From NCBI GenBank assembly GCA_903879715.1, contig CAIRMR010000064.1, positions 1 to 56,452 of the forward strand: a DNA stretch of 56,452 nucleotides, read 5' to 3'. The position numbers and the translations under genes are program-made. The DNA is from an uncultured Bacteroidales bacterium (GTDB taxonomy: Bacteria; Bacteroidota; Bacteroidia; Bacteroidales; UBA4417). The first letter of the stretch is position 1. Each line of letters opens with the position of its first letter. The notes under the pieces are model-generated. The model was not told where the DNA came from, ran no database searches, and saw only the letters and a program-made list of their open reading frames with translations. Below, piece by piece: positions 1 through 56,452 of this stretch.

Positions 1-26
1 ATAAGTAATGAATTAATAAATAATAA

Positions 27-280
27 CACATGAAACGAGCCATGACAATAAATTGTCTCACAGAGGGATGATTATTCCAGGCGAGTTCCATGTGACCCGT
101 AAAAAATTAAAAAATAAACACATGAAACGAGCCATGACCATAAATTGTCTCACAGAGCGATGATTATCTCCATGGCGAACCTTTAGCTCATTAACACCCG
201 TAAAAATAAGCAAGCTGTTAATAATTCCATCTGACCCGTAAAAATTAAAAAAAAACAGATGAAATTTGAGCAAACGTTAT
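27..280. repeat. degenerate tandem repeat in non-coding leader region
   Basis: Two 49-bp copies (27-75 and 119-167) match at all but two positions and lie 92 bp apart. Between and after them the phrase CCGTAAAAA followed by an A-rich stretch recurs (from about 95, 200 and 236), the last time followed by CAGATGAAATTTGAG, a weak echo of CACATGAAACGAG. I see no convincing gene in 1-410; an antisense reading frame across the repeat has no recognisable content. The tail (about 280-320) reads like the AATTTGTGTAATCTGTGGC phrase that is common in Bacteroidota intergenic DNA (from memory). Confidence 0.7.
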
Positions 281-410
281 CTTAATTTATCTGCGTAATT
301 TGTGTAATCTGTGGCAAATATTTGTTTGTCAATGTTACAAATGAACTGATTAGTTACTCCTCGTTTTCTATTTTCTTTTTTACTATTTTTCAATTTTCCA
401 GCCCTTCAAA

Positions 411-2051
411 TCAATGGCACTTATCTTCTTTCATAAACGGATAACGGTAATCAGTTGGAGGGATAAGCGTTTCCTTGATTGTACGAGGACTTATCCATCG
501 CAGCAAATTCAGGTGGCTTCCGGCTTTATCATTGGTACCACTCTGCCGTGACCCGCCAAATGGTTGCTGACCCACTACAGCTCCTGTAGGTTTGTCATTG
601 AAATAAAAATTACCTGCAGCATACTTAAGTTCATCTGCCACTTTTACCAGCACGCCACGATCCTGTGCAAAAATGCATCCGGTTAAGCCATATGGTGAAG
701 TTTCATCCACCAGGCGTACTGTCTGGTCAAAATCTTTATCCTTATAAACATGAACTGTTAATACAGGTCCGAATATTTCCTCGGTCATTGTCACAAAATG
801 AGGATCATGAGCCTGGATTATTGTGGGTTGAATAAAATATCCTTTTGATTTATCCCCGGTTCCGCCAAAAACAACTTCGGCAGCATTGGTATTCTGAGCT
901 TTACTAATATAGTTTGTGATATTATCAAACGATTTTTCGTCAATAACAGCATTCATAAAATTACTAAAATCCCGTACATCGCCCATCTTAATTTCTGCCA
1001 GCATCTCCCCTACCCGTTTTTTAACGGCCGGCCACATACTTTCAGGAACATAAGCCCTAGATGCTGCAGAGCATTTCTGTCCCTGGTATTCGAAAGCGCC
1101 GCGAACCAAAGCTGTTGAAACCTCATCAACACCAGCACTGGGGTGAACCAATACAAAATCTTTACCTCCGGTTTCACCAACTATTCGTGGATAGGAACGG
1201 TAATTTGCCAGGTTGGCAGCCGTATTCTGCCAGAGTTTATTAAATGTTCCGTTGCTTCCCGTAAAATGCAATCCTGCAAAGTTTTTATCAGCTACAACCT
1301 GGTTTCCGACAGCAGAGCCTTGTCCGGGTAAAAAATTAATGACCCCGTCAGGCAAACCGGCTTCTTTAAAGACCTGCATCAGAATGTAGTTCGAAAGAAT
1401 TGAAGTTGTTGCCGGTTTCCATATAGTTGTATTACCCATCAATACAGGAGCCATATTAAGATTGGAGGCTATTGCCGTAAAATTGAATGGCGTAACAGCA
1501 AATACAAATCCTTCGAGCGGGCGGTATTCGAGCCGGTTTATGATTCCTGGGTCACTATGCGGTTGTTCGTTATAAATATCGGAGATATAATGGGCATTAA
1601 ACCGCAGAAAATCAATGGTTTCGCAGGCGGCATCTATTTCAGCCTGGTAGGCACTTTTGCTCTGTCCAAGCATAGTGGCCGCATTAATGAGCATCCTGTA
1701 TTTTTTTGACAAAAGCTCAGCCGCCTTCAATGTTACTGAGGCTCTTTCGAACCATGAAAAAGATTCCCATTCCCGATGTGCTTTCAGGGCGGCATCAATA
1801 GCCATTTTAATTTCTTTTTCACCTGCTTTGTGATAACGGGCCAGCACATGCCCGTGATCGTGAGGCATAGTGATGGTATCTGTATTGTTGGTATATATTT
1901 CTTTACCTCCGATTATGAGCGGAATTTCAATTTGTGAAGAACTTAACCGGTCAAGTTCAGCCTGTAGTTGTTTCCGGTCGCCTGAACCCGGAGAATAGGA
2001 TCGAACTGGTTCGTTTACAGGATAGTCAAAAATAAATACTGCGTTATTCAT
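411..2051 (-). CDS. pruA: L-glutamate gamma-semialdehyde dehydrogenase (1-pyrroline-5-carboxylate dehydrogenase)
   Basis: This is the second enzyme of proline catabolism: NAD+-dependent oxidation of L-glutamate 5-semialdehyde to glutamate in the cytosol. The protein is a stand-alone ALDH-superfamily enzyme of 546 aa, the usual length for the ALDH4-type enzyme, and is not fused to proline dehydrogenase. Visible motifs are the cofactor-domain segment VTPFNFTAIASN, the general-base glutamate in VGETGGKDF (about residue 293), the catalytic cysteine in YQGQKCSAASR (about residue 327) and the C-terminal PFGGSRQSGTN. An upstream in-frame ATG would add 12 residues, but the family normally begins MNNA...PVNEPV, so the internal ATG at 2051 is preferred. 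No proline dehydrogenase lies next to it. The divergent SDR gene starts 176 bp away, so the two could share an intergenic regulatory region. Confidence in the function is high. Confidence 0.95.
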   Translation of the reverse strand: MNNAVFIFDYPVNEPVRSYSPGSGDRKQLQAELDRLSSSQIEIPLIIGGKEIYTNNTDTITMPHDHGHVLARYHKAGEKEIKMAIDAALKAHREWESFSWFERASVTLKAAELLSKKYRMLINAATMLGQSKSAYQAEIDAACETIDFLRFNAHYISDIYNEQPHSDPGIINRLEYRPLEGFVFAVTPFNFTAIASNLNMAPVLMGNTTIWKPATTSILSNYILMQVFKEAGLPDGVINFLPGQGSAVGNQVVADKNFAGLHFTGSNGTFNKLWQNTAANLANYRSYPRIVGETGGKDFVLVHPSAGVDEVSTALVRGAFEYQGQKCSAASRAYVPESMWPAVKKRVGEMLAEIKMGDVRDFSNFMNAVIDEKSFDNITNYISKAQNTNAAEVVFGGTGDKSKGYFIQPTIIQAHDPHFVTMTEEIFGPVLTVHVYKDKDFDQTVRLVDETSPYGLTGCIFAQDRGVLVKVADELKYAAGNFYFNDKPTGAVVGQQPFGGSRQSGTNDKAGSHLNLLRWISPRTIKETLIPPTDYRYPFMKEDKCH

Positions 2052-2227
2052 GTTGAAATCAGTTTTTAAGCATTCAGAGCAAGCCATTTTAACTTAGCTG
2101 ATCCGATAAAATCAGTAAGTAAATCAACATAGAAACATTAATAATGTTCAGTTGTTGTATATTTGCTCGCCAAATTCAGGAAGCATTTTTATCAGTAACC
2201 ATCCTCCATTTTCAAAACTATAAATCC

Positions 2228-3016
2228 ATGAATTACTATATAATCACAGGGGCATCGCGCGGAATCGGAGCAGCACTTACCCGCAAACTCATTGTACCAG
2301 GTAATACTCTTTTTGCTGTTTCCAGAAACTTAAATGAGGACCTGGTAGAACTAGCCGCTTCGCTGAATGTTCCGTTATTCTATTTTGAAACTGATCTGAG
2401 TGTGAGAGAAGAAGCAGAAACATTTATCCATAACGTTTTCAGCAAGATACATTTAGGCCCGTTCGACAGGATTGCCTTGATTAATAATGCCGGAATGCTC
2501 GAACCTGTTTCGCCGATTAAATCTATTGATTTTGCCTTAGCTGAAAAACACCTTCATTTGAATCTACTGGCTCCAATGATACTGAGCTCAGTTTTTCTGA
2601 CTGAAACGGCCAGGTTGGATATACAGAAAGTAATACTGAATATCTCTTCGGGAGCATCATTTAATGCCTATAGCGGATGGAGCGTTTATTGCAGTTCTAA
2701 AGCAGGACTTGATATGTTTACCCAGGTCGCAGGACTTGAACAAGACGCAGAAGATCGACCAGCTAATGTTTTTGCCCTTGCCCCGGGAATTATTGAAACA
2801 GGAATGCAGGAACTGATACGGACATCAGACAAATCTCTTTTTCCTGAACGGGATAATTTTATACGGCTTTACGAGGAAGGTAAGCTTTCGAATCCTGAAG
2901 ATATTGCACACATCATTCTCAGTACTATCTTTAATTATGATATTGTAACGGGATCGATAGTAACTATTGATCAGTTGAAAGCGATTATGAATACTTTGGG
3001 TATTCCACATAATTGA
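2228..3016 (+). CDS. short-chain dehydrogenase/reductase, benzil/sepiapterin reductase-like
   Basis: A classical SDR of 262 aa with the NAD(P)-binding motif TGASRGIG right after the first strand (residues 7-14), the NNAG motif near residue 90, and the catalytic Ser (NISSGAS) followed by YCSSK. The overall pattern resembles the sepiapterin reductase / benzil reductase (YueD-like) subgroup, which reduces carbonyls with NADPH; the real substrate cannot be read from sequence. The start at MNYYIITG puts the Rossmann strand at the N-terminus as in homologues. The reading frame is open for 28 more codons upstream, but these look like non-coding DNA. The PAP2 gene follows 30 bp downstream on the same strand, so the two may be co-transcribed. 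Confidence 0.88.
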   Translation: MNYYIITGASRGIGAALTRKLIVPGNTLFAVSRNLNEDLVELAASLNVPLFYFETDLSVREEAETFIHNVFSKIHLGPFDRIALINNAGMLEPVSPIKSIDFALAEKHLHLNLLAPMILSSVFLTETARLDIQKVILNISSGASFNAYSGWSVYCSSKAGLDMFTQVAGLEQDAEDRPANVFALAPGIIETGMQELIRTSDKSLFPERDNFIRLYEEGKLSNPEDIAHIILSTIFNYDIVTGSIVTIDQLKAIMNTLGIPHN

Positions 3017-3046
3017 TTTCACTACTTTTGAAAAAATAATTATAGA

Positions 3047-3637
3047 ATGCTGGAAACCATTAAGAGTATTGATGAAAGCCTGTTTCTCTTTCTGAATGCT
3101 CAACACAACTCATTTTTTGACCCATTGATGTGGCTCTTCAGTGAGAAACTCTTCTGGGCACCACTCTATGTATGGTTTCTGTGGTTATTATACAAAAGGT
3201 ATCCAAAACATTTCTGGACTGTACTTTTTGCTATCGCATTAATGATTGTAGCTTCCGACCAACTCTGTAACCTGGCTAAAAACAATGTCATGCGGCTTCG
3301 GCCCTCACAGGAACCTCATCTTTATTCAGTGGTGCACATCCTGAATGATTACCGTGGAGGAATGTATGGGTTCTATTCGGGGCATGCTTCAAATGCTTTT
3401 GCTGTTGCACTTTTTATGATAACAGGTATTGCAAAAAACAAGAGATACATAATTGCGGTTTCATTACTCTATGCCATTCTTACGGCATACAGCCGGATTT
3501 ATCTTGGGGTGCATTATCCTGGAGATGTTTTAACAGGGGCAATAATCGGATCACTGCTGGGAACAGGTTTTGCATTTGCGCATAACAGATTGCGCGACAG
3601 GTATATAAAAGCCACTAATTCTGAAATATCGATTTAG
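3047..3637 (+). CDS. PAP2-family membrane phosphatase (undecaprenyl-diphosphatase-like)
   Basis: A 196-aa integral membrane protein with about five hydrophobic segments and the three-part PAP2 signature: K-x6-RP in KNNVMRLRPSQ, the SGH motif in FYSGHASNAFA, and SR-x5-H-x3-D in SRIYLGVHYPGD. Family members such as BcrC and PgpB dephosphorylate lipid diphosphates such as undecaprenyl pyrophosphate at the membrane surface, recycling the carrier for cell-wall and LPS synthesis. The exact substrate here is inferred. It follows the SDR gene closely on the same strand. The 3' end faces the flavin-binding protein gene, which is convergent 23 bp away. Confidence 0.9.
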   Translation: MLETIKSIDESLFLFLNAQHNSFFDPLMWLFSEKLFWAPLYVWFLWLLYKRYPKHFWTVLFAIALMIVASDQLCNLAKNNVMRLRPSQEPHLYSVVHILNDYRGGMYGFYSGHASNAFAVALFMITGIAKNKRYIIAVSLLYAILTAYSRIYLGVHYPGDVLTGAIIGSLLGTGFAFAHNRLRDRYIKATNSEISI

Positions 3638-3660
3638 CACAAAACACAGTGCACTAATTC

Positions 3661-4122
3661 CTAATATCCATAAATTTTAGCAGTAAATTTCTCTACTTTA
3701 ACTTTATACGTGCAAACCTCGCGTAATGCCGGCGTGCCATATGTAAACTCACGATCGGTGTAATGCGCCATTACCGTGTTAAATGATTCAGCTTTCTGTT
3801 CCAGGTCATCGAAAAACTCAACTTTGCCAAACGCAAGTACACTGCGGTATTTCATGCTGTAGCTGCACGCCATTTGCTCACTCTGATAACGCAATTGATG
3901 ATCAGTGCTAAAAGCAATACAAACGGATGGATTGTTTTTCAGAATATCAATTTTGTGACCTTTTTGCGAAGAGTGCAGGAAAATTACGCCCTTGCGGTAT
4001 CCAAAATTAAATGGAAGAACGTAAGGCAGATTGTTTTCATCAACCATGCTTACATAGCAAACCTGGCATTTATTTATAATTTCATCAATTTCTTTCTGAT
4101 CGGTGATAAAGCGGGAATGCAT
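3661..4122 (-). CDS. pyridoxamine 5'-phosphate oxidase-fold (NimA-like) flavoprotein
   Basis: About 153 aa with the split beta-barrel FMN-binding fold of the PNPOx-like family. The pattern VCYVSMVDENNLPYVLPFNF, then GYRKGVIFLHSSQKGHK and NNPSVCIAFS is typical of the NimA/5-nitroimidazole-resistance subgroup common in Bacteroidota. Members bind FMN and probably reduce small substrates; nitroimidazole resistance should not be assumed. I chose the ATG that gives MHSRFITDQKEID. A longer frame starts at a GTG at 4179, overlapping the TGA of the upstream gene (GTGA), but its extra 19 codons are encoded by a low-complexity CCCTAA-like tract not expected in this family. It lies downstream of, and is probably co-transcribed with, the small membrane protein gene. 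Confidence 0.85.
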   Translation of the reverse strand: MHSRFITDQKEIDEIINKCQVCYVSMVDENNLPYVLPFNFGYRKGVIFLHSSQKGHKIDILKNNPSVCIAFSTDHQLRYQSEQMACSYSMKYRSVLAFGKVEFFDDLEQKAESFNTVMAHYTDREFTYGTPALREVCTYKVKVEKFTAKIYGY

Positions 4123-4175
4123 ATTCTGAGGGATTAGGTTTTGGGAGTTAGGGTTTAGGGAGAGTTCTAATTGTT

Positions 4176-4538
4176 TCACTCTGCCTGTTCTTTCTTAGAT
4201 TTAGGGTTTGCAATAGCTTCGAGTATCCAGGTTATCAATAAAACAATGATCGAATATAGTACAGCCGTAAAAAAACTATCAACAGCAAAACCTTCCAGTG
4301 CATAATCAGCCAGTATAATGATGGATGCGTTAATAACCAATAAGAAGAGTCCAAATGTTATTAAAGTAATAGGAATGGTTAGAACAACCAATATTGGCTT
4401 CAGGAAAGCATTCAGAAATCCCATCAATAAAGCTACCAGAATTGCTGTAGGGAATCCATCAAGATACACTCCATGCAGTATATCTGCGCCGAAGAAAACA
4501 GCCAATGATGAAACAAGCAATTTTAAAAGGAATCGCAT
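4176..4538 (-). CDS. small membrane protein, phage-holin family 4 / YvlD-like
   Basis: A 120-aa protein that is almost entirely hydrophobic, with four predicted membrane segments and the central GFLNAFLKPILVVLTIPIT stretch diagnostic of the Phage_holin_4_2 (YvlD/DUF360) family. Despite the family name these are chromosomal membrane proteins of unclear role, often linked to envelope stress; nothing here suggests a prophage. Its start is 15 bp after the stop of the large peptidase-propeller gene on the same strand, suggesting one transcript with it. Confidence 0.85.
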   Translation of the reverse strand: MRFLLKLLVSSLAVFFGADILHGVYLDGFPTAILVALLMGFLNAFLKPILVVLTIPITLITFGLFLLVINASIIILADYALEGFAVDSFFTAVLYSIIVLLITWILEAIANPKSKKEQAE

Positions 4539-4553
4539 GCTTTCCGTTTTAAA

Positions 4554-7406
4554 TTAATTCGACAAATTTACAGAAAAAATAAAATCACTGAAATATTGCT
4601 TTTCAATCGGACGATATCCAAACCGGAAGCCTATATCCAGCGGAAATATAAACCGAAGCAAATGAAGATCTGATGATATTTCAACACCGGTTGACTCTAG
4701 ATTACGGCTAACCCCATTTGTTGTACCAAATCCGCCATCATAAAACAAATTCGCTTTCAGCCGTTTGAGATACACCACCGGCCCCAACGCCAGATCAGGA
4801 TAGGCAAAAGGGAATTTATAATTAAATGAATAGCAGGTTAATATTTGATCCCTACCCGATAAATATCCCCTTGGCATTGCAATTTGATTGCTATAGGCAT
4901 AATGTCCGTATATTTTCTCCTGGTGGTTAACATCAATCCGGATTCCATGGTGCAGCATTATCCCGGGGAAATAAGCACGGGCACCCACGGAAAAAATACT
5001 CCCAAGATTATTATCACCAAATGGCGTATGACGAAAAGTGGCCGTTACGAACTGGCCCCAGCGGGGATACAAATCTTTTCCCGATTGTTTAATGAATCTG
5101 TAGAAATTCATACTATAATCCAAAGAATATCTGTTTCCCGTGTATTTGTTTTTATCCGGAGATGTGTTATCTGTAATGTTATAAAATGATGTATGTGTTC
5201 CGATCCGAATTCCTTTATAATACTTCCCCCCGGTAAACAGGAGTGGCAAGGTAAATCCTCCACTGATAATTGTTTCATTAAAATTATACCTGTCTACTGT
5301 ATCACCTCCTGCTAAGTATGCCGCACGAGCACCATACGATGCATTTACATCAATTATAGGATACCATGCCGCCCAACTTACATTCCCCGTAACTTTACCT
5401 GTATTTTCATAAATGTCGTACATATAGCCAACTACCGTTGTAACCGTACTCAGTTCATTTTGCGACATGAACGAAATACCGGTTCCTTTTTCACCTGACA
5501 TATAATTGATGTATGCCGGAGCCCAGCTGTGAAAATTAAACAGATGCTCCATTTTTTTGTATGGTTTTGAGGGATATTCAATACTATCTGTGACTTTTAA
5601 GTTGGTGAATGCTGATTCTTCAGCCACCAAATATTTGTATAGTGAAGGTGAATGGTCCTTAATTTCCCTTAAAGGTTTCCATGAATCCGGATTGAAGGAA
5701 GTTTCTACCAGGCTATATCCGGAAGATGAATAGTTTGAATAAACTATTTTATTACCCTCCGGGCTTAAATCAGCATTGCTGGCTCCATATTCTGCCGATG
5801 TTACCTGGAAGATATCCTTATTTTTCAAGTCGACCGCATATATATTTTCTATTCCTGAAAATGAACCATTAAAAAGTACAACATCATTTGCAAAAACAGG
5901 ATTAGAAATTTCAATAAATGTAGGAGACAGCAATGTTTCTAAAGTTCGTGTTTTCAAAACAAAAACCACAATACTCTTTCCGCTGCTATCAAGTTTTATA
6001 AAAACAATCTTTGTTCCATCAGCAGACCAGGAAGGGGTCATATAAAAATCTGAATCAGATGCAACTAAAGTGTCTGTTTCTGTGCCACTTTTCGCATCCA
6101 TTAACACAATGGAGCTTCTGTTTGCCGGATCAACACAAACAGCGGCAAGTAATTTGGCATCGGGTGCAAAAGAAGGAGCAAAATAGCGGCTTTTCCTTGT
6201 TAAATTTACTGTTTTAGCTGTGTTGCCATCATACATTCTGATCACCGAATAATTCCGCTGTTGCCATCTGGGATCATCGATTGTTTCGGTCCAGGCAAGC
6301 AAATAATTATTTTCGGAAGTTTTTACGGCTGAAAATATTTCTGAAGACAAAAATCCGGGGGTTGTAATTATTTTCCTGTATCCGTTCGGACCAATAATCA
6401 CAAACCGTGTAATATCATCCAAACTGGTAAACTCGGAAACAACCAGTGTATCGTTCAGGTAATAAGGATACTTATAGTTTTCGTATTGTCTCTTTTTGAG
6501 AATAGCAAGTTGATCAAACTGAGTTTTCGGTGTTTGCGCATCCTGGTGTTTCCACATACTGTCCATGTCTGACATCGTCATTCGATATAGCTTTTCCTTG
6601 CTAAATCCGGTTGCTTTCTTAAGTCCGTGATTGAAGGGAGTTATTAAGAATGGTTTTCGTGCAACTTCATCCAGGGCCGAAATCCAGGCCTTGTAGCCGT
6701 ATTTCCTGCGCACATTTGCAACAAGTGAATACCCAAGCGAATATTGGTTGGGGACAAACGTTCTGTACGATCCCAAAGCAGCTTTATCGTAGGAAAAGGC
6801 CCCTTTTTGAATAAGCTGTGCCCGCAAAAGCATTTCGAAAGATGGTATACGGCCTCTGCCAGATTGGCTGAGGACTGTTTCGGTGCACACCGCATCACCT
6901 TCCATAAACCAGGACGGAACAAACGTACCATTGATCATCGTAGCCGCCTGTTCTCCGGTTAGCCACGACAATACCTTTGTAAAGCCTTGATTTGTCCGGT
7001 CGATTTGTACCACATGCCTGTATTCATGAATCGCCAGTTGATCAATCCAATTCTGGGCATAGGAATCCTGCGGCGGGCAGGTGTAAAGTTCGATTCGTTT
7101 GGGAGCCCAAACTGTTATAGCGTTTGCTGTTATATTATAATTATGTAGTATTAAAGGAACTTGCTTGGGATTATAATTCAGAGTTTTGTTTCCCCGGCTA
7201 TTTAAATAATCCAGCGTTGGAACCAAATCCTGGGCTTTTCTCTCAAAATTTTCAGGGTAAATAATCCGGAAATGAGGCGTTTGTATCTGCCTCCATTTTA
7301 ATGATGCAGGGTCCTGGCCAAGGTTGTAATATTGTCCGAACAACAAAACAGGAAGTAAAAAATAGAATAAAAAACAAGACAAACTCAGCAAATTCTTAAA
7401 ACGCAT
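4554..7406 (-). CDS. secreted gluzincin-like peptidase / TolB-type propeller / C-terminal barrel protein
   Basis: A 950-aa exported protein with a signal peptide (MRFKNLLSLS plus a long hydrophobic core ending LLFGQ). Residues 40-170 look like a gluzincin metallopeptidase: HEYRH at 127-131 gives the HExxH zinc motif, and FMEGDAV supplies a possible third ligand, E169. Residues about 290-590 contain repeated WSADGTKIVF / LSPEGNKIVYS strands of a TolB/WD40-like beta-propeller. The last 300 residues are rich in alternating aromatic strands with glycine turns and resemble an outer-membrane beta-barrel (surface-antigen type), ending in a strand-like FSVNLSN. The internal start is supported by the signal peptide and by a promoter element 20 bp upstream; an upstream in-frame ATG is unlikely. 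Substrate and role are unknown; cell-surface proteolysis is an inference. Confidence 0.8.
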   Translation of the reverse strand: MRFKNLLSLSCFLFYFLLPVLLFGQYYNLGQDPASLKWRQIQTPHFRIIYPENFERKAQDLVPTLDYLNSRGNKTLNYNPKQVPLILHNYNITANAITVWAPKRIELYTCPPQDSYAQNWIDQLAIHEYRHVVQIDRTNQGFTKVLSWLTGEQAATMINGTFVPSWFMEGDAVCTETVLSQSGRGRIPSFEMLLRAQLIQKGAFSYDKAALGSYRTFVPNQYSLGYSLVANVRRKYGYKAWISALDEVARKPFLITPFNHGLKKATGFSKEKLYRMTMSDMDSMWKHQDAQTPKTQFDQLAILKKRQYENYKYPYYLNDTLVVSEFTSLDDITRFVIIGPNGYRKIITTPGFLSSEIFSAVKTSENNYLLAWTETIDDPRWQQRNYSVIRMYDGNTAKTVNLTRKSRYFAPSFAPDAKLLAAVCVDPANRSSIVLMDAKSGTETDTLVASDSDFYMTPSWSADGTKIVFIKLDSSGKSIVVFVLKTRTLETLLSPTFIEISNPVFANDVVLFNGSFSGIENIYAVDLKNKDIFQVTSAEYGASNADLSPEGNKIVYSNYSSSGYSLVETSFNPDSWKPLREIKDHSPSLYKYLVAEESAFTNLKVTDSIEYPSKPYKKMEHLFNFHSWAPAYINYMSGEKGTGISFMSQNELSTVTTVVGYMYDIYENTGKVTGNVSWAAWYPIIDVNASYGARAAYLAGGDTVDRYNFNETIISGGFTLPLLFTGGKYYKGIRIGTHTSFYNITDNTSPDKNKYTGNRYSLDYSMNFYRFIKQSGKDLYPRWGQFVTATFRHTPFGDNNLGSIFSVGARAYFPGIMLHHGIRIDVNHQEKIYGHYAYSNQIAMPRGYLSGRDQILTCYSFNYKFPFAYPDLALGPVVYLKRLKANLFYDGGFGTTNGVSRNLESTGVEISSDLHLLRFIFPLDIGFRFGYRPIEKQYFSDFIFSVNLSN

Positions 7407-7425
7407 GTCGGACAAAATTATGCTG

Positions 7426-7433
7426 CAAATATA
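7426..7433 (-). promoter_or_regulatory. Bacteroidota -7 promoter element
   Basis: On the minus strand this reads TATATTTG, a perfect TAnnTTTG, about 20 bp before the ATG of the peptidase-propeller gene. It helps choose the internal start of that gene. No strong -33 TTTG is visible. Confidence 0.55.
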
Positions 7434-7440
7434 AATAAGA

Positions 7441-7466
7441 AGCGGGAGCAATTACTTACCCCCGCT
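7441..7466 (-). terminator. possible intrinsic terminator after the receiver gene
   Basis: A 6-bp GC-rich stem (AGCGGG/CCCGCT) with a 14-nt loop, followed on the minus strand by a T-rich tract (TCTTATTTA). It lies between the receiver gene and the promoter of the next gene. The loop is long and the T-run is broken, so this is moderate evidence. Confidence 0.45.
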
Positions 7467-7500
7467 GTAATACATTAAGATGAAAAACTTAAGATGAAAA

Positions 7501-7902
7501 CTAAACTAGGTTATAATCACGGAATAGTGTGCTTAATTCATCAAAACTAAATGGTTTCTGAGCATATCCGTCAACACCTGCTTTCAGGCATTCAGCTTTG
7601 TCAGGGTTTGTGGTAATGGCTATTATGGTTGTATGTCCTTTTTTCAGATAATCCAGTTCTATCTTGCGGATTTCTTTTACTGCCTGCAGCCCATCCATCT
7701 CTGGCATTTGAATATCCATAAGAATAAGATCATATTCTTTAACTTTGAATCTGCTTACAGCTTCGTTTCCGTTTTTTGCAACATCCACTTCGTGGCCATT
7801 ACGCCTAAGGTAGAACGTTGTGATTTTTTCAATCATTTCATCATCTTCAGCTAGTAAGATATTAAGTTTTTTCATCAGATCCTCATTATTATATTTTCCC
7901 AT
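7501..7902 (-). CDS. stand-alone CheY-like response regulator receiver
   Basis: A single receiver domain of about 125-133 aa with no output domain. It shows the acidic pocket (LAEDDEMI), the phospho-acceptor aspartate in LILMDIQMPEMDG and the conserved lysine in AQKPFSF. In the position after the fourth strand it has ITTNP where many receivers have TA, a mild deviation. It is likely phosphorylated by a hybrid kinase encoded elsewhere and works by protein-protein interaction. Two starts are possible: the one given (MGKYNNEDL...) or an ATG nine codons later, which has GAGG at SD-like spacing and gives MKKLNILLAEDDE. The 3' neighbour on the same strand has its own promoter. Confidence 0.9.
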   Translation of the reverse strand: MGKYNNEDLMKKLNILLAEDDEMIEKITTFYLRRNGHEVDVAKNGNEAVSRFKVKEYDLILMDIQMPEMDGLQAVKEIRKIELDYLKKGHTTIIAITTNPDKAECLKAGVDGYAQKPFSFDELSTLFRDYNLV

Positions 7903-7934
7903 TTATTCTCTTAGATATAGTATAGCTTACTAGT

Positions 7935-10097
7935 CTATTTCGTAAATACTTTTTTGGTTATTGTTTGCTTCCCGTTTGATAATTGAAGAATACAGATTCC
8001 TGCAGCCCTGTTGCCTGTTGAGAGATTTATACCCGCTGAGAGTGTGCCTTTTGATTTGCTTATTAATTTCCCGTCGGCGCTAACCAAAATAGCCGTATAT
8101 ATATCATTATTACCACCACTTATGATTACTTCACCTGGTGTTATTGTAACATCTGTCGGATCAGCGGCCTCTTCAACTACTGCCTGAGGGGAAGTGAAAT
8201 GGATTTCAAATCTGTCAGACTTCATTTCCGGAGCATGATAGAAAGAATAAACTGAATCCGCTCTCAGGTCAATAAAAATATCAAGCTCTTTATCCTCAAG
8301 AATTACCGGATAACGATATTCAAAGTCAGAAGCACCAACAGCAGAAACACTAAACATCCCGGCTTTGGAGCAACTCATATTCATTGGAATATTAAGTGCG
8401 GAATTAACCGAAGGGATTGTATTAATAGCATATTTCACATCATCATCTGACTCCAGGTTTAAGGAAGGAGAATCAGTGTTTCCAGGTATTTTAATTGCAT
8501 CCAGTTGGTCATCGAAGCTGGAAGTTGAATTTTCCATAACCCGGAACATAACCTCATCTTTTGTTCCATCACTATCATTCAGTTTAAGTTTGATGGCATT
8601 ATTTTTAACAACAAGTTTTGACTTGTTAATATTGCTGACACGTGAATTTTTATTTACGGTAAGAGCGCCTTGTGTGCCGGCTTTTACAAAGAAACCTTGC
8701 ATTGGAGCAATGAAACGACTTCCGTTGTTTAGAGAAACAGCATCATCTCCGCCGGGAAGAAATACGGAGAAGTTCCCGGAACCAGAGGGATCCGGATAAT
8801 ATATTGCGGAAGCGATTGAATTGCGTTGCCATGAATTATTTTCATTGTTTTCCCAATCCAGGAAACATGTGAAAGGATTTCCCGTAAGATTAAGCCCATT
8901 GCCTGAGTTTGAAATCAGATATGATTTTTGTTCCTGGTTAGGAGTTCCTTCAAAAATCCTCGTATCACTGGATAAGGAATAAAGTTCATAGCCCTGCATA
9001 ACCTGTAATGGATCATTGGTTGGTACAATATACTCACCCCATTGTGAAGCAGCCTCATCGTAAGAGCGGAGATACATATTTAAAAACGTCTGAGATAAAG
9101 CTGATTCAACCGGAGACGAAACAAGAATTTTCTGTCCTTTTAAAACCGGATATTCGGATTGAATTTTCCCTGATACTACTCCGTTAAGGATTAAAGAAGA
9201 TTTTTCTGAGATCGTATTCTTTAAGAGAAACTTACCGCTACCTGATACAGAAAGATTACCGTTTATTTCAAATATTGCGTTTGGATATACAGTTATTGTA
9301 GATCCTGAGTTAACAAATAAATTATTGGAATATGCTTTGCCTGTGATCTCCGGGTTATTCACCAGGGATACTACAGCAATATTTGAATTATTTGCAGGTA
9401 TTTTTCTGCCTGCCCAATTTAATGGCTCATTCCATTTTTTATCCTGAGTACCTAACCAGTTATATTCGGTAATTAACGATCCATCAGGAATTAAAGATGC
9501 AGGATTAATACCAAGAACTGAACCTGATCCATTGAAATGAGCGGATTCAATTGCACCATTACCGGTAATAGTTACAGCGGAACCAATTGAAAGTATTCCT
9601 GTTACCGAAAGTTTTCCTGAAACTATATGATTTGATAAGGAATTGACGGTGAAGGTATTCTTTACTATAATCTTACCATTACTTTCAACCAGCAATACTG
9701 AATTTCCATTAATGCTAAGATTGTTGTTTTTTAATTCCCCATTGCATTTCAGACGAGCATCACCTGTGAAAACCAGGCTTTGATTATCGCCACGTAATAA
9801 ACCTGTACTCAATACCTCCAAAACTCCGAAACCTGAAAAAGCTAGGTCCAGATTTTGAATAACAGTACGATCAATAATTACAGTATCATTATTTTGAGGA
9901 ATAATACCAGCTGATTGGCCATTTACTGATAATGACCAGGTTGAAGCTGAATTCCAGGCTGAATTGTTCCCGATTGAATATAATTTTAAAGCATTTCGTC
10001 CGAAAGAAGCAGGGATAAAGCAAACAGCCACAACCAAAGTTATGGATATTAACTTTATTGAAAAACCTAATTTAAAATTTCTTTCAGACATATTCAA
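7935..10097 (-). CDS. secreted T9SS cargo protein with beta-helix-like N-terminal region
   Basis: A 720-aa exported protein with an N-terminal signal (KLISITLVVAVCFIPASFG). Residues about 40-300 have the pattern of short beta strands and repeated NG/SG turns (SAWNSASTWS, NDTVIIDRTV, NGELKNNNLSINGNS) seen in G8-like and right-handed beta-helix proteins of Bacteroidota. The last 70 residues (GEVIISGGN...AILVSADGKLI...GICILQLSNGKQTITKKV) match the Por secretion system C-terminal sorting domain, so the protein is probably exported by the type IX system and anchored to the surface or released. No catalytic motif is recognised. It is downstream of no obvious operon partner; the receiver gene follows 32 bp later on the same strand. 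Confidence 0.8.
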   Translation of the reverse strand: MNMSERNFKLGFSIKLISITLVVAVCFIPASFGRNALKLYSIGNNSAWNSASTWSLSVNGQSAGIIPQNNDTVIIDRTVIQNLDLAFSGFGVLEVLSTGLLRGDNQSLVFTGDARLKCNGELKNNNLSINGNSVLLVESNGKIIVKNTFTVNSLSNHIVSGKLSVTGILSIGSAVTITGNGAIESAHFNGSGSVLGINPASLIPDGSLITEYNWLGTQDKKWNEPLNWAGRKIPANNSNIAVVSLVNNPEITGKAYSNNLFVNSGSTITVYPNAIFEINGNLSVSGSGKFLLKNTISEKSSLILNGVVSGKIQSEYPVLKGQKILVSSPVESALSQTFLNMYLRSYDEAASQWGEYIVPTNDPLQVMQGYELYSLSSDTRIFEGTPNQEQKSYLISNSGNGLNLTGNPFTCFLDWENNENNSWQRNSIASAIYYPDPSGSGNFSVFLPGGDDAVSLNNGSRFIAPMQGFFVKAGTQGALTVNKNSRVSNINKSKLVVKNNAIKLKLNDSDGTKDEVMFRVMENSTSSFDDQLDAIKIPGNTDSPSLNLESDDDVKYAINTIPSVNSALNIPMNMSCSKAGMFSVSAVGASDFEYRYPVILEDKELDIFIDLRADSVYSFYHAPEMKSDRFEIHFTSPQAVVEEAADPTDVTITPGEVIISGGNNDIYTAILVSADGKLISKSKGTLSAGINLSTGNRAAGICILQLSNGKQTITKKVFTK

Positions 10098-10357
10098 TGT
10101 GTTTGTTACATTTTTTACAGTCTGTTATGGCAGAAAATTCATCCCATAACCTTGATGACCAAATAACAAACAATATGCCTTATTAATTTACACTTTGATT
10201 ATCAAATACATACACCACTAATAAATCAAGTTCATTTAAAGATCTGTCCCATTTTGAAAAAAAGAAACCTTTTGTTGAACTCTTTTGAAAAATAATGTGA
10301 AACAAATGGTGTTTTGGCCACACTAAGTCAGCCATAAACTAATGGGGAGTTTAAAAA

Positions 10358-11086
10358 TTACGATAGATTTTGCTCGAAATAGTTCCAAACCGGATCATCA
10401 GGTGTAGATGCAATAATTGAAACCGGATTCATTGTAACCGGGTGAATGAAATTAAGTTTCCGGGCATGCAAATGAATTGAACCATCGGAGTTGGAACGCG
10501 GATACCCATATTTTAAATCTCCCTTTATGGGACAGCCAATTCCGGCAAGCTGTGTACGAATCTGGTGATGACGGCCGGTCTGCAGATCGATCTCAAGCAA
10601 GTAATAATTATCACTTCTTCCAATTAAAGTATAGGTGAGCGAAGCCTGTTGAGAATTCTTTGTATTTTCGCTTGTAATAAATGATTTATTCCTGGTTTCA
10701 TCGCGTCGGAGAAAATTTACAAGAGTATCACTTTCCTGCGGTGGTTTGTTTTTTACAATTGCCCAGTAAGTTTTTCTTATCTCCCTGTTTTTTATGAGTG
10801 CGTTTATTCTTGTCAAGGATTTACTAGTCCGGGCAAAAATAACTGCCCCACTCACAGGGCGGTCGAGCCGGTGAACAACACCCAGAAACACTTCACCTGC
10901 TTTTTTGTATTTGATTTTTATATAATCCTTTACCAGGTCAACTAAGGGCTTGTCACCGGTTTTGTCACCCTGTACGATCTGGGAAGGTAATTTATTGATA
11001 ATAATAATGTGATTATCCTCAAAAAGTATATTCTTGCCCAACAACTGCATTTCAGGAATAGAAGTATCAATATTGTTCTCTTTCAT
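10358..11086 (-). CDS. RluA-family pseudouridine synthase
   Basis: A 242-aa enzyme that isomerises uridine to pseudouridine in RNA. The catalytic aspartate lies in [17 protein letters not shown], followed by [11 protein letters not shown] and the later [18 protein letters not shown] motif, both characteristic of the RluA/RluC/RluD family. There is no S4 domain at the N-terminus, as in the short single-domain members such as RluA and TruC; the target RNA cannot be decided. The start at MKENNID overlaps the 3' end of panB by 20 bp on the same strand, indicating translational coupling or at least a shared transcript; a start four codons upstream is also open. Confidence 0.92.
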
Positions 11087-11885
11087 TTGGAAAATCAAGG
11101 GTTTTCACATCTGAAATATAATTCTGCACAGCAGCAACAATATCTTCGCTCAGGTTCATGTATCGGCGCAGGAATCTCGGGGAGAACTCCATTGTTATAC
11201 CCAGCATATCATGTAAAACCAGTACCTGTCCATCAACGCCCTTTCCTGCACCAATGCCGATAATCGGAATTTTTGCATTCCTGGCTACTTCTTCTGCCAG
11301 GCCTGCAGGTATTTTTTCAAGCACTATACCAAAACATCCAGCCTTTTCGAGTAGGCGAGCATCCTCCACAAGTTTCCGTGCTTCCTTTTCTTCAGTGGCA
11401 CGTACCACATAGGTTCCGAATTTATGAATGGATTGTGGTGTTAATCCAAGGTGTCCCATTACAGGGATTCCGGCAGAAAGTATTCGTTCGACAGATTCAA
11501 TAATCTCAACACCTCCTTCTAATTTAACAGCATCCGCTCCTGATTCTTTCATGATGCGGATGGCTGATGAAAGAGCTTCTTTCCAATTGCCCTGATAGGT
11601 TCCGAATGGCATATCTACAACAACGAATGCCCTATGGACAGCTCTAACCACAGATGAAGCATGATAAATCATGTTATCCAGTGTTATAGGCAAGGTGCTG
11701 CTAAAACCTGCCATTACATTAGAAGCCGAATCGCCAACCAATATTATGTCAACTCCTGCCTTGTCAAGCAATCGGGCCATGGAATAATCGTAACCTGTTA
11801 GCATTGATATCTTTACACCTTTATGTTTCATCTCCTGAAGAACATGGGTGGTAACCTGCGACACAACTCCTGGTTTGGTTATCAT
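11067..11885 (-). CDS. panB: 3-methyl-2-oxobutanoate hydroxymethyltransferase
   Basis: The first committed enzyme of pantothenate (vitamin B5/CoA) synthesis: transfers a hydroxymethyl group from 5,10-methylene-tetrahydrofolate to 3-methyl-2-oxobutanoate to give ketopantoate. The 272-aa length is normal. Hallmarks are the N-terminal [20 protein letters not shown], the metal/substrate motif [35 protein letters not shown] and the C-terminal [20 protein letters not shown]. The next gene overlaps its 3' end. No panC or panD is in the window. The ATG chosen gives the family's normal N-terminus. Confidence 0.97.
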
Positions 11886-12500
11886 GGATAACGATATTTA
11901 TGTTTATTGTTTTTTATGGTTCCGGTATCGAAAACCGGCCTATTCTTCAAAAATGTTAGCTACTAAGAAGCGAACAAAATTACAAAGAATTACTATTAAA
12001 CGGCTAAAGAAAACGTAGCCTGTTAAAAGGTGTTTCTATCAAAAATCTGAAAAATCAACTGTTCTAACTGTCAATAGTCCGTTAATATATTCCAAACGAT
12101 TAATTATCAGTAAGATATGAAATTTAGGCTTTGCGCCTTAAAATGTTGACATTCTGTGCTTTAACACTTTGCGTCCTTGCGGTTAATAAAAAAAATACCG
12201 GAGTATTGAACTGTTACACACACACTAAAATGCCAAAAAACCCGATTTCTGCCGTTTTGTCAGCAACACAATTCAGTCTGACAATGCGAAATCTTCACTA
12301 ACAATACATCCTTAGCATGCTCAGATCACTTTACATATATCTCTGTTTTACTGACTTTTACAATATTCTATAATACAACTCTACGTTTTCCGTATACATC
12401 TATTCCAAATAATTATTAATACTGAGACATCAATGGCATAATGATTGAAACAGGACCCATGTCTACAAAAAAAATGATAACTGTAAAAAATCAAAATATA
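11886..12500. other. intergenic region between divergent panB and dnaK
   Basis: No gene is visible. A small hairpin (CCGGT/ACCGG, about 11925-11938) lies in the panB leader, and a minus-strand TAnnTTTG-type element (11975-11982) could be the panB promoter about 90 bp upstream. Around 12131-12185 is the phrase TTTGCGTCCTTGCGGTTAA, a fragment type often seen between genes in Bacteroidota. No CIRCE-like heat-shock operator was found upstream of dnaK. Confidence 0.5.
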
Positions 12501-14408
12501 ATGGGAAAAATAATTGGTATTGATCTTGGAACTACTAACTCATGCGTTTCTGTAATGGAAGGTAACGAACCGGTAGTTATCCCTAACAGTGAAGGGAAAC
12601 GCACTACCCCTTCGATAGTTGCTTTTACCGAGAATGGCGAACGTAAAGTAGGTGATCCGGCCAAAAGGCAATCGATCACCAATCCAACCAAAACGGTTTC
12701 GTCGATCAAACGGTTTATGGGTGAAACCTACGACAGGGTCACAAAAGAAATAAAACGCATGCCTTTTACCGTAGTTAAAGGTGATAACAACACAGCACGT
12801 GTTAAAATTGATGACAGGACTTATACTCCACAGGAAATTTCAGCCATCATTTTGCAGAAAATGAAAAAAACGGCTGAAGATTATCTGGGTCAAGCTGTAA
12901 CGGAAGCTGTTATTACAGTTCCTGCTTATTTCAGCGATTCGCAGCGTCAGGCAACTAAAGAAGCGGGTGAAATTGCCGGTCTGGTTGTAAAACGTATCAT
13001 CAATGAGCCTACAGCAGCGGCACTGGCTTACGGATTGGATAAAAAACATAAAGATATAAAGGTGGCAGTTTATGACCTTGGTGGTGGAACTTTCGATATT
13101 TCAATCCTTGAATTAGGAGAAGGCGTATTCGAAGTAAAATCAACCAATGGAAATACACACCTGGGGGGTGATGATTTTGATCACCGTATTATTGACTGGT
13201 TAGCTGACGAATTCAAAAAAGATGAAGGTATTGATCTTCACAAAGATGCAATGGCAATGCAGCGATTAAAAGAAGCTGCTGAAAAAGCCAAAATTGAACT
13301 TTCAAGTTCAACATCCACTGAAATAAACCTTCCTTATATTATGCCGGTTGATGGAATGCCGAAGCATTTAGTACGGACCTTGACCAGAGCAAAGTTTGAA
13401 CAACTTATTGATGACTTGGTTCGCGATACGATTGAACCTTGCCGCAATGCCATGCGCGATGCTGGTCTCACCAATGCCGACATTGATGAAGTAATCCTGG
13501 TTGGTGGATCAACACGTGTACCTGTAATTCAGAAAGCGGTTGAAGATTTCTTTGGCAAAACGCCTTCAAAAGGAGTAAATCCTGACGAAGTAGTTGCTAT
13601 TGGCGCTGCTATACAGGGCGGTGTACTTTCAGGTGAAGTAAAAGATGTGTTATTGCTTGATGTTACCCCACTTTCATTAGGTATCGAAACGTTAGGCGGT
13701 GTAATGACTAAACTTATTGAATCGAATACAACCATACCTACCCGTAAATCGGAAACCTTCAGTACAGCATCAGATAATCAGCCTTCGGTTGAGATTCATA
13801 TTTTGCAGGGCGAGCGCCCGATGGCAACAGGAAATAAGAGTCTTGGCCGTTTCCATCTTGATGGCATTCCACCGGCAATGCGTGGTATCCCACAGGTTGA
13901 AGTTACTTTCGATATTGATGCCAACGGAATTCTTCATGTTTCAGCTAAGGATAAAGGAACAGGTAAATCACAGCAGATCCGTATCGAAGCATCTTCGGGA
14001 CTTACCGACGCTGACATCAAACGAATGAGAGAAGAGGCTGAGGTTAACGCTGAAGCAGACCGTAAAGCCAAAGAAGAAATAGACAAAATAAACACGGCTG
14101 ATTCATTGATCTTTCAGACAGAACGCCAGTTGAAAGAATTTGGCGATAAACTTCCGGCTGATAAAAAAGAACCCATTGAGCAGGCACTGAACAAACTTCG
14201 TGAAGCACACAAAAATCGTGATATTGCCGGAATTGACAGTTCGATGGCCGAATTAAACAGTGTATGGCAGGCTGCAAGTGAAGAAATGTATAAAAATACT
14301 CAGGAAGCAGGTCAACCAGGTGCTGAACAACAAAGCCAACCAGGTCCCGATCAGTCTAAACCTTCCGATCAGGAAGTTACTGACGTAGACTTTGAAGAGG
14401 TAAAATAA
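12501..14408 (+). CDS. dnaK: molecular chaperone DnaK (Hsp70)
   Basis: ATP-dependent cytosolic chaperone that binds unfolded peptides and cycles with DnaJ and GrpE. It has 635 aa, normal for the family. The nucleotide-binding domain starts [20 protein letters not shown] and contains the second phosphate loop [14 protein letters not shown] and the adenosine motif [14 protein letters not shown]. The linker [19 protein letters not shown] leads into the substrate-binding domain, and the tail ends in the typical acidic DVDFEEVK. The ATG at 12501 is chosen because [10 protein letters not shown] is the universal start; 20 more codons are open upstream but are not conserved. No dnaJ or grpE is adjacent. 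A strong terminator follows. Confidence 0.98.
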
Positions 14409-14427
14409 TCATTCCTCATTATATCTC

Positions 14428-14466
14428 AGAGGCTGTATCTTTTTAAAAGCTACAGCCTCTTTTTTA
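14428..14466 (+). terminator. intrinsic terminator after dnaK
   Basis: A 10-bp stem (AGAGGCTGTA / TACAGCCTCT) with a 13-nt loop followed by TTTTTT, 19 bp after the dnaK stop codon. Confidence 0.9.
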
Positions 14467-14580
14467 TTCACTTCATCCAATTCGGCTATAATATTAATTT
14501 ATTAATGAACAATATGATTTTCAATTAAAAAAAAGATAATATTTGTACCCCCAATTAAAAATCATTAAAATCTAATCATC

Positions 14581-17500
14581 ATGAAAAAAACTTTACTTTT
14601 TAAATTTATTGCATTCAGCCTTTTTGCACTTTTAAGTGTGAGAATGGTGAGCGCGCAAGTATCTTTACCTCATTATGACGGTTTCGATTATACCGTTACT
14701 CAAGCGTTAACAATTCAAACCGGTTACTCTGTTAATAGTGCAAGTTCAGATGACATATTAATTGCGAATGGAAATCTTTCAACAGATGGATTATCAGCCT
14801 CAACTGGAAATAAAATTACGTTTGCAGGAGTAGGTACTGACGTTGCAAAAGCTGTCGTTACTCAGACTTCAGGCACTGTCTTTTATTCATTTATGATGAA
14901 TGTAACTAATTTAGGCAGTCTGAACGCAACCGGAGGATATTTTACAGGTTTTGGACAAAATACGACTACGTTTGGAGCCACTGTTTGGACCGGTCTCGAT
15001 GGTACAGGATACAAAATCGGAATAAATCCGAAAACATCTACTTCCGTAAATATGGTTTGGGCTAGTGGAACACAAACACTGAATAGTACAGTATTTGTCG
15101 TTGTTTCTTATGAATTTGTAACTAACACTGGCAATGATATTGTAAATATCTGGGTTAATCCAAGTTCATCAACTTTTGGAGGAGCAACAGCGCCTGCCGC
15201 TTCAGCAACCGCAACAAACCTGACAGGAACTGATTTAACTGGTATTTATCAGGTATTTATCCGCCAGGATAGCGATACAGAAACTCCAACTATGGAAATG
15301 GATGAACTTAGAATCGGAACAAGCTGGGCTGATGTTACGCCTGCGTCAGCAGTTGCAGATGTAACAGCACCTTCATTCACAGCTATTCCTACTGATGGAG
15401 ATATTGATGTAGCTATAAACGCGCCAATAGTTTTAACTTTTGACGAAGCTATCCGCAATATTGATGATTCTGAAATTATTGATGCCAATGTAGCTGCATT
15501 GCTTACTTTAAAAGAAACCGATGCTGCTGGTGCTGATGTGGCTTTTACCGCATCTATTGATGCTGATAAAAAAATAATTACCGTTACACCTGCTGCTGAT
15601 TTTAAAAACAGCCAGGTTTATTATGCCGCTATCTCACCTGTTGAAGATGCTGCCAATAATGCTACTGAAGTATCAAGCATGACTTTCACAACAATTGCAT
15701 CAAGTGCAGCTTCCATTTCAGATGTAGCCATTACTGAAACCGCACCCTATTATGCAGGAGATGACGTTACAATAACATGGACTTCATCCAATGTTACTGA
15801 TGTAAAAATAGAAGCATGGATACCCAGCGAAAACATATGGAATGAATTGTTTGCAACAACTCCATCGGATGGTACCGAAACATTTACTATTCCTGCAGAT
15901 GCCCAATATTCTGCAGCTTATAAAATACGTGTTACAGATGTTGCCAACGCATTGGTTACTTCCGAAAGCAGCGTTTTCACTGTAATTGCTGTTGTTAACG
16001 ACCTTTTGGCATTAAGAGCTCAGCCCACAGGAGCATTTGTTAAATATACCGGTATTGCCACTGTTACTTTTGCAAGAACAACACGCAACCAGAAATATAT
16101 TCAGGATGCAACGGCAGCTGTGTTAATAGATGACAATACAACTGCGCCAGGATTTATTACCGGAACCTATGCTATTGGTGACGGGATTACCAATGTAGTT
16201 GGTAAGATTGTTTTATATGGTGGCCTTATCGAGTTTACTCCTACAGCTATTACAGGTGAGCCTGCTACCGGAATTGAAATACTTCCTGAAGTTCGCACTC
16301 TTTCAAGTCTGACTTCTGCTGATCAATGCAAACTGATTAAAATTGAAAATTTTTCATTTAAAACGCCTCGGACATTTGTTAAATCGCTTACTTACGCCAT
16401 TGATGGATACGATAGTCTTGCGATCGCATTTAGAACTGTTTTTGCGGAATCTGACTATATTGGCGGCCAGGCACCAGTTGGCCTGATTTCATCAATCGTT
16501 CTGGTTGGACAGTACAACACCCAAATGCAAATCACAGCCCGTTCGTGGTCAGATATGATAATACCAACCGCAGTTACAGTTACTTCACCTGTTGGAGGAG
16601 AATCCTATGTACAAGGTTCAACCCAAAACATTACCTGGACAACTACTAATTTTACAGGAGATGTTAAAATAGAACTAACAGGTTCAAATCCATCGGTAAT
16701 TGTTGCTTCAGTAGCTAATACAGGCAGTTATACCTGGGATATCCCTGAATCACTTGCAGTTGCTTCAGATTTTAAGGTTATGATATCCGATGCTGTTGAT
16801 GGAGATCCTATAGGTGAAAGCGCTGCAGCGTTTTCAATCACTGAAAAACCTTTTGTAACTCCAGCACTTGTTATTACTGAAATCATGTATACTTCACCGG
16901 ATGTTTCTGCCAAACAGGAATGGGTAGAACTATACAACAATGGCACAACTTCTGTTGACATGGGAGGTTTTTATATACTGGATTCCGATGCACTTCATAA
17001 AGCTGATCCGATTGTTCTTCCGGCCGGTGCCGTACTAGCTCCAGGTGAATATTACACTATTGAAACCAGTGATGATGGTAAGCCGGAACTTTTCCCATTT
17101 GTACCTGATTTTGTTAGCATAAAATTCAATTTTGGAAAAGCTGACGAAGTAAAACTTTTTCATTCAAACGGACAGCTGATTGATTCGGTTAAATACGACT
17201 GTGTAGCCCCATGGCCTACAAGCCCTAACGGAGGAGGCTCGTCACTTACTCTTTGTGATCCTAATCTGGATAACAGCCTGGCAAGCAGTTGGTCTGCTTC
17301 GCTTGACGAATTCATAACGCTTCAGTCAACTACAATATTGGCTACACCCGGCAGTGGCTGCGTTTTACATACCGCGGTTGCACCTAAATTGCAGAGCGGA
17401 ATTTCTGTTTATCCTAATCCAACCAGTGACAATCTGTACATTTCGAATCCTGTAAATGAGCAGCTTGAAATCACAGTATTATCCGCAACAGGAAAACCTG

Positions 17501-17631
17501 TAAAGTCAATGCAAGCTAAGCAGGGTATTACTTCAGTTGATTTATCTGATCTGCCAAAAGGTATTTACATGGTAAAAATGCAGAATAAAACCAGCAGGAA
17601 AACACAAACGCAAAAAGTTGTAGTCAGGTAA
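14581..17631 (+). CDS. large secreted multidomain T9SS cargo protein with lamin-tail domain
   Basis: A 1016-aa exported protein with a signal peptide (MKKTLLFKFIAFSLFALLSVRMVSAQ). The N-terminal 230 residues look like a concanavalin-type beta-sandwich. An Ig-like SbsA/Big_5-type domain follows (PSFTAIPTDGDIDVAINAPI, residues about 260-370), then a repeat of the type found in bacterial surface proteins (TWTSSNVTDVKIEAW and SPVGGESYVQGSTQNITWTT). A DUF5689/OB-like segment (LLALRAQPTGAFVKYTGIA) sits between them. A lamin-tail domain lies near residues 760-890 (LVITEIMY...EWVELYNNGTTSVDMGGF). The C-terminal 75 residues are a Por sorting domain (SVYPNPTSDNLYIS...GIYMVKMQNK...KVVVR). No catalytic residues are recognised; extracellular adhesion or a nuclease/phosphatase accessory role are both possible. 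Confidence 0.85.
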   Translation: MKKTLLFKFIAFSLFALLSVRMVSAQVSLPHYDGFDYTVTQALTIQTGYSVNSASSDDILIANGNLSTDGLSASTGNKITFAGVGTDVAKAVVTQTSGTVFYSFMMNVTNLGSLNATGGYFTGFGQNTTTFGATVWTGLDGTGYKIGINPKTSTSVNMVWASGTQTLNSTVFVVVSYEFVTNTGNDIVNIWVNPSSSTFGGATAPAASATATNLTGTDLTGIYQVFIRQDSDTETPTMEMDELRIGTSWADVTPASAVADVTAPSFTAIPTDGDIDVAINAPIVLTFDEAIRNIDDSEIIDANVAALLTLKETDAAGADVAFTASIDADKKIITVTPAADFKNSQVYYAAISPVEDAANNATEVSSMTFTTIASSAASISDVAITETAPYYAGDDVTITWTSSNVTDVKIEAWIPSENIWNELFATTPSDGTETFTIPADAQYSAAYKIRVTDVANALVTSESSVFTVIAVVNDLLALRAQPTGAFVKYTGIATVTFARTTRNQKYIQDATAAVLIDDNTTAPGFITGTYAIGDGITNVVGKIVLYGGLIEFTPTAITGEPATGIEILPEVRTLSSLTSADQCKLIKIENFSFKTPRTFVKSLTYAIDGYDSLAIAFRTVFAESDYIGGQAPVGLISSIVLVGQYNTQMQITARSWSDMIIPTAVTVTSPVGGESYVQGSTQNITWTTTNFTGDVKIELTGSNPSVIVASVANTGSYTWDIPESLAVASDFKVMISDAVDGDPIGESAAAFSITEKPFVTPALVITEIMYTSPDVSAKQEWVELYNNGTTSVDMGGFYILDSDALHKADPIVLPAGAVLAPGEYYTIETSDDGKPELFPFVPDFVSIKFNFGKADEVKLFHSNGQLIDSVKYDCVAPWPTSPNGGGSSLTLCDPNLDNSLASSWSASLDEFITLQSTTILATPGSGCVLHTAVAPKLQSGISVYPNPTSDNLYISNPVNEQLEITVLSATGKPVKSMQAKQGITSVDLSDLPKGIYMVKMQNKTSRKTQTQKVVVR

Positions 17632-17658
17632 AACCTAACACAATCCTTATTATTTTCG

Positions 17659-17708
17659 AACTGCTGATCCTTTCTTCACGTGATGAAAGGATCAGCAGTT
17701 TGTCTTTT
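17659..17708 (+). terminator. strong intrinsic terminator
   Basis: A 16-bp perfect inverted repeat from AACTGCTGATCC to GGATCAGCAGTT with a short loop and a T-rich 3' flank, 28 bp after the stop of the large T9SS protein gene. It is nearly symmetric and may be processed rather than only terminating. Confidence 0.85.
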
Positions 17709-18375
17709 TAAGATAAACAACAATAACTAAAATTGCTATGGAACTGGCTAAATATGGTAATTTAAAACCTGACATTTGAACAATTTGAGTATAGCTTCTG
17801 AGTAGATTATTTGATGGTAACAATTCATATTTTCGATAGTGTCTAAAATAAAATAAGTACAATTGGCATTATATATTTCGATTTTTTCTGTGTATAGTTC
17901 TCAATCCATAACTCAAACCAACACAATATAAAAGCACAACTACCTTATATTAAAGCTGTTAAAAAACAGTTTCCGTAAAACAACCGCAATCAATTTTACA
18001 CTCCTTTATTCAATAGTATTCTCCCAACTTCTCCTCTAGCCTTACCAAGTCAATTGCGGAAGTGCACCTTAGTAATTTATCGGATACTAGGCGTAAAAAC
18101 GGAAACTTAAACAATAAATCAATACAGTTACACACATTCATTTACCCAACATGATTATTTTTACTATTAGAAATTACACTACATATACACTTCATTTTAA
18201 AAATCAAACAGGCTAAAGCACACATCATTTAATACTTATTAAATTATATATCAATTTGTTATCTGTATTTCATGCACTACACAACCAATAAGGATCTATA
18301 ATCTCACACTATAACACTAAAACAGTATGATAAAATAAATGTAATTTAGCTCTCTATTTAAATCTAGCTAAGGAT
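17709..18375. other. long AT-rich intergenic region with nested inverted repeats
   Basis: I see no gene in this stretch. It holds two nested inverted repeats: AGTTTCCGT at 17968 with ACGGAAACT at 18099, and CCGCAAT at 17984 with ATTGCGG at 18053. This could be the remnant of a small mobile repeat or an RNA structure. The promoter of the downstream phosphate gene run should lie in the 3' part, but I could not point to a clear TAnnTTTG. Confidence 0.4.
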
Positions 18376-19023
18376 ATGTTCAATTTCAAACACGCTAAAA
18401 AGTCAATAGATATAATTGAGCAATTTCTTAGTCTGATAGATCAAGGCAGCCTGATTTTTAAAGATGGGGTTAAAAATTATTTACAGGGCAACCACGAGAA
18501 TTTCCAGGATAATCTTAAAACCCTATCCAATCTGTCATCCGAGGCTGACATAAAAAAAAGAGAGATTGAAAATATATTGTATACCCAATCGCTAATGCCC
18601 CAGCTCAGAGGAGACATTTTAAACCTTCTCGAAGAGTTAAACAACATTATCGATTTAGCTAAAACCAACCTATTTGAATTTGATGTCGAAGTTCCTTTTA
18701 TACCTAGTGAGTTAAACCAGGATTTGATAAAGCTGACAGAATTATCAGTATTAGCAATTGACTCCTTAATTCCTGCTGCACGAGATTATTTTGTAAACCC
18801 AGACTCCGTAAAAGAGAAACTTCACAGGGTTTATCTCTATGAAAAAGAAACAGATAAGCTTGCCAGTTCAATCAAAAGAAGAGTTTTTCAAACCATACCC
18901 CAATTAAAATTAAGTGAAAAATTCCATTTAAGATATTTTACACTTCATATTGAAATATTATCGGATGTAGCAAAAAACGCGGCCGACCTGCTTTCAATAA
19001 TGGCATTAAAACGAGCAATTTAA
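18376..19023 (+). CDS. DUF47 / PhoU-like phosphate transport accessory protein
   Basis: A 215-aa, all-helical cytosolic protein. It has the long charged helices and the pattern of the DUF47 (PhoU_div) family: FKHAKKSIDIIEQFLSLI at the start, LHRVYLYEKETDKLASSIKR around residue 155, and HLRYFTLHIEILSDVAKNAADLLSI at the end. In many bacteria DUF47 genes sit directly before pit transporter genes and the protein modulates the transporter. Here the pit gene starts only 6 bp after the stop codon, which supports that role. It is the first gene of a nine-gene run in one direction. Confidence 0.88.
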   Translation: MFNFKHAKKSIDIIEQFLSLIDQGSLIFKDGVKNYLQGNHENFQDNLKTLSNLSSEADIKKREIENILYTQSLMPQLRGDILNLLEELNNIIDLAKTNLFEFDVEVPFIPSELNQDLIKLTELSVLAIDSLIPAARDYFVNPDSVKEKLHRVYLYEKETDKLASSIKRRVFQTIPQLKLSEKFHLRYFTLHIEILSDVAKNAADLLSIMALKRAI

Positions 19024-19029
19024 CACACA

Positions 19030-20778
19030 ATGACTTTCGCTCTTTTATATATTGTAAGTGGCTTGTACCTGGGATCGCTTTTAGGTACAAATGACAGCGT
19101 GAATGTGTTTGGGTCAACGGTGAATTTGAAAATGTTGAATTTCAAAACGGCAGCCTTCATTGCCAGCCTGTTCATAATACTGGGAGCCGTATTTCAGGGT
19201 GAGGGAACAACCCAGACGATACACAGTCTTGGCAATATTTCAGAACCCGTAATAGCGTTTTCGGTTGCACTTTGCGCGGCTCTGGTTGTATTAATAATGA
19301 TAAAAATTAAACTTCCGGTATCAACCAGCCAGGCAATAGTTGGAGGCATGATGGGATGGAGCATATTTATTCACGCAACAACTGATTGGAACCTGCTCTC
19401 CAAATTTATTTTGTCCTGGATCTTCGCTCCAATTATTGGGATGATTGTAGGTATCTTGTTTTTTATATCCATGCGCTGGTTTTTAAAACGCTCAAGGATC
19501 CATTTGATTAAACTTAACTCCTATCTCAGGATTGCAATGATTTTTGCAATAGCTTTTGCCGCATTTGGACTCGGAGCCAATAATATAGGAAACGTAGTTG
19601 GTATATTTTTAAACCTTTCCCCTGATATGTATATTGATTTTGGATTCTTCTCAATCGGTGGAATTCAAATTTTATTTCTCATCGGTGGAATTTCAATTGT
19701 GATTGGAGTCTATTCCTATAACTGGCAGTCTGTCAGCGACAAAGGCAATGGAATACTGTCCCTTGCCCCGGAAACAACAGTTGTTGTTTTGGCTGCACAA
19801 GCCGTGGTTTTATTTTTATTTTCTTCATCATGGCTTTCCAATCTGCTAAGTTCATCAGGTTTGCCATCCTTCCCTTTGGTACCTGTATCGAGCACTCAAA
19901 TTGCACTAGGGGCTGTTATTGGAATTGGATTTGTTAAAGGAGCACGGGAAATCGAGGCTAAAACTCTTGCTGGTATTGGGTTAGGCTGGATTACAGCTCC
20001 GATTGGAGCCGGCTTGTTAACCTATTTCATCCTATTTATTATTCATACTGTTTTTCAATTTCCTGTCAGCCACGAAAATTTACAAACTGTTATTAAACAA
20101 CCTGAAATTCAAAATCTGGCCTATCATACGCCTAAATTAAATATGGTTTTGCCCGGTATCCTATTCCTTTCATCCATTATGATTCTGACACTTATATACC
20201 TGTTTTTCAGGCAACAGAAATTACGGTTAAAAGCAGAAAAAGATATACTGTTACAACAGAATCAACTGTTTCAGTCAGAAAAAGCCATGAATGAACTTGA
20301 GATGAGAACGTTTGCCATTGAAAATGAATCATTAAATCTGAAATTGCAGGCCAAACGGAAAGAGTTTATGGATATCGCACTGAATATCAGTGAACAAATT
20401 TCGTTTCTAGAAAAAATTTCCTCAGGGATCAATGATGCAATAAAAACTACCGATAATGAAGAACGGATACATCGACTGACTAAATTATCACTGATTATAA
20501 AACAAAAAATGTCGTTCCCCCAGGAGAAAAAGGAGTTTTACCTGCAGATTGAAGAAATCCATAAAGACTTCCATCTGAAGCTGAAAACCAGTTTTCCGGA
20601 TCTTACCAACCTTGAGAAGCGACTTGCCGGTTTATTACGACTTAACCTTTCCACAAAAGAAATATCAACTTTATTAAACATTTCACCTAAAAGTGTTGAA
20701 GTTGCCAGGTACAGATTAAAGAAAAAAATGAATTTGGATAAAGACAAAACACTCAACAATTTTATAAATAACCTATAA
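19030..20778 (+). CDS. inorganic phosphate transporter (PiT family) with C-terminal coiled coil and LuxR-type HTH
   Basis: A 582-aa protein. Residues 1 to about 395 are a PiT/PHO-4 low-affinity phosphate permease with about ten membrane segments and two inverted halves; the signatures GTNDSVNVFGS near residue 18 and GLGANNIGNVVGIF near 180 correspond to the GANDVANA-type repeats. After the last membrane helix (LFLSSIMILTLIYLFF), residues about 395-460 form a charged coiled coil. The last 60 residues are a GerE/LuxR-type helix-turn-helix (LTNLEKRLAGLLRLNLSTKEISTLLNISPKSVEVARYRLKKKM is the region, about 524-567). This tail is common in Bacteroidota sensor-regulators but odd on a transporter, and suggests a phosphate-sensing membrane-bound transcription factor. 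It is tightly coupled to the DUF47 gene upstream and the porin downstream. Confidence 0.88.
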   Translation: MTFALLYIVSGLYLGSLLGTNDSVNVFGSTVNLKMLNFKTAAFIASLFIILGAVFQGEGTTQTIHSLGNISEPVIAFSVALCAALVVLIMIKIKLPVSTSQAIVGGMMGWSIFIHATTDWNLLSKFILSWIFAPIIGMIVGILFFISMRWFLKRSRIHLIKLNSYLRIAMIFAIAFAAFGLGANNIGNVVGIFLNLSPDMYIDFGFFSIGGIQILFLIGGISIVIGVYSYNWQSVSDKGNGILSLAPETTVVVLAAQAVVLFLFSSSWLSNLLSSSGLPSFPLVPVSSTQIALGAVIGIGFVKGAREIEAKTLAGIGLGWITAPIGAGLLTYFILFIIHTVFQFPVSHENLQTVIKQPEIQNLAYHTPKLNMVLPGILFLSSIMILTLIYLFFRQQKLRLKAEKDILLQQNQLFQSEKAMNELEMRTFAIENESLNLKLQAKRKEFMDIALNISEQISFLEKISSGINDAIKTTDNEERIHRLTKLSLIIKQKMSFPQEKKEFYLQIEEIHKDFHLKLKTSFPDLTNLEKRLAGLLRLNLSTKEISTLLNISPKSVEVARYRLKKKMNLDKDKTLNNFINNL

Positions 20779-20795
20779 ATCTAATCCTTTTATGT

Positions 20796-22169
20796 ATGAA
20801 AACAATTAAACGAAGTTTAGTGGCCTTGCTCCTGTTTACCTCAATAATTGGGAGTAAACTGGTTAATGGACAAGAAAGTGACACTACCAGGTATGACGCG
20901 TATGGACAGAAAGTGCATCGTATTGCACTTACTGCCGAAAACAGGAATGGAATTCTGGTATTTGAATCAAAGGACCAGAATGTAAAAACCTGGTTCGACT
21001 TAAGAGTAAACTTTGATGGAGCTCATTATTTCGACAAGAATACAATGAATGCACTTGGAGATGGACTTACCATCCGCCGCTTACGATTTGCAATGAAAAC
21101 TTTACTCTACAAACATTGGACAGGCGAAGTAGATTTAAACTTTGCCGGCGGGCAGTTGGATGTGAAAGATGCTTTTATTGGCTACAGATCAGATATACAC
21201 AAATATTATTTTAAAGCTGGTTATTTTAAGGAACCGATTTCGATGGAAACAACCACCACATCAAGGTATCAGACTTTTATTGAGGAACCATTTATGACAG
21301 AGTTCGCCCCGGCCCGCCAAATGGGAATAAATTTCTCGAAATGGGATACCAGGTATCTGGTAGTGGGAGGAGTACATTTTAATGACGTTGAAAATCTGGA
21401 AGTTACAACATATTCTCAGGACATTAACAAAGCCAGCGGCACCGATGAAGGGTATTCGTTGACAGGAAAAGCTGTTTTTCGCCCTATTAACAAAGACAAC
21501 AAACTTGTACATTTGGGAGTTTCAGCTTCGTACCGTACGCCAAAAACAAGCTGGGAATTCCCCAATACCTATCGTGTTTCTTTAAGAGACATGACAAACA
21601 TCAGTCGCAAAAAATTTCTTGATACGGATGATATTCCAAATGTAGAATCCAATATTTTACTTGGGGGCGAATTAGCAGCCAGTTATAAAAACATCAAATT
21701 TGCAAGTGAATATCTGCTTACAAAAGTAAACAGGAAAGAAGGTTTTGAAAACTACCAGGCCAGCGGATTATTTGCTTCAGTCTCGTATCTGGTATTCGGA
21801 GGCAAGTATAATTATAATATCGAAGAAGGTGAATTCAGCCAGGTTACAAGAGGCAAGGAATGGGGTGATATTGAAATAGCCTTACGCTATGACTACATTA
21901 ACCTGAATGATACAAAAGCAGAAATTATGGGCGGAAGTGCAAACGGGTATACAGCCGGTATTACCTACCATGTGAATCCAAATGTGAAATTTATGCTCAA
22001 TTATTCCTACATCGATCACGACAGGTACGCCAGTGGCAAAGGAAAGCTCTTTGTTGGTACTGACATAGACGGGGAATTAACAACTGATTATACGAAAGTT
22101 ACTGAAGCTGCCGGTAAAGGTGGCGATGACTATGGAATGATCCAGGCAAGAATTGAAATTGATTTCTAA
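20796..22169 (+). CDS. phosphate/polyphosphate-selective porin (OprO/OprP family)
   Basis: A 457-aa outer-membrane beta-barrel with a signal peptide ending in KLVNGQ. The pattern of alternating strands, RRLRFAMKTLLYKHWTGEVDLNFAGG near residue 90 and FKAGYFKEPISMETTTTSR near 140 followed by FAPARQMGINFS, is the Porin_O_P signature. These trimeric channels in Pseudomonas favour phosphate or pyro/polyphosphate because of lysine and arginine ladders; selectivity here is inferred from family and context. The gene starts 17 bp after the PiT-HTH gene and so is very likely in the same transcript. Confidence 0.88.
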   Translation: MKTIKRSLVALLLFTSIIGSKLVNGQESDTTRYDAYGQKVHRIALTAENRNGILVFESKDQNVKTWFDLRVNFDGAHYFDKNTMNALGDGLTIRRLRFAMKTLLYKHWTGEVDLNFAGGQLDVKDAFIGYRSDIHKYYFKAGYFKEPISMETTTTSRYQTFIEEPFMTEFAPARQMGINFSKWDTRYLVVGGVHFNDVENLEVTTYSQDINKASGTDEGYSLTGKAVFRPINKDNKLVHLGVSASYRTPKTSWEFPNTYRVSLRDMTNISRKKFLDTDDIPNVESNILLGGELAASYKNIKFASEYLLTKVNRKEGFENYQASGLFASVSYLVFGGKYNYNIEEGEFSQVTRGKEWGDIEIALRYDYINLNDTKAEIMGGSANGYTAGITYHVNPNVKFMLNYSYIDHDRYASGKGKLFVGTDIDGELTTDYTKVTEAAGKGGDDYGMIQARIEIDF

Positions 22170-22196
22170 AAATTATAACATCTAAAATCACGATAA

Positions 22197-23801
22197 ATGA
22201 AAACAAAAATATTTTTATCAGTCCTTTCATCCCTATTGATATTCCTGTCAAGCTGCGTGAAAGATGATGTATACGTTAATGATACTGCGCCAGTATCCGA
22301 TATTAAGCTGGTGATAAACGAAGTTGCTTCAAACAACGGGGACCCAAATCCTGACTGGATGGAGATATACAATCCGGGAGATGCAGAAGTTGATATCAGC
22401 GGATTTGGAGTTTACGATAAACCCGCAGCCATTTATACCATTCCAGCCGGTACAAAAATTGCCGCTAAAGGATACTTTGTCATTGTATGTGATGTTGCAT
22501 TGGCAGGATCAGATGCTGTACATTACGCCGCTTTTGGAATATCTTCAGGTGGCGAATCCGTTTTCCTGGTTGATGCAACTACTGCAATTGTTGACCAGGT
22601 TGATGTACCGGCAATGCCTTTGGGTATTTCATATGCCAGGATTCCTGATGGTGGTGATGTATTTGCAAATGCAAATACAACTCAAGGAGCAGAAAACAGC
22701 AACACTAACGAACCGCCACTTCTTATTGCCAGTATTATCGAAAATGTTAATGACAACAGCAGCTTTGACTATACAGTAACAGCCTCTGATGCCGGAGGAA
22801 TAAGGGATGTGAAAATATACACTGAAGCCGGAACTGATGTTAGAATCACTGAAATGGCTCCTATCGGTGGTGGAATATACAAATACAAATTCCCTGTAAT
22901 GACAGCCGGTACAACCGTAAAATACTATGTTGTAGCTACTGATGAAACAGGGAAAAAATCATATTTTCCGACTACTGCACCAACTACGCCTTTAACCTTT
23001 ACAGTAGCTGATGGACCACCTCAATTTATATCCGTAACACCTTCCAGTTTAAGTCCTTCCGATGGACAAGCTATTGATTTTACGGTAAAAGTAAGTGATA
23101 AAACAGGTGTTAAGGAAGTGAAATTATACTATGCCTTAAATGATGCTCTTGCCGATACTAAAATTTCGATAACACTTACCACGACCGATAATGTAACTTT
23201 TACAGGCACTATACCAGGTCAAGCCAATTTAACTAAGATCAGTTACTATCTGAGAGCTGAAGATAATTCCGGTTTAAGAACATATTTCCCTGTTGAAACA
23301 GTTGTGGATGGAGTAGTAATAAGTCCATTTAACCACGATGTTGCAAGCACTTGGCCGTTTATTACTGTTGCTCCATTGCCAAATTATGCAGCATTAATAT
23401 TAAATGAGGTATGTGGACTACAGGATCCTGATGATGACTGGATTGAGATCTTCAATTCTTCCAATGCTGATGTTGATATGAGCAATGTTTATCTGGTAAA
23501 AGACGGTTTGGCTACAATTTATACAACTCCTGCAGGGACTATTATTGCTGCCAATTCATATTTTGTTGTAACTTCAAAGGTTGTAGCTCCTGTAGTGGGA
23601 CTTACCGCAGGCATTTCCAATACAAAAAATGTAAAACTGGAGTTAACAAGTCCACAGAAGGTGGTTTTCAGCAGTTTTGAAAAAACATCCACCAATCTGA
23701 TTGGAGGCCATGCTCTAAACGGCAGTTATGCCCGTGTTCCTAATGCTACAGGCGAATGGTTGATCAGAACTGCTTTTACAAAAGGCGCAGCTAACAACTA
23801 A
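22197..23801 (+). CDS. lipoprotein with two lamin-tail domains
   Basis: A 534-aa predicted lipoprotein: hydrophobic leader followed by the lipobox LLIFLSSC. A lamin-tail domain lies at about residues 37-160 (LVINEVASNNGDPNPDWMEI...), two Ig-like domains in the middle carry the aligned phrases DVKIYTEAGTDVRITEM and EVKLYYALNDALADTKI, and a second lamin-tail domain is at about 400-530 (LILNEVCGLQDPDDDWIEI). Bacterial lamin-tail domains are found on secreted nucleases and phosphatases, but no catalytic domain is present here. It lies 27 bp after the porin gene, pointing to a surface role in the same process. Function unknown. Confidence 0.75.
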   Translation: MKTKIFLSVLSSLLIFLSSCVKDDVYVNDTAPVSDIKLVINEVASNNGDPNPDWMEIYNPGDAEVDISGFGVYDKPAAIYTIPAGTKIAAKGYFVIVCDVALAGSDAVHYAAFGISSGGESVFLVDATTAIVDQVDVPAMPLGISYARIPDGGDVFANANTTQGAENSNTNEPPLLIASIIENVNDNSSFDYTVTASDAGGIRDVKIYTEAGTDVRITEMAPIGGGIYKYKFPVMTAGTTVKYYVVATDETGKKSYFPTTAPTTPLTFTVADGPPQFISVTPSSLSPSDGQAIDFTVKVSDKTGVKEVKLYYALNDALADTKISITLTTTDNVTFTGTIPGQANLTKISYYLRAEDNSGLRTYFPVETVVDGVVISPFNHDVASTWPFITVAPLPNYAALILNEVCGLQDPDDDWIEIFNSSNADVDMSNVYLVKDGLATIYTTPAGTIIAANSYFVVTSKVVAPVVGLTAGISNTKNVKLELTSPQKVVFSSFEKTSTNLIGGHALNGSYARVPNATGEWLIRTAFTKGAANN

Positions 23802-23822
23802 TTTAATTTGAGTCGCCTTGAG

Positions 23823-24620
23823 ATGATCTATAAAAAAGCAAAATCGCAATCAGCTAAACCTTATTGCGGTTTTGCTTCCATAAAGCTTACTCTGTCAGCA
23901 TTTTCCATTCTATTTATCCTGTATGCTTGTTCGAAACAAAAAAGCGACACTCTGACTTTGCTAAGCCCTTTGGCGGTATACAGTGTCAATATTCCTGAAA
24001 CATCGGATTTAAGTTTTGGATCATCAGCTGATATTTTATACACCGTAAGCGACCGTACGGCAAAAGTGTATAAAATAACCACAAAAGGCAAGGTACTTTC
24101 GGAGCTTTCATACTCCGGAAGCGATTTGGAAGGTGTATGTTACGATGGAAACCAGTTTTTATATGTTGCCGAAGAACGCTTGCGTAAAATAATCAAACTC
24201 GATTTACAGGGAAATCAGGTTGGCGAAAAGGCAATACCCGTTGATATAAATGATGAAAACCAGGGACTTGAGGGGATTTCGTTCGCCACCTTCAATAAAC
24301 ATTTCTACATACTCAACGAAACGAATCCTGGTTTGCTGATTGAAACTGATGAATACTTAAATGTATTAAAAAGCTACCCCTTATCGTTTGCCAGTGATTA
24401 TTCCGGAATATGTGTTGACAATGAAAACCAGCAACTCTGGATAGTGAGCGACGAATCGGCCAGCGTAACAAAATGTACAATAAAAGGTGAATTAATCGAA
24501 AGCTACCGAATACCCGTATCAAACCCTGAAGGAATTGCGTTTAATCCCGACAACAATGATTTATATGTGATAAGCGATACTGAAGCACGACTCTACTTAT
24601 TTAACATCAACAATAAATAA
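23823..24620 (+). CDS. SdiA-regulated-type beta-propeller lipoprotein
   Basis: A 265-aa predicted lipoprotein with the lipobox LFILYACSKQ. The rest is a six-bladed propeller of the SdiA-regulated (YjiK-like) family: repeats such as SDLEGVCYDGNQFLYVAEER, QGLEGISFATFNKHFYILNE, YSGICVDNENQQLWIVSDES and PEGIAFNPDNNDLYVISDTE. The fold is related to the 3-phytase-like propellers, which matters because of the phosphate context, but I cannot show that it hydrolyses phosphate esters. The ATG at 23823 is preferred over a TTG five codons upstream, which sits only a few bases after the previous stop. Part of the same gene run. Confidence 0.75.
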   Translation: MIYKKAKSQSAKPYCGFASIKLTLSAFSILFILYACSKQKSDTLTLLSPLAVYSVNIPETSDLSFGSSADILYTVSDRTAKVYKITTKGKVLSELSYSGSDLEGVCYDGNQFLYVAEERLRKIIKLDLQGNQVGEKAIPVDINDENQGLEGISFATFNKHFYILNETNPGLLIETDEYLNVLKSYPLSFASDYSGICVDNENQQLWIVSDESASVTKCTIKGELIESYRIPVSNPEGIAFNPDNNDLYVISDTEARLYLFNINNK

Positions 24621-24631
24621 ATACCAATATC

Positions 24632-25273
24632 ATGGCAAAAGACGAATTACAAATAGGTGAAATATCCAAACCAAGGTTTGAGTTCCGCTCGTTCGGACAG
24701 AATTTTGAAGCAGCAGCCAAACGCATGGCCCGTTTATCCATGCCAATTCCCGAAAAAGTATGGGAAAGATATTCAGATGAAATTTATATCCTTTCACGCA
24801 CAAATGATATTAACAATACAAAAGTTCGTGACGGGAAAATGGATATTAAAACCTATGTCCAAACCGTTGATGGTCTTGAGCAATGGAATCCGCTGATGAA
24901 AGGTGAATTCCCGATCCAGGCTTCTGTATTGAAAAACGAGGTTTTCCCGGCGTTCCAGGTTCAGATGCCGGAACTCACCAAAGATGTCTATACATTTGAA
25001 GAGTTCATGGATATCATTAATTCACACCCTGATCTGGCTGCAGTTAAAGTGCACAAACAACGCTTCGGCTACATGGTAAACAATACCATCTGCGAATACG
25101 GCGAAGTATTGATCAATGGCGCAAGAGTTATGACCATAAACTCCGAATCGACGGAAGTAGAGGATATCAAAAAAACAGTCAGAGATATTGGCCTCGAAGG
25201 TATTGAAAACATCAACTATTTACAGGCTATAAAACGCGTTATTGGTATGATTAACAAACCTTTGGCAAATTAA
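24632..25273 (+). CDS. divergent CYTH-like protein, function unknown
   Basis: A 213-aa cytosolic protein that I do not recognise directly. The core shows a faint CYTH pattern: KVRDGKMDIKTYVQ with basic and acidic residues on alternating strand positions, GLEQWNPLMKGEFPI, then VKVHKQRFGYMVNNTICEYGEVLINGARVMTINSES, and a helical end IENINYLQAIKRVIGM. The C-terminal half is laid out like CYTH proteins and the VTC polyphosphate polymerase catalytic domain: a basic strand, a strand ending in Glu, then a helix. It sits 11 bp after the propeller gene and 28 bp before a canonical CYTH gene. The ExExK motif is not obvious at the N-terminus, where ELQIGEISKPRFEFRSF might stand in for it. Confidence 0.6.
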   Translation: MAKDELQIGEISKPRFEFRSFGQNFEAAAKRMARLSMPIPEKVWERYSDEIYILSRTNDINNTKVRDGKMDIKTYVQTVDGLEQWNPLMKGEFPIQASVLKNEVFPAFQVQMPELTKDVYTFEEFMDIINSHPDLAAVKVHKQRFGYMVNNTICEYGEVLINGARVMTINSESTEVEDIKKTVRDIGLEGIENINYLQAIKRVIGMINKPLAN

Positions 25274-25301
25274 AATTCATTTCATTTTAAAAACAGACAA
25301 A

Positions 25302-25772
25302 ATGGCACAAGAAATAGAACGCAAGTTCCTGGTTAAAGGCGATTTTAAGCAGGAAGTACATAAAGAAACACGGATAACACAAGGCTATTTATGCTCCGTT
25401 CCCGAACGGACAGTTCGCGTCAGGATTAAAGGAGACAAAGGATTTATCACGATAAAAGGAATCGGGAATGCATCTGGTGCCAGCCGGTATGAGTGGGAAA
25501 AAGAAATACCGGTCCATGAGGTTGAATCACTTTTACAGATTTGTGAGCCCGGGGTAATAGATAAAACCCGTTACCAGGTGAAATCAGGAATTCATACTTT
25601 TGAAGTGGATGAATTTTATGGCGAAAACCAGGGATTAACAGTAGCTGAAGTAGAATTAAGTGCCGAAGCTGAAGAATTTGTAAAACCTGCCTGGCTCGGA
25701 GAAGAAGTAACTGGCGATGTAAAGTATTACAATTCAATGCTTATGAAACATCCCTACACAAAATGGCAATAA
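25302..25772 (+). CDS. CYTH-domain protein (triphosphate tunnel metalloenzyme)
   Basis: A 156-aa single-domain CYTH protein. The ExExK motif is at residues 4-8 (EIERK), followed by the tunnel strands RTVRVRIKGDKGFITIKG, SRYEWEKEIP and FEVDEFYGENQGLTVAEVELS, and the end GDVKYYNSMLMKHPYTKW. Small bacterial members such as NeuTTM and ClTTM hydrolyse inorganic tripolyphosphate to pyrophosphate and phosphate with divalent metal; this length and layout match them. The phosphate-uptake genes upstream fit this activity. Adenylate cyclase or thiamine triphosphatase activity seems less likely. Confidence 0.92.
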   Translation: MAQEIERKFLVKGDFKQEVHKETRITQGYLCSVPERTVRVRIKGDKGFITIKGIGNASGASRYEWEKEIPVHEVESLLQICEPGVIDKTRYQVKSGIHTFEVDEFYGENQGLTVAEVELSAEAEEFVKPAWLGEEVTGDVKYYNSMLMKHPYTKWQ

Positions 25773-25793
25773 TACTAGCCGTAGAGTGATAAC

Positions 25794-25831
25794 ACCTGCC
25801 TGAACTGTAGAATATATGGTTCAGGACAGGT
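25794..25831 (+). promoter_or_regulatory. intercistronic hairpin
   Basis: ACCTGCCTGAAC pairs with GTTCAGGACAGGT with a single bulge, leaving a 13-nt loop. It lacks a T-run, so it may be a transcript-processing or attenuating structure between the CYTH gene and the permease gene rather than a full terminator. Confidence 0.5.
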
Positions 25832-25879
25832 CAGTTTCATTTCCCTGTAACGAGATTATAAATTAACAGAATTAGTAAA

Positions 25880-27502
25880 ATGACAGAGCCCTATAAAAAG
25901 ATCCCTGAAGATACTGCCTTCGATATTTTGGATATGCATAACTACCGTATCGAAAAGCTTCCGAAGCGCAAAAAAGGAAATTTCGAAAGATGGCTGACTT
26001 ATATCGGCCCTCCTTTAGCAATTATTTCTTTCATTTTATTGGGATTTGTGCTGAAATTGTCGTTCCTGCAACAGATTGATCCAACGCATCTTACTGAAGA
26101 AGCTAAAAAGGTATTTGAAAAAATAGGGCCTGAGGCATTTTCAAGAAGCAATGCCATACTACTTGGAATCTTTGTAGCTGGACTCATTCTCTGGATAACA
26201 GAATCGCTACCTAATTATCTTACTTCACTTATACTCATTGTTACGCTGGTTCTTACCGGGGTTCTGCCTGAGAAAAAAGCTTACGCTGAACTGGGTAATC
26301 CTGTAATGTGGCTCAATATCATGTCGTTTGTATTGGCCAGTATGTTAGTAGCAACCGGGGTCGCAAAACGTTTTGCCTTATGGTTTATCCTGAAATTCGG
26401 AAAAAATGCAGGTAGCATTTTCCTGAGTTTCATGGTTATTAACATTGTATTATCCGCATTTATTTCGGCTACAACTGCAAAAGCGGCCATACTATTACCC
26501 ATTTTTATGGTAATTGCAGCCATTTACGGAGCCCGCGGAGGCGATCAGCGCAATAATTTCGGACGAAGTGTTGTTCTGCAAAATCTGTTATATATCAACA
26601 TTGGCGCCAGCGGATTTTTAACCGGTTCAGGTGCCAATTTGCTGGCTGCTGCTATTATTGGCGGTGCCATAGGCGGAAATGTATTTTTCAGCGACTGGAT
26701 GATGGCCATGTTCCCGATGATGCTGATCATGATGCTGATTGGCTATTGGTTTGCCATGCGAGTTTTCTTTCCGCTTACTCCTGCAGAACGATTGCCACAG
26801 ATTGAAGGTGGCATTGAACGACTAAGAAGTGAATATATCAAACTTGGCAAAGTTAGTTTCCAGGAAAAAAAATCGGTTGTAATCTTTCTTTTAATTCTAG
26901 CATTCTGGTCAACAGACAAATTACATGGCATCAGCCCGACCGCAGTCGCGTTTGTTGGAGCCATCATTGCCCTGCTTCCCCGTATTGGAATAATCCAGTG
27001 GAACGAAGTTGATATCCCGTGGCACTTGATGTTGTTTTCGGCCGGGGCCTATGCCCTGGGTGCAGGATTTGCAGCCACGGATCTTCCTTCGATAAGCGTA
27101 AACGCCTTTTTCGATCATATCGGAATCGGGAATGATACTCCTTTTTGGGTGCTTTATTTATTATTAACCGGAGTAATGGTTTTCAGCGCTTTGTTATTTG
27201 AATCAAAAACGATGCGGGCCATGATATTTGTACCAATTGCTATAGGTGTGGCCGGACGATTCAATTTAAGCATACTAAGCCTGGCGCTTCCTGTAGCTTT
27301 TATGATTGAGCATGTGTATGTTCTTCCGTTCAACAGCAAACCTGCGGCATTATTATACGAAACCGATCATTACAGCATAACAGATACATTTAAGTATGGA
27401 TTTACCATGATGGTAACAGCCTGGCTGATAATAATAATTGCTGGTGAAACCTGGTTTAAAGTATTAGGAATTACACCAAATGGAGTATTTGGCATTTTCT
27501 AG
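25880..27502 (+). CDS. SLC13/DASS-family anion permease
   Basis: A 540-aa polytopic inner-membrane protein with about a dozen membrane segments following a 45-residue charged cytosolic N-terminus (KLPKRKKGNFERW). The layout matches the divalent anion:sodium symporter family, with ESLPNYLTSLILIVTLVLTGVLP, the region ISATTAKAAILLPI where the usual SNT motif is expected, GSGANLLAAAIIGG, and the second half FGMH-like segment SVNAFFDHIGIG. The canonical SNT residues are not kept, so the ion or substrate may differ. Eukaryotic SPX-containing members carry phosphate, and the context suggests an anion such as phosphate or sulfate, but dicarboxylates are possible. It lies 107 bp after the CYTH gene. 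Confidence 0.85.
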   Translation: MTEPYKKIPEDTAFDILDMHNYRIEKLPKRKKGNFERWLTYIGPPLAIISFILLGFVLKLSFLQQIDPTHLTEEAKKVFEKIGPEAFSRSNAILLGIFVAGLILWITESLPNYLTSLILIVTLVLTGVLPEKKAYAELGNPVMWLNIMSFVLASMLVATGVAKRFALWFILKFGKNAGSIFLSFMVINIVLSAFISATTAKAAILLPIFMVIAAIYGARGGDQRNNFGRSVVLQNLLYINIGASGFLTGSGANLLAAAIIGGAIGGNVFFSDWMMAMFPMMLIMMLIGYWFAMRVFFPLTPAERLPQIEGGIERLRSEYIKLGKVSFQEKKSVVIFLLILAFWSTDKLHGISPTAVAFVGAIIALLPRIGIIQWNEVDIPWHLMLFSAGAYALGAGFAATDLPSISVNAFFDHIGIGNDTPFWVLYLLLTGVMVFSALLFESKTMRAMIFVPIAIGVAGRFNLSILSLALPVAFMIEHVYVLPFNSKPAALLYETDHYSITDTFKYGFTMMVTAWLIIIIAGETWFKVLGITPNGVFGIF

Positions 27503-27616
27503 CTGATATAGCCATTCTTCGAAACTGAGTATTTCAGTTGGAAATCATAAAAAATGGTTGCAGGAAAAGAAGCTGATAAGGTTGCTTATCGGACAATTTT
27601 AAAATAGCGACATAAA

Positions 27617-30379
27617 ATGCTGGTAAAAACATATAACGATATTGTCAATTTTCTGAGTTTTGCTACAAATCTCAGAAAATTGCGCAGCCGGATAAATCAA
27701 AGTATCGATCTGCCCGAGATAATAAGTGAATTCCCGAATTCACATCCCAGGGGATTCATTAAGGAATTCAAGAAAAGAAGGACAACCATTGTTGAAACCT
27801 ACTTAAGAATCACCAAATGCCTTGAATCAGCAAACTACAACGAAAGAGTTCACGCTTTAAGCCTGTTAGCTGAACATATAATGTATTCGCGTTCGCTAAA
27901 AATGCCGTTAAATGCGGCAAGAGTTCAGCTTGCGCTGATGAAAGAAGTTGTTAAAAACCGCGATAACAAACGAGTGCAACTTGAATTGATGCGCGATTTT
28001 ACAGTTTCTTCGTACGGGCATCCGCGGGCCATCCGGAATTTTCTGAAAAAACTCGATATTATTGAAGTTCCTGAAACGGGTGAAGAGCTCAAAGATCTGA
28101 AAATGGGCTGGGATTTTCATGTTCACGACAGCACTTCGTATGGACGAAAATCGCCTATACAGCTTATCATCGACGCATTTATAAAAGGCATTTCTGAGCT
28201 TACCATCGCGTATAATAATCTCGATCGGGAAGAAGCAGTAAAAGAAGTTCTCGAAGCGGGCCGTATACTGGGAATTAAAGTAAATATAGCACTTGAATTC
28301 AGCGCATTAACTAATGGAATGCGTTTCCATTACATGTATATTCTGCCAAATTTTTCGAGTAAAAAAGGGCGGTTCAAAAAATTTCTGAAACAAAAAACTG
28401 ACGACTTTAAGGAGTTTCTTCATGAACTTGAAGAAAACGAAAAAAAACGGGAGAAAAACATTGAACAACTGATTGATGACTTTAACAAAGTGCATCTTCC
28501 AAAAATCAACGAAGGATATTTGCCCGTTTCTATTTACTACCTCGAGCCACTTTCCGTAAATAATGAAGAAAATACTTCTGGCACTAAAATTTATTCGCGG
28601 CGTCAATTAGGGGAGTTCCTTTATCCAAAGCTCAAAACGGTGCTTGAGAAAAGAGCATTACAAATCACAGCGCTAAAAATCCAGACGGAAAATTCACCTG
28701 AAAAGTTCAGTATACGCGAAATTGAAACCATTCAAAAACGATTCATTTCCATTCGCACACAATACCGGAACCTGGAACCGGAAAATATCAGGATGGAGTA
28801 TTTTGCCGGAAACGAATCTTTAGTTGCCGAAACTGCGGTAAGCAGTCTTGAAGACATCTACAACCTTGCAAAAAAAGCCGGTGGGAACATCAAATTCATT
28901 CAACCCCTTGAGCATGGTTTACAGGCGGCCATAGATAAAATTCTCGAAAACCACGCGATGCTGTCGTTTACCGAGATTTATAATATATATGGGACTATTG
29001 ATACTAAAGAATCTGATTTTGTGCTTTTTGCGGATTTTATAAAGTTATTGAACGAGGGAAATCAGGTTGAAATAATTCGTTTTTTTAATTCCAATAACTT
29101 AACATTTAATCAGGAAAAACTTTTAACCGCATTAACATATTTTAAACAAAACACACTTATTCCAGCAATAGGAAGTGATGCGGCAGGACGGTCAACACTG
29201 GCACCAGGAATGGGTTTCATTTTAGAAAGCCGTTTGCCCAAACATCAGAGAAAATATTTTGAAAAACGCCATTATACTTTGCCAACTGAAATCTCGGAAT
29301 TAATATATAAGCTGGCAAGAATACCCAAGACTCCCCTGAAGAAAAAAGAGAAGCCTAAAATTATCTGCCTGGGAAAACTCGATGCCGGCAAACAAAATAT
29401 GTTGGGAGACGAAAAAATAGAAAAACTAATTAGTCCATTACGTGCCTGGGAATACCTCAATCCGGCAATTAAAAATTCTATTTTTATTTTGATTGGTTTT
29501 ATTCCTGCTTACCTCATCGTCGGATATGAGTATGCATTACTTTGGCTTGCTATTACCGGCTCACGTAATATGTTTGTTGATGTGATTTCCGGTAACGGAT
29601 TCAGACCGAAAGAATGGCATTCGCAGGATATCAACTGGACCAATTTCGCGCATTCTCTTTTCTGGACAGGCTTTTCGGTACCTATACTGGGATTTGTAAA
29701 AGCCCGTTTCGATATTGTGTGGACAGGGCCGCATGAAGGCTTTCAATTCGAAACGGTCAAATTCTTTTTCCTCAACATTTCGAATGGAATATACCTGGCG
29801 ACACACAATTATATACGAGGATTTGATAAAGTTACAACAAGGAACAACTTCTTCCGGAGTATAATTGCATGGCCATTTGCTGCTTTATTTTCGCCTTTGG
29901 GGAATGCGCTGTTTTTACCAAGTATTGTTCAAACGAAATTCTGGTCCGATTTTATTGCTGCCATTATTGAAGGCAGCGCAAAATACAAAAACATTATCCG
30001 TGTTAAATACCAGATCATGGAAAAATTAATGCCTGATTTAATCAGCGAGGATGAAGAAACTGAAAAGCTTGCGATGCTCGATATGATCTATTTTATAAAC
30101 GAAAGTACACGAGCTAAAACAGCCTTGAGAAAGCAGTTGTCTCAGAAACCCGGTTTATTCACAAGGTTTAAAAACTTTATTTTCAGAAGGAAGAAACAGT
30201 TTGTACCAAATGAAGCCCTGTATGAACTCAGAAAAAAGATAGAACAGCCTGGCAGAGTTGACCAATTAATAAATTACATCATTGAGCACTATTATCGCGA
30301 ACAGAGTTTGTATCTGATTAAGATGGTATCAGAGAACTATTTTAAAATACAAAAATGGCTTGAAGGGATTAACAAATAG
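27617..30379 (+). CDS. large membrane protein with PHP-like metal-binding domain
   Basis: A 920-aa protein that I cannot name. Residues 1-160 are helical and basic. Residues 160 to about 545 resemble a PHP/amidohydrolase-like barrel: GWDFHVHDS gives H168-x-H170, then IALEFSA (E227), QPLEHGL and AIGSDAAGRST (D521), a spacing that recalls the metal ligands of PHP phosphoesterases (HxH, E, H, GSDA). A large insertion with charged helices (residues about 250-310) interrupts it. Residues 615-800 hold membrane helices (SIFILIGFIPAYLIVGYEYA, then more) and the protein ends in a basic helical tail. It follows the permease by 114 bp. The metal site suggests a phosphoesterase or hydrolase at the inner membrane; this is inference. 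Confidence 0.6.
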   Translation: MLVKTYNDIVNFLSFATNLRKLRSRINQSIDLPEIISEFPNSHPRGFIKEFKKRRTTIVETYLRITKCLESANYNERVHALSLLAEHIMYSRSLKMPLNAARVQLALMKEVVKNRDNKRVQLELMRDFTVSSYGHPRAIRNFLKKLDIIEVPETGEELKDLKMGWDFHVHDSTSYGRKSPIQLIIDAFIKGISELTIAYNNLDREEAVKEVLEAGRILGIKVNIALEFSALTNGMRFHYMYILPNFSSKKGRFKKFLKQKTDDFKEFLHELEENEKKREKNIEQLIDDFNKVHLPKINEGYLPVSIYYLEPLSVNNEENTSGTKIYSRRQLGEFLYPKLKTVLEKRALQITALKIQTENSPEKFSIREIETIQKRFISIRTQYRNLEPENIRMEYFAGNESLVAETAVSSLEDIYNLAKKAGGNIKFIQPLEHGLQAAIDKILENHAMLSFTEIYNIYGTIDTKESDFVLFADFIKLLNEGNQVEIIRFFNSNNLTFNQEKLLTALTYFKQNTLIPAIGSDAAGRSTLAPGMGFILESRLPKHQRKYFEKRHYTLPTEISELIYKLARIPKTPLKKKEKPKIICLGKLDAGKQNMLGDEKIEKLISPLRAWEYLNPAIKNSIFILIGFIPAYLIVGYEYALLWLAITGSRNMFVDVISGNGFRPKEWHSQDINWTNFAHSLFWTGFSVPILGFVKARFDIVWTGPHEGFQFETVKFFFLNISNGIYLATHNYIRGFDKVTTRNNFFRSIIAWPFAALFSPLGNALFLPSIVQTKFWSDFIAAIIEGSAKYKNIIRVKYQIMEKLMPDLISEDEETEKLAMLDMIYFINESTRAKTALRKQLSQKPGLFTRFKNFIFRRKKQFVPNEALYELRKKIEQPGRVDQLINYIIEHYYREQSLYLIKMVSENYFKIQKWLEGINK

Positions 30380-30653
30380 TATACACAGGGAAGAATTCAG
30401 CACTGGGAGCATTCTTTCCAAATATCAGACCTATCAGAATTTAAACTTCTATTAAATATTCATTGCTCAAGGGTTATTGATTAAGCACATTCCATCTGAA
30501 TATTCACAACACATAAACAACCTGTATCTGAGTCGATTATATTCTGTTTTGATTTGTTGGCACTTTAACAGAAAGGCAGTTTTGGGTTTTTATTCATCTA
30601 ATAAAATAATAGTGCCGCCTTAATTGTTATTTTTGGTGTGTGAAATCTTTCCT
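30380..30653. other. intergenic region with candidate promoter
   Basis: No gene is visible. The plus-strand element TATTTTTG at 30628-30635 matches TAnnTTTG and lies 18 bp before the ATG of the next gene. I see no strong hairpin after the preceding gene. Confidence 0.45.
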
Positions 30654-32306
30654 ATGAAAAAATTATTTGTAATTGCTTTCCTGTTATTTACCGCATCAAA
30701 TGTTTGGGCCCAAAAAAGCGAGCCTTTGCGTCTTGAAATACCCGCGCCATCAGGGAGCGATCCTTTCAATTATGTAGCAGCCGGAAAGTATGGGATTTGT
30801 ATTTTTTTCCCAACCGTTAACGGAAGCGGTAAAGACAGCATAAGTTGGTCGTTTACAATGACTGATGATCAGCTTAAGGAAAAATGGCATAGAATGGTTC
30901 CTCTTCATAAGGATGTTACGTACTTAAAAAGCATATCAACAAAAGAAGCCATTTATTTGCTTTTTCATGATACAAAACAGAATAAAGAAGGCAATATTTT
31001 TGTATTCATGATTATTCCCCGCCTACAGGTAATAACCGAACACAGAGGAAGCATACCGGATAAAGCTGAAGTGGTTGACTTTGAAATATCGGATAATGTA
31101 GCTTATATTGGCTTCAACAGCAGGAAAAGCCAGCCAGGAATAATAGGATTCTCGCTGGTAACAGGTGAAAAAAGCAACTATGATATTACAACCGAAAAAG
31201 ATGCTCTGTTGCTTGATATATCCGTTGATACAGCCCTACAGTATATCTTTGCGACATATAAAATCCAGTATTCATCAACCCGCAACCACTTATTTGTAAA
31301 CCAGTACAATTTGCCTGGCACACTTGTAAAAACATTTGATTTTACCGAACAGGTTGAGAAAAAGAATTTTAACTCGGCACAATTCATTCCCCGCGGTGAA
31401 GGAAACGGAGTAGTAGCCGGAACATATGGATTTAATGTAACAAGTACCCGCAGGCAATATGACTATTATGACAATTATTATAATAGTTATTACTACAATT
31501 ATTATTCACCATACTTCTCAAGGCAGCCTGACTACGATGCGAACGAAGACAAAACACCTGTGTCGGATGGCTATTTTACCGCAACTGTAACCAATGGAGT
31601 TGCTGACAAAATAAAATATTATAACTTCAGTGGATTCAGCAACGCATTCAAGTATATTACTGATCCCAATGCGCTGCGCGCAAAAGCGAGACCACTTAAA
31701 AAGAAAGAAAAAACTTCCGAGACTGAATCCACCAATACGGACATCCTTAATGACAAAACCCTCAATCTCAGGCTTATTACACATGAATTAGCCGAAAACG
31801 ACGGGCAGATTATAATTTCCTCCGAAGCATACTCCCCCGAATATCATACGAATACCCAAATGTCGTATGATTTTTATGGCAGAGCATTTCCTACTTCATA
31901 CCAGGTTTTCGATGGTTTTCGTTATTCGCACGCTTTTGTAGCCGGATTTGACAGCAGTGGTAATATGTTGTGGAATAATGGGATGGAGATGCGGGATATT
32001 ATTACCAAATACCTGAACCGGAAATTAAACTGCCTGTTCGAAAACGATGAGACTGTACTTTATTATAATGCCAATAACAAAGTCGCTTTTAAAACTATAA
32101 AAGGAAGTACTATAGTTGAAAACACTTCGTATACAACCCTGGTGCCAAAACGCACCAACGATCAGCCTTATGATGAATACCTGGGCACAATCGAACATTG
32201 GTATGATGATTACTTTATAGCAACCGGTTACCAAACCATCAGGAATAATTATCTTGAAAGCAATAAGCGCAATGTATTCTATATTAGTAAGATGGCATTC
32301 AGATAG
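30654..32306 (+). CDS. exported protein of unknown function with tyrosine-rich stretch
   Basis: A 550-aa protein with a clear signal peptide (MKKLFVIAFLLFTASNVWAQ). The first 250 residues look like beta-propeller-type repeated strands (FNYVAAGKYGICIFF, ISDNVAYIGFNSR, DALLLDISVDTALQYIFATY). Residues about 270-290 are a run of Tyr/Asn/Asp (YDYYDNYYNSYYYNYYSPYF), followed by a charged segment with many Lys and Glu. No family is recognised. It stands alone between the phosphate gene run and the OmpA array, and I chose the start that gives the signal peptide; ten upstream codons are open. A surface or periplasmic role is likely. Confidence 0.75.
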   Translation: MKKLFVIAFLLFTASNVWAQKSEPLRLEIPAPSGSDPFNYVAAGKYGICIFFPTVNGSGKDSISWSFTMTDDQLKEKWHRMVPLHKDVTYLKSISTKEAIYLLFHDTKQNKEGNIFVFMIIPRLQVITEHRGSIPDKAEVVDFEISDNVAYIGFNSRKSQPGIIGFSLVTGEKSNYDITTEKDALLLDISVDTALQYIFATYKIQYSSTRNHLFVNQYNLPGTLVKTFDFTEQVEKKNFNSAQFIPRGEGNGVVAGTYGFNVTSTRRQYDYYDNYYNSYYYNYYSPYFSRQPDYDANEDKTPVSDGYFTATVTNGVADKIKYYNFSGFSNAFKYITDPNALRAKARPLKKKEKTSETESTNTDILNDKTLNLRLITHELAENDGQIIISSEAYSPEYHTNTQMSYDFYGRAFPTSYQVFDGFRYSHAFVAGFDSSGNMLWNNGMEMRDIITKYLNRKLNCLFENDETVLYYNANNKVAFKTIKGSTIVENTSYTTLVPKRTNDQPYDEYLGTIEHWYDDYFIATGYQTIRNNYLESNKRNVFYISKMAFR

Positions 32307-32577
32307 TTAACAGGAAGATTTAGTATGTGTGAACTTGTGACGAGGGGTGACATGGCGAAGGGTGAATGGGCGGGGAATAAAAGGGAGAATGGGTATCAAT
32401 TACATTTGGTCAGCATACATGAAAGCAAAATAACGAAAAGGCCGATAGTATCTAACTAGGGTCTGTCGGGAAATAGCTAAATAGCTGTTTATCTATGCTT
32501 TGTCTGCTATTCACACAATAACCGATGCAAGGATATCTTACCATTCTTTTCATAATCCATGCACATTATCGATTTGA

Positions 32578-32731
32578 TTTTCCCCGTCAGGGGAAAAATA
32601 TCAATAAAAAAAATACTTCTCCAATCCCGATTCCCCGGCAGGGGATCAACATAATACAATGAATATTAATGTCCTACGGACAATCCCATGTTCCAAAATC
32701 ATTTAGCTATTGGTGTTGATTCCCTCCGGGA
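32578..32731. repeat. cluster of four short GC-rich palindromes (REP-like)
   Basis: Four hairpins lie within 154 bp: TTTTCCCC-GTCA-GGGGAAAA (32578-32597), TCCCC-GGCA-GGGGA (32632-32645), GTCC-TAC-GGAC (32671-32681) and TCCC-TCC-GGGA (32721-32731). They sit in a 500-bp gap (32307-32806) that otherwise shows no gene. The pattern resembles REP-like elements seen in many Bacteroidota genomes. Confidence 0.6.
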
Positions 32732-32806
32732 AAATCCATAGACATTTGATTTTTGTTTTTCAGCAAGCCCTAACTATCAGCTTTTTTAATGAATGGGGAA
32801 ATCGAT

Positions 32807-34519
32807 TTATTTTGTAATCTTTATTTCTACTCTCCGGTTTTGGGTACGCCCTTCGGATGTATTGTTATCTGCAACAGGATTCTTCTTACCTAAGTACGCC
32901 TTCTTTATTTTTGTTGGACTTATTCCTTTTTGCTTCAGGTATTCAACCACATAATTTACGCGTTTTTCGGATAGATGAAAGTTCTTGTATTCTGCTTCAT
33001 TGGCATCTTCATATCCGGTTATAACAAGTAATGATTTCGGATGTTCTTTCATATATTCAGCAATATCATCCAGAATGATGGTATTCCTGTAGGTTTGAAT
33101 AACTACAGTGCTGCCCGGCTCGAAATAAACAATCTTCATAAAAGCAATCTCGGGTTCCTTTTCCTGAGCAATCAACCTAGGACATCCGTTATTGGAGATA
33201 ACTCCCGGAATCTTAGGGCAATTGTCTTTGTTATCAGGAACTCCATCGCCATCCGTATCCGGGCATCCTGAAAAAGCAACAAGACCCTTTATATCCGGGC
33301 ACAAATCATCTTTGTCTGTAACTCCGTCACCGTCACGATCAGGACAGCCCCCAAGTTCCTTTTTACCAGCCGCAATCGGGCAGTTGTCCTGGCTGTCAAT
33401 AATTCCGTCACCATCAGAATCAGGACAACCTGCAAATTCTGCTCTCCCGCTAACTTCAGGACACTTGTCATCCTTGTCAATAACTCCATCACCATCCCGG
33501 TCAGGACATCCGGAAAATTCGGATTTACCAGGCAAGTCAGGACACTTGTCAAAAATGTCAGCAATACCATCCTTATCTTTATCCGGACACCCATGGAGTT
33601 CTTTCAATCCAGCTACATTAGGACAATCATCTTCCCTGTCAATTATACCGTCTCCGTCTTTGTCAGGGCATCCTTTAAATTCAAGTTCTCCTGCCACATC
33701 CGGACAAGGATCATCCTTGTCAGCTATCCCATCATTGTCATGATCGGGGCAACCAGCGAGTTCGGTTTTCCCGTAAAGTCCGGGACACAAATCGTATTTA
33801 TCTGTAACCCCGTCATTATCTGTATCTTTTACAGCAATCCGAAACTGCAGACCAGCCGAAGTATAGCTGTAATGATCGTTATTTTTTTTAACTTTATCCG
33901 TAAAATCAAGTTTTGTTCCACCAAATATAGTATGATCACCATATTCCAGGTTAACCGAAAAATTATTATTCAACTTATATACTGCCTCTGCTCCTATAGG
34001 AAGATAGAATTTATGCTGTATATGGCTATGTTTATCCAAAAGTTCTCCTGATTCAAAATTATTTAGTTTTGACCTGAATGAACTTATGCCGGCTCCGGAG
34101 TAGAAATAAAATTTCAGCAATTTTTTTTCATTAAAATCCGGGATGTACTTTGCCAATACTTCGTTAATATTGACTGTGAGATTCAAACCGCAATCCCATA
34201 AACGGGAGCTGAAGACCACGTTTTGGTCCGTTCTTTTACTATAGAGATTAGTTTTCAGAAATTGTCCCCGAAACCCGAATACCGGACTAATTTTATATCC
34301 CATCACGATACCAAAGGCAAACCGGGGGTGTTGATTCCATAATTTTTTCCCGTTTAAATCTCCATAATACTGGCTGAACCCAACATTGGGCTGAATATAA
34401 AAATTGCTCTTCAGAATTGGATTTTTGAATATATTCTGAGCGGATACTGTAATCGCAATAAGGCTAAATACTGTAATTGAGCAAACAATCAAAGCATTCA
34501 TGACCTGATTGATTTTCAT
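32807..34519 (-). CDS. OmpA-family protein with eight TSP type 3 repeats (array copy 1)
   Basis: A 570-aa outer-membrane protein. It has a signal peptide ending in ITVSAQ, an N-terminal OmpA/OprF-type eight-strand barrel (residues about 30-215, FYIQPNVGFSQYYGDLNG...NLEYGDHTIFGG), then eight thrombospondin type 3 units starting DTDNDGVTDKYDLCP, each with a DxDxDG calcium-binding motif and paired cysteines. The C-terminal 120 residues form an OmpA-like peptidoglycan-binding domain (SEKRVNYVVEYLKQKG, RTQNRRVEIKITK). The protein probably bridges outer membrane and cell wall with a rigid calcium-stabilised linker. It has the longest linker of the four tandem copies. The start giving the signal peptide MKINQVMNALIVC is preferred over one eight codons upstream. 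Confidence 0.92.
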   Translation of the reverse strand: MKINQVMNALIVCSITVFSLIAITVSAQNIFKNPILKSNFYIQPNVGFSQYYGDLNGKKLWNQHPRFAFGIVMGYKISPVFGFRGQFLKTNLYSKRTDQNVVFSSRLWDCGLNLTVNINEVLAKYIPDFNEKKLLKFYFYSGAGISSFRSKLNNFESGELLDKHSHIQHKFYLPIGAEAVYKLNNNFSVNLEYGDHTIFGGTKLDFTDKVKKNNDHYSYTSAGLQFRIAVKDTDNDGVTDKYDLCPGLYGKTELAGCPDHDNDGIADKDDPCPDVAGELEFKGCPDKDGDGIIDREDDCPNVAGLKELHGCPDKDKDGIADIFDKCPDLPGKSEFSGCPDRDGDGVIDKDDKCPEVSGRAEFAGCPDSDGDGIIDSQDNCPIAAGKKELGGCPDRDGDGVTDKDDLCPDIKGLVAFSGCPDTDGDGVPDNKDNCPKIPGVISNNGCPRLIAQEKEPEIAFMKIVYFEPGSTVVIQTYRNTIILDDIAEYMKEHPKSLLVITGYEDANEAEYKNFHLSEKRVNYVVEYLKQKGISPTKIKKAYLGKKNPVADNNTSEGRTQNRRVEIKITK

Positions 34520-34575
34520 AACTTTCAGATTTGTAAATAGCATAAACTATTGTAGCAAAAAATGAAACATAATTA

Positions 34576-34583
34576 CAAATGTA
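34576..34583 (-). promoter_or_regulatory. -7 promoter element for OmpA copy 1
   Basis: Reads TACATTTG on the minus strand, matching TAnnTTTG, 57 bp before the chosen start codon. A possible TTG-type -33 element lies about 23 bp further upstream. Confidence 0.5.
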
Positions 34584-34631
34584 ACAAATAGTCAATGCTT
34601 ATGTTGCAACCAATATAAAATAGACCTAAAC

Positions 34632-34664
34632 AAAAAAGGCCGATAAAATTTATCAGCCTTTTTT
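34632..34664 (-). terminator. terminator after OmpA copy 2 (possibly bidirectional)
   Basis: AAAAAAGGC-C-GATAAA pairs with TTTATC-A-GCCTTTTTT with one mismatch. The A-run and T-run flank the stem, so it can work in both directions. It lies 20 bp after the copy 2 stop codon. Confidence 0.85.
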
Positions 34665-34683
34665 CATAAGATTAGAGTACAGT

Positions 34684-36195
34684 TTATTTTATAATCTTTA
34701 TTTCAACCCTGCGATTAATAGCACGGCCTTCTTTTGTATTATTATCTGCAATCGGTTTACTCTTACCAAAGAATGATTTTTCAATTTTCACAGAAGTCAT
34801 TCCTTTTTTCTTCAGATAATTAATAACAAAGTCAGCACGTTTTTCAGACAGGCGAAGGTTATAGTTTATTGACTCTCGGTTATCCGCATGCCCGCTTACT
34901 AAAATTGTCGCTTCAGGATGTTCGTTCATAAAAGCAGCAATTTCATTCAACTCAAGGTTATATATATCAATAACTACACTTCCATCTGAGTTGAAATATA
35001 CCGTTTTTTCAGCCAGAGGGCCTTTGTCTTCAGGACAACCGTAATTGGCCGCTACCCCGGCTACTTCCGGGCAATTGTCTTTGTTATCAGGAATGCCATC
35101 CCCATCGGTATCAGGGCATCCTTTAAACTGGGCCAGGCCTCTTACATCAGGGCAGGCATCTTCATTATCAATGATGCCATCACCATCGCGATCAGGGCAA
35201 CCGGCAAACTCTTTTTTACCTGCCACATCCGGACATTTGTCGTCCTTATCGGCAATGCCGTCATTATCTTTATCCGGGCATCCGCCAAACTCTGCTTTAC
35301 CTGCAGCGTCGGGGCAAGCATCCTGTGTATCTATTATACCGTCACCATCCGTATCCGGGCAACCTTTAAATTCTGCTTTCCCGGCAACTTCGGGACAAGC
35401 ATCGTCTTTATCAGCTATACCATCATTATCTTTATCAGGGCAACCTGCAAGTTCAACTTTACCATAAGCATCAGGGCAGGCGTCTTTTTTGTCTTTTATG
35501 CCATCGCCATCATTATCGAAAGGTCCAAGTTTTATCTGGAGCCCGGCAGAAGCATAACTGTAATGATCATTTCTCTTGTTTCCATCGGTAAAATCGAGAG
35601 CGTCACTATTGAAAACGATATGATCGCCATATTCAAGATTTATAGCCAGACTCTTACTCAAACGGAATGAAACTCCGGCGCCTACAGGAACAAAAAACTC
35701 ATTTTGGCTCTTAGCATGCGAATCAACGACAGCACTTGGAGTTAGGTTTTCAAGAGTTGACTTAAATGAATTAAATCCGGCACCACCAAAAAGGTAGAAA
35801 TTTACAAATCTTTTTTCGTTGTATTCCGCAAATATTTCATTGATATTTATTGTTAAATTCAGTGCTGCGTCCCATATGTCAGATTTAAACTTGAGATTCT
35901 GATCTTCTCTTTCACCTTTAAGCTTGGTTTTGACAAACTGACCGCGGACTCCAAAAACAGGACTAATCTGGTAACCTAAAACAGCTCCGTAGCCAAACTG
36001 AAATTCCTTGTTCGTAAGATTTGGCTTGTTAATATCTCCAAAATACTGGCTCACACCCATATTGGGCTGGAGATAAAAATAGCTCATCATTTTCGTGTTA
36101 TTCAGTTTATCCTGGCCCCAGGTTGAAATTGAGATTAGGTTAAATGCAATAATTGAAAAAACAATTAAAGCCTTTCTGATTTGGTTGTTTCTCAT
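34684..36195 (-). CDS. OmpA-family protein with six TSP type 3 repeats (array copy 2)
   Basis: A 503-aa paralogue of its neighbours. It has a signal peptide (RKALIVFSIIAFNLISISTWGQ is the region), a barrel domain (FYLQPNMGVSQYFGDINKP to NLEYGDHIVFNSDALDF), six thrombospondin type 3 units beginning DNDGDGIKDKKDACP, and an OmpA-like C-terminal domain (LSEKRADFVINYLKKKG...AINRRVEIKIIK). The start MRNNQIRK is chosen because it gives a clean signal peptide and follows a promoter element by 42 bp; a further 47 codons are open upstream but contain an unlikely second hydrophobic stretch. It has its own promoter and terminator, so each array member is probably a separate transcript. Confidence 0.92.
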   Translation of the reverse strand: MRNNQIRKALIVFSIIAFNLISISTWGQDKLNNTKMMSYFYLQPNMGVSQYFGDINKPNLTNKEFQFGYGAVLGYQISPVFGVRGQFVKTKLKGEREDQNLKFKSDIWDAALNLTININEIFAEYNEKRFVNFYLFGGAGFNSFKSTLENLTPSAVVDSHAKSQNEFFVPVGAGVSFRLSKSLAINLEYGDHIVFNSDALDFTDGNKRNDHYSYASAGLQIKLGPFDNDGDGIKDKKDACPDAYGKVELAGCPDKDNDGIADKDDACPEVAGKAEFKGCPDTDGDGIIDTQDACPDAAGKAEFGGCPDKDNDGIADKDDKCPDVAGKKEFAGCPDRDGDGIIDNEDACPDVRGLAQFKGCPDTDGDGIPDNKDNCPEVAGVAANYGCPEDKGPLAEKTVYFNSDGSVVIDIYNLELNEIAAFMNEHPEATILVSGHADNRESINYNLRLSEKRADFVINYLKKKGMTSVKIEKSFFGKSKPIADNNTKEGRAINRRVEIKIIK

Positions 36196-36236
36196 TGTCG
36201 TAAAGTTAAATGAAGTACAAGATTTGATAATACTTA

Positions 36237-36244
36237 CAAAAATA
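36237..36244 (-). promoter_or_regulatory. -7 promoter element for OmpA copy 2
   Basis: Reads TATTTTTG on the minus strand, matching TAnnTTTG, 42 bp before the start codon. Confidence 0.5.
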
Positions 36245-36435
36245 AAGAAAAAATGTACTGAATATCTCATTGCAGATAAATAAAACAATAAACTTAGAAG
36301 AAAGCAAAATGTCATACCTGTTGCTTGGTTCCTCAAAAGAAAATCATTACAAAATCAACAATATTTACAAAAAGACAGGAATATGAGTGATCAGTTTTAA
36401 CAGGTTTATCTGGACATGAAAATGAAACTTTCAGT

Positions 36436-36466
36436 GAGAAAAAACCGACTGGATTTACCCAGTCTA
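36436..36466 (-). terminator. terminator after OmpA copy 3
   Basis: GACTGG/CCAGTC stem with a 6-nt loop, followed on the minus strand by CGGTTTTTTC. It lies about 30 bp beyond the stop codon of the truncated copy. Confidence 0.8.
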
Positions 36467-36494
36467 TTCTCTTGATCAGCTATTTATAAATATT

Positions 36495-37475
36495 TTATTT
36501 AATTGATTTTATCTCTACCCTTCGGTTTTTAGCCCTGCCTTCCGCTGTTATATTATCATCAACAGGCTTGGTTTTTCCATAAAAAGTTTTAACCAAACGC
36601 TCTTTCGGAATTCCTTTTTTTACAAGATTATCATAAACAAAGCCAGCTCGTTTTTCTGACAGCTTCATATTATACTCGTCGCTTTCGAGTGAATCAGTAT
36701 ATCCTTCGACCGATACCTTAGCATCAACATGATCATTCAGTATCGCAATAGTTTCGTCGAGGATAGAGGTAAATTCAGTCAAAACAACAGACTTAGCTGA
36801 TCCAAAGCAAACTGTTTTAGAGAATTCAAAATTAATAACCTCAGGGCAACCTGAGTTTGATCCAATACCAGCTACATCAGGGCATTTATCCTCATTGTCG
36901 GCGATACCATCATTATCCGAATCAGGGCAACCATGCATCTTGTCCAGACTTTTCACATCCGGGCATACATCATCCTTAGCAGCGATTCCATCACTATCGC
37001 GGTCAGGACAGCCGGCATGTTCTTTCAAACCTGCGGCATCAGGACATTTGTCCTCTTTATCTGTAATACCGTCAATATCTTTATCCGGACAGCCATTAAG
37101 GTCAGGCTTTCCGGCTGAATTGGGACAGGCATCCAGGCTGTCGATCACACCATCGGTATCCAGACAGCCTTTATACTCAGGACTTCCATACACATCCGGA
37201 CAAGCATCCTCTTTATCAGCTATACCATCATTATCCTTATCCGGGCAACCGGCAAGTTTAGCTCTACCAGGAACAGATGGGCAAAGATCATCTTTGTCGA
37301 TCACACCATCATCATCTGAATCCTTTACCCCAATTTTAATTTGTAAGCCTGCAGATACGTAATTGTAGTGATCATTATTTTCTTTGCCGGTATCCATAAA
37401 ATCAAGTTTCGTACCTCCAAATACCGTCCGGTCACCATATTCGAGATTTACGGAGATTGCATTGTTTAGACATTG
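36495..37475 (-). pseudogene. 5'-truncated OmpA-family gene (array copy 3)
   Basis: The frame is open from a TAA at 37478 and aligns with its paralogues only from the last barrel strands (NNAISVNLEYGDRTVFGGTKL, compare NNNFSVNLEYGDHTIFGGTKL of copy 1). The signal peptide and about 190 residues of barrel are missing. The six TSP type 3 units are present but one is damaged (GCLDTDGVIDS lacks the DG of DxDxDG). The OmpA-like C-terminus (LSEKRAGFVYDNLVKKG, KNRRVEIKSIK) is intact. A TAnnTTTG promoter element lies only 17 bp upstream of the broken end, so the deletion probably joined the promoter to mid-gene. Translation from the first ATG (37397) would give a 300-aa cytosolic fragment, so I call it a pseudogene. 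Confidence 0.85.
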
Positions 37476-37491
37476 TTAAAAATATCGTTAA

Positions 37492-37499
37492 CAAATATA
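37492..37499 (-). promoter_or_regulatory. retained -7 promoter element of truncated OmpA copy 3
   Basis: Reads TATATTTG on the minus strand, the same element found before copy 4. It now lies directly before mid-gene sequence of copy 3. Confidence 0.5.
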
Positions 37500-37720
37500 A
37501 AAAAATTGATTTTGGAGTTTAATGCATTAAAAAATACTATTTCTAATGTTGACGTTAATTACCGATAAAAATGGAGGATCAGCCCTACTGAAAATCGATA
37601 ATTATCATACAATCTGACACAAGAGCCAGGCAATATTCATGGAAGAATAAAGGTATGAATGAAAAAACTGCCTTAACTCTTTTCACCCGCCATATAATTA
37701 TCCTGGTATAAAAAAGCAAA

Positions 37721-37748
37721 AAAAAGACCGGAAAAAATCCAGTCTTTT
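37721..37748 (-). terminator. terminator after OmpA copy 4
   Basis: AAAAAGAC-C-GG pairs with CC-A-GTCTTTT around a 7-nt A-rich loop, with T-runs on the minus-strand 3' side. It lies 27 bp beyond the stop codon. Confidence 0.75.
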
Positions 37749-37774
37749 CTAATATGCAGATATTTTAATTAAAT

Positions 37775-39298
37775 CTATTTTATCGACCTGATTTCTACCC
37801 TGCGGTTTTTAGCACGTCCATCTTTGGTTTTATTAGAGGCAACAGGTTTACCTTCCCCTGAGAAGAATTTGCTTAACCGATCTTTGCTTATCCCTTGCTT
37901 AGCAAGATAATTGATAACAAAGTCGGCACGCTTTTCTGAAAGCTTCATATTATAAGCTGCAGGTCCCTGTGAATCTGCATATCCTTCAATGGATAATTTA
38001 GTATCTGAGTTTTCCTTCATACTGGCAACGACTTCATCAAGATCCTTTATGAATTTAGTGACCAATACGGTTTTATCAAAGTTAAAGTATACAACTTTGT
38101 AGTATTCGATCTGCTTAACCTCAGGACATCCAAAGTTAGCAGCTACGCCAAATACATCAGGACATTTGTCTAAATTATCTGCAATACCATCAGCATCAGT
38201 ATCCGGACAGCCATTATACTGAGCAAGGCCTTTAACGTCAGGGCATGCATCGTCCAAGTCAGTAATCCCGTCGCCATCACGATCCGGACAGCCGGCAAGT
38301 TCTTTTATACCTGCAACATCAGGACATACATCATCTTTATCGGCAATTCTATCATTGTCCTTGTCAGGACATCCGTTAAGATCTTTGTTTCCTATTGCAT
38401 CAGGACAATCATCCTCACTATCCGTTATACCATCTCCGTCTGTATCAGGACAACCTATAAATTCAGGTTTCCCCGCAATGTCCGGGCAGGCATCATCTTT
38501 ATCGGCAATCCTGTCATTGTCTTTATCGGGACAACCGGCCAAATCAATTTTGCCAAAAGTTTCAACACATAAGTCATCTTTATCTCTGACTCCGTCACCA
38601 TCAGTATCTTTAACACCAAAATTGATCTGTAACCCGGCTGAAGTATAACTATAATGGTCGTAATTTTTCTTATTATTACCAATGGTAAAGTCAAGCTTGG
38701 TGTCACTAAATACTGTCCGATCACCGTATTCGATATTAACAGAAAAGGTATTACTTAACCTCAAAGCAACACCACCACCTATTGGAAGGACAAATGTATT
38801 TTGTCTTGTATCATGTTCATCAATAACAATATGTGTCGAATAATTTTCGAGTTTCGACTTGTAAGAAGAAAAACCTGCACCAGTAAAAACATAAAAATTA
38901 GCGAATCTCTTAGAATTATATTTTGCAAAAAGCTCGTTGATATTGATAGTTAGATGAAGAGCAGCATCCCATAGGTTCGATGTTAATAGTTTATTTTGGT
39001 CAGACCTTTTACTATATAAATTATCTTTCACGAACTGACTGCGAACTCCAAATATCGGGCTAAGTTGATACCCTAGAATAGCACCGAATCCAAGTCTCTG
39101 ATCCTGATTCCAAAAATCATCCTTGTTGAAGTCCCCAAAATACTGGCTCACTCCAACATTTGGCTGCAGGTATCCGTAACCTTTAAACGGCACATTGAAG
39201 TTGTTTTTTTGTGCAAAAGTTGTGTTACAAACACTGATTATTGCAATAATTAAAAAAACAACAACCGCTAATCGGGTAATCCCATGGAATTTGCTCAT
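37775..39298 (-). CDS. OmpA-family protein with six TSP type 3 repeats (array copy 4)
   Basis: A 507-aa outer-membrane protein with signal peptide (VVVFLIIAIISVCNTTFAQ), OmpA-type barrel (YLQPNVGVSQYFGDFNKD ... VNIEYGDRTVFSDTKLDF), six thrombospondin type 3 units and a peptidoglycan-binding OmpA domain (LSEKRADFVINYLAKQG, KNRRVEIRSIK). Two of the units read DKDNDRIADKDD, with Arg in place of the usual Gly of DxDxDG, which may weaken calcium binding there. It is the most upstream member of the array by direction of transcription and has its own promoter and terminator. Confidence 0.92.
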   Translation of the reverse strand: MSKFHGITRLAVVVFLIIAIISVCNTTFAQKNNFNVPFKGYGYLQPNVGVSQYFGDFNKDDFWNQDQRLGFGAILGYQLSPIFGVRSQFVKDNLYSKRSDQNKLLTSNLWDAALHLTININELFAKYNSKRFANFYVFTGAGFSSYKSKLENYSTHIVIDEHDTRQNTFVLPIGGGVALRLSNTFSVNIEYGDRTVFSDTKLDFTIGNNKKNYDHYSYTSAGLQINFGVKDTDGDGVRDKDDLCVETFGKIDLAGCPDKDNDRIADKDDACPDIAGKPEFIGCPDTDGDGITDSEDDCPDAIGNKDLNGCPDKDNDRIADKDDVCPDVAGIKELAGCPDRDGDGITDLDDACPDVKGLAQYNGCPDTDADGIADNLDKCPDVFGVAANFGCPEVKQIEYYKVVYFNFDKTVLVTKFIKDLDEVVASMKENSDTKLSIEGYADSQGPAAYNMKLSEKRADFVINYLAKQGISKDRLSKFFSGEGKPVASNKTKDGRAKNRRVEIRSIK

Positions 39299-39339
39299 AA
39301 AATGCTTATTAAAGAATACTCATAAAATCGAATTATTCA

Positions 39340-39347
39340 CAAATATA
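39340..39347 (-). promoter_or_regulatory. -7 promoter element for OmpA copy 4
   Basis: Reads TATATTTG on the minus strand, a perfect TAnnTTTG, 42 bp before the start codon, the same spacing as in copy 2. Confidence 0.55.
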
Positions 39348-39526
39348 GTTAAAAACAGTCTTATAATCCAAAATTCTCCGACAAATTAAATTTTAAAAGT
39401 CTGAATATTTAACTTATCATTTTAGAAGGAATAGATTTACAATTGATTTCATCCTTTACAAATTGAAACTTTAAACGCAGGTAAAGTTACATTCCTGGAT
39501 TTAATATTGATAATTAATACTCTTAT

Positions 39527-40066
39527 TTATTCCAGGCATTTCTTAAATCTTGTATAACAGTGATACAATACAATAGCCGCAGTTACAGAAACATTGAAAG
39601 AATGCTTGGTTCCAAACTGCGGTATTTCAATACAGGCATCCACAATTTCCATAACAGGATCGCTTATTCCTGTAACTTCATTTCCAAATATCAATGCTAT
39701 TTTTTCAGAAGCAACAGGAGAATAATCTTCCAGATTTATACTATCAGCTGCCTGCTCGATTGCAATTACCTTATAACCAAGTTCTTTCAATTGATGCACT
39801 GCTAGTGATGTGTCGGCAAAGTATTGCCATTTAACTGATTCGGTTGCGCCTAATGCTGATTTATTGATTTCCCGGTTGGGCGGAGTCGCCGTAATGCCAC
39901 ACAAATACAATTCCTCAATCCGGAAGGCATCCGAAGTCCGGAAAACAGATCCGATATTGTGCTGGCTCCTGACATTGTCGAGAACACAGATTACAGGAAG
40001 CTTGCCTAGTTCATTAAATTTTTCAACACTAACCCTGTTGAGTTCGTCCATAGTAAGTTTACGCAT
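39527..40066 (-). CDS. SpoU/TrmH-family RNA 2'-O-methyltransferase
   Basis: A 179-aa SPOUT-class methyltransferase that uses S-adenosylmethionine to methylate ribose in tRNA or rRNA. Motif 1 is LDNVRSQHNIGSVFRTSDAF (residues about 29-48), motif 2 is IALIFGNEVTGIS and motif 3 is IEIPQFGTKHSFNVSVTAAI, which contains the trefoil knot. It lacks an N-terminal substrate-binding extension, like the short TrmL/TrmH-type enzymes; the target nucleotide cannot be decided. It is divergent from mutS. Confidence 0.92.
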   Translation of the reverse strand: MRKLTMDELNRVSVEKFNELGKLPVICVLDNVRSQHNIGSVFRTSDAFRIEELYLCGITATPPNREINKSALGATESVKWQYFADTSLAVHQLKELGYKVIAIEQAADSINLEDYSPVASEKIALIFGNEVTGISDPVMEIVDACIEIPQFGTKHSFNVSVTAAIVLYHCYTRFKKCLE

Positions 40067-40083
40067 AATCAGGAATTATCAGG

Positions 40084-40117
40084 CAAATTTATGTGTTTTA
40101 TTATGCCGGCAAATGTA
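40084..40117 (-). promoter_or_regulatory. candidate promoter elements for the SpoU methyltransferase gene
   Basis: Two minus-strand matches to TAnnTTTG lie upstream of the start codon: TAAATTTG (40084-40091) and TACATTTG (40110-40117). I cannot tell which is used. Confidence 0.4.
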
Positions 40118-40167
40118 AAATTTATTAACACTTCCCCTGAATAAGAAATAATCCTGACAGATAATCC

Positions 40168-40175
40168 TATATTTG
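40168..40175 (+). promoter_or_regulatory. -7 promoter element for mutS
   Basis: TATATTTG, a perfect TAnnTTTG, 25 bp before the GTG start of mutS. Confidence 0.55.
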
Positions 40176-40200
40176 CCATACCAAATAATCGAATAAAGAA

Positions 40201-42834
40201 GTGGCAAAAGGCAAAGAATCTGAAGAAATTGTGGTAACACCACTTATGAAACAGTACAATACCATCAAGGCGAAATACCCTGATGCGCTGTTATTGTTCA
40301 GAGTCGGGGATTTTTATGAAACCTTCGGTTCTGACGCCATTAAAGCGTCGGAAATACTGGGTATTATTCTTACGCGCCGGGCAAATGGTTCGGCAGCGTA
40401 TATTGAACTTGCCGGTTTTCCGCATCACTCACTCGATACATACCTCCCCAAACTGGTCAGGGCCGGATACAGGGTTGCTATCTGCGATCAGCTTGAAGAT
40501 CCGAAACTAACAAAAACAATCGTCAAGCGGGGAGTTACAGAACTGGTAACTCCGGGCGTTTCGTACAACGATAAAATTCTTGAGAATAAGGAGAATAATT
40601 TCCTGGCTTGCATCCACTTGCTGCCAAAAGCTTCCGGAATTGCCTTCCTGGATATTTCTACAGGTGAGTTTTTAGTAGCGCAAGGCTCAAACGAATATAT
40701 TGAAAAGCTTCTGCAGACTTTTCGTCCATCAGAAGTAATTGTTCAAAAGAATAAACGCCAGCAGTTTATTGAAACCTTTGGCGACAAATTTTATTTCTCT
40801 TATTTTGATGAATGGGTTTTTACTATTGAGTTCACCAAAGATTTACTGCTCAAGCAATTCGGAACAGTTTCACTCAAAGGATTTGGAATTAGTGAACTTG
40901 AGAACGGTGTAATTGCAGCCGGAATCGCTTTGTATTACCTTTCGGAAACGCAGCACGATAAAGTACAGCATATCTGCAAAATATCGCGTATTGAGGAAGA
41001 TCATTATGTGTGGCTCGACAAATTTACTATCCGTAACCTCGAATTGCTTCAATCGCCTAACGATAACGCGAATACGCTTCTGTCAACCATCGATCAGACC
41101 ATCTCACCAATGGGTTCACGATTACTGAAGCGCTGGATATTACTTCCGCTCAAGGACCGGCTACCGGTAAGCGAACGACATGAAATAGTTGATTATTATA
41201 TTCAAAATGAATCATTTACCGAGGTAGTTGAACAACATATCAAAACCATAGGCGACCTCGAAAGGCTGATTTCGAAAGTAGCGGTCAGCAGGGTAAATCC
41301 GCGTGAAGTATTGCAGATACGTCGCGCTTTGCAGGCACTATTGCCGATAAAGTCTGCCTGCCTGAGCGCTACGCACGAAGCACTTAACCACCTGGGAGCA
41401 CAAATAAATCCATGCGAACTTATTGCCGATAAAATCGGGCAGACCATACAGGATGATCCTCCGACCATGGTTTCGAAAGGACAGGTAATTGCTGCCGGTG
41501 TTTCAGCCGAACTTGATGAGCTGAGGGGACTTGCATATTCAGGTAAAGATTATCTCATTAAACTTCAGCAACGTGAAATTGAGCGAACAGGAATTACTTC
41601 GCTAAAAGTAAGTTTTAATAATGTTTTCGGATACTACCTCGAAGTTACCAATTCGCATAAGGACAAGGTACCACCAGAGTGGATGCGGAAACAGACCCTG
41701 GTAAACGCTGAACGGTATATCACCGAGGAACTGAAGGAATATGAACAAAAAATCCTGGGTGCCGAAGAAAAAATATTTGATATTGAAAACAGGCTGTACA
41801 ATGAATTAATACTTCACCTCGCCGAGTATGTGCAGCCTATTCAACTCAATGCCCAACTAATTGCACGTCTCGATTGCCTGCTCTCTTTTGCCCGCGTGGC
41901 TAAGCTTAACAACTATGTAAAGCCTAAATTAAACGATTCGTATACGCTCGCAATTAAAAACGGCCGTCACCCGGTAATTGAAAAACATTTGCCTGCAGGT
42001 GAAGAATACATCGCGAACGACGTTATGCTGGATAACGACGGTCAGCAGATCATTATCCTGACCGGACCCAATATGTCGGGAAAATCAGCTCTGCTGAGGC
42101 AAACTGCCCTGATTGTACTCATGGCACAGATCGGAAGCTTTGTGCCTGCTGATGAAGCTAAAATAGGCATGGTGGATAAAATATTTACCCGTGTAGGAGC
42201 TTCGGATAATATAACTTCCGGCGAATCGACCTTTATGGTTGAAATGAACGAAACCGCCAGTATCCTGAATAACATTTCGAACCGCAGCCTGATACTGCTT
42301 GATGAAATCGGGCGTGGCACAAGTACATACGATGGTATTTCCATTGCCAGGGCTATTGCCGAATACCTGCACGATCATCCTCTTTATCGTGCAAAGGTGT
42401 TGTTTGCTACACACTACCACGAACTGAACGAAATGGCCACGAGCAAACCCCGTATCCGCAATTTTCATGTTGCTGTAAAAGAAATCGGGAAGAAAGTAAT
42501 TTTCCTGCGTAAGCTGACTCCTGGTGGCAGCGAACACAGTTTTGGTATACATGTGGCCCGAATGGCCGGCATGCCGGGAAGTGTGTTGCAAAGAGCCACC
42601 AACATACTTTCGCAGCTTGAAAAGAAGCATGTAACTGACGATCAGGAAAATGGAAGTATTTTATCGAAAAATGATAAAAAAGGGGAAGATTTACAATTAA
42701 GTTTTTTTCAGCTTGATGATCCGTTGCTGGAGCGTATCCGGGATGATATTATGGCTTTGGATATTAACACCTTAACGCCGGTGGAAGCATTGATGAAACT
42801 GAATGAGGTTAAAAATTTACTTAAAAAATATTAG
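40201..42834 (+). CDS. mutS: DNA mismatch repair protein MutS
   Basis: Recognises base mismatches and small loops and starts methyl-directed-type repair together with MutL. At 877 aa it is normal for bacterial MutS1. The mismatch-binding Phe-x-Glu motif is GDFYETF (F38, E40). The C-terminal ATPase has Walker [10 protein letters not shown] (621-629), the MutS signature around [15 protein letters not shown], Walker [17 protein letters not shown] and the TH loop [11 protein letters not shown]. The start codon is GTG, placed 25 bp after a promoter element and giving the MAKGKESEE-type leader followed by [16 protein letters not shown]. tRNA genes follow, with their own promoter. Confidence 0.98.
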
Positions 42835-42841
42835 ATAAGCT

Positions 42842-42870
42842 TTTGGAATTGGAAAATGTGTGTATATTTG
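42842..42870 (+). promoter_or_regulatory. promoter of the tRNA-Gly/tRNA-Leu pair
   Basis: TTTG at 42842-42845, 17-bp spacer, then TATATTTG at 42863-42870: both halves of the Bacteroidota promoter. The tRNA-Gly gene begins 22 bp further on. Confidence 0.7.
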
Positions 42871-42892
42871 CACCTCCAAAACGGTTAATACT

Positions 42893-42965
<73 letters not shown>

Positions 42966-42976
42966 CAGCCAAAAAG

Positions 42977-43006
42977 CCTCCTGTAAGTTACACGGAGGTT
43001 TTTTTT
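42977..43006 (+). terminator. hairpin with T-run between the two tRNA genes
   Basis: CCTCC-TGT pairs with ACA-C-GGAGG (one bulged C), followed by eight Ts. It lies 11 bp after tRNA-Gly and just before tRNA-Leu. If it is efficient, tRNA-Leu depends on read-through or another promoter. Confidence 0.75.
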
Positions 43007-43011
43007 CAGGC

Positions 43012-43096
43012 GCCCGAATGGTGAAATAGGTAGACACGAAGGACTTAAAATCCTTTGGCCATTGCGGCCGTGCCGGTTCGATTCCGGCTTCGGGTA
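43012..43096 (+). tRNA. tRNA-Leu (TAA), integration site of the element
   Basis: An 85-nt class II tRNA with acceptor stem GCCCGAA/TTCGGGT (the first pair is G-T), anticodon loop CTTAAAA (anticodon TAA), a long variable arm GGCCATTGCGGCC and T-arm CCGGTTCGATTCCGG. CCA is not encoded. Its 3' end overlaps the left attachment repeat and the gene remains complete. Confidence 0.96.
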
Positions 43097-43100
43097 CAAA
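43083..43100 (+). repeat. left attachment site (attL core)
   Basis: TCCGGCTTCGGGTACAAA, the T-arm and acceptor 3' end of tRNA-Leu, repeated exactly at the right end. A TTCG two bases upstream is also shared. Confidence 0.9.
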
Positions 43101-43314
43101 TTGAAGAGGTTAATAAACCATTTAATAGACTGTTTTACAGTAAGTTAAATAGCTTATTAGCCTTTTTTGTTTTATGCTTTTTGTCAACCGTTTGTCAATC
43201 TGATTATTTTAAGGCTATTCTTAGTCTGTTTTTCGCTTACCTCCTCATGACAATAATTCATGTTCAAGTAATGCAGTTTTATACAAATCTTGGGCAATCG
43301 CAATTAATTATAAA

Positions 43315-43860
43315 TTACCAGTTATCTTTTTTGCTAATATTTTTTGATGTCATAAATGAATTTAGTGATTCGATCAATTGATTTGTCTGATTAAATGCAG
43401 ATGTTTTTATCTCATTCCATTGTTTATTGGGTATGCTCATTGTTCCGCATGCGGCCTTTTCATTCATCATATCACCACCGCTACCTACTCCACTATTAGC
43501 AAATTCGTGATAAAGATCACATATTTCATATTTGTACCTACCCTCTTTTATCATCAGTTTAATGGTATAACGAACTAATCCATAATCATGAATACCCATT
43601 AGGTGTGCATAAACACGAAATGCACCCTTCCCCACAATCTTCCCTGATTCTTTATCCCTTAACTGGATGACTTCTTTTGAATCATTATATGTCTTAGCAA
43701 ACCACTCATTAGCCTTAACAAACAGTTCATTTTGGGTGACACTATCAACTTTTATCACATCTGTAAATAGAATCTTATTTGTTTCTTTATCTATTGGCCA
43801 ATTTTGAGAGTGAGCAGAAAAAGAAATCAAAATAGCGAGAACTGTAAATAGCTTTTTCAT
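43315..43860 (-). CDS. DUF4468-type exported protein (cargo gene)
   Basis: A 181-aa exported protein with a signal peptide (MKKLFTVLAILISFSAHSQ). The segment VTQNELFVKANEWFAKTYNDSKEVIQLRDKESG and the following GKGAFRVYAHLMG region match the DUF4468 domain (TBP-like fold) widespread in Bacteroidota; its function is unknown. The start is set at the signal-peptide Met, nine codons inside the longest open frame. It is the gene closest to attL and belongs to the element by position, though its composition is host-like. Confidence 0.75.
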   Translation of the reverse strand: MKKLFTVLAILISFSAHSQNWPIDKETNKILFTDVIKVDSVTQNELFVKANEWFAKTYNDSKEVIQLRDKESGKIVGKGAFRVYAHLMGIHDYGLVRYTIKLMIKEGRYKYEICDLYHEFANSGVGSGGDMMNEKAACGTMSIPNKQWNEIKTSAFNQTNQLIESLNSFMTSKNISKKDNW

Positions 43861-43980
43861 TTGTTTTGATTTTTGGGGTTCCCTCAAAGTTCAACAAATA
43901 TTTATTATGTATCCATGTGAAAAGTGAATTTATTTTCAAAAATAAGAATAGGATAAATTCACTTAGTTAAATCATAACAA

Positions 43981-44493
43981 TTATTGTTTATAGGGATAGC
44001 AATTTGCATCTGCAATTGAATATTCACCTGAAGAGGTTGCAGTTTTTATTAATACCTCATCAATATAAATATTTACTGTAACTCGTTTTGACCCTTCCGT
44101 GTTTTGCCCTGTAATATAAGCAAAGTCAGTACCTTTTAAAGTAACTTTTTTTTCCCAATAATTCCTTCCCTTTTCGTGATCCATACCTCCGGTTGCATTA
44201 TTATACCCTACATCAAAACTTGCTCCGCTTACTTTGTATGTAATTTGATAGGTTTTTTCTTTTGCTTCAGCTGTTTTGGATTGATCCATTAAATCCATCG
44301 CTCCAAATAATACGAGGATAAACAAAGCTATAATTGCCGCCCATTTTTTCCCATCTTTAAGAATCCCAATAAAAGAAAAAATCAAACCTAAAATTATCGG
44401 TATTGTAATATAGAATTTAGGAAGAGATACTGAAAAAATTGCTAAAACAAGGGCAATAATTCCAAACGTGATACTTTTATTTTGCTTTTCCAT
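43981..44493 (-). CDS. membrane-anchored protein with MmpS-like C-terminal domain (cargo gene)
   Basis: A 170-aa protein. Residues 10-70 form about three membrane segments (IALVLAIFSVSLPKFYITIP, IILGLIFSFIGIL, WAAIIALFILVLFG), like DUF4190-type small membrane proteins. The exported C-terminal domain (YQITYKVSGASFDVGYNNATGG ... DFAYITGQNTEGSKRVTVNI) resembles MmpS-like beta-sandwich domains. The pair of membrane anchor plus beta domain and the neighbouring exported protein suggest an envelope function, but no role is known. A promoter element lies 43 bp upstream of the start. Confidence 0.7.
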   Translation of the reverse strand: MEKQNKSITFGIIALVLAIFSVSLPKFYITIPIILGLIFSFIGILKDGKKWAAIIALFILVLFGAMDLMDQSKTAEAKEKTYQITYKVSGASFDVGYNNATGGMDHEKGRNYWEKKVTLKGTDFAYITGQNTEGSKRVTVNIYIDEVLIKTATSSGEYSIADANCYPYKQ

Positions 44494-44535
44494 TTTTAAA
44501 AATGTTTGTAATGATTTTTACATATTATAATTAAA

Positions 44536-44543
44536 CAAATATA
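44536..44543 (-). promoter_or_regulatory. -7 promoter element for the membrane cargo gene
   Basis: Reads TATATTTG on the minus strand, 43 bp before the start codon. Confidence 0.5.
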
Positions 44544-44639
44544 AGAAACAAATACGTTTAATTTTTCATTGAAATATTTTTTTTATTGAAAACCAGATCA
44601 ATCGGCCCGGCTCTATGTATATTAAAAAACAACGAGAAT

Positions 44640-44970
44640 TTGAATACTAACTTTTACTAACAGTTGAATGCTAAGTTTTGCTAAGTTATGAAGTTCAAGT
44701 TTTCTCCAGTTCACACTTGAATAAAATGTTTTGAATGTTAAGTTTTGTTAGGTTCTGACTATTAACAAAAGTTAACTTTCAATTTCATGTTTTAGCCTGT
44801 GCTATCCCTTTTTTATAGTGTAAGAAAACTATTCGCCTGGCTCTTTATTCTAAGATAATTCACTGTTATTTCACTGTTCTATCACAGATAACGCTTCTTT
44901 TTATAGTGTTCAGTTCGTACAGTTTTGGGCTGCCTATAACTGTTCTATTACAGTTCTATTACTGTTAATG
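44640..44970. repeat. iteron-like repeats in a 500-bp non-coding region of the element
   Basis: The 27-bp unit TTGAATGCTAAGTTTTGCTAAGT... occurs at 44664 and, with four changes, at 44731; a weaker copy starts at 44640, and an inverted TTAACAAAAGTTAACTT lies at 44763-44779. A second set follows: CACTGTTATTTCACTGTTCTATCAC (about 44861-44885) and ACTGTTCTATTACAG (from 44939), with more CTGTT copies to 44966. There is no gene in 44494-44996. A replication origin, transfer origin or partition site are all possible. Confidence 0.6.
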
Positions 44971-44996
44971 GGTGTTTATTCTTGATTAATTCTTGA

Positions 44997-45248
44997 TTAA
45001 TCCCATCCGCCATGGAACGGCTCGCCTTTGTCGATGGGTACGGTTTCAACTTTCGGCAAAACATACGGTATCAATTTTACTAAAATCTCGATCCTGTCTT
45101 TATTATCCAGTTTATTTAAATTAACTGGGAGGTTTTCCAACTCTTCAAACATGATGTTTTTTAATACTGTCCGAAGTTCTTTCGTTAACTTGTTTTCAGT
45201 CCCTGGCTGCCTGCCTCCGGTTTTCGGTGTTCCTTTTATACGTGCCAT
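44997..45248 (-). CDS. small mobile-element-associated protein
   Basis: An 83-aa cytosolic protein. It begins MARIKGTPKTGGRQPGTENK, the basic GGRxxGxxNK pattern shared by DUF5681-type and phage/element small proteins, and continues with a helical region rich in Leu (ELRTVLKNIMFEELENLP...IEILVKLIPYVLPKVE). Its function is unknown; a DNA-binding role is plausible from the basic start. It is in the same transcript as the two genes before it, starting 20 bp after the 44-aa gene. Confidence 0.75.
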   Translation of the reverse strand: MARIKGTPKTGGRQPGTENKLTKELRTVLKNIMFEELENLPVNLNKLDNKDRIEILVKLIPYVLPKVETVPIDKGEPFHGGWD

Positions 45249-45268
45249 AATTTCTAAATTAATCTGTT

Positions 45269-45403
45269 TTAGATATTCCCATAAAGCAGAGAAAGTATTT
45301 TTTGCGCTGCTCTGGTATCGCCTTTTATTGCTTTGTCTATTAATTTTTGAGCTTCAATTTCAACTTCGGGGAGGTATGTTTTTACTTTCGGTTTAGTTTT
45401 CAT
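45269..45403 (-). CDS. 44-aa small protein
   Basis: A short open frame beginning MKTKPKVKTYLPEVEIEAQK and ending LLYGNI, with a helical amphipathic middle part (IEAQKLIDKAIKGDTRAAQKI). It starts 3 bp after the stop of the polymerase-like gene and ends 20 bp before the next gene, fitting the operon exactly. It is similar in character to other tiny proteins in Bacteroidota elements. I cannot assign a function and it may not be real, but it fills what would otherwise be a 158-bp hole. Confidence 0.5.
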   Translation of the reverse strand: MKTKPKVKTYLPEVEIEAQKLIDKAIKGDTRAAQKILSLLYGNI

Positions 45404-45406
45404 AAA

Positions 45407-46765
45407 TCAAGTGTTTATCAAATATTCCAGTTCATCTAATTTGCTGCTTTCGGGTTCAACTCTTTTATACTTGTCGAAAAGTCGAATTATATTTTCTGTG
45501 TCTGTCAACTTTCCCCGCCTCCGGGTCGCTGCACTTATGAAAGCATTTTCAAGTTCTTTTAATCGCCCTGTTGCTGGTCTGATAGGTAAATTATAGTAGT
45601 CTTGTGCTGTCATTACCTCCGCTTTTGGCTCGGCTGGCTTTTCTGCCCTCTCTGGCTGTATCTGCTTAGGCTGTGGCATACTTTGTGGAGGTGGTGGTGT
45701 GTTGATCGTTTCTCTCTGCTTCATGTTCAATTTATAGAATGTAAATTCCTGATCCAATATCGCCCGGAATATCTGTTCTGCCTGGTACCTGTCGGATTGT
45801 TTAACAATAACTTCATCATGTACCGATAAAAAGGGAATCCCGGCATGTATTAATTTGCGCCATACTTTACGCATTACTTTTACCTCTGTCGTTTGCAGTA
45901 ACCATGCAACATTGGAATAAGGTTTGCCGACGTTGTGAGGGTTCCTCGGTTCGGGTTGTGCTTTATATTGATTTATCCATGTAATCCAATCAGCATCGCC
46001 AAACATCGCAGCAAGTGAGTTATTCGGCTTTGCGAATAGTATTTCAAAGAATCGTTTTTTGCCTTCATCCCTGGTAAGTAATCCGGCTTTAGTTTGCAGT
46101 TTAATATAAATATCTTCGCCTGAATCAATCCATTTTGAATATTCATTTACGCCAATAGAATCCTTTAATAGTTTACCTAAAAGTAACGGCTGCATGGTGG
46201 TAACATCAAGTCCGATAGTCGGTAAACCATCAAGTAATATATTCGGTCGGTATGGCCTGTGAAAACTGCTAACAGGTGTATGAACACGCCCGGCAAACTC
46301 ATCAACTGTAAAAAAGTAATCCGGATAGTTATTTTTGTGTTTCAGGAAAAAAGTAAAGTAATCTGTTTGGGGTGCATCTTCAGGCAATGAAACACATTTT
46401 AAATATTCCTTCATTGTCCGGCTAATCGGATCTAAATTATTTTGCTTTGGCTTGAGCAATGTCAGATTAATTGCACCGGGTTTCAATACGCAATACATGA
46501 ACATTGTGTTTCCGTTCGGCAACTGTTCAACTGATACGGATATTTCCCCGGCATCAATCAGTTTATTTATTTCGTGCTTGATGTTATACTTTGGGAAAGT
46601 AAAGAAACGCTCAGAAATTTCATTCTTTGGAATATGCACCGGGTTCCTGTCATTCTCGCCCCTCAGCCTGTTCTTCATAAATTGCTTGGTGCGAATGAAA
46701 GTAACAAACTGCTCACTTATGGTGCCTTGGCTCCTGGCTATTGAATATGTCGTTTGTGTACTCAT
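45407..46765 (-). CDS. family A DNA polymerase-like protein of the element
   Basis: A 452-aa protein with family A palm/fingers motifs in the right order and no sign of 5' nuclease or 3'-5' exonuclease domains. Residues 159-193 give GRVHTPVSSFHRPYRPN and then motif A as GLDVTTMQPLLL (D187 as the first metal ligand). A motif B-like R-x3-K lies at R232-K236 (TRDEGKKRFFEILFA). Motif C with the O2-like helix is LLQTTEVKVMRKVWRKLIHAG leading to FLSVHDEVIV (D317), the VHDE block of PolA. The first 150 residues are unrecognised, and a Pro-rich linker (residues 355-378) leads to a charged tail. I infer replication of the element. It starts beyond nine heptamer repeats. Activity is unproven because the palm is small and divergent. 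Confidence 0.7.
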   Translation of the reverse strand: MSTQTTYSIARSQGTISEQFVTFIRTKQFMKNRLRGENDRNPVHIPKNEISERFFTFPKYNIKHEINKLIDAGEISVSVEQLPNGNTMFMYCVLKPGAINLTLLKPKQNNLDPISRTMKEYLKCVSLPEDAPQTDYFTFFLKHKNNYPDYFFTVDEFAGRVHTPVSSFHRPYRPNILLDGLPTIGLDVTTMQPLLLGKLLKDSIGVNEYSKWIDSGEDIYIKLQTKAGLLTRDEGKKRFFEILFAKPNNSLAAMFGDADWITWINQYKAQPEPRNPHNVGKPYSNVAWLLQTTEVKVMRKVWRKLIHAGIPFLSVHDEVIVKQSDRYQAEQIFRAILDQEFTFYKLNMKQRETINTPPPPQSMPQPKQIQPERAEKPAEPKAEVMTAQDYYNLPIRPATGRLKELENAFISAATRRRGKLTDTENIIRLFDKYKRVEPESSKLDELEYLINT

Positions 46766-46784
46766 TTCTCTATGTTTTTTAACT

Positions 46785-46893
46785 GGTGCAATGGTGCAAC
46801 TACTCTATACATATATTGCACCTTGCACCTATGGTTGCAAGGGTGCTAATACATACTTTATCCGGTGCAATGCACTGGTGCAAAGTGGTGCAA
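46785..46893. repeat. cluster of nine GGTGCAA-type heptamers, candidate iterons or operator
   Basis: GGTGCAA occurs at 46785, 46793, 46864, 46877 and 46887; its inverse TTGCACC at 46816 and 46823; and near copies GGTTGCAA at 46833 and GGTGC at 46842. All fall in the 132-bp gap between the polymerase-like gene and the ATPase gene. The density is far beyond chance for a heptamer. Confidence 0.8.
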
Positions 46894-46897
46894 TTCA

Positions 46898-48040
46898 TTA
46901 CTGTAATTCATTGTTATACTGTTGATTAATTCGCCAATTCTTATCTGCACCTTGCAAAATCATATTGTATGCGTTCATATCGCTAAACTCATCTTTTGCA
47001 GTTCGTTCTTTACACGTCTTTTCTATCATTATTTTATGCAATGCTTTGACGTAATCATATGAAACTTGACCGCCAAAAATAGTTTTGCATAGTTCCCAAA
47101 GTTTTTTTATACGTTCCCTTTTCTTTACAATTTCTTTTGCTTCCGGACTATTTACACCGCATCCGACGTGATAACCTTTTTCCTTATCATATTTGAACAT
47201 TAACTTTTGAATATCACCATTGCCGGCATACCTGAGCATCTTAGGCTCTATATATGAAGTATCACCTTCGCTCTTAACTGATATTATCCCTCCGCTTTTA
47301 CGTTGGCATTGGCTCCCAAAATGGCCTCTTTCCTTGTCGCCTCCTGGATTGGTATGCACAATGATAAAAACGGCTGTATGGTATTTTATGGCCAGTTCTT
47401 CAAAGTATTTTATTGCAGCGTTTGAGGTTTCGGGGTTGTTCACATCGGCAATGTAATCTGCACCTCCATCAATCCAAATTGAATGGATCCCGCCAAACTG
47501 ATTTAATGCAGCCTCACAAATTCCAGTTGTTACCTCTGCATATTGATTTATATCTAATTGCCGGATATTATAGGAAAGGTAGTGAGCACAAGTATTTAAA
47601 CCTGCTCTTCTTAAAATACCTTTATAGTTCTTTTGGTGCTTGTGCCTGGCCTGTTCTGTATCGCAATGAATAACGGCCTTATTTTTATCATTCCGTAATA
47701 CCTCAACTCCTTCAAAGCCATCAATTACGGTTCCGGTTTCACTTATTGCCCCCGCAATCAATACATTTTGAAACGCACTTTTTCCGCTTTTACTGGCTCC
47801 GCTTATTGTGAATATATCTTCAATTGCGGCAATAATTTCACCGTTTATTTTTAATACCGGATCCGGTTCGGGAATGTCCGTACTTTCCGTAATACGCAAA
47901 TAATCAAAGCCTAAAAGTGTTTTTTCTTCCGGTTCCTGGGTTTCGTCCTCAAAAAAACCACTATCTTTGTACTGTGCTGCAAGGCTTTCGAGGTCGTTCC
48001 CGTCCCTGGGTTCGGCCTCGCTTCGTTTAGGACTATTCAT
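46898..48040 (-). CDS. RepA-like AAA-family ATPase
   Basis: A 380-aa protein of the RecA/RepA (AAA_25) type common on Bacteroidota mobile elements. The N-terminal 45 residues are charged and disordered. Walker A is GASKSGKS at residues 81-88, Walker B is SIWIDGGADYI (D191), and a sensor-like segment VHTNPGGDKERGHFGSQ (residues about 228-244) matches the family pattern. RepA of plasmid RSF1010 is a hexameric 5'-3' helicase, which makes a replicative helicase or loader role plausible for this element. The tail (from about residue 300) is helical. It overlaps the HTH gene by 8 bp, so the two are translationally coupled. Confidence 0.85.
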   Translation of the reverse strand: MNSPKRSEAEPRDGNDLESLAAQYKDSGFFEDETQEPEEKTLLGFDYLRITESTDIPEPDPVLKINGEIIAAIEDIFTISGASKSGKSAFQNVLIAGAISETGTVIDGFEGVEVLRNDKNKAVIHCDTEQARHKHQKNYKGILRRAGLNTCAHYLSYNIRQLDINQYAEVTTGICEAALNQFGGIHSIWIDGGADYIADVNNPETSNAAIKYFEELAIKYHTAVFIIVHTNPGGDKERGHFGSQCQRKSGGIISVKSEGDTSYIEPKMLRYAGNGDIQKLMFKYDKEKGYHVGCGVNSPEAKEIVKKRERIKKLWELCKTIFGGQVSYDYVKALHKIMIEKTCKERTAKDEFSDMNAYNMILQGADKNWRINQQYNNELQ

Positions 48041-48290
48041 GTTTCATAAGTTTTTGAATGTCCGACATACGATAACGCACTTTCCCGCCGATTTTGATTT
48101 TTGTCAAATAGCCTAATTTGTCCCATCGGTAAAGGGTTGACAAATCAACGTCAAACATGGCTCCGGCTTCTTTTGGTGAAACAAGCCTTTCTGGATCTAT
48201 TGTTTGTGGAGAAATACGGCTTTGAACCGTGTTAGCTATCATGTTTACGAGGTCTTCGATAGCAATAGACGAAAGAATAACATTTGTCAT
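48033..48290 (-). CDS. excisionase-like helix-turn-helix protein
   Basis: An 85-aa DNA-binding protein. Its C-terminal half has a MerR/excisionase-type winged HTH (HTH_17): SPKEAGAMFDVDLSTLYRWD followed by the wing KIGGKVRYRMSDIQKLM. Such proteins act as directionality factors for tyrosine integrases or as repressors of element genes. A promoter element (minus-strand TACATTTG at 48305-48312) lies 15 bp before the start codon. The ATPase gene begins within its last codons. Confidence 0.88.
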   Translation of the reverse strand: MTNVILSSIAIEDLVNMIANTVQSRISPQTIDPERLVSPKEAGAMFDVDLSTLYRWDKLGYLTKIKIGGKVRYRMSDIQKLMKHE

Positions 48291-48304
48291 AACTGTTTTT
48301 TTGA

Positions 48305-48312
48305 CAAATGTA
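48305..48312 (-). promoter_or_regulatory. -7 promoter element for the HTH-ATPase operon
   Basis: Reads TACATTTG on the minus strand, matching TAnnTTTG. It probably drives the HTH, ATPase and perhaps polymerase-like genes. Confidence 0.5.
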
Positions 48313-48431
48313 AATCTGCAAAAATGTAGATACTTTTCAGGTACTTAGTATCTGTGTTAACATGGAACTAATATCTTAATAATCAAATATAAGCAATAAC
48401 AAAAAATAAATTTTTAGGTACTGAAAAACTA

Positions 48432-49103
48432 TTAATCTACCTGTTTATTTAGCCATATTGCAACCTCCGCCCTATTCTCTGAAATAGTCAATACAATTTC
48501 TTTCCAGCGTGTACGGTCTTTGTGTGGAAAACTTTTAACCTCTACAGGAATGTTAAATTTGAAATCCTTCCAGCTTCTATAGAATACTTGGCCGGCTGTT
48601 TTGAGTTTATATTTATTTTTTCCAAACTGCATAATTCCTGCTTTGTCAGTTGATTCTATAAACTGTTTTTCAATACCAATGCACTGCATTATCTTATATG
48701 TAATACCATACCAATACTCTGCGAATTGTTCCGCCTGTGCGCTCTGTGGAGGTAATTTAACGGTTTCACAGGCCAATACATACGCCCCAAAATCATGCAA
48801 CGGCTTTAATAAATCTGTAATATTTTCATTGTTCAATACTCTGCCATCGGTAAAATTATCAATCTTTATAATGTTTAAATGATAGTATTCGCTTCCATCG
48901 TCATCCTTATTAATTCCCCATGAATAATCTTTTGAATTTACATACTTATTGAGTGCTTCATAAGCGGTTGATAACTCATCGTAGAAGTCTTTTAAGCTAT
49001 CCCCGCTCTTTTCCGCTTCATTTCTGAAATACCCTGCTCTTGTTTTTGGCGTAACCTCAAACAACGCTGTTAATAATATTTGTTTTGCTTCGTGTAGTTT
49101 CAT
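48432..49103 (-). CDS. 223-aa protein of unknown function in the element
   Basis: A cytosolic protein of mixed helix and strand content. It is notable for a basic, aromatic C-terminal region (FKFNIPVEVKSFPHKDRTRW...VAIWLNKQVD) and two Tyr/Trp-rich segments (QFAEYWYGITYKIMQCIGI and SKDYSWGINKDDDGSEYY). I recognise no family. It lies between integrase and HTH gene on the same strand, a position often taken by regulators or defence genes in Bacteroidota elements, but there is no motif that would support either. The start MKLHEAKQILL is the only good one. Confidence 0.65.
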   Translation of the reverse strand: MKLHEAKQILLTALFEVTPKTRAGYFRNEAEKSGDSLKDFYDELSTAYEALNKYVNSKDYSWGINKDDDGSEYYHLNIIKIDNFTDGRVLNNENITDLLKPLHDFGAYVLACETVKLPPQSAQAEQFAEYWYGITYKIMQCIGIEKQFIESTDKAGIMQFGKNKYKLKTAGQVFYRSWKDFKFNIPVEVKSFPHKDRTRWKEIVLTISENRAEVAIWLNKQVD

Positions 49104-49213
49104 GTTGGTATTGTTATTTTGTGATAAAAGTGATTTTAGTGAACGTGAAAAACAACATTTTTTTATGCTTTTCTTTGGGTTTCAAAGTTTTTTAGATAGT
49201 CTTTCATAGTTGA

Positions 49214-50542
49214 TTAATCTAATAGGTTTACCAATTCTTTTTTTTGATTCTCATCTATCTGCCTGTAACGTGCAAACGCTTTACTCCCTGCCTTATGGCC
49301 TGACAATTCACTGACTTGGTTAGGATCTTTAACTTTGTTGTAAAGGTTCGCAATAAATGACCTCCGGCAAAGGTGGCTACTGGCAATTTCATTCAATGGC
49401 CGTTTTTCTTCTTTGCGTGTAGTTTGATTCAATACAGTTACCATCCGTGTTAATCCTGCCAGTGTGAAAATATCTTTGATAGCAATATTATATTTCTGTT
49501 CAAGGATTAACGGCAACAACTGTTTACCTTCCAAATTTGCGTACAATGATAGTATTTCATTCGCTTTTTTATTCAGTGGTACACGCACTGTAACCGGCCT
49601 GTCATCCTTTGTTTTTCGTGCTATGTATTCAATGGCTCCGTTAATTACATTATCTTTTGTGAATCCGTATAAATCAGATACACGGCAACCAATCATACAT
49701 TGAAATACAAATATATTTCTTTGATCGGCTAACTTTGGAGTGGCTGACAAATCAAAAATATACAGGTCGTTTATTTCTTTCAAAGTAAGGTAGTAAGGAG
49801 TGCCATAAATAGCGGGTGTTTCGTCATATCCTTTGAATGGATTCTTTGTAATTAGTCCCTCTTCAATGCACCAATTAATATACGTGCGTAATTTTGTCAT
49901 ATTCACATTTATAGTGTTCAGTCCTCTTTGCTTTGGCTTCCGGCTCTCTTTTACTGCTTCATATATTTGCGGGTATTTTTTTGATAGTTCAGGTTCTGAT
50001 AACATAAACTTTTCAAAATTCCTGATCGTTTCAGTGTTTAAAGTATCAAAACTAATTTTATAGGTAGGTTCTATCTTTTGTTTATACAGTTCAAACCGCT
50101 GCAGTGATCTGAACACAACCATATAATTATTCTTTCTTACCTGTGATATTTTCCAGATACTCAAAAAATGTTTAAAGGATTCAAAGAAAGATAATTCCGT
50201 TACTGGTTTTGTAGTGATAAACTTTTCAGGAAAGTTCCACATTTCAATAGCTACTTGTAACCAATCCCCTTGCATTGTTTTTTTGTCTGCATTGGTAAAG
50301 CTATCAATAATATAATTACTAAGCTCTGATAGGCTCTTTTGTAGCTTAACAAGGTCTTTTTGCTCCTGGGTTTCAATGCGTGGTATTGTGATCAAACCAC
50401 CGGCAAACCTTTTAGGATTAACCATTAATCCGGTCTTACCTCTGTATATCAAATCACGCCCACCAATGAATCGAATGTATATTTCTGCTTTCCCTGTGAT
50501 CTTATCTACTTTTGTAGAGAGTGAATAATTGATCTTTGCCAT
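49214..50542 (-). CDS. tyrosine-type site-specific integrase
   Basis: A 442-aa integrase with an N-terminal arm-binding domain (residues 1-85, NYSLSTKVDKITGKAEIYIRF), a SAM-like core-binding domain (about 118-235) and a C-terminal catalytic domain. The catalytic set is complete: R287 in MIGCRVSDLYGF, a lysine in RKTKDDRP (about 309-312), H390 and R393 in SSHLCRRSF, H416 in ELSGHKAG and the nucleophile Y426 in ARYRQID. It lies directly inside the right attachment site and is read toward the middle of the element, as usual for tRNA-targeting elements. A promoter element lies 27 bp upstream of the start, flanked by two TGTCAACA repeats. Confidence 0.95.
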   Translation of the reverse strand: MAKINYSLSTKVDKITGKAEIYIRFIGGRDLIYRGKTGLMVNPKRFAGGLITIPRIETQEQKDLVKLQKSLSELSNYIIDSFTNADKKTMQGDWLQVAIEMWNFPEKFITTKPVTELSFFESFKHFLSIWKISQVRKNNYMVVFRSLQRFELYKQKIEPTYKISFDTLNTETIRNFEKFMLSEPELSKKYPQIYEAVKESRKPKQRGLNTINVNMTKLRTYINWCIEEGLITKNPFKGYDETPAIYGTPYYLTLKEINDLYIFDLSATPKLADQRNIFVFQCMIGCRVSDLYGFTKDNVINGAIEYIARKTKDDRPVTVRVPLNKKANEILSLYANLEGKQLLPLILEQKYNIAIKDIFTLAGLTRMVTVLNQTTRKEEKRPLNEIASSHLCRRSFIANLYNKVKDPNQVSELSGHKAGSKAFARYRQIDENQKKELVNLLD

Positions 50543-50562
50543 TTTTGAGGGTTTTATATTAT

Positions 50563-50591
50563 TGTCAACAAATATACAAATAATGTCAACA
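50563..50591. promoter_or_regulatory. integrase promoter with flanking TGTCAACA repeats
   Basis: The minus-strand element TATATTTG (50569-50576) lies between two TGTCAACA direct repeats at 50563 and 50584, 21 bp apart. They may be arm-type sites for the integrase or operators for the HTH protein. Confidence 0.5.
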
Positions 50592-50729
50592 TAAATGCAA
50601 TTTAATGAAATATTATACCTTAATTTGCAATAAATAATCAGTATGTTAATTGCTGCAATCCATTTATAATATTAGCCTGTAGCCTTATTTTATTGAAATA
50701 CTCAAAAATGACAAATTGCATAATTCGTG

Positions 50730-50747
50730 TCCGGCTTCGGGTACAAA
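50730..50747 (+). repeat. right attachment site (attR core)
   Basis: Exact 18-bp copy of the left repeat. The next bases lead straight into a terminator-like hairpin that most likely once followed the tRNA gene. Confidence 0.9.
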
Positions 50748-50748
50748 A

Positions 50749-50773
50749 TAAAAAATCCCCACTTGTAAAGCGG
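50749..50773 (+). terminator. displaced tRNA terminator
   Basis: AAAAATCCCC and GGGGATTTTT pair around a short loop, followed by Ts. It lies two bases beyond attR and is likely the native tRNA-Leu terminator, now 7.6 kb away from its gene. Confidence 0.8.
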
Positions 50774-50860
50774 GGATTTTTTATTTCCAGAAACAGACCC
50801 TTCCGGAGCAGGGATCAAAAAAAGCTGAGGGGCAAGAATAAAAAGAGCTATCCCGCAGCG

Positions 50861-52480
50861 TTAAACCGTACCTATAAATTCCCGGATTTTATCCAGTAAT
50901 TCCATTTTACTGACTGGTTTAGCCAAATATTCATCGCAACCTGCATCTAGGCATTTTGCACGCATGCCCGCTTCGGCATAAGCCGTTAATGCAATGATTG
51001 GAAGATCTTTCCTGAACTTCTTTATTTCCTGTGTAGCTATAAGACCATTCATTTTTGGCATTTTAAGATCCATCAGCACCAGTTGTATTTCGGGAATAAG
51101 CTTGCAGAATTCTACTGCTTCTTCCCCATCTTCGGCGCGGATGATTTCATAATCAGCATCTAACGATAATTCAAACAACAGGTAGCCATAAGGTTCATCT
51201 TCGGCGACAAGCAGTACCGGCCTTTGAGCACTCGAAACATTATGTTCTGCAGGTTCTGATGTGGTTGTAGCTGATGAATCTACTTCCCAGGGAATCGTAA
51301 AAGTAAAGGTGCTGCCAATGTCTTTAACTGATTCGGCTTTGATTGTTCCACCAAGTAACAGTATCATCCCTTGTACAATAGCTAATCCAAGCCCACTACC
51401 TTCATGCTTTCTTGTTGAAGAAAAATCTTCCTGGGAGAAGTGATCAAAAACAAGTGAAAGCGCTTCTTTACTGATCCCTATCCCTGAATCTTTAACATAA
51501 AATTCGATAAGGTTGATTTTAACAGAAACACCTATTGTAATTTCCCCTTCTTCTGTAAATTTCAAAGCATTATCCACCAAATGAGTAAGTATTTTCTTCA
51601 GAAAACCTCTGTCTGAATGAATAGCTACCGTATTAAATGATTCCTGTTTTTGGATTTTCAAAGCAATGCCCTTTTTATCGCATGGGGCTTGAAATTGTTT
51701 CTGTATTTCTTCGAGTAACTGTCCAGGAACAAACTCTGCCATTGTTACTTCCATATTATCGGAAGTAATTAACGAAATATCCATGTAATCCGATATAGTT
51801 TGCATTAACCTTTTACTGCTGAGGTTGAGTATCTCGAGAAATTCATTTTTCTCAGTATTAGAAAAATTAGGGTCAATAGTCATGGGCGCAAAGCCAAGAA
51901 TTCCGTTAAGGGGTGTCCGTATTTCGTGTGAGATGTTATTCATGAAAGCTGTTTTAAGCCTGTTGCTGGCTTCGGCCTTATCACGGGCAGCAATTAACTC
52001 GATATTAGACTGCTGCAGATCCTTGGTACGCACTTTTACTTTTTCCTCCAATATCTGGTTCTGACTTCCTAATTGTTGTATCAGATACTTTGTGAAAAGC
52101 AAGTTTTTGATTCGTAAGCCAACCTCAATCAGATCAAAAGGTTTAGTTAAGAAATCACTTGCCCCTTCTGAAAGCGCCCTTTGTTTCGCTTCTTTGGTTA
52201 TATCAGCAGTAAGTACCAAAATAGGCACGAAGGTCCTGGCCAGAACAAACGGTTTCAGTAATTGCAGAACCTCAAAACCTGAAAGATAAGGCATAGCCAG
52301 ATCAAGTAAGATAAGGTCGGGATCAAATGTTTGGAAAAGAGAAATGACTTTCCGGGGATCCGTGGTGGTTTTTATTTTAGAATAGCCCTGCATGACAAGA
52401 AAGCCTTCCAGAACATCTATGTTTGCTACCTGATCATCTACGATCAGAATATTTGAATTTTTTAAAGTCGGGTCAATCAT
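50861..52480 (-). CDS. hybrid histidine kinase (receiver-kinase-receiver)
   Basis: A 539-aa cytosolic signalling protein without membrane segments. An N-terminal receiver (NILIVDDQVANIDVLEGFL, phospho-acceptor in DLILLDLAMPYLSG) is followed by a coiled coil, a HisKA domain with the phospho-accepting His in NNISHEIRTPLNG (about residue 190), an HATPase domain (LVDNALKFTEEG, DSGIGISKE, GSGLGLAIVQ) and a C-terminal receiver (VLMDLKMPKMNG). The double receiver suggests a phosphorelay hub fed by another kinase, perhaps the large one encoded 45 bp upstream on the same strand. Confidence 0.93.
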   Translation of the reverse strand: MIDPTLKNSNILIVDDQVANIDVLEGFLVMQGYSKIKTTTDPRKVISLFQTFDPDLILLDLAMPYLSGFEVLQLLKPFVLARTFVPILVLTADITKEAKQRALSEGASDFLTKPFDLIEVGLRIKNLLFTKYLIQQLGSQNQILEEKVKVRTKDLQQSNIELIAARDKAEASNRLKTAFMNNISHEIRTPLNGILGFAPMTIDPNFSNTEKNEFLEILNLSSKRLMQTISDYMDISLITSDNMEVTMAEFVPGQLLEEIQKQFQAPCDKKGIALKIQKQESFNTVAIHSDRGFLKKILTHLVDNALKFTEEGEITIGVSVKINLIEFYVKDSGIGISKEALSLVFDHFSQEDFSSTRKHEGSGLGLAIVQGMILLLGGTIKAESVKDIGSTFTFTIPWEVDSSATTTSEPAEHNVSSAQRPVLLVAEDEPYGYLLFELSLDADYEIIRAEDGEEAVEFCKLIPEIQLVLMDLKMPKMNGLIATQEIKKFRKDLPIIALTAYAEAGMRAKCLDAGCDEYLAKPVSKMELLDKIREFIGTV

Positions 52481-52525
52481 TTTTTGGGGTCTGTTAGTTG
52501 GTTAAAATCTAGTCGTACAAGTCTT

Positions 52526-55500
52526 TTATTTGCCGATGAACTCATCAATTACTTTCAGGTAATCAAGCACATGCAATGGCTTGGTTAAATATTTGCGGGC
52601 TCCTGCTTCAATTAGTTTTTCAACCTGATGATGCATAGCGTCAGCGCTGATGATTACTACGGGTATAGATTTGGTTTCATCATTATCCTGAAGGTGTTTT
52701 AACACTTTACTTCCATGAATGTCAGGTAAATCAAGGTCCAGCAATATTAAATCGGGGCTGAATTCGAGTGCAAGCGACAAAGCCTGCTTTCCTGTCTTAT
52801 TCGAAATTAACCTGACATTTGAACGCCGGGCAGCGAGAATCTGCTCAACAAGTTCAATATTGGAAGCATTATCCTCGATGTATAAAATAGTTCCTAAAAT
52901 GGCGGCCTCACTTGATTCAGAGTCCATCGCGCTTACTAGTTCTTTCATATTATTAAGCTTATTTTTACTTTGCAGCAATTCAATCCAAAAAGTACTTCCT
53001 TCACCGGGTATGCTTTCTACTCCAATAGAGCCCCCCATTGCAAGCATCAGTTTTTTTGCAACTGTGAGCCCTAGCCCCGTTCCTTCAGTCTCTGTCCGCT
53101 CCGCTCCTATGCGTTCGAAAGGAAGAAACAGTTTATTAATTTCATCAGCATTAATTCCAATTCCGGTATCAATTACCGAAATCCGGATCCTAGCCTTCTG
53201 ATTTAAATCGCGGCAAAGAAGTTCTGTCTTTATTTTTATGGAACCACCTTCACGATTGTATTTCACAGCATTGTTAATCAGATTTAACAGAACCTGCTTA
53301 AAGCGCTGATTATCGGCTATTACGGAAAGTTTGTTTGACGGCGAATCCAGAAATTCAATAGCCAGGTTCCGCTTTGAAGCCTGGGGATGAACGACATCAA
53401 GCATTTCCAAAATAACTGAATTCAATTTTAAGGGTTCCATGGATAATGAAATTCTGCCGGCTTCAATTTTAGATATATCGAGCACTTCATTAATTAAATC
53501 AAGAAGATGTTTCCCACTGTTCAGGATGTGGTTAACCCCTTTGCGGTGAGCCGGTATGAGTTCGCCCATATCCAGCAACTGGGCAAAGCCCAGAATAGAA
53601 TTCATCGGCGTACGTAACTCATGGCTCATTCGCGATAGGAATTCGCTTTTGGCGAGGTTGGCCTGCTCTGCTTCAATTTTCGCTTGCTTAATCTCAATTT
53701 CTACTTGCTTACGCTCTTCAATTTCAGTTAAAAGATTAACATTTGTTTCAGCTAACTGGCTGGTCCTTTCAACTATTTTAATTTCAAGGTTCGTATTCAG
53801 GTCTTGTATCTCCATTTCTGAATACACACGATCCGTTACATCTCTGACAAAGGATAAAACTTTATCGTTACCGTAAGGGGTTAACCGTGCTTCATAATAA
53901 TTTATCGAATTTTCTTCTGAAAGCTGGTATTCGAAAGCTACCAGTTTATTATCATGAATACACGACCGGATGTTCTTAAGATAATTATCAGCCTGTATTG
54001 CATTGAAAAATTCTTTCAGATTTGTACCAATAACCTTATCAATTGGAATAAGCCTTGCATTGGTATTTGACTGGTAAAATTCACTGTAAATTCCGTCTTT
54101 GTCAATTACAAAAATGAGGTCGGGCATGGCGCTAACTATAGCATTCAAGCGTTCATTTTGTAACCTGCTTTTTTCTTCCGCTTTTTTTCGCTCGGTAATA
54201 TCTTCCTCTACAGCCAGGTAATGCGTTATTTTCCCGTTAGTATCGGTTACAGGTGAAATGGATGCTGCCACCCAATAAAATTCTCCGTTTTTCTTTTTAT
54301 TATGAAAGTCTCCTTTCCAGTCATTCCCGGCACTTATTGTTTGCCAAAGATTTTTATATTCTTCAGCCGGCTTTTCGCCTGAACTGAAAATCCGGGGATT
54401 CTTACCAATTAATTCCTCATCCGAATACCCGGTTAGTTCCCTGGCTTTCGGATTTACATATTCAATTAATCCTTCCGAGTTCGTTATATAAATAACCTCA
54501 GGACTTTGCTCAACAGCCTGTGAGAGTTTTTTCAAACTTTCCTCTACGCCTTTCCTCTCCGTAATATCCCATGCCAGGTCTGAAAGTTTTGAGACAATTT
54601 CCAAATCTTTTTCACTATAATTGGTAAGTTTGTTCCCCATTCCTACAACAGCAACAATCAACTCGTTACGGATTATGGGAACCAGCAGTTCGCGAATTAC
54701 CATTGCATGCCCTTCCGGAAGTCCTTTGCGATGGGGAAGGCTTGAATAATCATTATGAATTACTGCTTTTCGATGAATGAAACAATCCACCCAAACACCC
54801 GCATTAGTAATATCAATAGTAACATTTCCAATTTCCGACTTATGCATTTGAGGCAAAGTCCTGGTAGAGCAGCTTTGGAGTGTCAGTGTTTTCTGGTCAA
54901 CACTTACTGAATGCAGGAAGCCAATGTTACTGTCAGTTAACTGCTCCAGCTCATCCAATAGTTTCTGCTGCAATTCGTTTCGTGAATGTGCATGAGCAAA
55001 CTCCGTTAAACGGATACGTGCATTCCGGATAAATTCAGCCTGTTTTCGTTCGGTGATATCGCGAATGGTTACTAAAACCCCATTCTGTGTTTCAGTTTTA
55101 AATCTCGAACCGTTTAACTCCCCGATAAATGTAGAACCGTCGAAACGGTTCATCCTGAATTCAACCTCCTTTATGTTGCGATCATTCTCCATGCACGTAA
55201 GGAAAACCATACCAGCCCTCTCAATTTCATTCTTATCAACAAAATCACTGAAATTGTGACCACACATGTCTGAGGGCGAAATAAGAAAAATAGATGATGA
55301 CGAAGGCGAAGCAAAGGTTATGAAACCGTTTTCATCAACGATTGCTATCAGGTCGGTTGTTTGCTCCGTTATAGACCGGAACTTTTCCATACTCTCCAGC
55401 ATTTTTCTTTCAGCCTCTACACGATCGGTAATATCAGCATCAATCCCCCTGTAACCAATCAAAGCTCCCGCTTCGTTTAGCATTGGAATGCCGTTGGTTT

Positions 55501-56452
55501 CAACAATGGTAATTGTTCCATCCGGCCGGCAAACCGAATTTATCAAATTTTCAAAGGATAGTTTTTGGCTGAATGTGTTGAGCGCAGCATTCTTAAACTC
55601 TTCTCTTTTTCCCTCAGGCGCGATATCGTAAAAGTGTAACTTACCAATCAATTGTTCCGGGGAATAGCCATAAACCTGCATCGATAGTGGACTAACATAG
55701 GTATACAATCCATTGGCATCAACTTCCCAAACTACTTCGCGGCTTTGTCCCACTACCTGGCGAAAACGCTCTTCACTTTTCTCGATTTTCAGCTGCGACT
55801 GCTTTCGTTCCGTAATGTCCCTGTATTTCCACAAATGGCCTGAATATTCATTATCAATATAAGTAGGGATATAATCTCTTTCGAAAAAGCGTCCGTCAGT
55901 CAGTTCAAGTTCGTCACTATACACTGCTTTTTTGTTGGCTAAAATAAAATCAATATCAGCTACAAATTTTTCCGGATTTTTAAACAAACCTTTACTCTGT
56001 TCAGCGGATTCACTGCAGTCAGCTCCGGTCAGCAAAGCAGGTGGAGCAGGGATTGCGAACATATCGCAAAACAACTGGTTGGTTAAGGCAATCTGGCGTT
56101 TCGCATTTTCGAGCAATATGCCTTCCTGTAAATTTATGATCAGGTTTGTAAGAAGGGCTGCTTTATTCTTCAGAGTGTTCTCAGTCTCTTTACGTTCGGT
56201 TATGTCGACTACAAATCCTTCAAAAAAAAGAATGTTTCCCTGTTCATCCTTTACTGCTTTTGCATCTTCATAGAACCATATCTTCCTGCCATCTTTACGT
56301 TTAACTTCATATTCGTACCCCTTCACGAAACCTTGTTCAGTCATTAACCGTAAAAAATTTTCACGTTCATGAGGATCGGCATAAGCATCTACCGCAATAT
56401 TAATCCGGCTGCTCATCAACTCTTCAGGAGAATCAAACCCATACATTTTTGC
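52526..56452 (-). CDS. multi-PAS/GAF hybrid histidine kinase, 5' end outside the window
   Basis: At least 1308 aa; the frame runs through the right edge, so the start lies beyond it (the first residues, AKMYGFDSPEELM, are the middle of a PAS domain). In order it contains at least six PAS/PAC units (EERFRQVVGQSREVVWEVDA, EKFRSITEQTTDLIAIVDEN and SQAVEQSPEVIYITNSEG among them), a GAF domain in the middle, a coiled coil, HisKA (RMSHELRTPMNSILGF), HATPase (LINNAVKYNREGG, DTGIGINADE, GTGLGLTVAKK) and a C-terminal receiver (DLILLDLDLPDIHGS). No membrane segment is seen, so it is probably a soluble sensor of redox or small ligands. It is followed at 45 bp by the receiver-kinase-receiver gene. Confidence 0.92.
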   Translation of the reverse strand, partial: AKMYGFDSPEELMSSRINIAVDAYADPHERENFLRLMTEQGFVKGYEYEVKRKDGRKIWFYEDAKAVKDEQGNILFFEGFVVDITERKETENTLKNKAALLTNLIINLQEGILLENAKRQIALTNQLFCDMFAIPAPPALLTGADCSESAEQSKGLFKNPEKFVADIDFILANKKAVYSDELELTDGRFFERDYIPTYIDNEYSGHLWKYRDITERKQSQLKIEKSEERFRQVVGQSREVVWEVDANGLYTYVSPLSMQVYGYSPEQLIGKLHFYDIAPEGKREEFKNAALNTFSQKLSFENLINSVCRPDGTITIVETNGIPMLNEAGALIGYRGIDADITDRVEAERKMLESMEKFRSITEQTTDLIAIVDENGFITFASPSSSSIFLISPSDMCGHNFSDFVDKNEIERAGMVFLTCMENDRNIKEVEFRMNRFDGSTFIGELNGSRFKTETQNGVLVTIRDITERKQAEFIRNARIRLTEFAHAHSRNELQQKLLDELEQLTDSNIGFLHSVSVDQKTLTLQSCSTRTLPQMHKSEIGNVTIDITNAGVWVDCFIHRKAVIHNDYSSLPHRKGLPEGHAMVIRELLVPIIRNELIVAVVGMGNKLTNYSEKDLEIVSKLSDLAWDITERKGVEESLKKLSQAVEQSPEVIYITNSEGLIEYVNPKARELTGYSDEELIGKNPRIFSSGEKPAEEYKNLWQTISAGNDWKGDFHNKKKNGEFYWVAASISPVTDTNGKITHYLAVEEDITERKKAEEKSRLQNERLNAIVSAMPDLIFVIDKDGIYSEFYQSNTNARLIPIDKVIGTNLKEFFNAIQADNYLKNIRSCIHDNKLVAFEYQLSEENSINYYEARLTPYGNDKVLSFVRDVTDRVYSEMEIQDLNTNLEIKIVERTSQLAETNVNLLTEIEERKQVEIEIKQAKIEAEQANLAKSEFLSRMSHELRTPMNSILGFAQLLDMGELIPAHRKGVNHILNSGKHLLDLINEVLDISKIEAGRISLSMEPLKLNSVILEMLDVVHPQASKRNLAIEFLDSPSNKLSVIADNQRFKQVLLNLINNAVKYNREGGSIKIKTELLCRDLNQKARIRISVIDTGIGINADEINKLFLPFERIGAERTETEGTGLGLTVAKKLMLAMGGSIGVESIPGEGSTFWIELLQSKNKLNNMKELVSAMDSESSEAAILGTILYIEDNASNIELVEQILAARRSNVRLISNKTGKQALSLALEFSPDLILLDLDLPDIHGSKVLKHLQDNDETKSIPVVIISADAMHHQVEKLIEAGARKYLTKPLHVLDYLKVIDEFIGK

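Follow-up and report, generated by a model that had tools for sequence, protein, structure and literature searches.

The region at 43083–50747 of the window (the whole stretch of DNA analysed, 56,452 nucleotides from an uncultured Bacteroidales bacterium) is likely an integrative element in a tRNA-Leu gene that replicates from iterons, with an AAA_25 ATPase unwinding the DNA and a TV-Pol-type family A polymerase priming its synthesis. The new part is the setting, namely a recurring layout in tRNA and tmRNA genes and an exchange of primases, and not the type of polymerase. A sequence-only reading had considered a family A palm on a small integrative element to be undescribed, but TV-Pol was published in 2008 (Iyer et al., 2008; PMC2579912), and the idea that the polymerase type is entirely new was dropped on that ground. 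The features of the element and its target are as follows.

43012..43097, plus strand: tRNA-Leu(taa), integration target (ARAGORN; intact and uninterrupted in L011 and L012)
43083..43100, plus strand: attachment repeat at the tRNA 3′ end, 18 bp (exact repeat)
43315..43887, minus strand: DUF4468 protein, cargo, 190 aa (PF14730, 7.4e-17; phrog_4002, 3e-28)
43981..44493, minus strand: cargo protein, 170 aa (no family assigned; the searched loci hold no homologue)
44997..45248, minus strand: small basic protein of DUF5681-like type (KGT), which 10 of 11 elements keep at this end
45407..46765, minus strand: TV-Pol-type family A polymerase by model, 452 aa (AlphaFold model, fold matches, alignment)
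46766..46897, no strand: iterons, proposed origin, between the ATPase and polymerase genes
46898..48040, minus strand: AAA_25 RecA-fold ATPase, proposed helicase, 380 aa (AAA_25, 1.7e-4)
48033..48290, minus strand: HTH_17 protein, excisionase-like, 85 aa (HTH_17, 2.8e-7, over cut-off)
48432..49103, minus strand: 223-aa protein, a slot with sequence varying between elements (neither a family nor a homologue in the loci)
49214..50542, minus strand: tyrosine integrase, 442 aa (Phage_int_SAM_5, 1.3e-11; Phage_integrase, 3.2e-8; both over cut-off)
50730..50747, plus strand: far-end copy of the 18-bp attachment repeat (187 bp upstream of the integrase start)

The element spans 7.65 kb and is bounded by repeats of the tRNA-Leu 3′ end, as the sequence-only reading had proposed (18 bp, about 7.6 kb apart): the 18-mer TCCGGCTTCGGGTACAAA lies at 43083–43100 and again at 50730–50747. 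It was the sole exact repeat of at least 12 bp found for the tRNA end, and in a control with 1000 random 100-base stretches from the same 20 kb, 8 showed a repeat of at least this length; stretches overlapping the att copies themselves were left in. The tRNA-Leu site is empty in two genomes of the same genus. In L011, tRNA-Gly and tRNA-Leu are followed directly by the right flank, as read in the sequence (87% flank identity), and in L012 the same order is given by the tRNA and match positions only; a third locus, L013, has no tRNA on its 3.8 kb. No excised copy of the element was seen, and its own assembly holds one copy of the polymerase.

The sequence-only reading was borne out for the complete tyrosine integrase and for the excisionase-like HTH protein, which also has a PHROG excisionase match (5.4e-8). 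The variable genes between these two are mutually unrelated among the elements, the L154–L187 pair excepted, and the DUF4468 cargo gene has no counterpart at the same place in the other annotated elements. The DUF5681 match is over the cut-off in the L152 homologue of the small basic protein and not in the window copy, and the small protein as query found no relative in the viral contig scan. The earlier description of the ATPase as RepA-like is supported (AAA_25, RecA-fold), although its AAA_25 match falls below the curated cut-off. It is 69% identical to its L152 homologue, found no relative as query in the viral contig scan, and is predicted to have helicase activity.

The 132 bp between the ATPase and polymerase genes hold seven copies of one heptamer, GGTGCAA at 46785, 46793, 46864, 46877, and 46887 and TTGCACC at 46816 and 46823. 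No 7-mer with seven copies arose in 2000 mononucleotide or 500 dinucleotide shuffles, and a comparable heptamer excess was absent in five other intergenic stretches of the element. The heptamers noticed at this place from the sequence are real iterons, and their cluster is a predicted replication origin. Among related elements, L153 has weak iterons (three copies, matched in 3/500 shuffles), and L188 has none by the shuffle test (161/500 shuffles).

The predicted structure of the 452-aa protein is that of a minimal polymerase of family A, TV-Pol type, and the earlier assignment to family A is thereby supported by fold and by residues conserved in relatives. The protein has no Pfam polymerase match and no sensible PDB match by sequence, and a five-row profile gave only spurious PDB matches, so the motif reading rests on relatives and fold. 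An earlier model, from the window protein and phage homologues, was poor (mean pLDDT 59.8; best PDB match KlenTaq, 6.6e-3, and none at 1e-3). With L152–L156 added to the alignment, the AlphaFold model reached a mean pLDDT of 81.1, and each of the 38 PDB entries matched by fold at E ≤ 1e-3 is a DNA polymerase of family A, with T7 DNA polymerase the best (4.5e-6). The model comprises an N-terminal winged-helix-like part, the thumb, palm, and fingers (approximately 113–340), a low-confidence linker (356–396), and a helical tail. The bi-helical thumb of TV-Pol is present before the palm (helices 113–124 and 135–143), as are its β-hairpin arginine (R160, before the palm and flanked by short strands) and its fingers RxxxK (R232 and K236 on the first fingers helix, 232–243), while the two conserved aspartates D187 and D317 lie on palm strands. 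R160, D187, K236, E294, and D317 occur in 43/43 aligned rows (three fragment rows dropped) and R232 in 36/43; the candidate fingers aspartate D218 is aligned in only three rows, with a gap in the rest. A Zamilon virophage replication protein is a further fold match (E 3.9e-4, aligned range not given). As query, the polymerase found no relative in single-protein scans of genome contigs and viral contigs and had no match among plasmid records.

Relatives do carry the block in other tRNA genes, the check that the sequence-only reading had suggested. The order of integrase, variable gene, HTH gene, helicase, iterons, polymerase, and DUF5681-like gene recurs with end repeats in elements of 6–8 kb. 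Six TV-Pol elements have such repeats at a tRNA or tmRNA gene: the window element (tRNA-Leu, 18 bp), G027=L155 (tmRNA, 16 bp), G037=L009 (tRNA-Ala, 70 bp), L152 (tRNA-Lys, 24 bp), L153 (tRNA-Cys, 15 bp), and L156 (tRNA-Arg, 19 bp). The distal repeat lies approximately 115–190 bp before the integrase start in all six. L154 is without a repeat, tRNA, or DUF5681-like gene, L008 has the polymerase and AAA_25 fused in one chain, and L009 encodes a 167-aa protein with a VRR_NUC match below the cut-off (E 0.2). L153 has DUF5906, a D5-like domain, and the window has AAA_25. In the wider family, 22 of 45 polymerase loci have no integrase on the fetched stretch, several of these stretches ending at contig ends. 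Six elements, each at a different site, retain an intact integrase and the repeats, which speaks for recent mobility.

In sister elements with the same layout, the polymerase slot holds either a BT4734-type AEP primase or a zinc-ribbon/DUF6371 protein. L187 has a BT4734-like AEP beside a helicase 63% identical to that of the window, L188 has a Zn_ribbon_16/DUF6371 protein beside a helicase 54% identical, and L227 also has a BT4734-like core. The zinc ribbon (PF21957) and conserved acidic motifs in the alignment suggest that the DUF6371 proteins are DnaG-like; a DnaG structure match was sought for them and none was found. Two C-terminal domains each occur on all three unrelated cores (TV-Pol, AEP, and putatively DnaG-like). 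The TV-Pol of L154 matches the AEP of L187 in its tail with 68% identity over 90 aa (E 2.5e-39) and the putatively DnaG-like protein of L228 with 71% over 73 aa, and the TV-Pol of L152 matches the L188 protein with 38% over 95 aa (E 2.6e-16). Two elements with the same left-flank genes have integrase, HTH, and primase tail in common and differ in helicase and primase core. A relationship of the window polymerase tail to either shared tail was rejected, as it matches neither in the comparison, and the tail argument therefore covers the relatives and not the window copy. Searches of open-access literature, with most subscription journals outside its coverage, gave no earlier description of the primase swap.

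Because the slot holds other primase types in sister elements and each of the two shared tails occurs on all three cores, TV-Pol is probably the primase of the element, acting with the helicase at the iterons, and is better read as a primase or primase-polymerase than as an autonomous replicase. The tyrosine integrase probably inserted the element at the tRNA-Leu 3′ end and, with the HTH protein, may excise it as a circle. The circle would replicate from the iteron cluster, where the AAA_25 ATPase would unwind the DNA and TV-Pol would make primers and perhaps extend them, and the host replisome would complete replication. We see about an even chance that these elements form one family, in which a replication cassette has interchangeable primases (TV-Pol, BT4734-type, DnaG-like). 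Recombination would exchange the cores while the HTH side and a C-terminal docking domain on either side stay constant, and the helicase would be exchanged as well. In that case TV-Pol would be a third primase type, one that functions with no OB-fold partner; its N-terminal winged-helix-like part would either stand in for that partner or bind the iterons.

It seems improbable that TV-Pol is instead the main replicative polymerase of the element. Its thumb, palm, and fingers are complete with both catalytic aspartates, and its best fold match, T7 DNA polymerase, is a replicative enzyme, but no exonuclease match was found in its 452 aa, and in sister elements the slot holds AEP or putatively DnaG-like proteins with common tails. 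The polymerase also resembles Abi-P2 and DRT9 weakly in fold (E ~0.02), which would suit a host-defence (Abi-like) enzyme in a defence island rather than a replicon. This is very hard to reconcile with family A fold matches approximately 1000 times better, with the lack of a PADLOC match for the polymerase, and with the integrase, HTH, helicase, and iterons that constantly accompany it.

A phage satellite, in which TV-Pol and the helicase amplify the element on helper infection and the DUF5681-like protein aids packaging, is possible but rather unlikely. The earlier statement that relaxase and virion genes are absent held among the eight ORFs scanned, and this absence, the small size, the retention of the DUF5681-like gene in nearly all elements, and a relative in Bacteroides phage BF1-TP2 that adjoins an integrase region are all in its favor. 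However, the scanned ORFs gave no terminase, portal, or capsid-related match, none of the PHROG families matched by the small protein has a known function, and the L152 homologue has mostly weak phage matches (E ~0.02). Descent from an NBU-type mobilizable element that lost its relaxase, and is now moved in trans or immobile, is a doubtful alternative. NBU-type Bacteroides elements share the tRNA-Leu target, integrase, and primase gene with the window element, and NBU1 inserts in a tRNA-Leu gene. AAA_25 ATPases of the window's kind are present in 68 of the order's 386 genomes, and six of the ten fetched ATPase loci (L187–L196) have the ATPase with a full-length integrase (380–490 aa). NBU-type elements nevertheless carry a relaxase, whereas neither oriT nor relaxase was identified here, and the evidence for recent mobility also counts against such a derivative.

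Pipolins and casposons are mobile elements with their own polymerase of family B, whereas the window polymerase has a family A fold. The name TV-Pol was given to enzymes from the Sputnik virophage and from mobile elements in a range of bacteria, Bacteroidetes among them, and a primase-polymerase role was predicted for them from displacement and gene context (Iyer et al., 2008; PMC2579912). One described context is a D5-like helicase, adjacent or fused, and the other a mobile element with an integrase, resolvase, or transposase; some TV-Pols adjoin phage-lambda-type integrases, and a lack of linkage to nuclease genes is a listed trait (PMC2579912). The present elements agree in having a minimal family A polymerase near an integrase, the mobile-element context also found in the window, and in their stand-alone or helicase-fused forms. 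They differ in that the helicase of the window is AAA_25 (RecA-fold) and not D5-like, and the 2008 text is without defined tRNA/tmRNA limits, iterons, or the two shared primase tails (PMC2579912). According to the available part of a 2020 account, CCPol-MP of SCCmec primes DNA in vitro, and only this TV-Pol, with its partner protein, had been characterised by then (PMC7581432); a survey of PolA-SSB primases, in its available part, covers Bacillota (PMC10061031). As far as these partial texts go, a family A polymerase likewise adjoins a helicase and a site-specific recombinase, but an OB-fold partner gene lies between polymerase and helicase, where the window has only the 132 bp of iterons (PMC7581432; PMC10061031). 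AEP-encoding elements, in the available part of their description, carry a primase of their own and are similarly integrated between direct repeats, mostly at tRNA genes (14/25) and in one case at tmRNA; they include PrimPol-PV1, and the description lists BT4734-like among the AEP families (PMC5862659). Their primase core is unrelated to family A; in the present set, the sister elements L187 and L227 have a BT4734-like core.

Elements that are alike in integrase family, helicase, and tail and differ in the primase core make the 2008 primase prediction directly testable. The elements also offer small iteron-based replicons for Bacteroidota, in which three unrelated primase folds would serve as interchangeable parts.

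The element of the window is bounded by a tRNA-Leu and a partial copy of that gene:

43097: end of the tRNA-Leu
50730-50747: 18-bp copy of the tRNA-Leu 3' end

In genome G398 (locus L011), mutS, tRNA-Gly, and tRNA-Leu are followed directly by the terminator-like sequence and kinase gene found after 50747 in the window, and this right flank is 87% identical to the window's. G402 (L012) has this tRNA pair too (tRNA-Gly, tRNA-Leu), with a flank match beginning ~60 bp behind the pair. The sequence-only reading had placed an element between 18-bp tRNA-Leu repeats and, given the repeat and the uninterrupted site in both genomes, the 7.65-kb insert is therefore real, with both ends defined.

The 452-aa polymerase-like protein (Pol) is nearly an orphan by sequence, with no polymerase match in Pfam, no match in a PDB sequence search, and relatives (E ≤ 1e-3) in 5 of 393 genomes from the order. 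A five-row profile matched 29 of 395 genomes from the class; both counts include the window's own genome. Two AlphaFold models were made, and the better one (mean pLDDT 81.1, pTM 0.71, 30 alignment rows) was compared with the PDB: all 38 matches at E ≤ 1e-3 were family A DNA polymerases, with T7 DNA polymerase at the top (4.5e-6), and matches among viral models included phage polymerases (E down to 4.9e-12) and a Zamilon virus replication protein (3.9e-4). R160, D187, K236, E294, and D317 are invariant over 43 full-length Pol rows (three fragment rows left out), and R232 is R in 36 of the 43. Residues 16-93 of the model (helices 16-31, 47-53, and 62-71; strands 75-81 and 87-93) look like a winged helix in our reading of the predicted secondary structure.

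Proteins resembling this family (TV-Pol; Iyer 2008, PMC2579912) also occur in 41 viral contigs (L070-L110), many of them large, with 23-29% identity to the window Pol over the palm, and large uncultured phage records match Pol too. A second, divergent family member in the window's own genome (L129, G000:C103:500-15264, at 8199-9446) lies on a 15-kb contig, possibly a plasmid, with RadC-like and other genes and no integrase match.

The gene layout recurs. In G027 (L155), a MAG likewise from the Bacteroidales, an integrase, a 315-aa gene, an HTH gene, AAA_25 (a RecA-fold ATPase and proposed helicase), Pol, two small genes, and a DUF5681-like gene are bounded by 16-bp repeats that match the 3' end of the tmRNA.

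Further loci with the layout, their tRNA gene and end repeat
L152: tRNA-Lys, 24-bp repeat
L153: tRNA-Cys, 15-bp repeat
L156: tRNA-Arg, 19-bp repeat
G037 (L009): recognised helicase absent; tRNA-Ala, 70-bp repeat

The integrase-HTH-ATPase-polymerase block, which the sequence-only reading had proposed to seek in different tRNA genes, was found in different tRNA genes of relatives. L008, which ends at a contig end, retains a tRNA-Val, the HTH and DUF5681-like genes, and a fusion of Pol with AAA_25; this fusion (1691-3445) is a single 584-aa protein with a TV-Pol-type core and an AAA_25/DnaB_C ATPase. L154 has the genes of the layout, with no HTH match in the HTH slot and no tRNA or end repeat in the stretch searched. 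Of 45 loci in the Pol family at large, 23 show an integrase match within the fetched stretch and 22 show none; integrase, HTH, and Pol stand in that order on one strand in nine, or in ten if L112, with its intervening second integrase piece, is counted. A 167-aa gene in the Pol operon of L009 (10204-10707) has a sub-threshold VRR_NUC match (E 0.2), which is of interest because TV-Pols are stated never to be linked to nucleases (PMC2579912).

Heptamer repeats sit between the helicase and primase genes, and the heptamer differs from element to element.

Heptamer counts compared with 500 dinucleotide shuffles per interval
Window: GGTGCAA x7, 0/500 shuffles
L152: TATGCAA x6, 0/500 shuffles
L154: GTTTACA x12, 0/500 shuffles
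L155: AACACAG x6, 0/500 shuffles
L189: TAAAGTA x4, 0/500 shuffles
L187: ACTATAC x4, 1/500 shuffles
L153: x3, 3/500 shuffles
L156: x4, 12/500 shuffles

L188 has no iteron excess (heptamer x3, 161/500 shuffles). A fixed position with a varying heptamer would be expected if the repeats formed a cis-acting origin that its cognate protein recognises.

A search with the ATPase matched 68 of 386 genomes from the order. Among the matches are elements that keep this helicase while another gene occupies the position of Pol. The L187 helicase is 63% identical to the window's and 73% to that of L152, and its primase slot holds a BT4734-like protein (PF08800, 1.6e-5, above the cut-off); such proteins are listed among archaeo-eukaryotic primase (AEP) families in PMC5862659. 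L188, from a genome of the window's genus, ends at a tRNA-Lys and has a helicase and a DUF5681-like protein 54% and 62% identical to the window's, with a Zn_ribbon_16 and DUF6371 protein in the primase slot. L228 has a DUF6371-type protein flanked by 48-bp repeats at tRNA-Arg. We infer that DUF6371 is DnaG-like.

The helicase slot varies as well: L152 and L153 resemble each other in integrase (74% identity), Pol (70%), and DUF5681-like gene (72%), but the slot holds AAA_25 in L152, DUF5906 in L153, and DUF3987 in L156. We take DUF5906 and DUF3987 to be helicases, consistent with the slot. L154 and L187 have left-flank genes in common (proteins 66-74% identical), and their DNA is 70% identical from the flank up to and including the integrase, 80% in the HTH region, and 76% in the final 270 bp of the primase gene, whereas the intervening helicases and primase cores (TV-Pol in L154, AEP in L187) show little or no relationship. 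This is a swap at one site. Their right flanks do not match each other, and the DUF5681-like gene is present in L187 and absent from L154.

The C-terminal tails cross the boundaries between these folds. The Pol tail of L153, L154, and L156 recurs in the L187 AEP (68% over 90 aa, E 2.5e-39, compared with L154) and in the L228 DnaG-like protein (71% over 73 aa); it occurs in five of 386 genomes, in one AEP and four DnaG-like proteins, three of the latter weak. The Pol tail of L152 and L155 is DUF6965 (PF22292; 3.5e-21 in L152), common to the DnaG-like protein of L188. Among 386 genomes of the order, 22 have DUF6965, at 25 places in all: 16 inside DnaG-like ORFs (15 distinct), one beside such an ORF, one in TV-Pol (G027), one in an AEP-like ORF from the genome that holds the window, and six in ORFs without a label. 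The window Pol tail matches neither shared tail.

The window's own genome carries a further integrase-HTH-primase module (L227, G000:C7:63000-81999, at 2167-18440), whose primase has an AEP-like core with DUF6965; the BREX genes brxC and pglX come directly after the module, so that a related replication module carries a defence island. In Bacteroides phage BF1-TP2 (L151, 3962-4574), a DUF5681 gene near an integrase is followed by a small gene weakly matching the DUF6965 tail (E 4.7e-4).

The eight ORFs of the element that were scanned include no recognisable relaxase, terminase, or capsid gene, in agreement with the earlier reading that relaxase and virion genes are absent. The only candidate for a role in transfer or packaging is the conserved DUF5681-like protein, whose phage relatives have no assigned function. 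The ocean element described in PMC12324425 is unrelated.

Pol would most simply be the element's primase because primases with two other folds take its place in sister elements, with shared tails, because its gene comes after a helicase gene and an iteron cluster, and because DNA priming has been demonstrated for one family member, CCPol-MP of SCC elements (PMC7581432). Unlike CCPol, the window element lacks the OB-fold partner. Iyer 2008 argued a primase role for TV-Pols from their displacement of prim-pols adjoining D5-like helicases (PMC2579912), and the present elements, with AAA_25 as helicase, make the same argument at closer range. We consider it quite probable that Pol serves as the primase of this tRNA-inserted element, together with the helicase, at the iterons.
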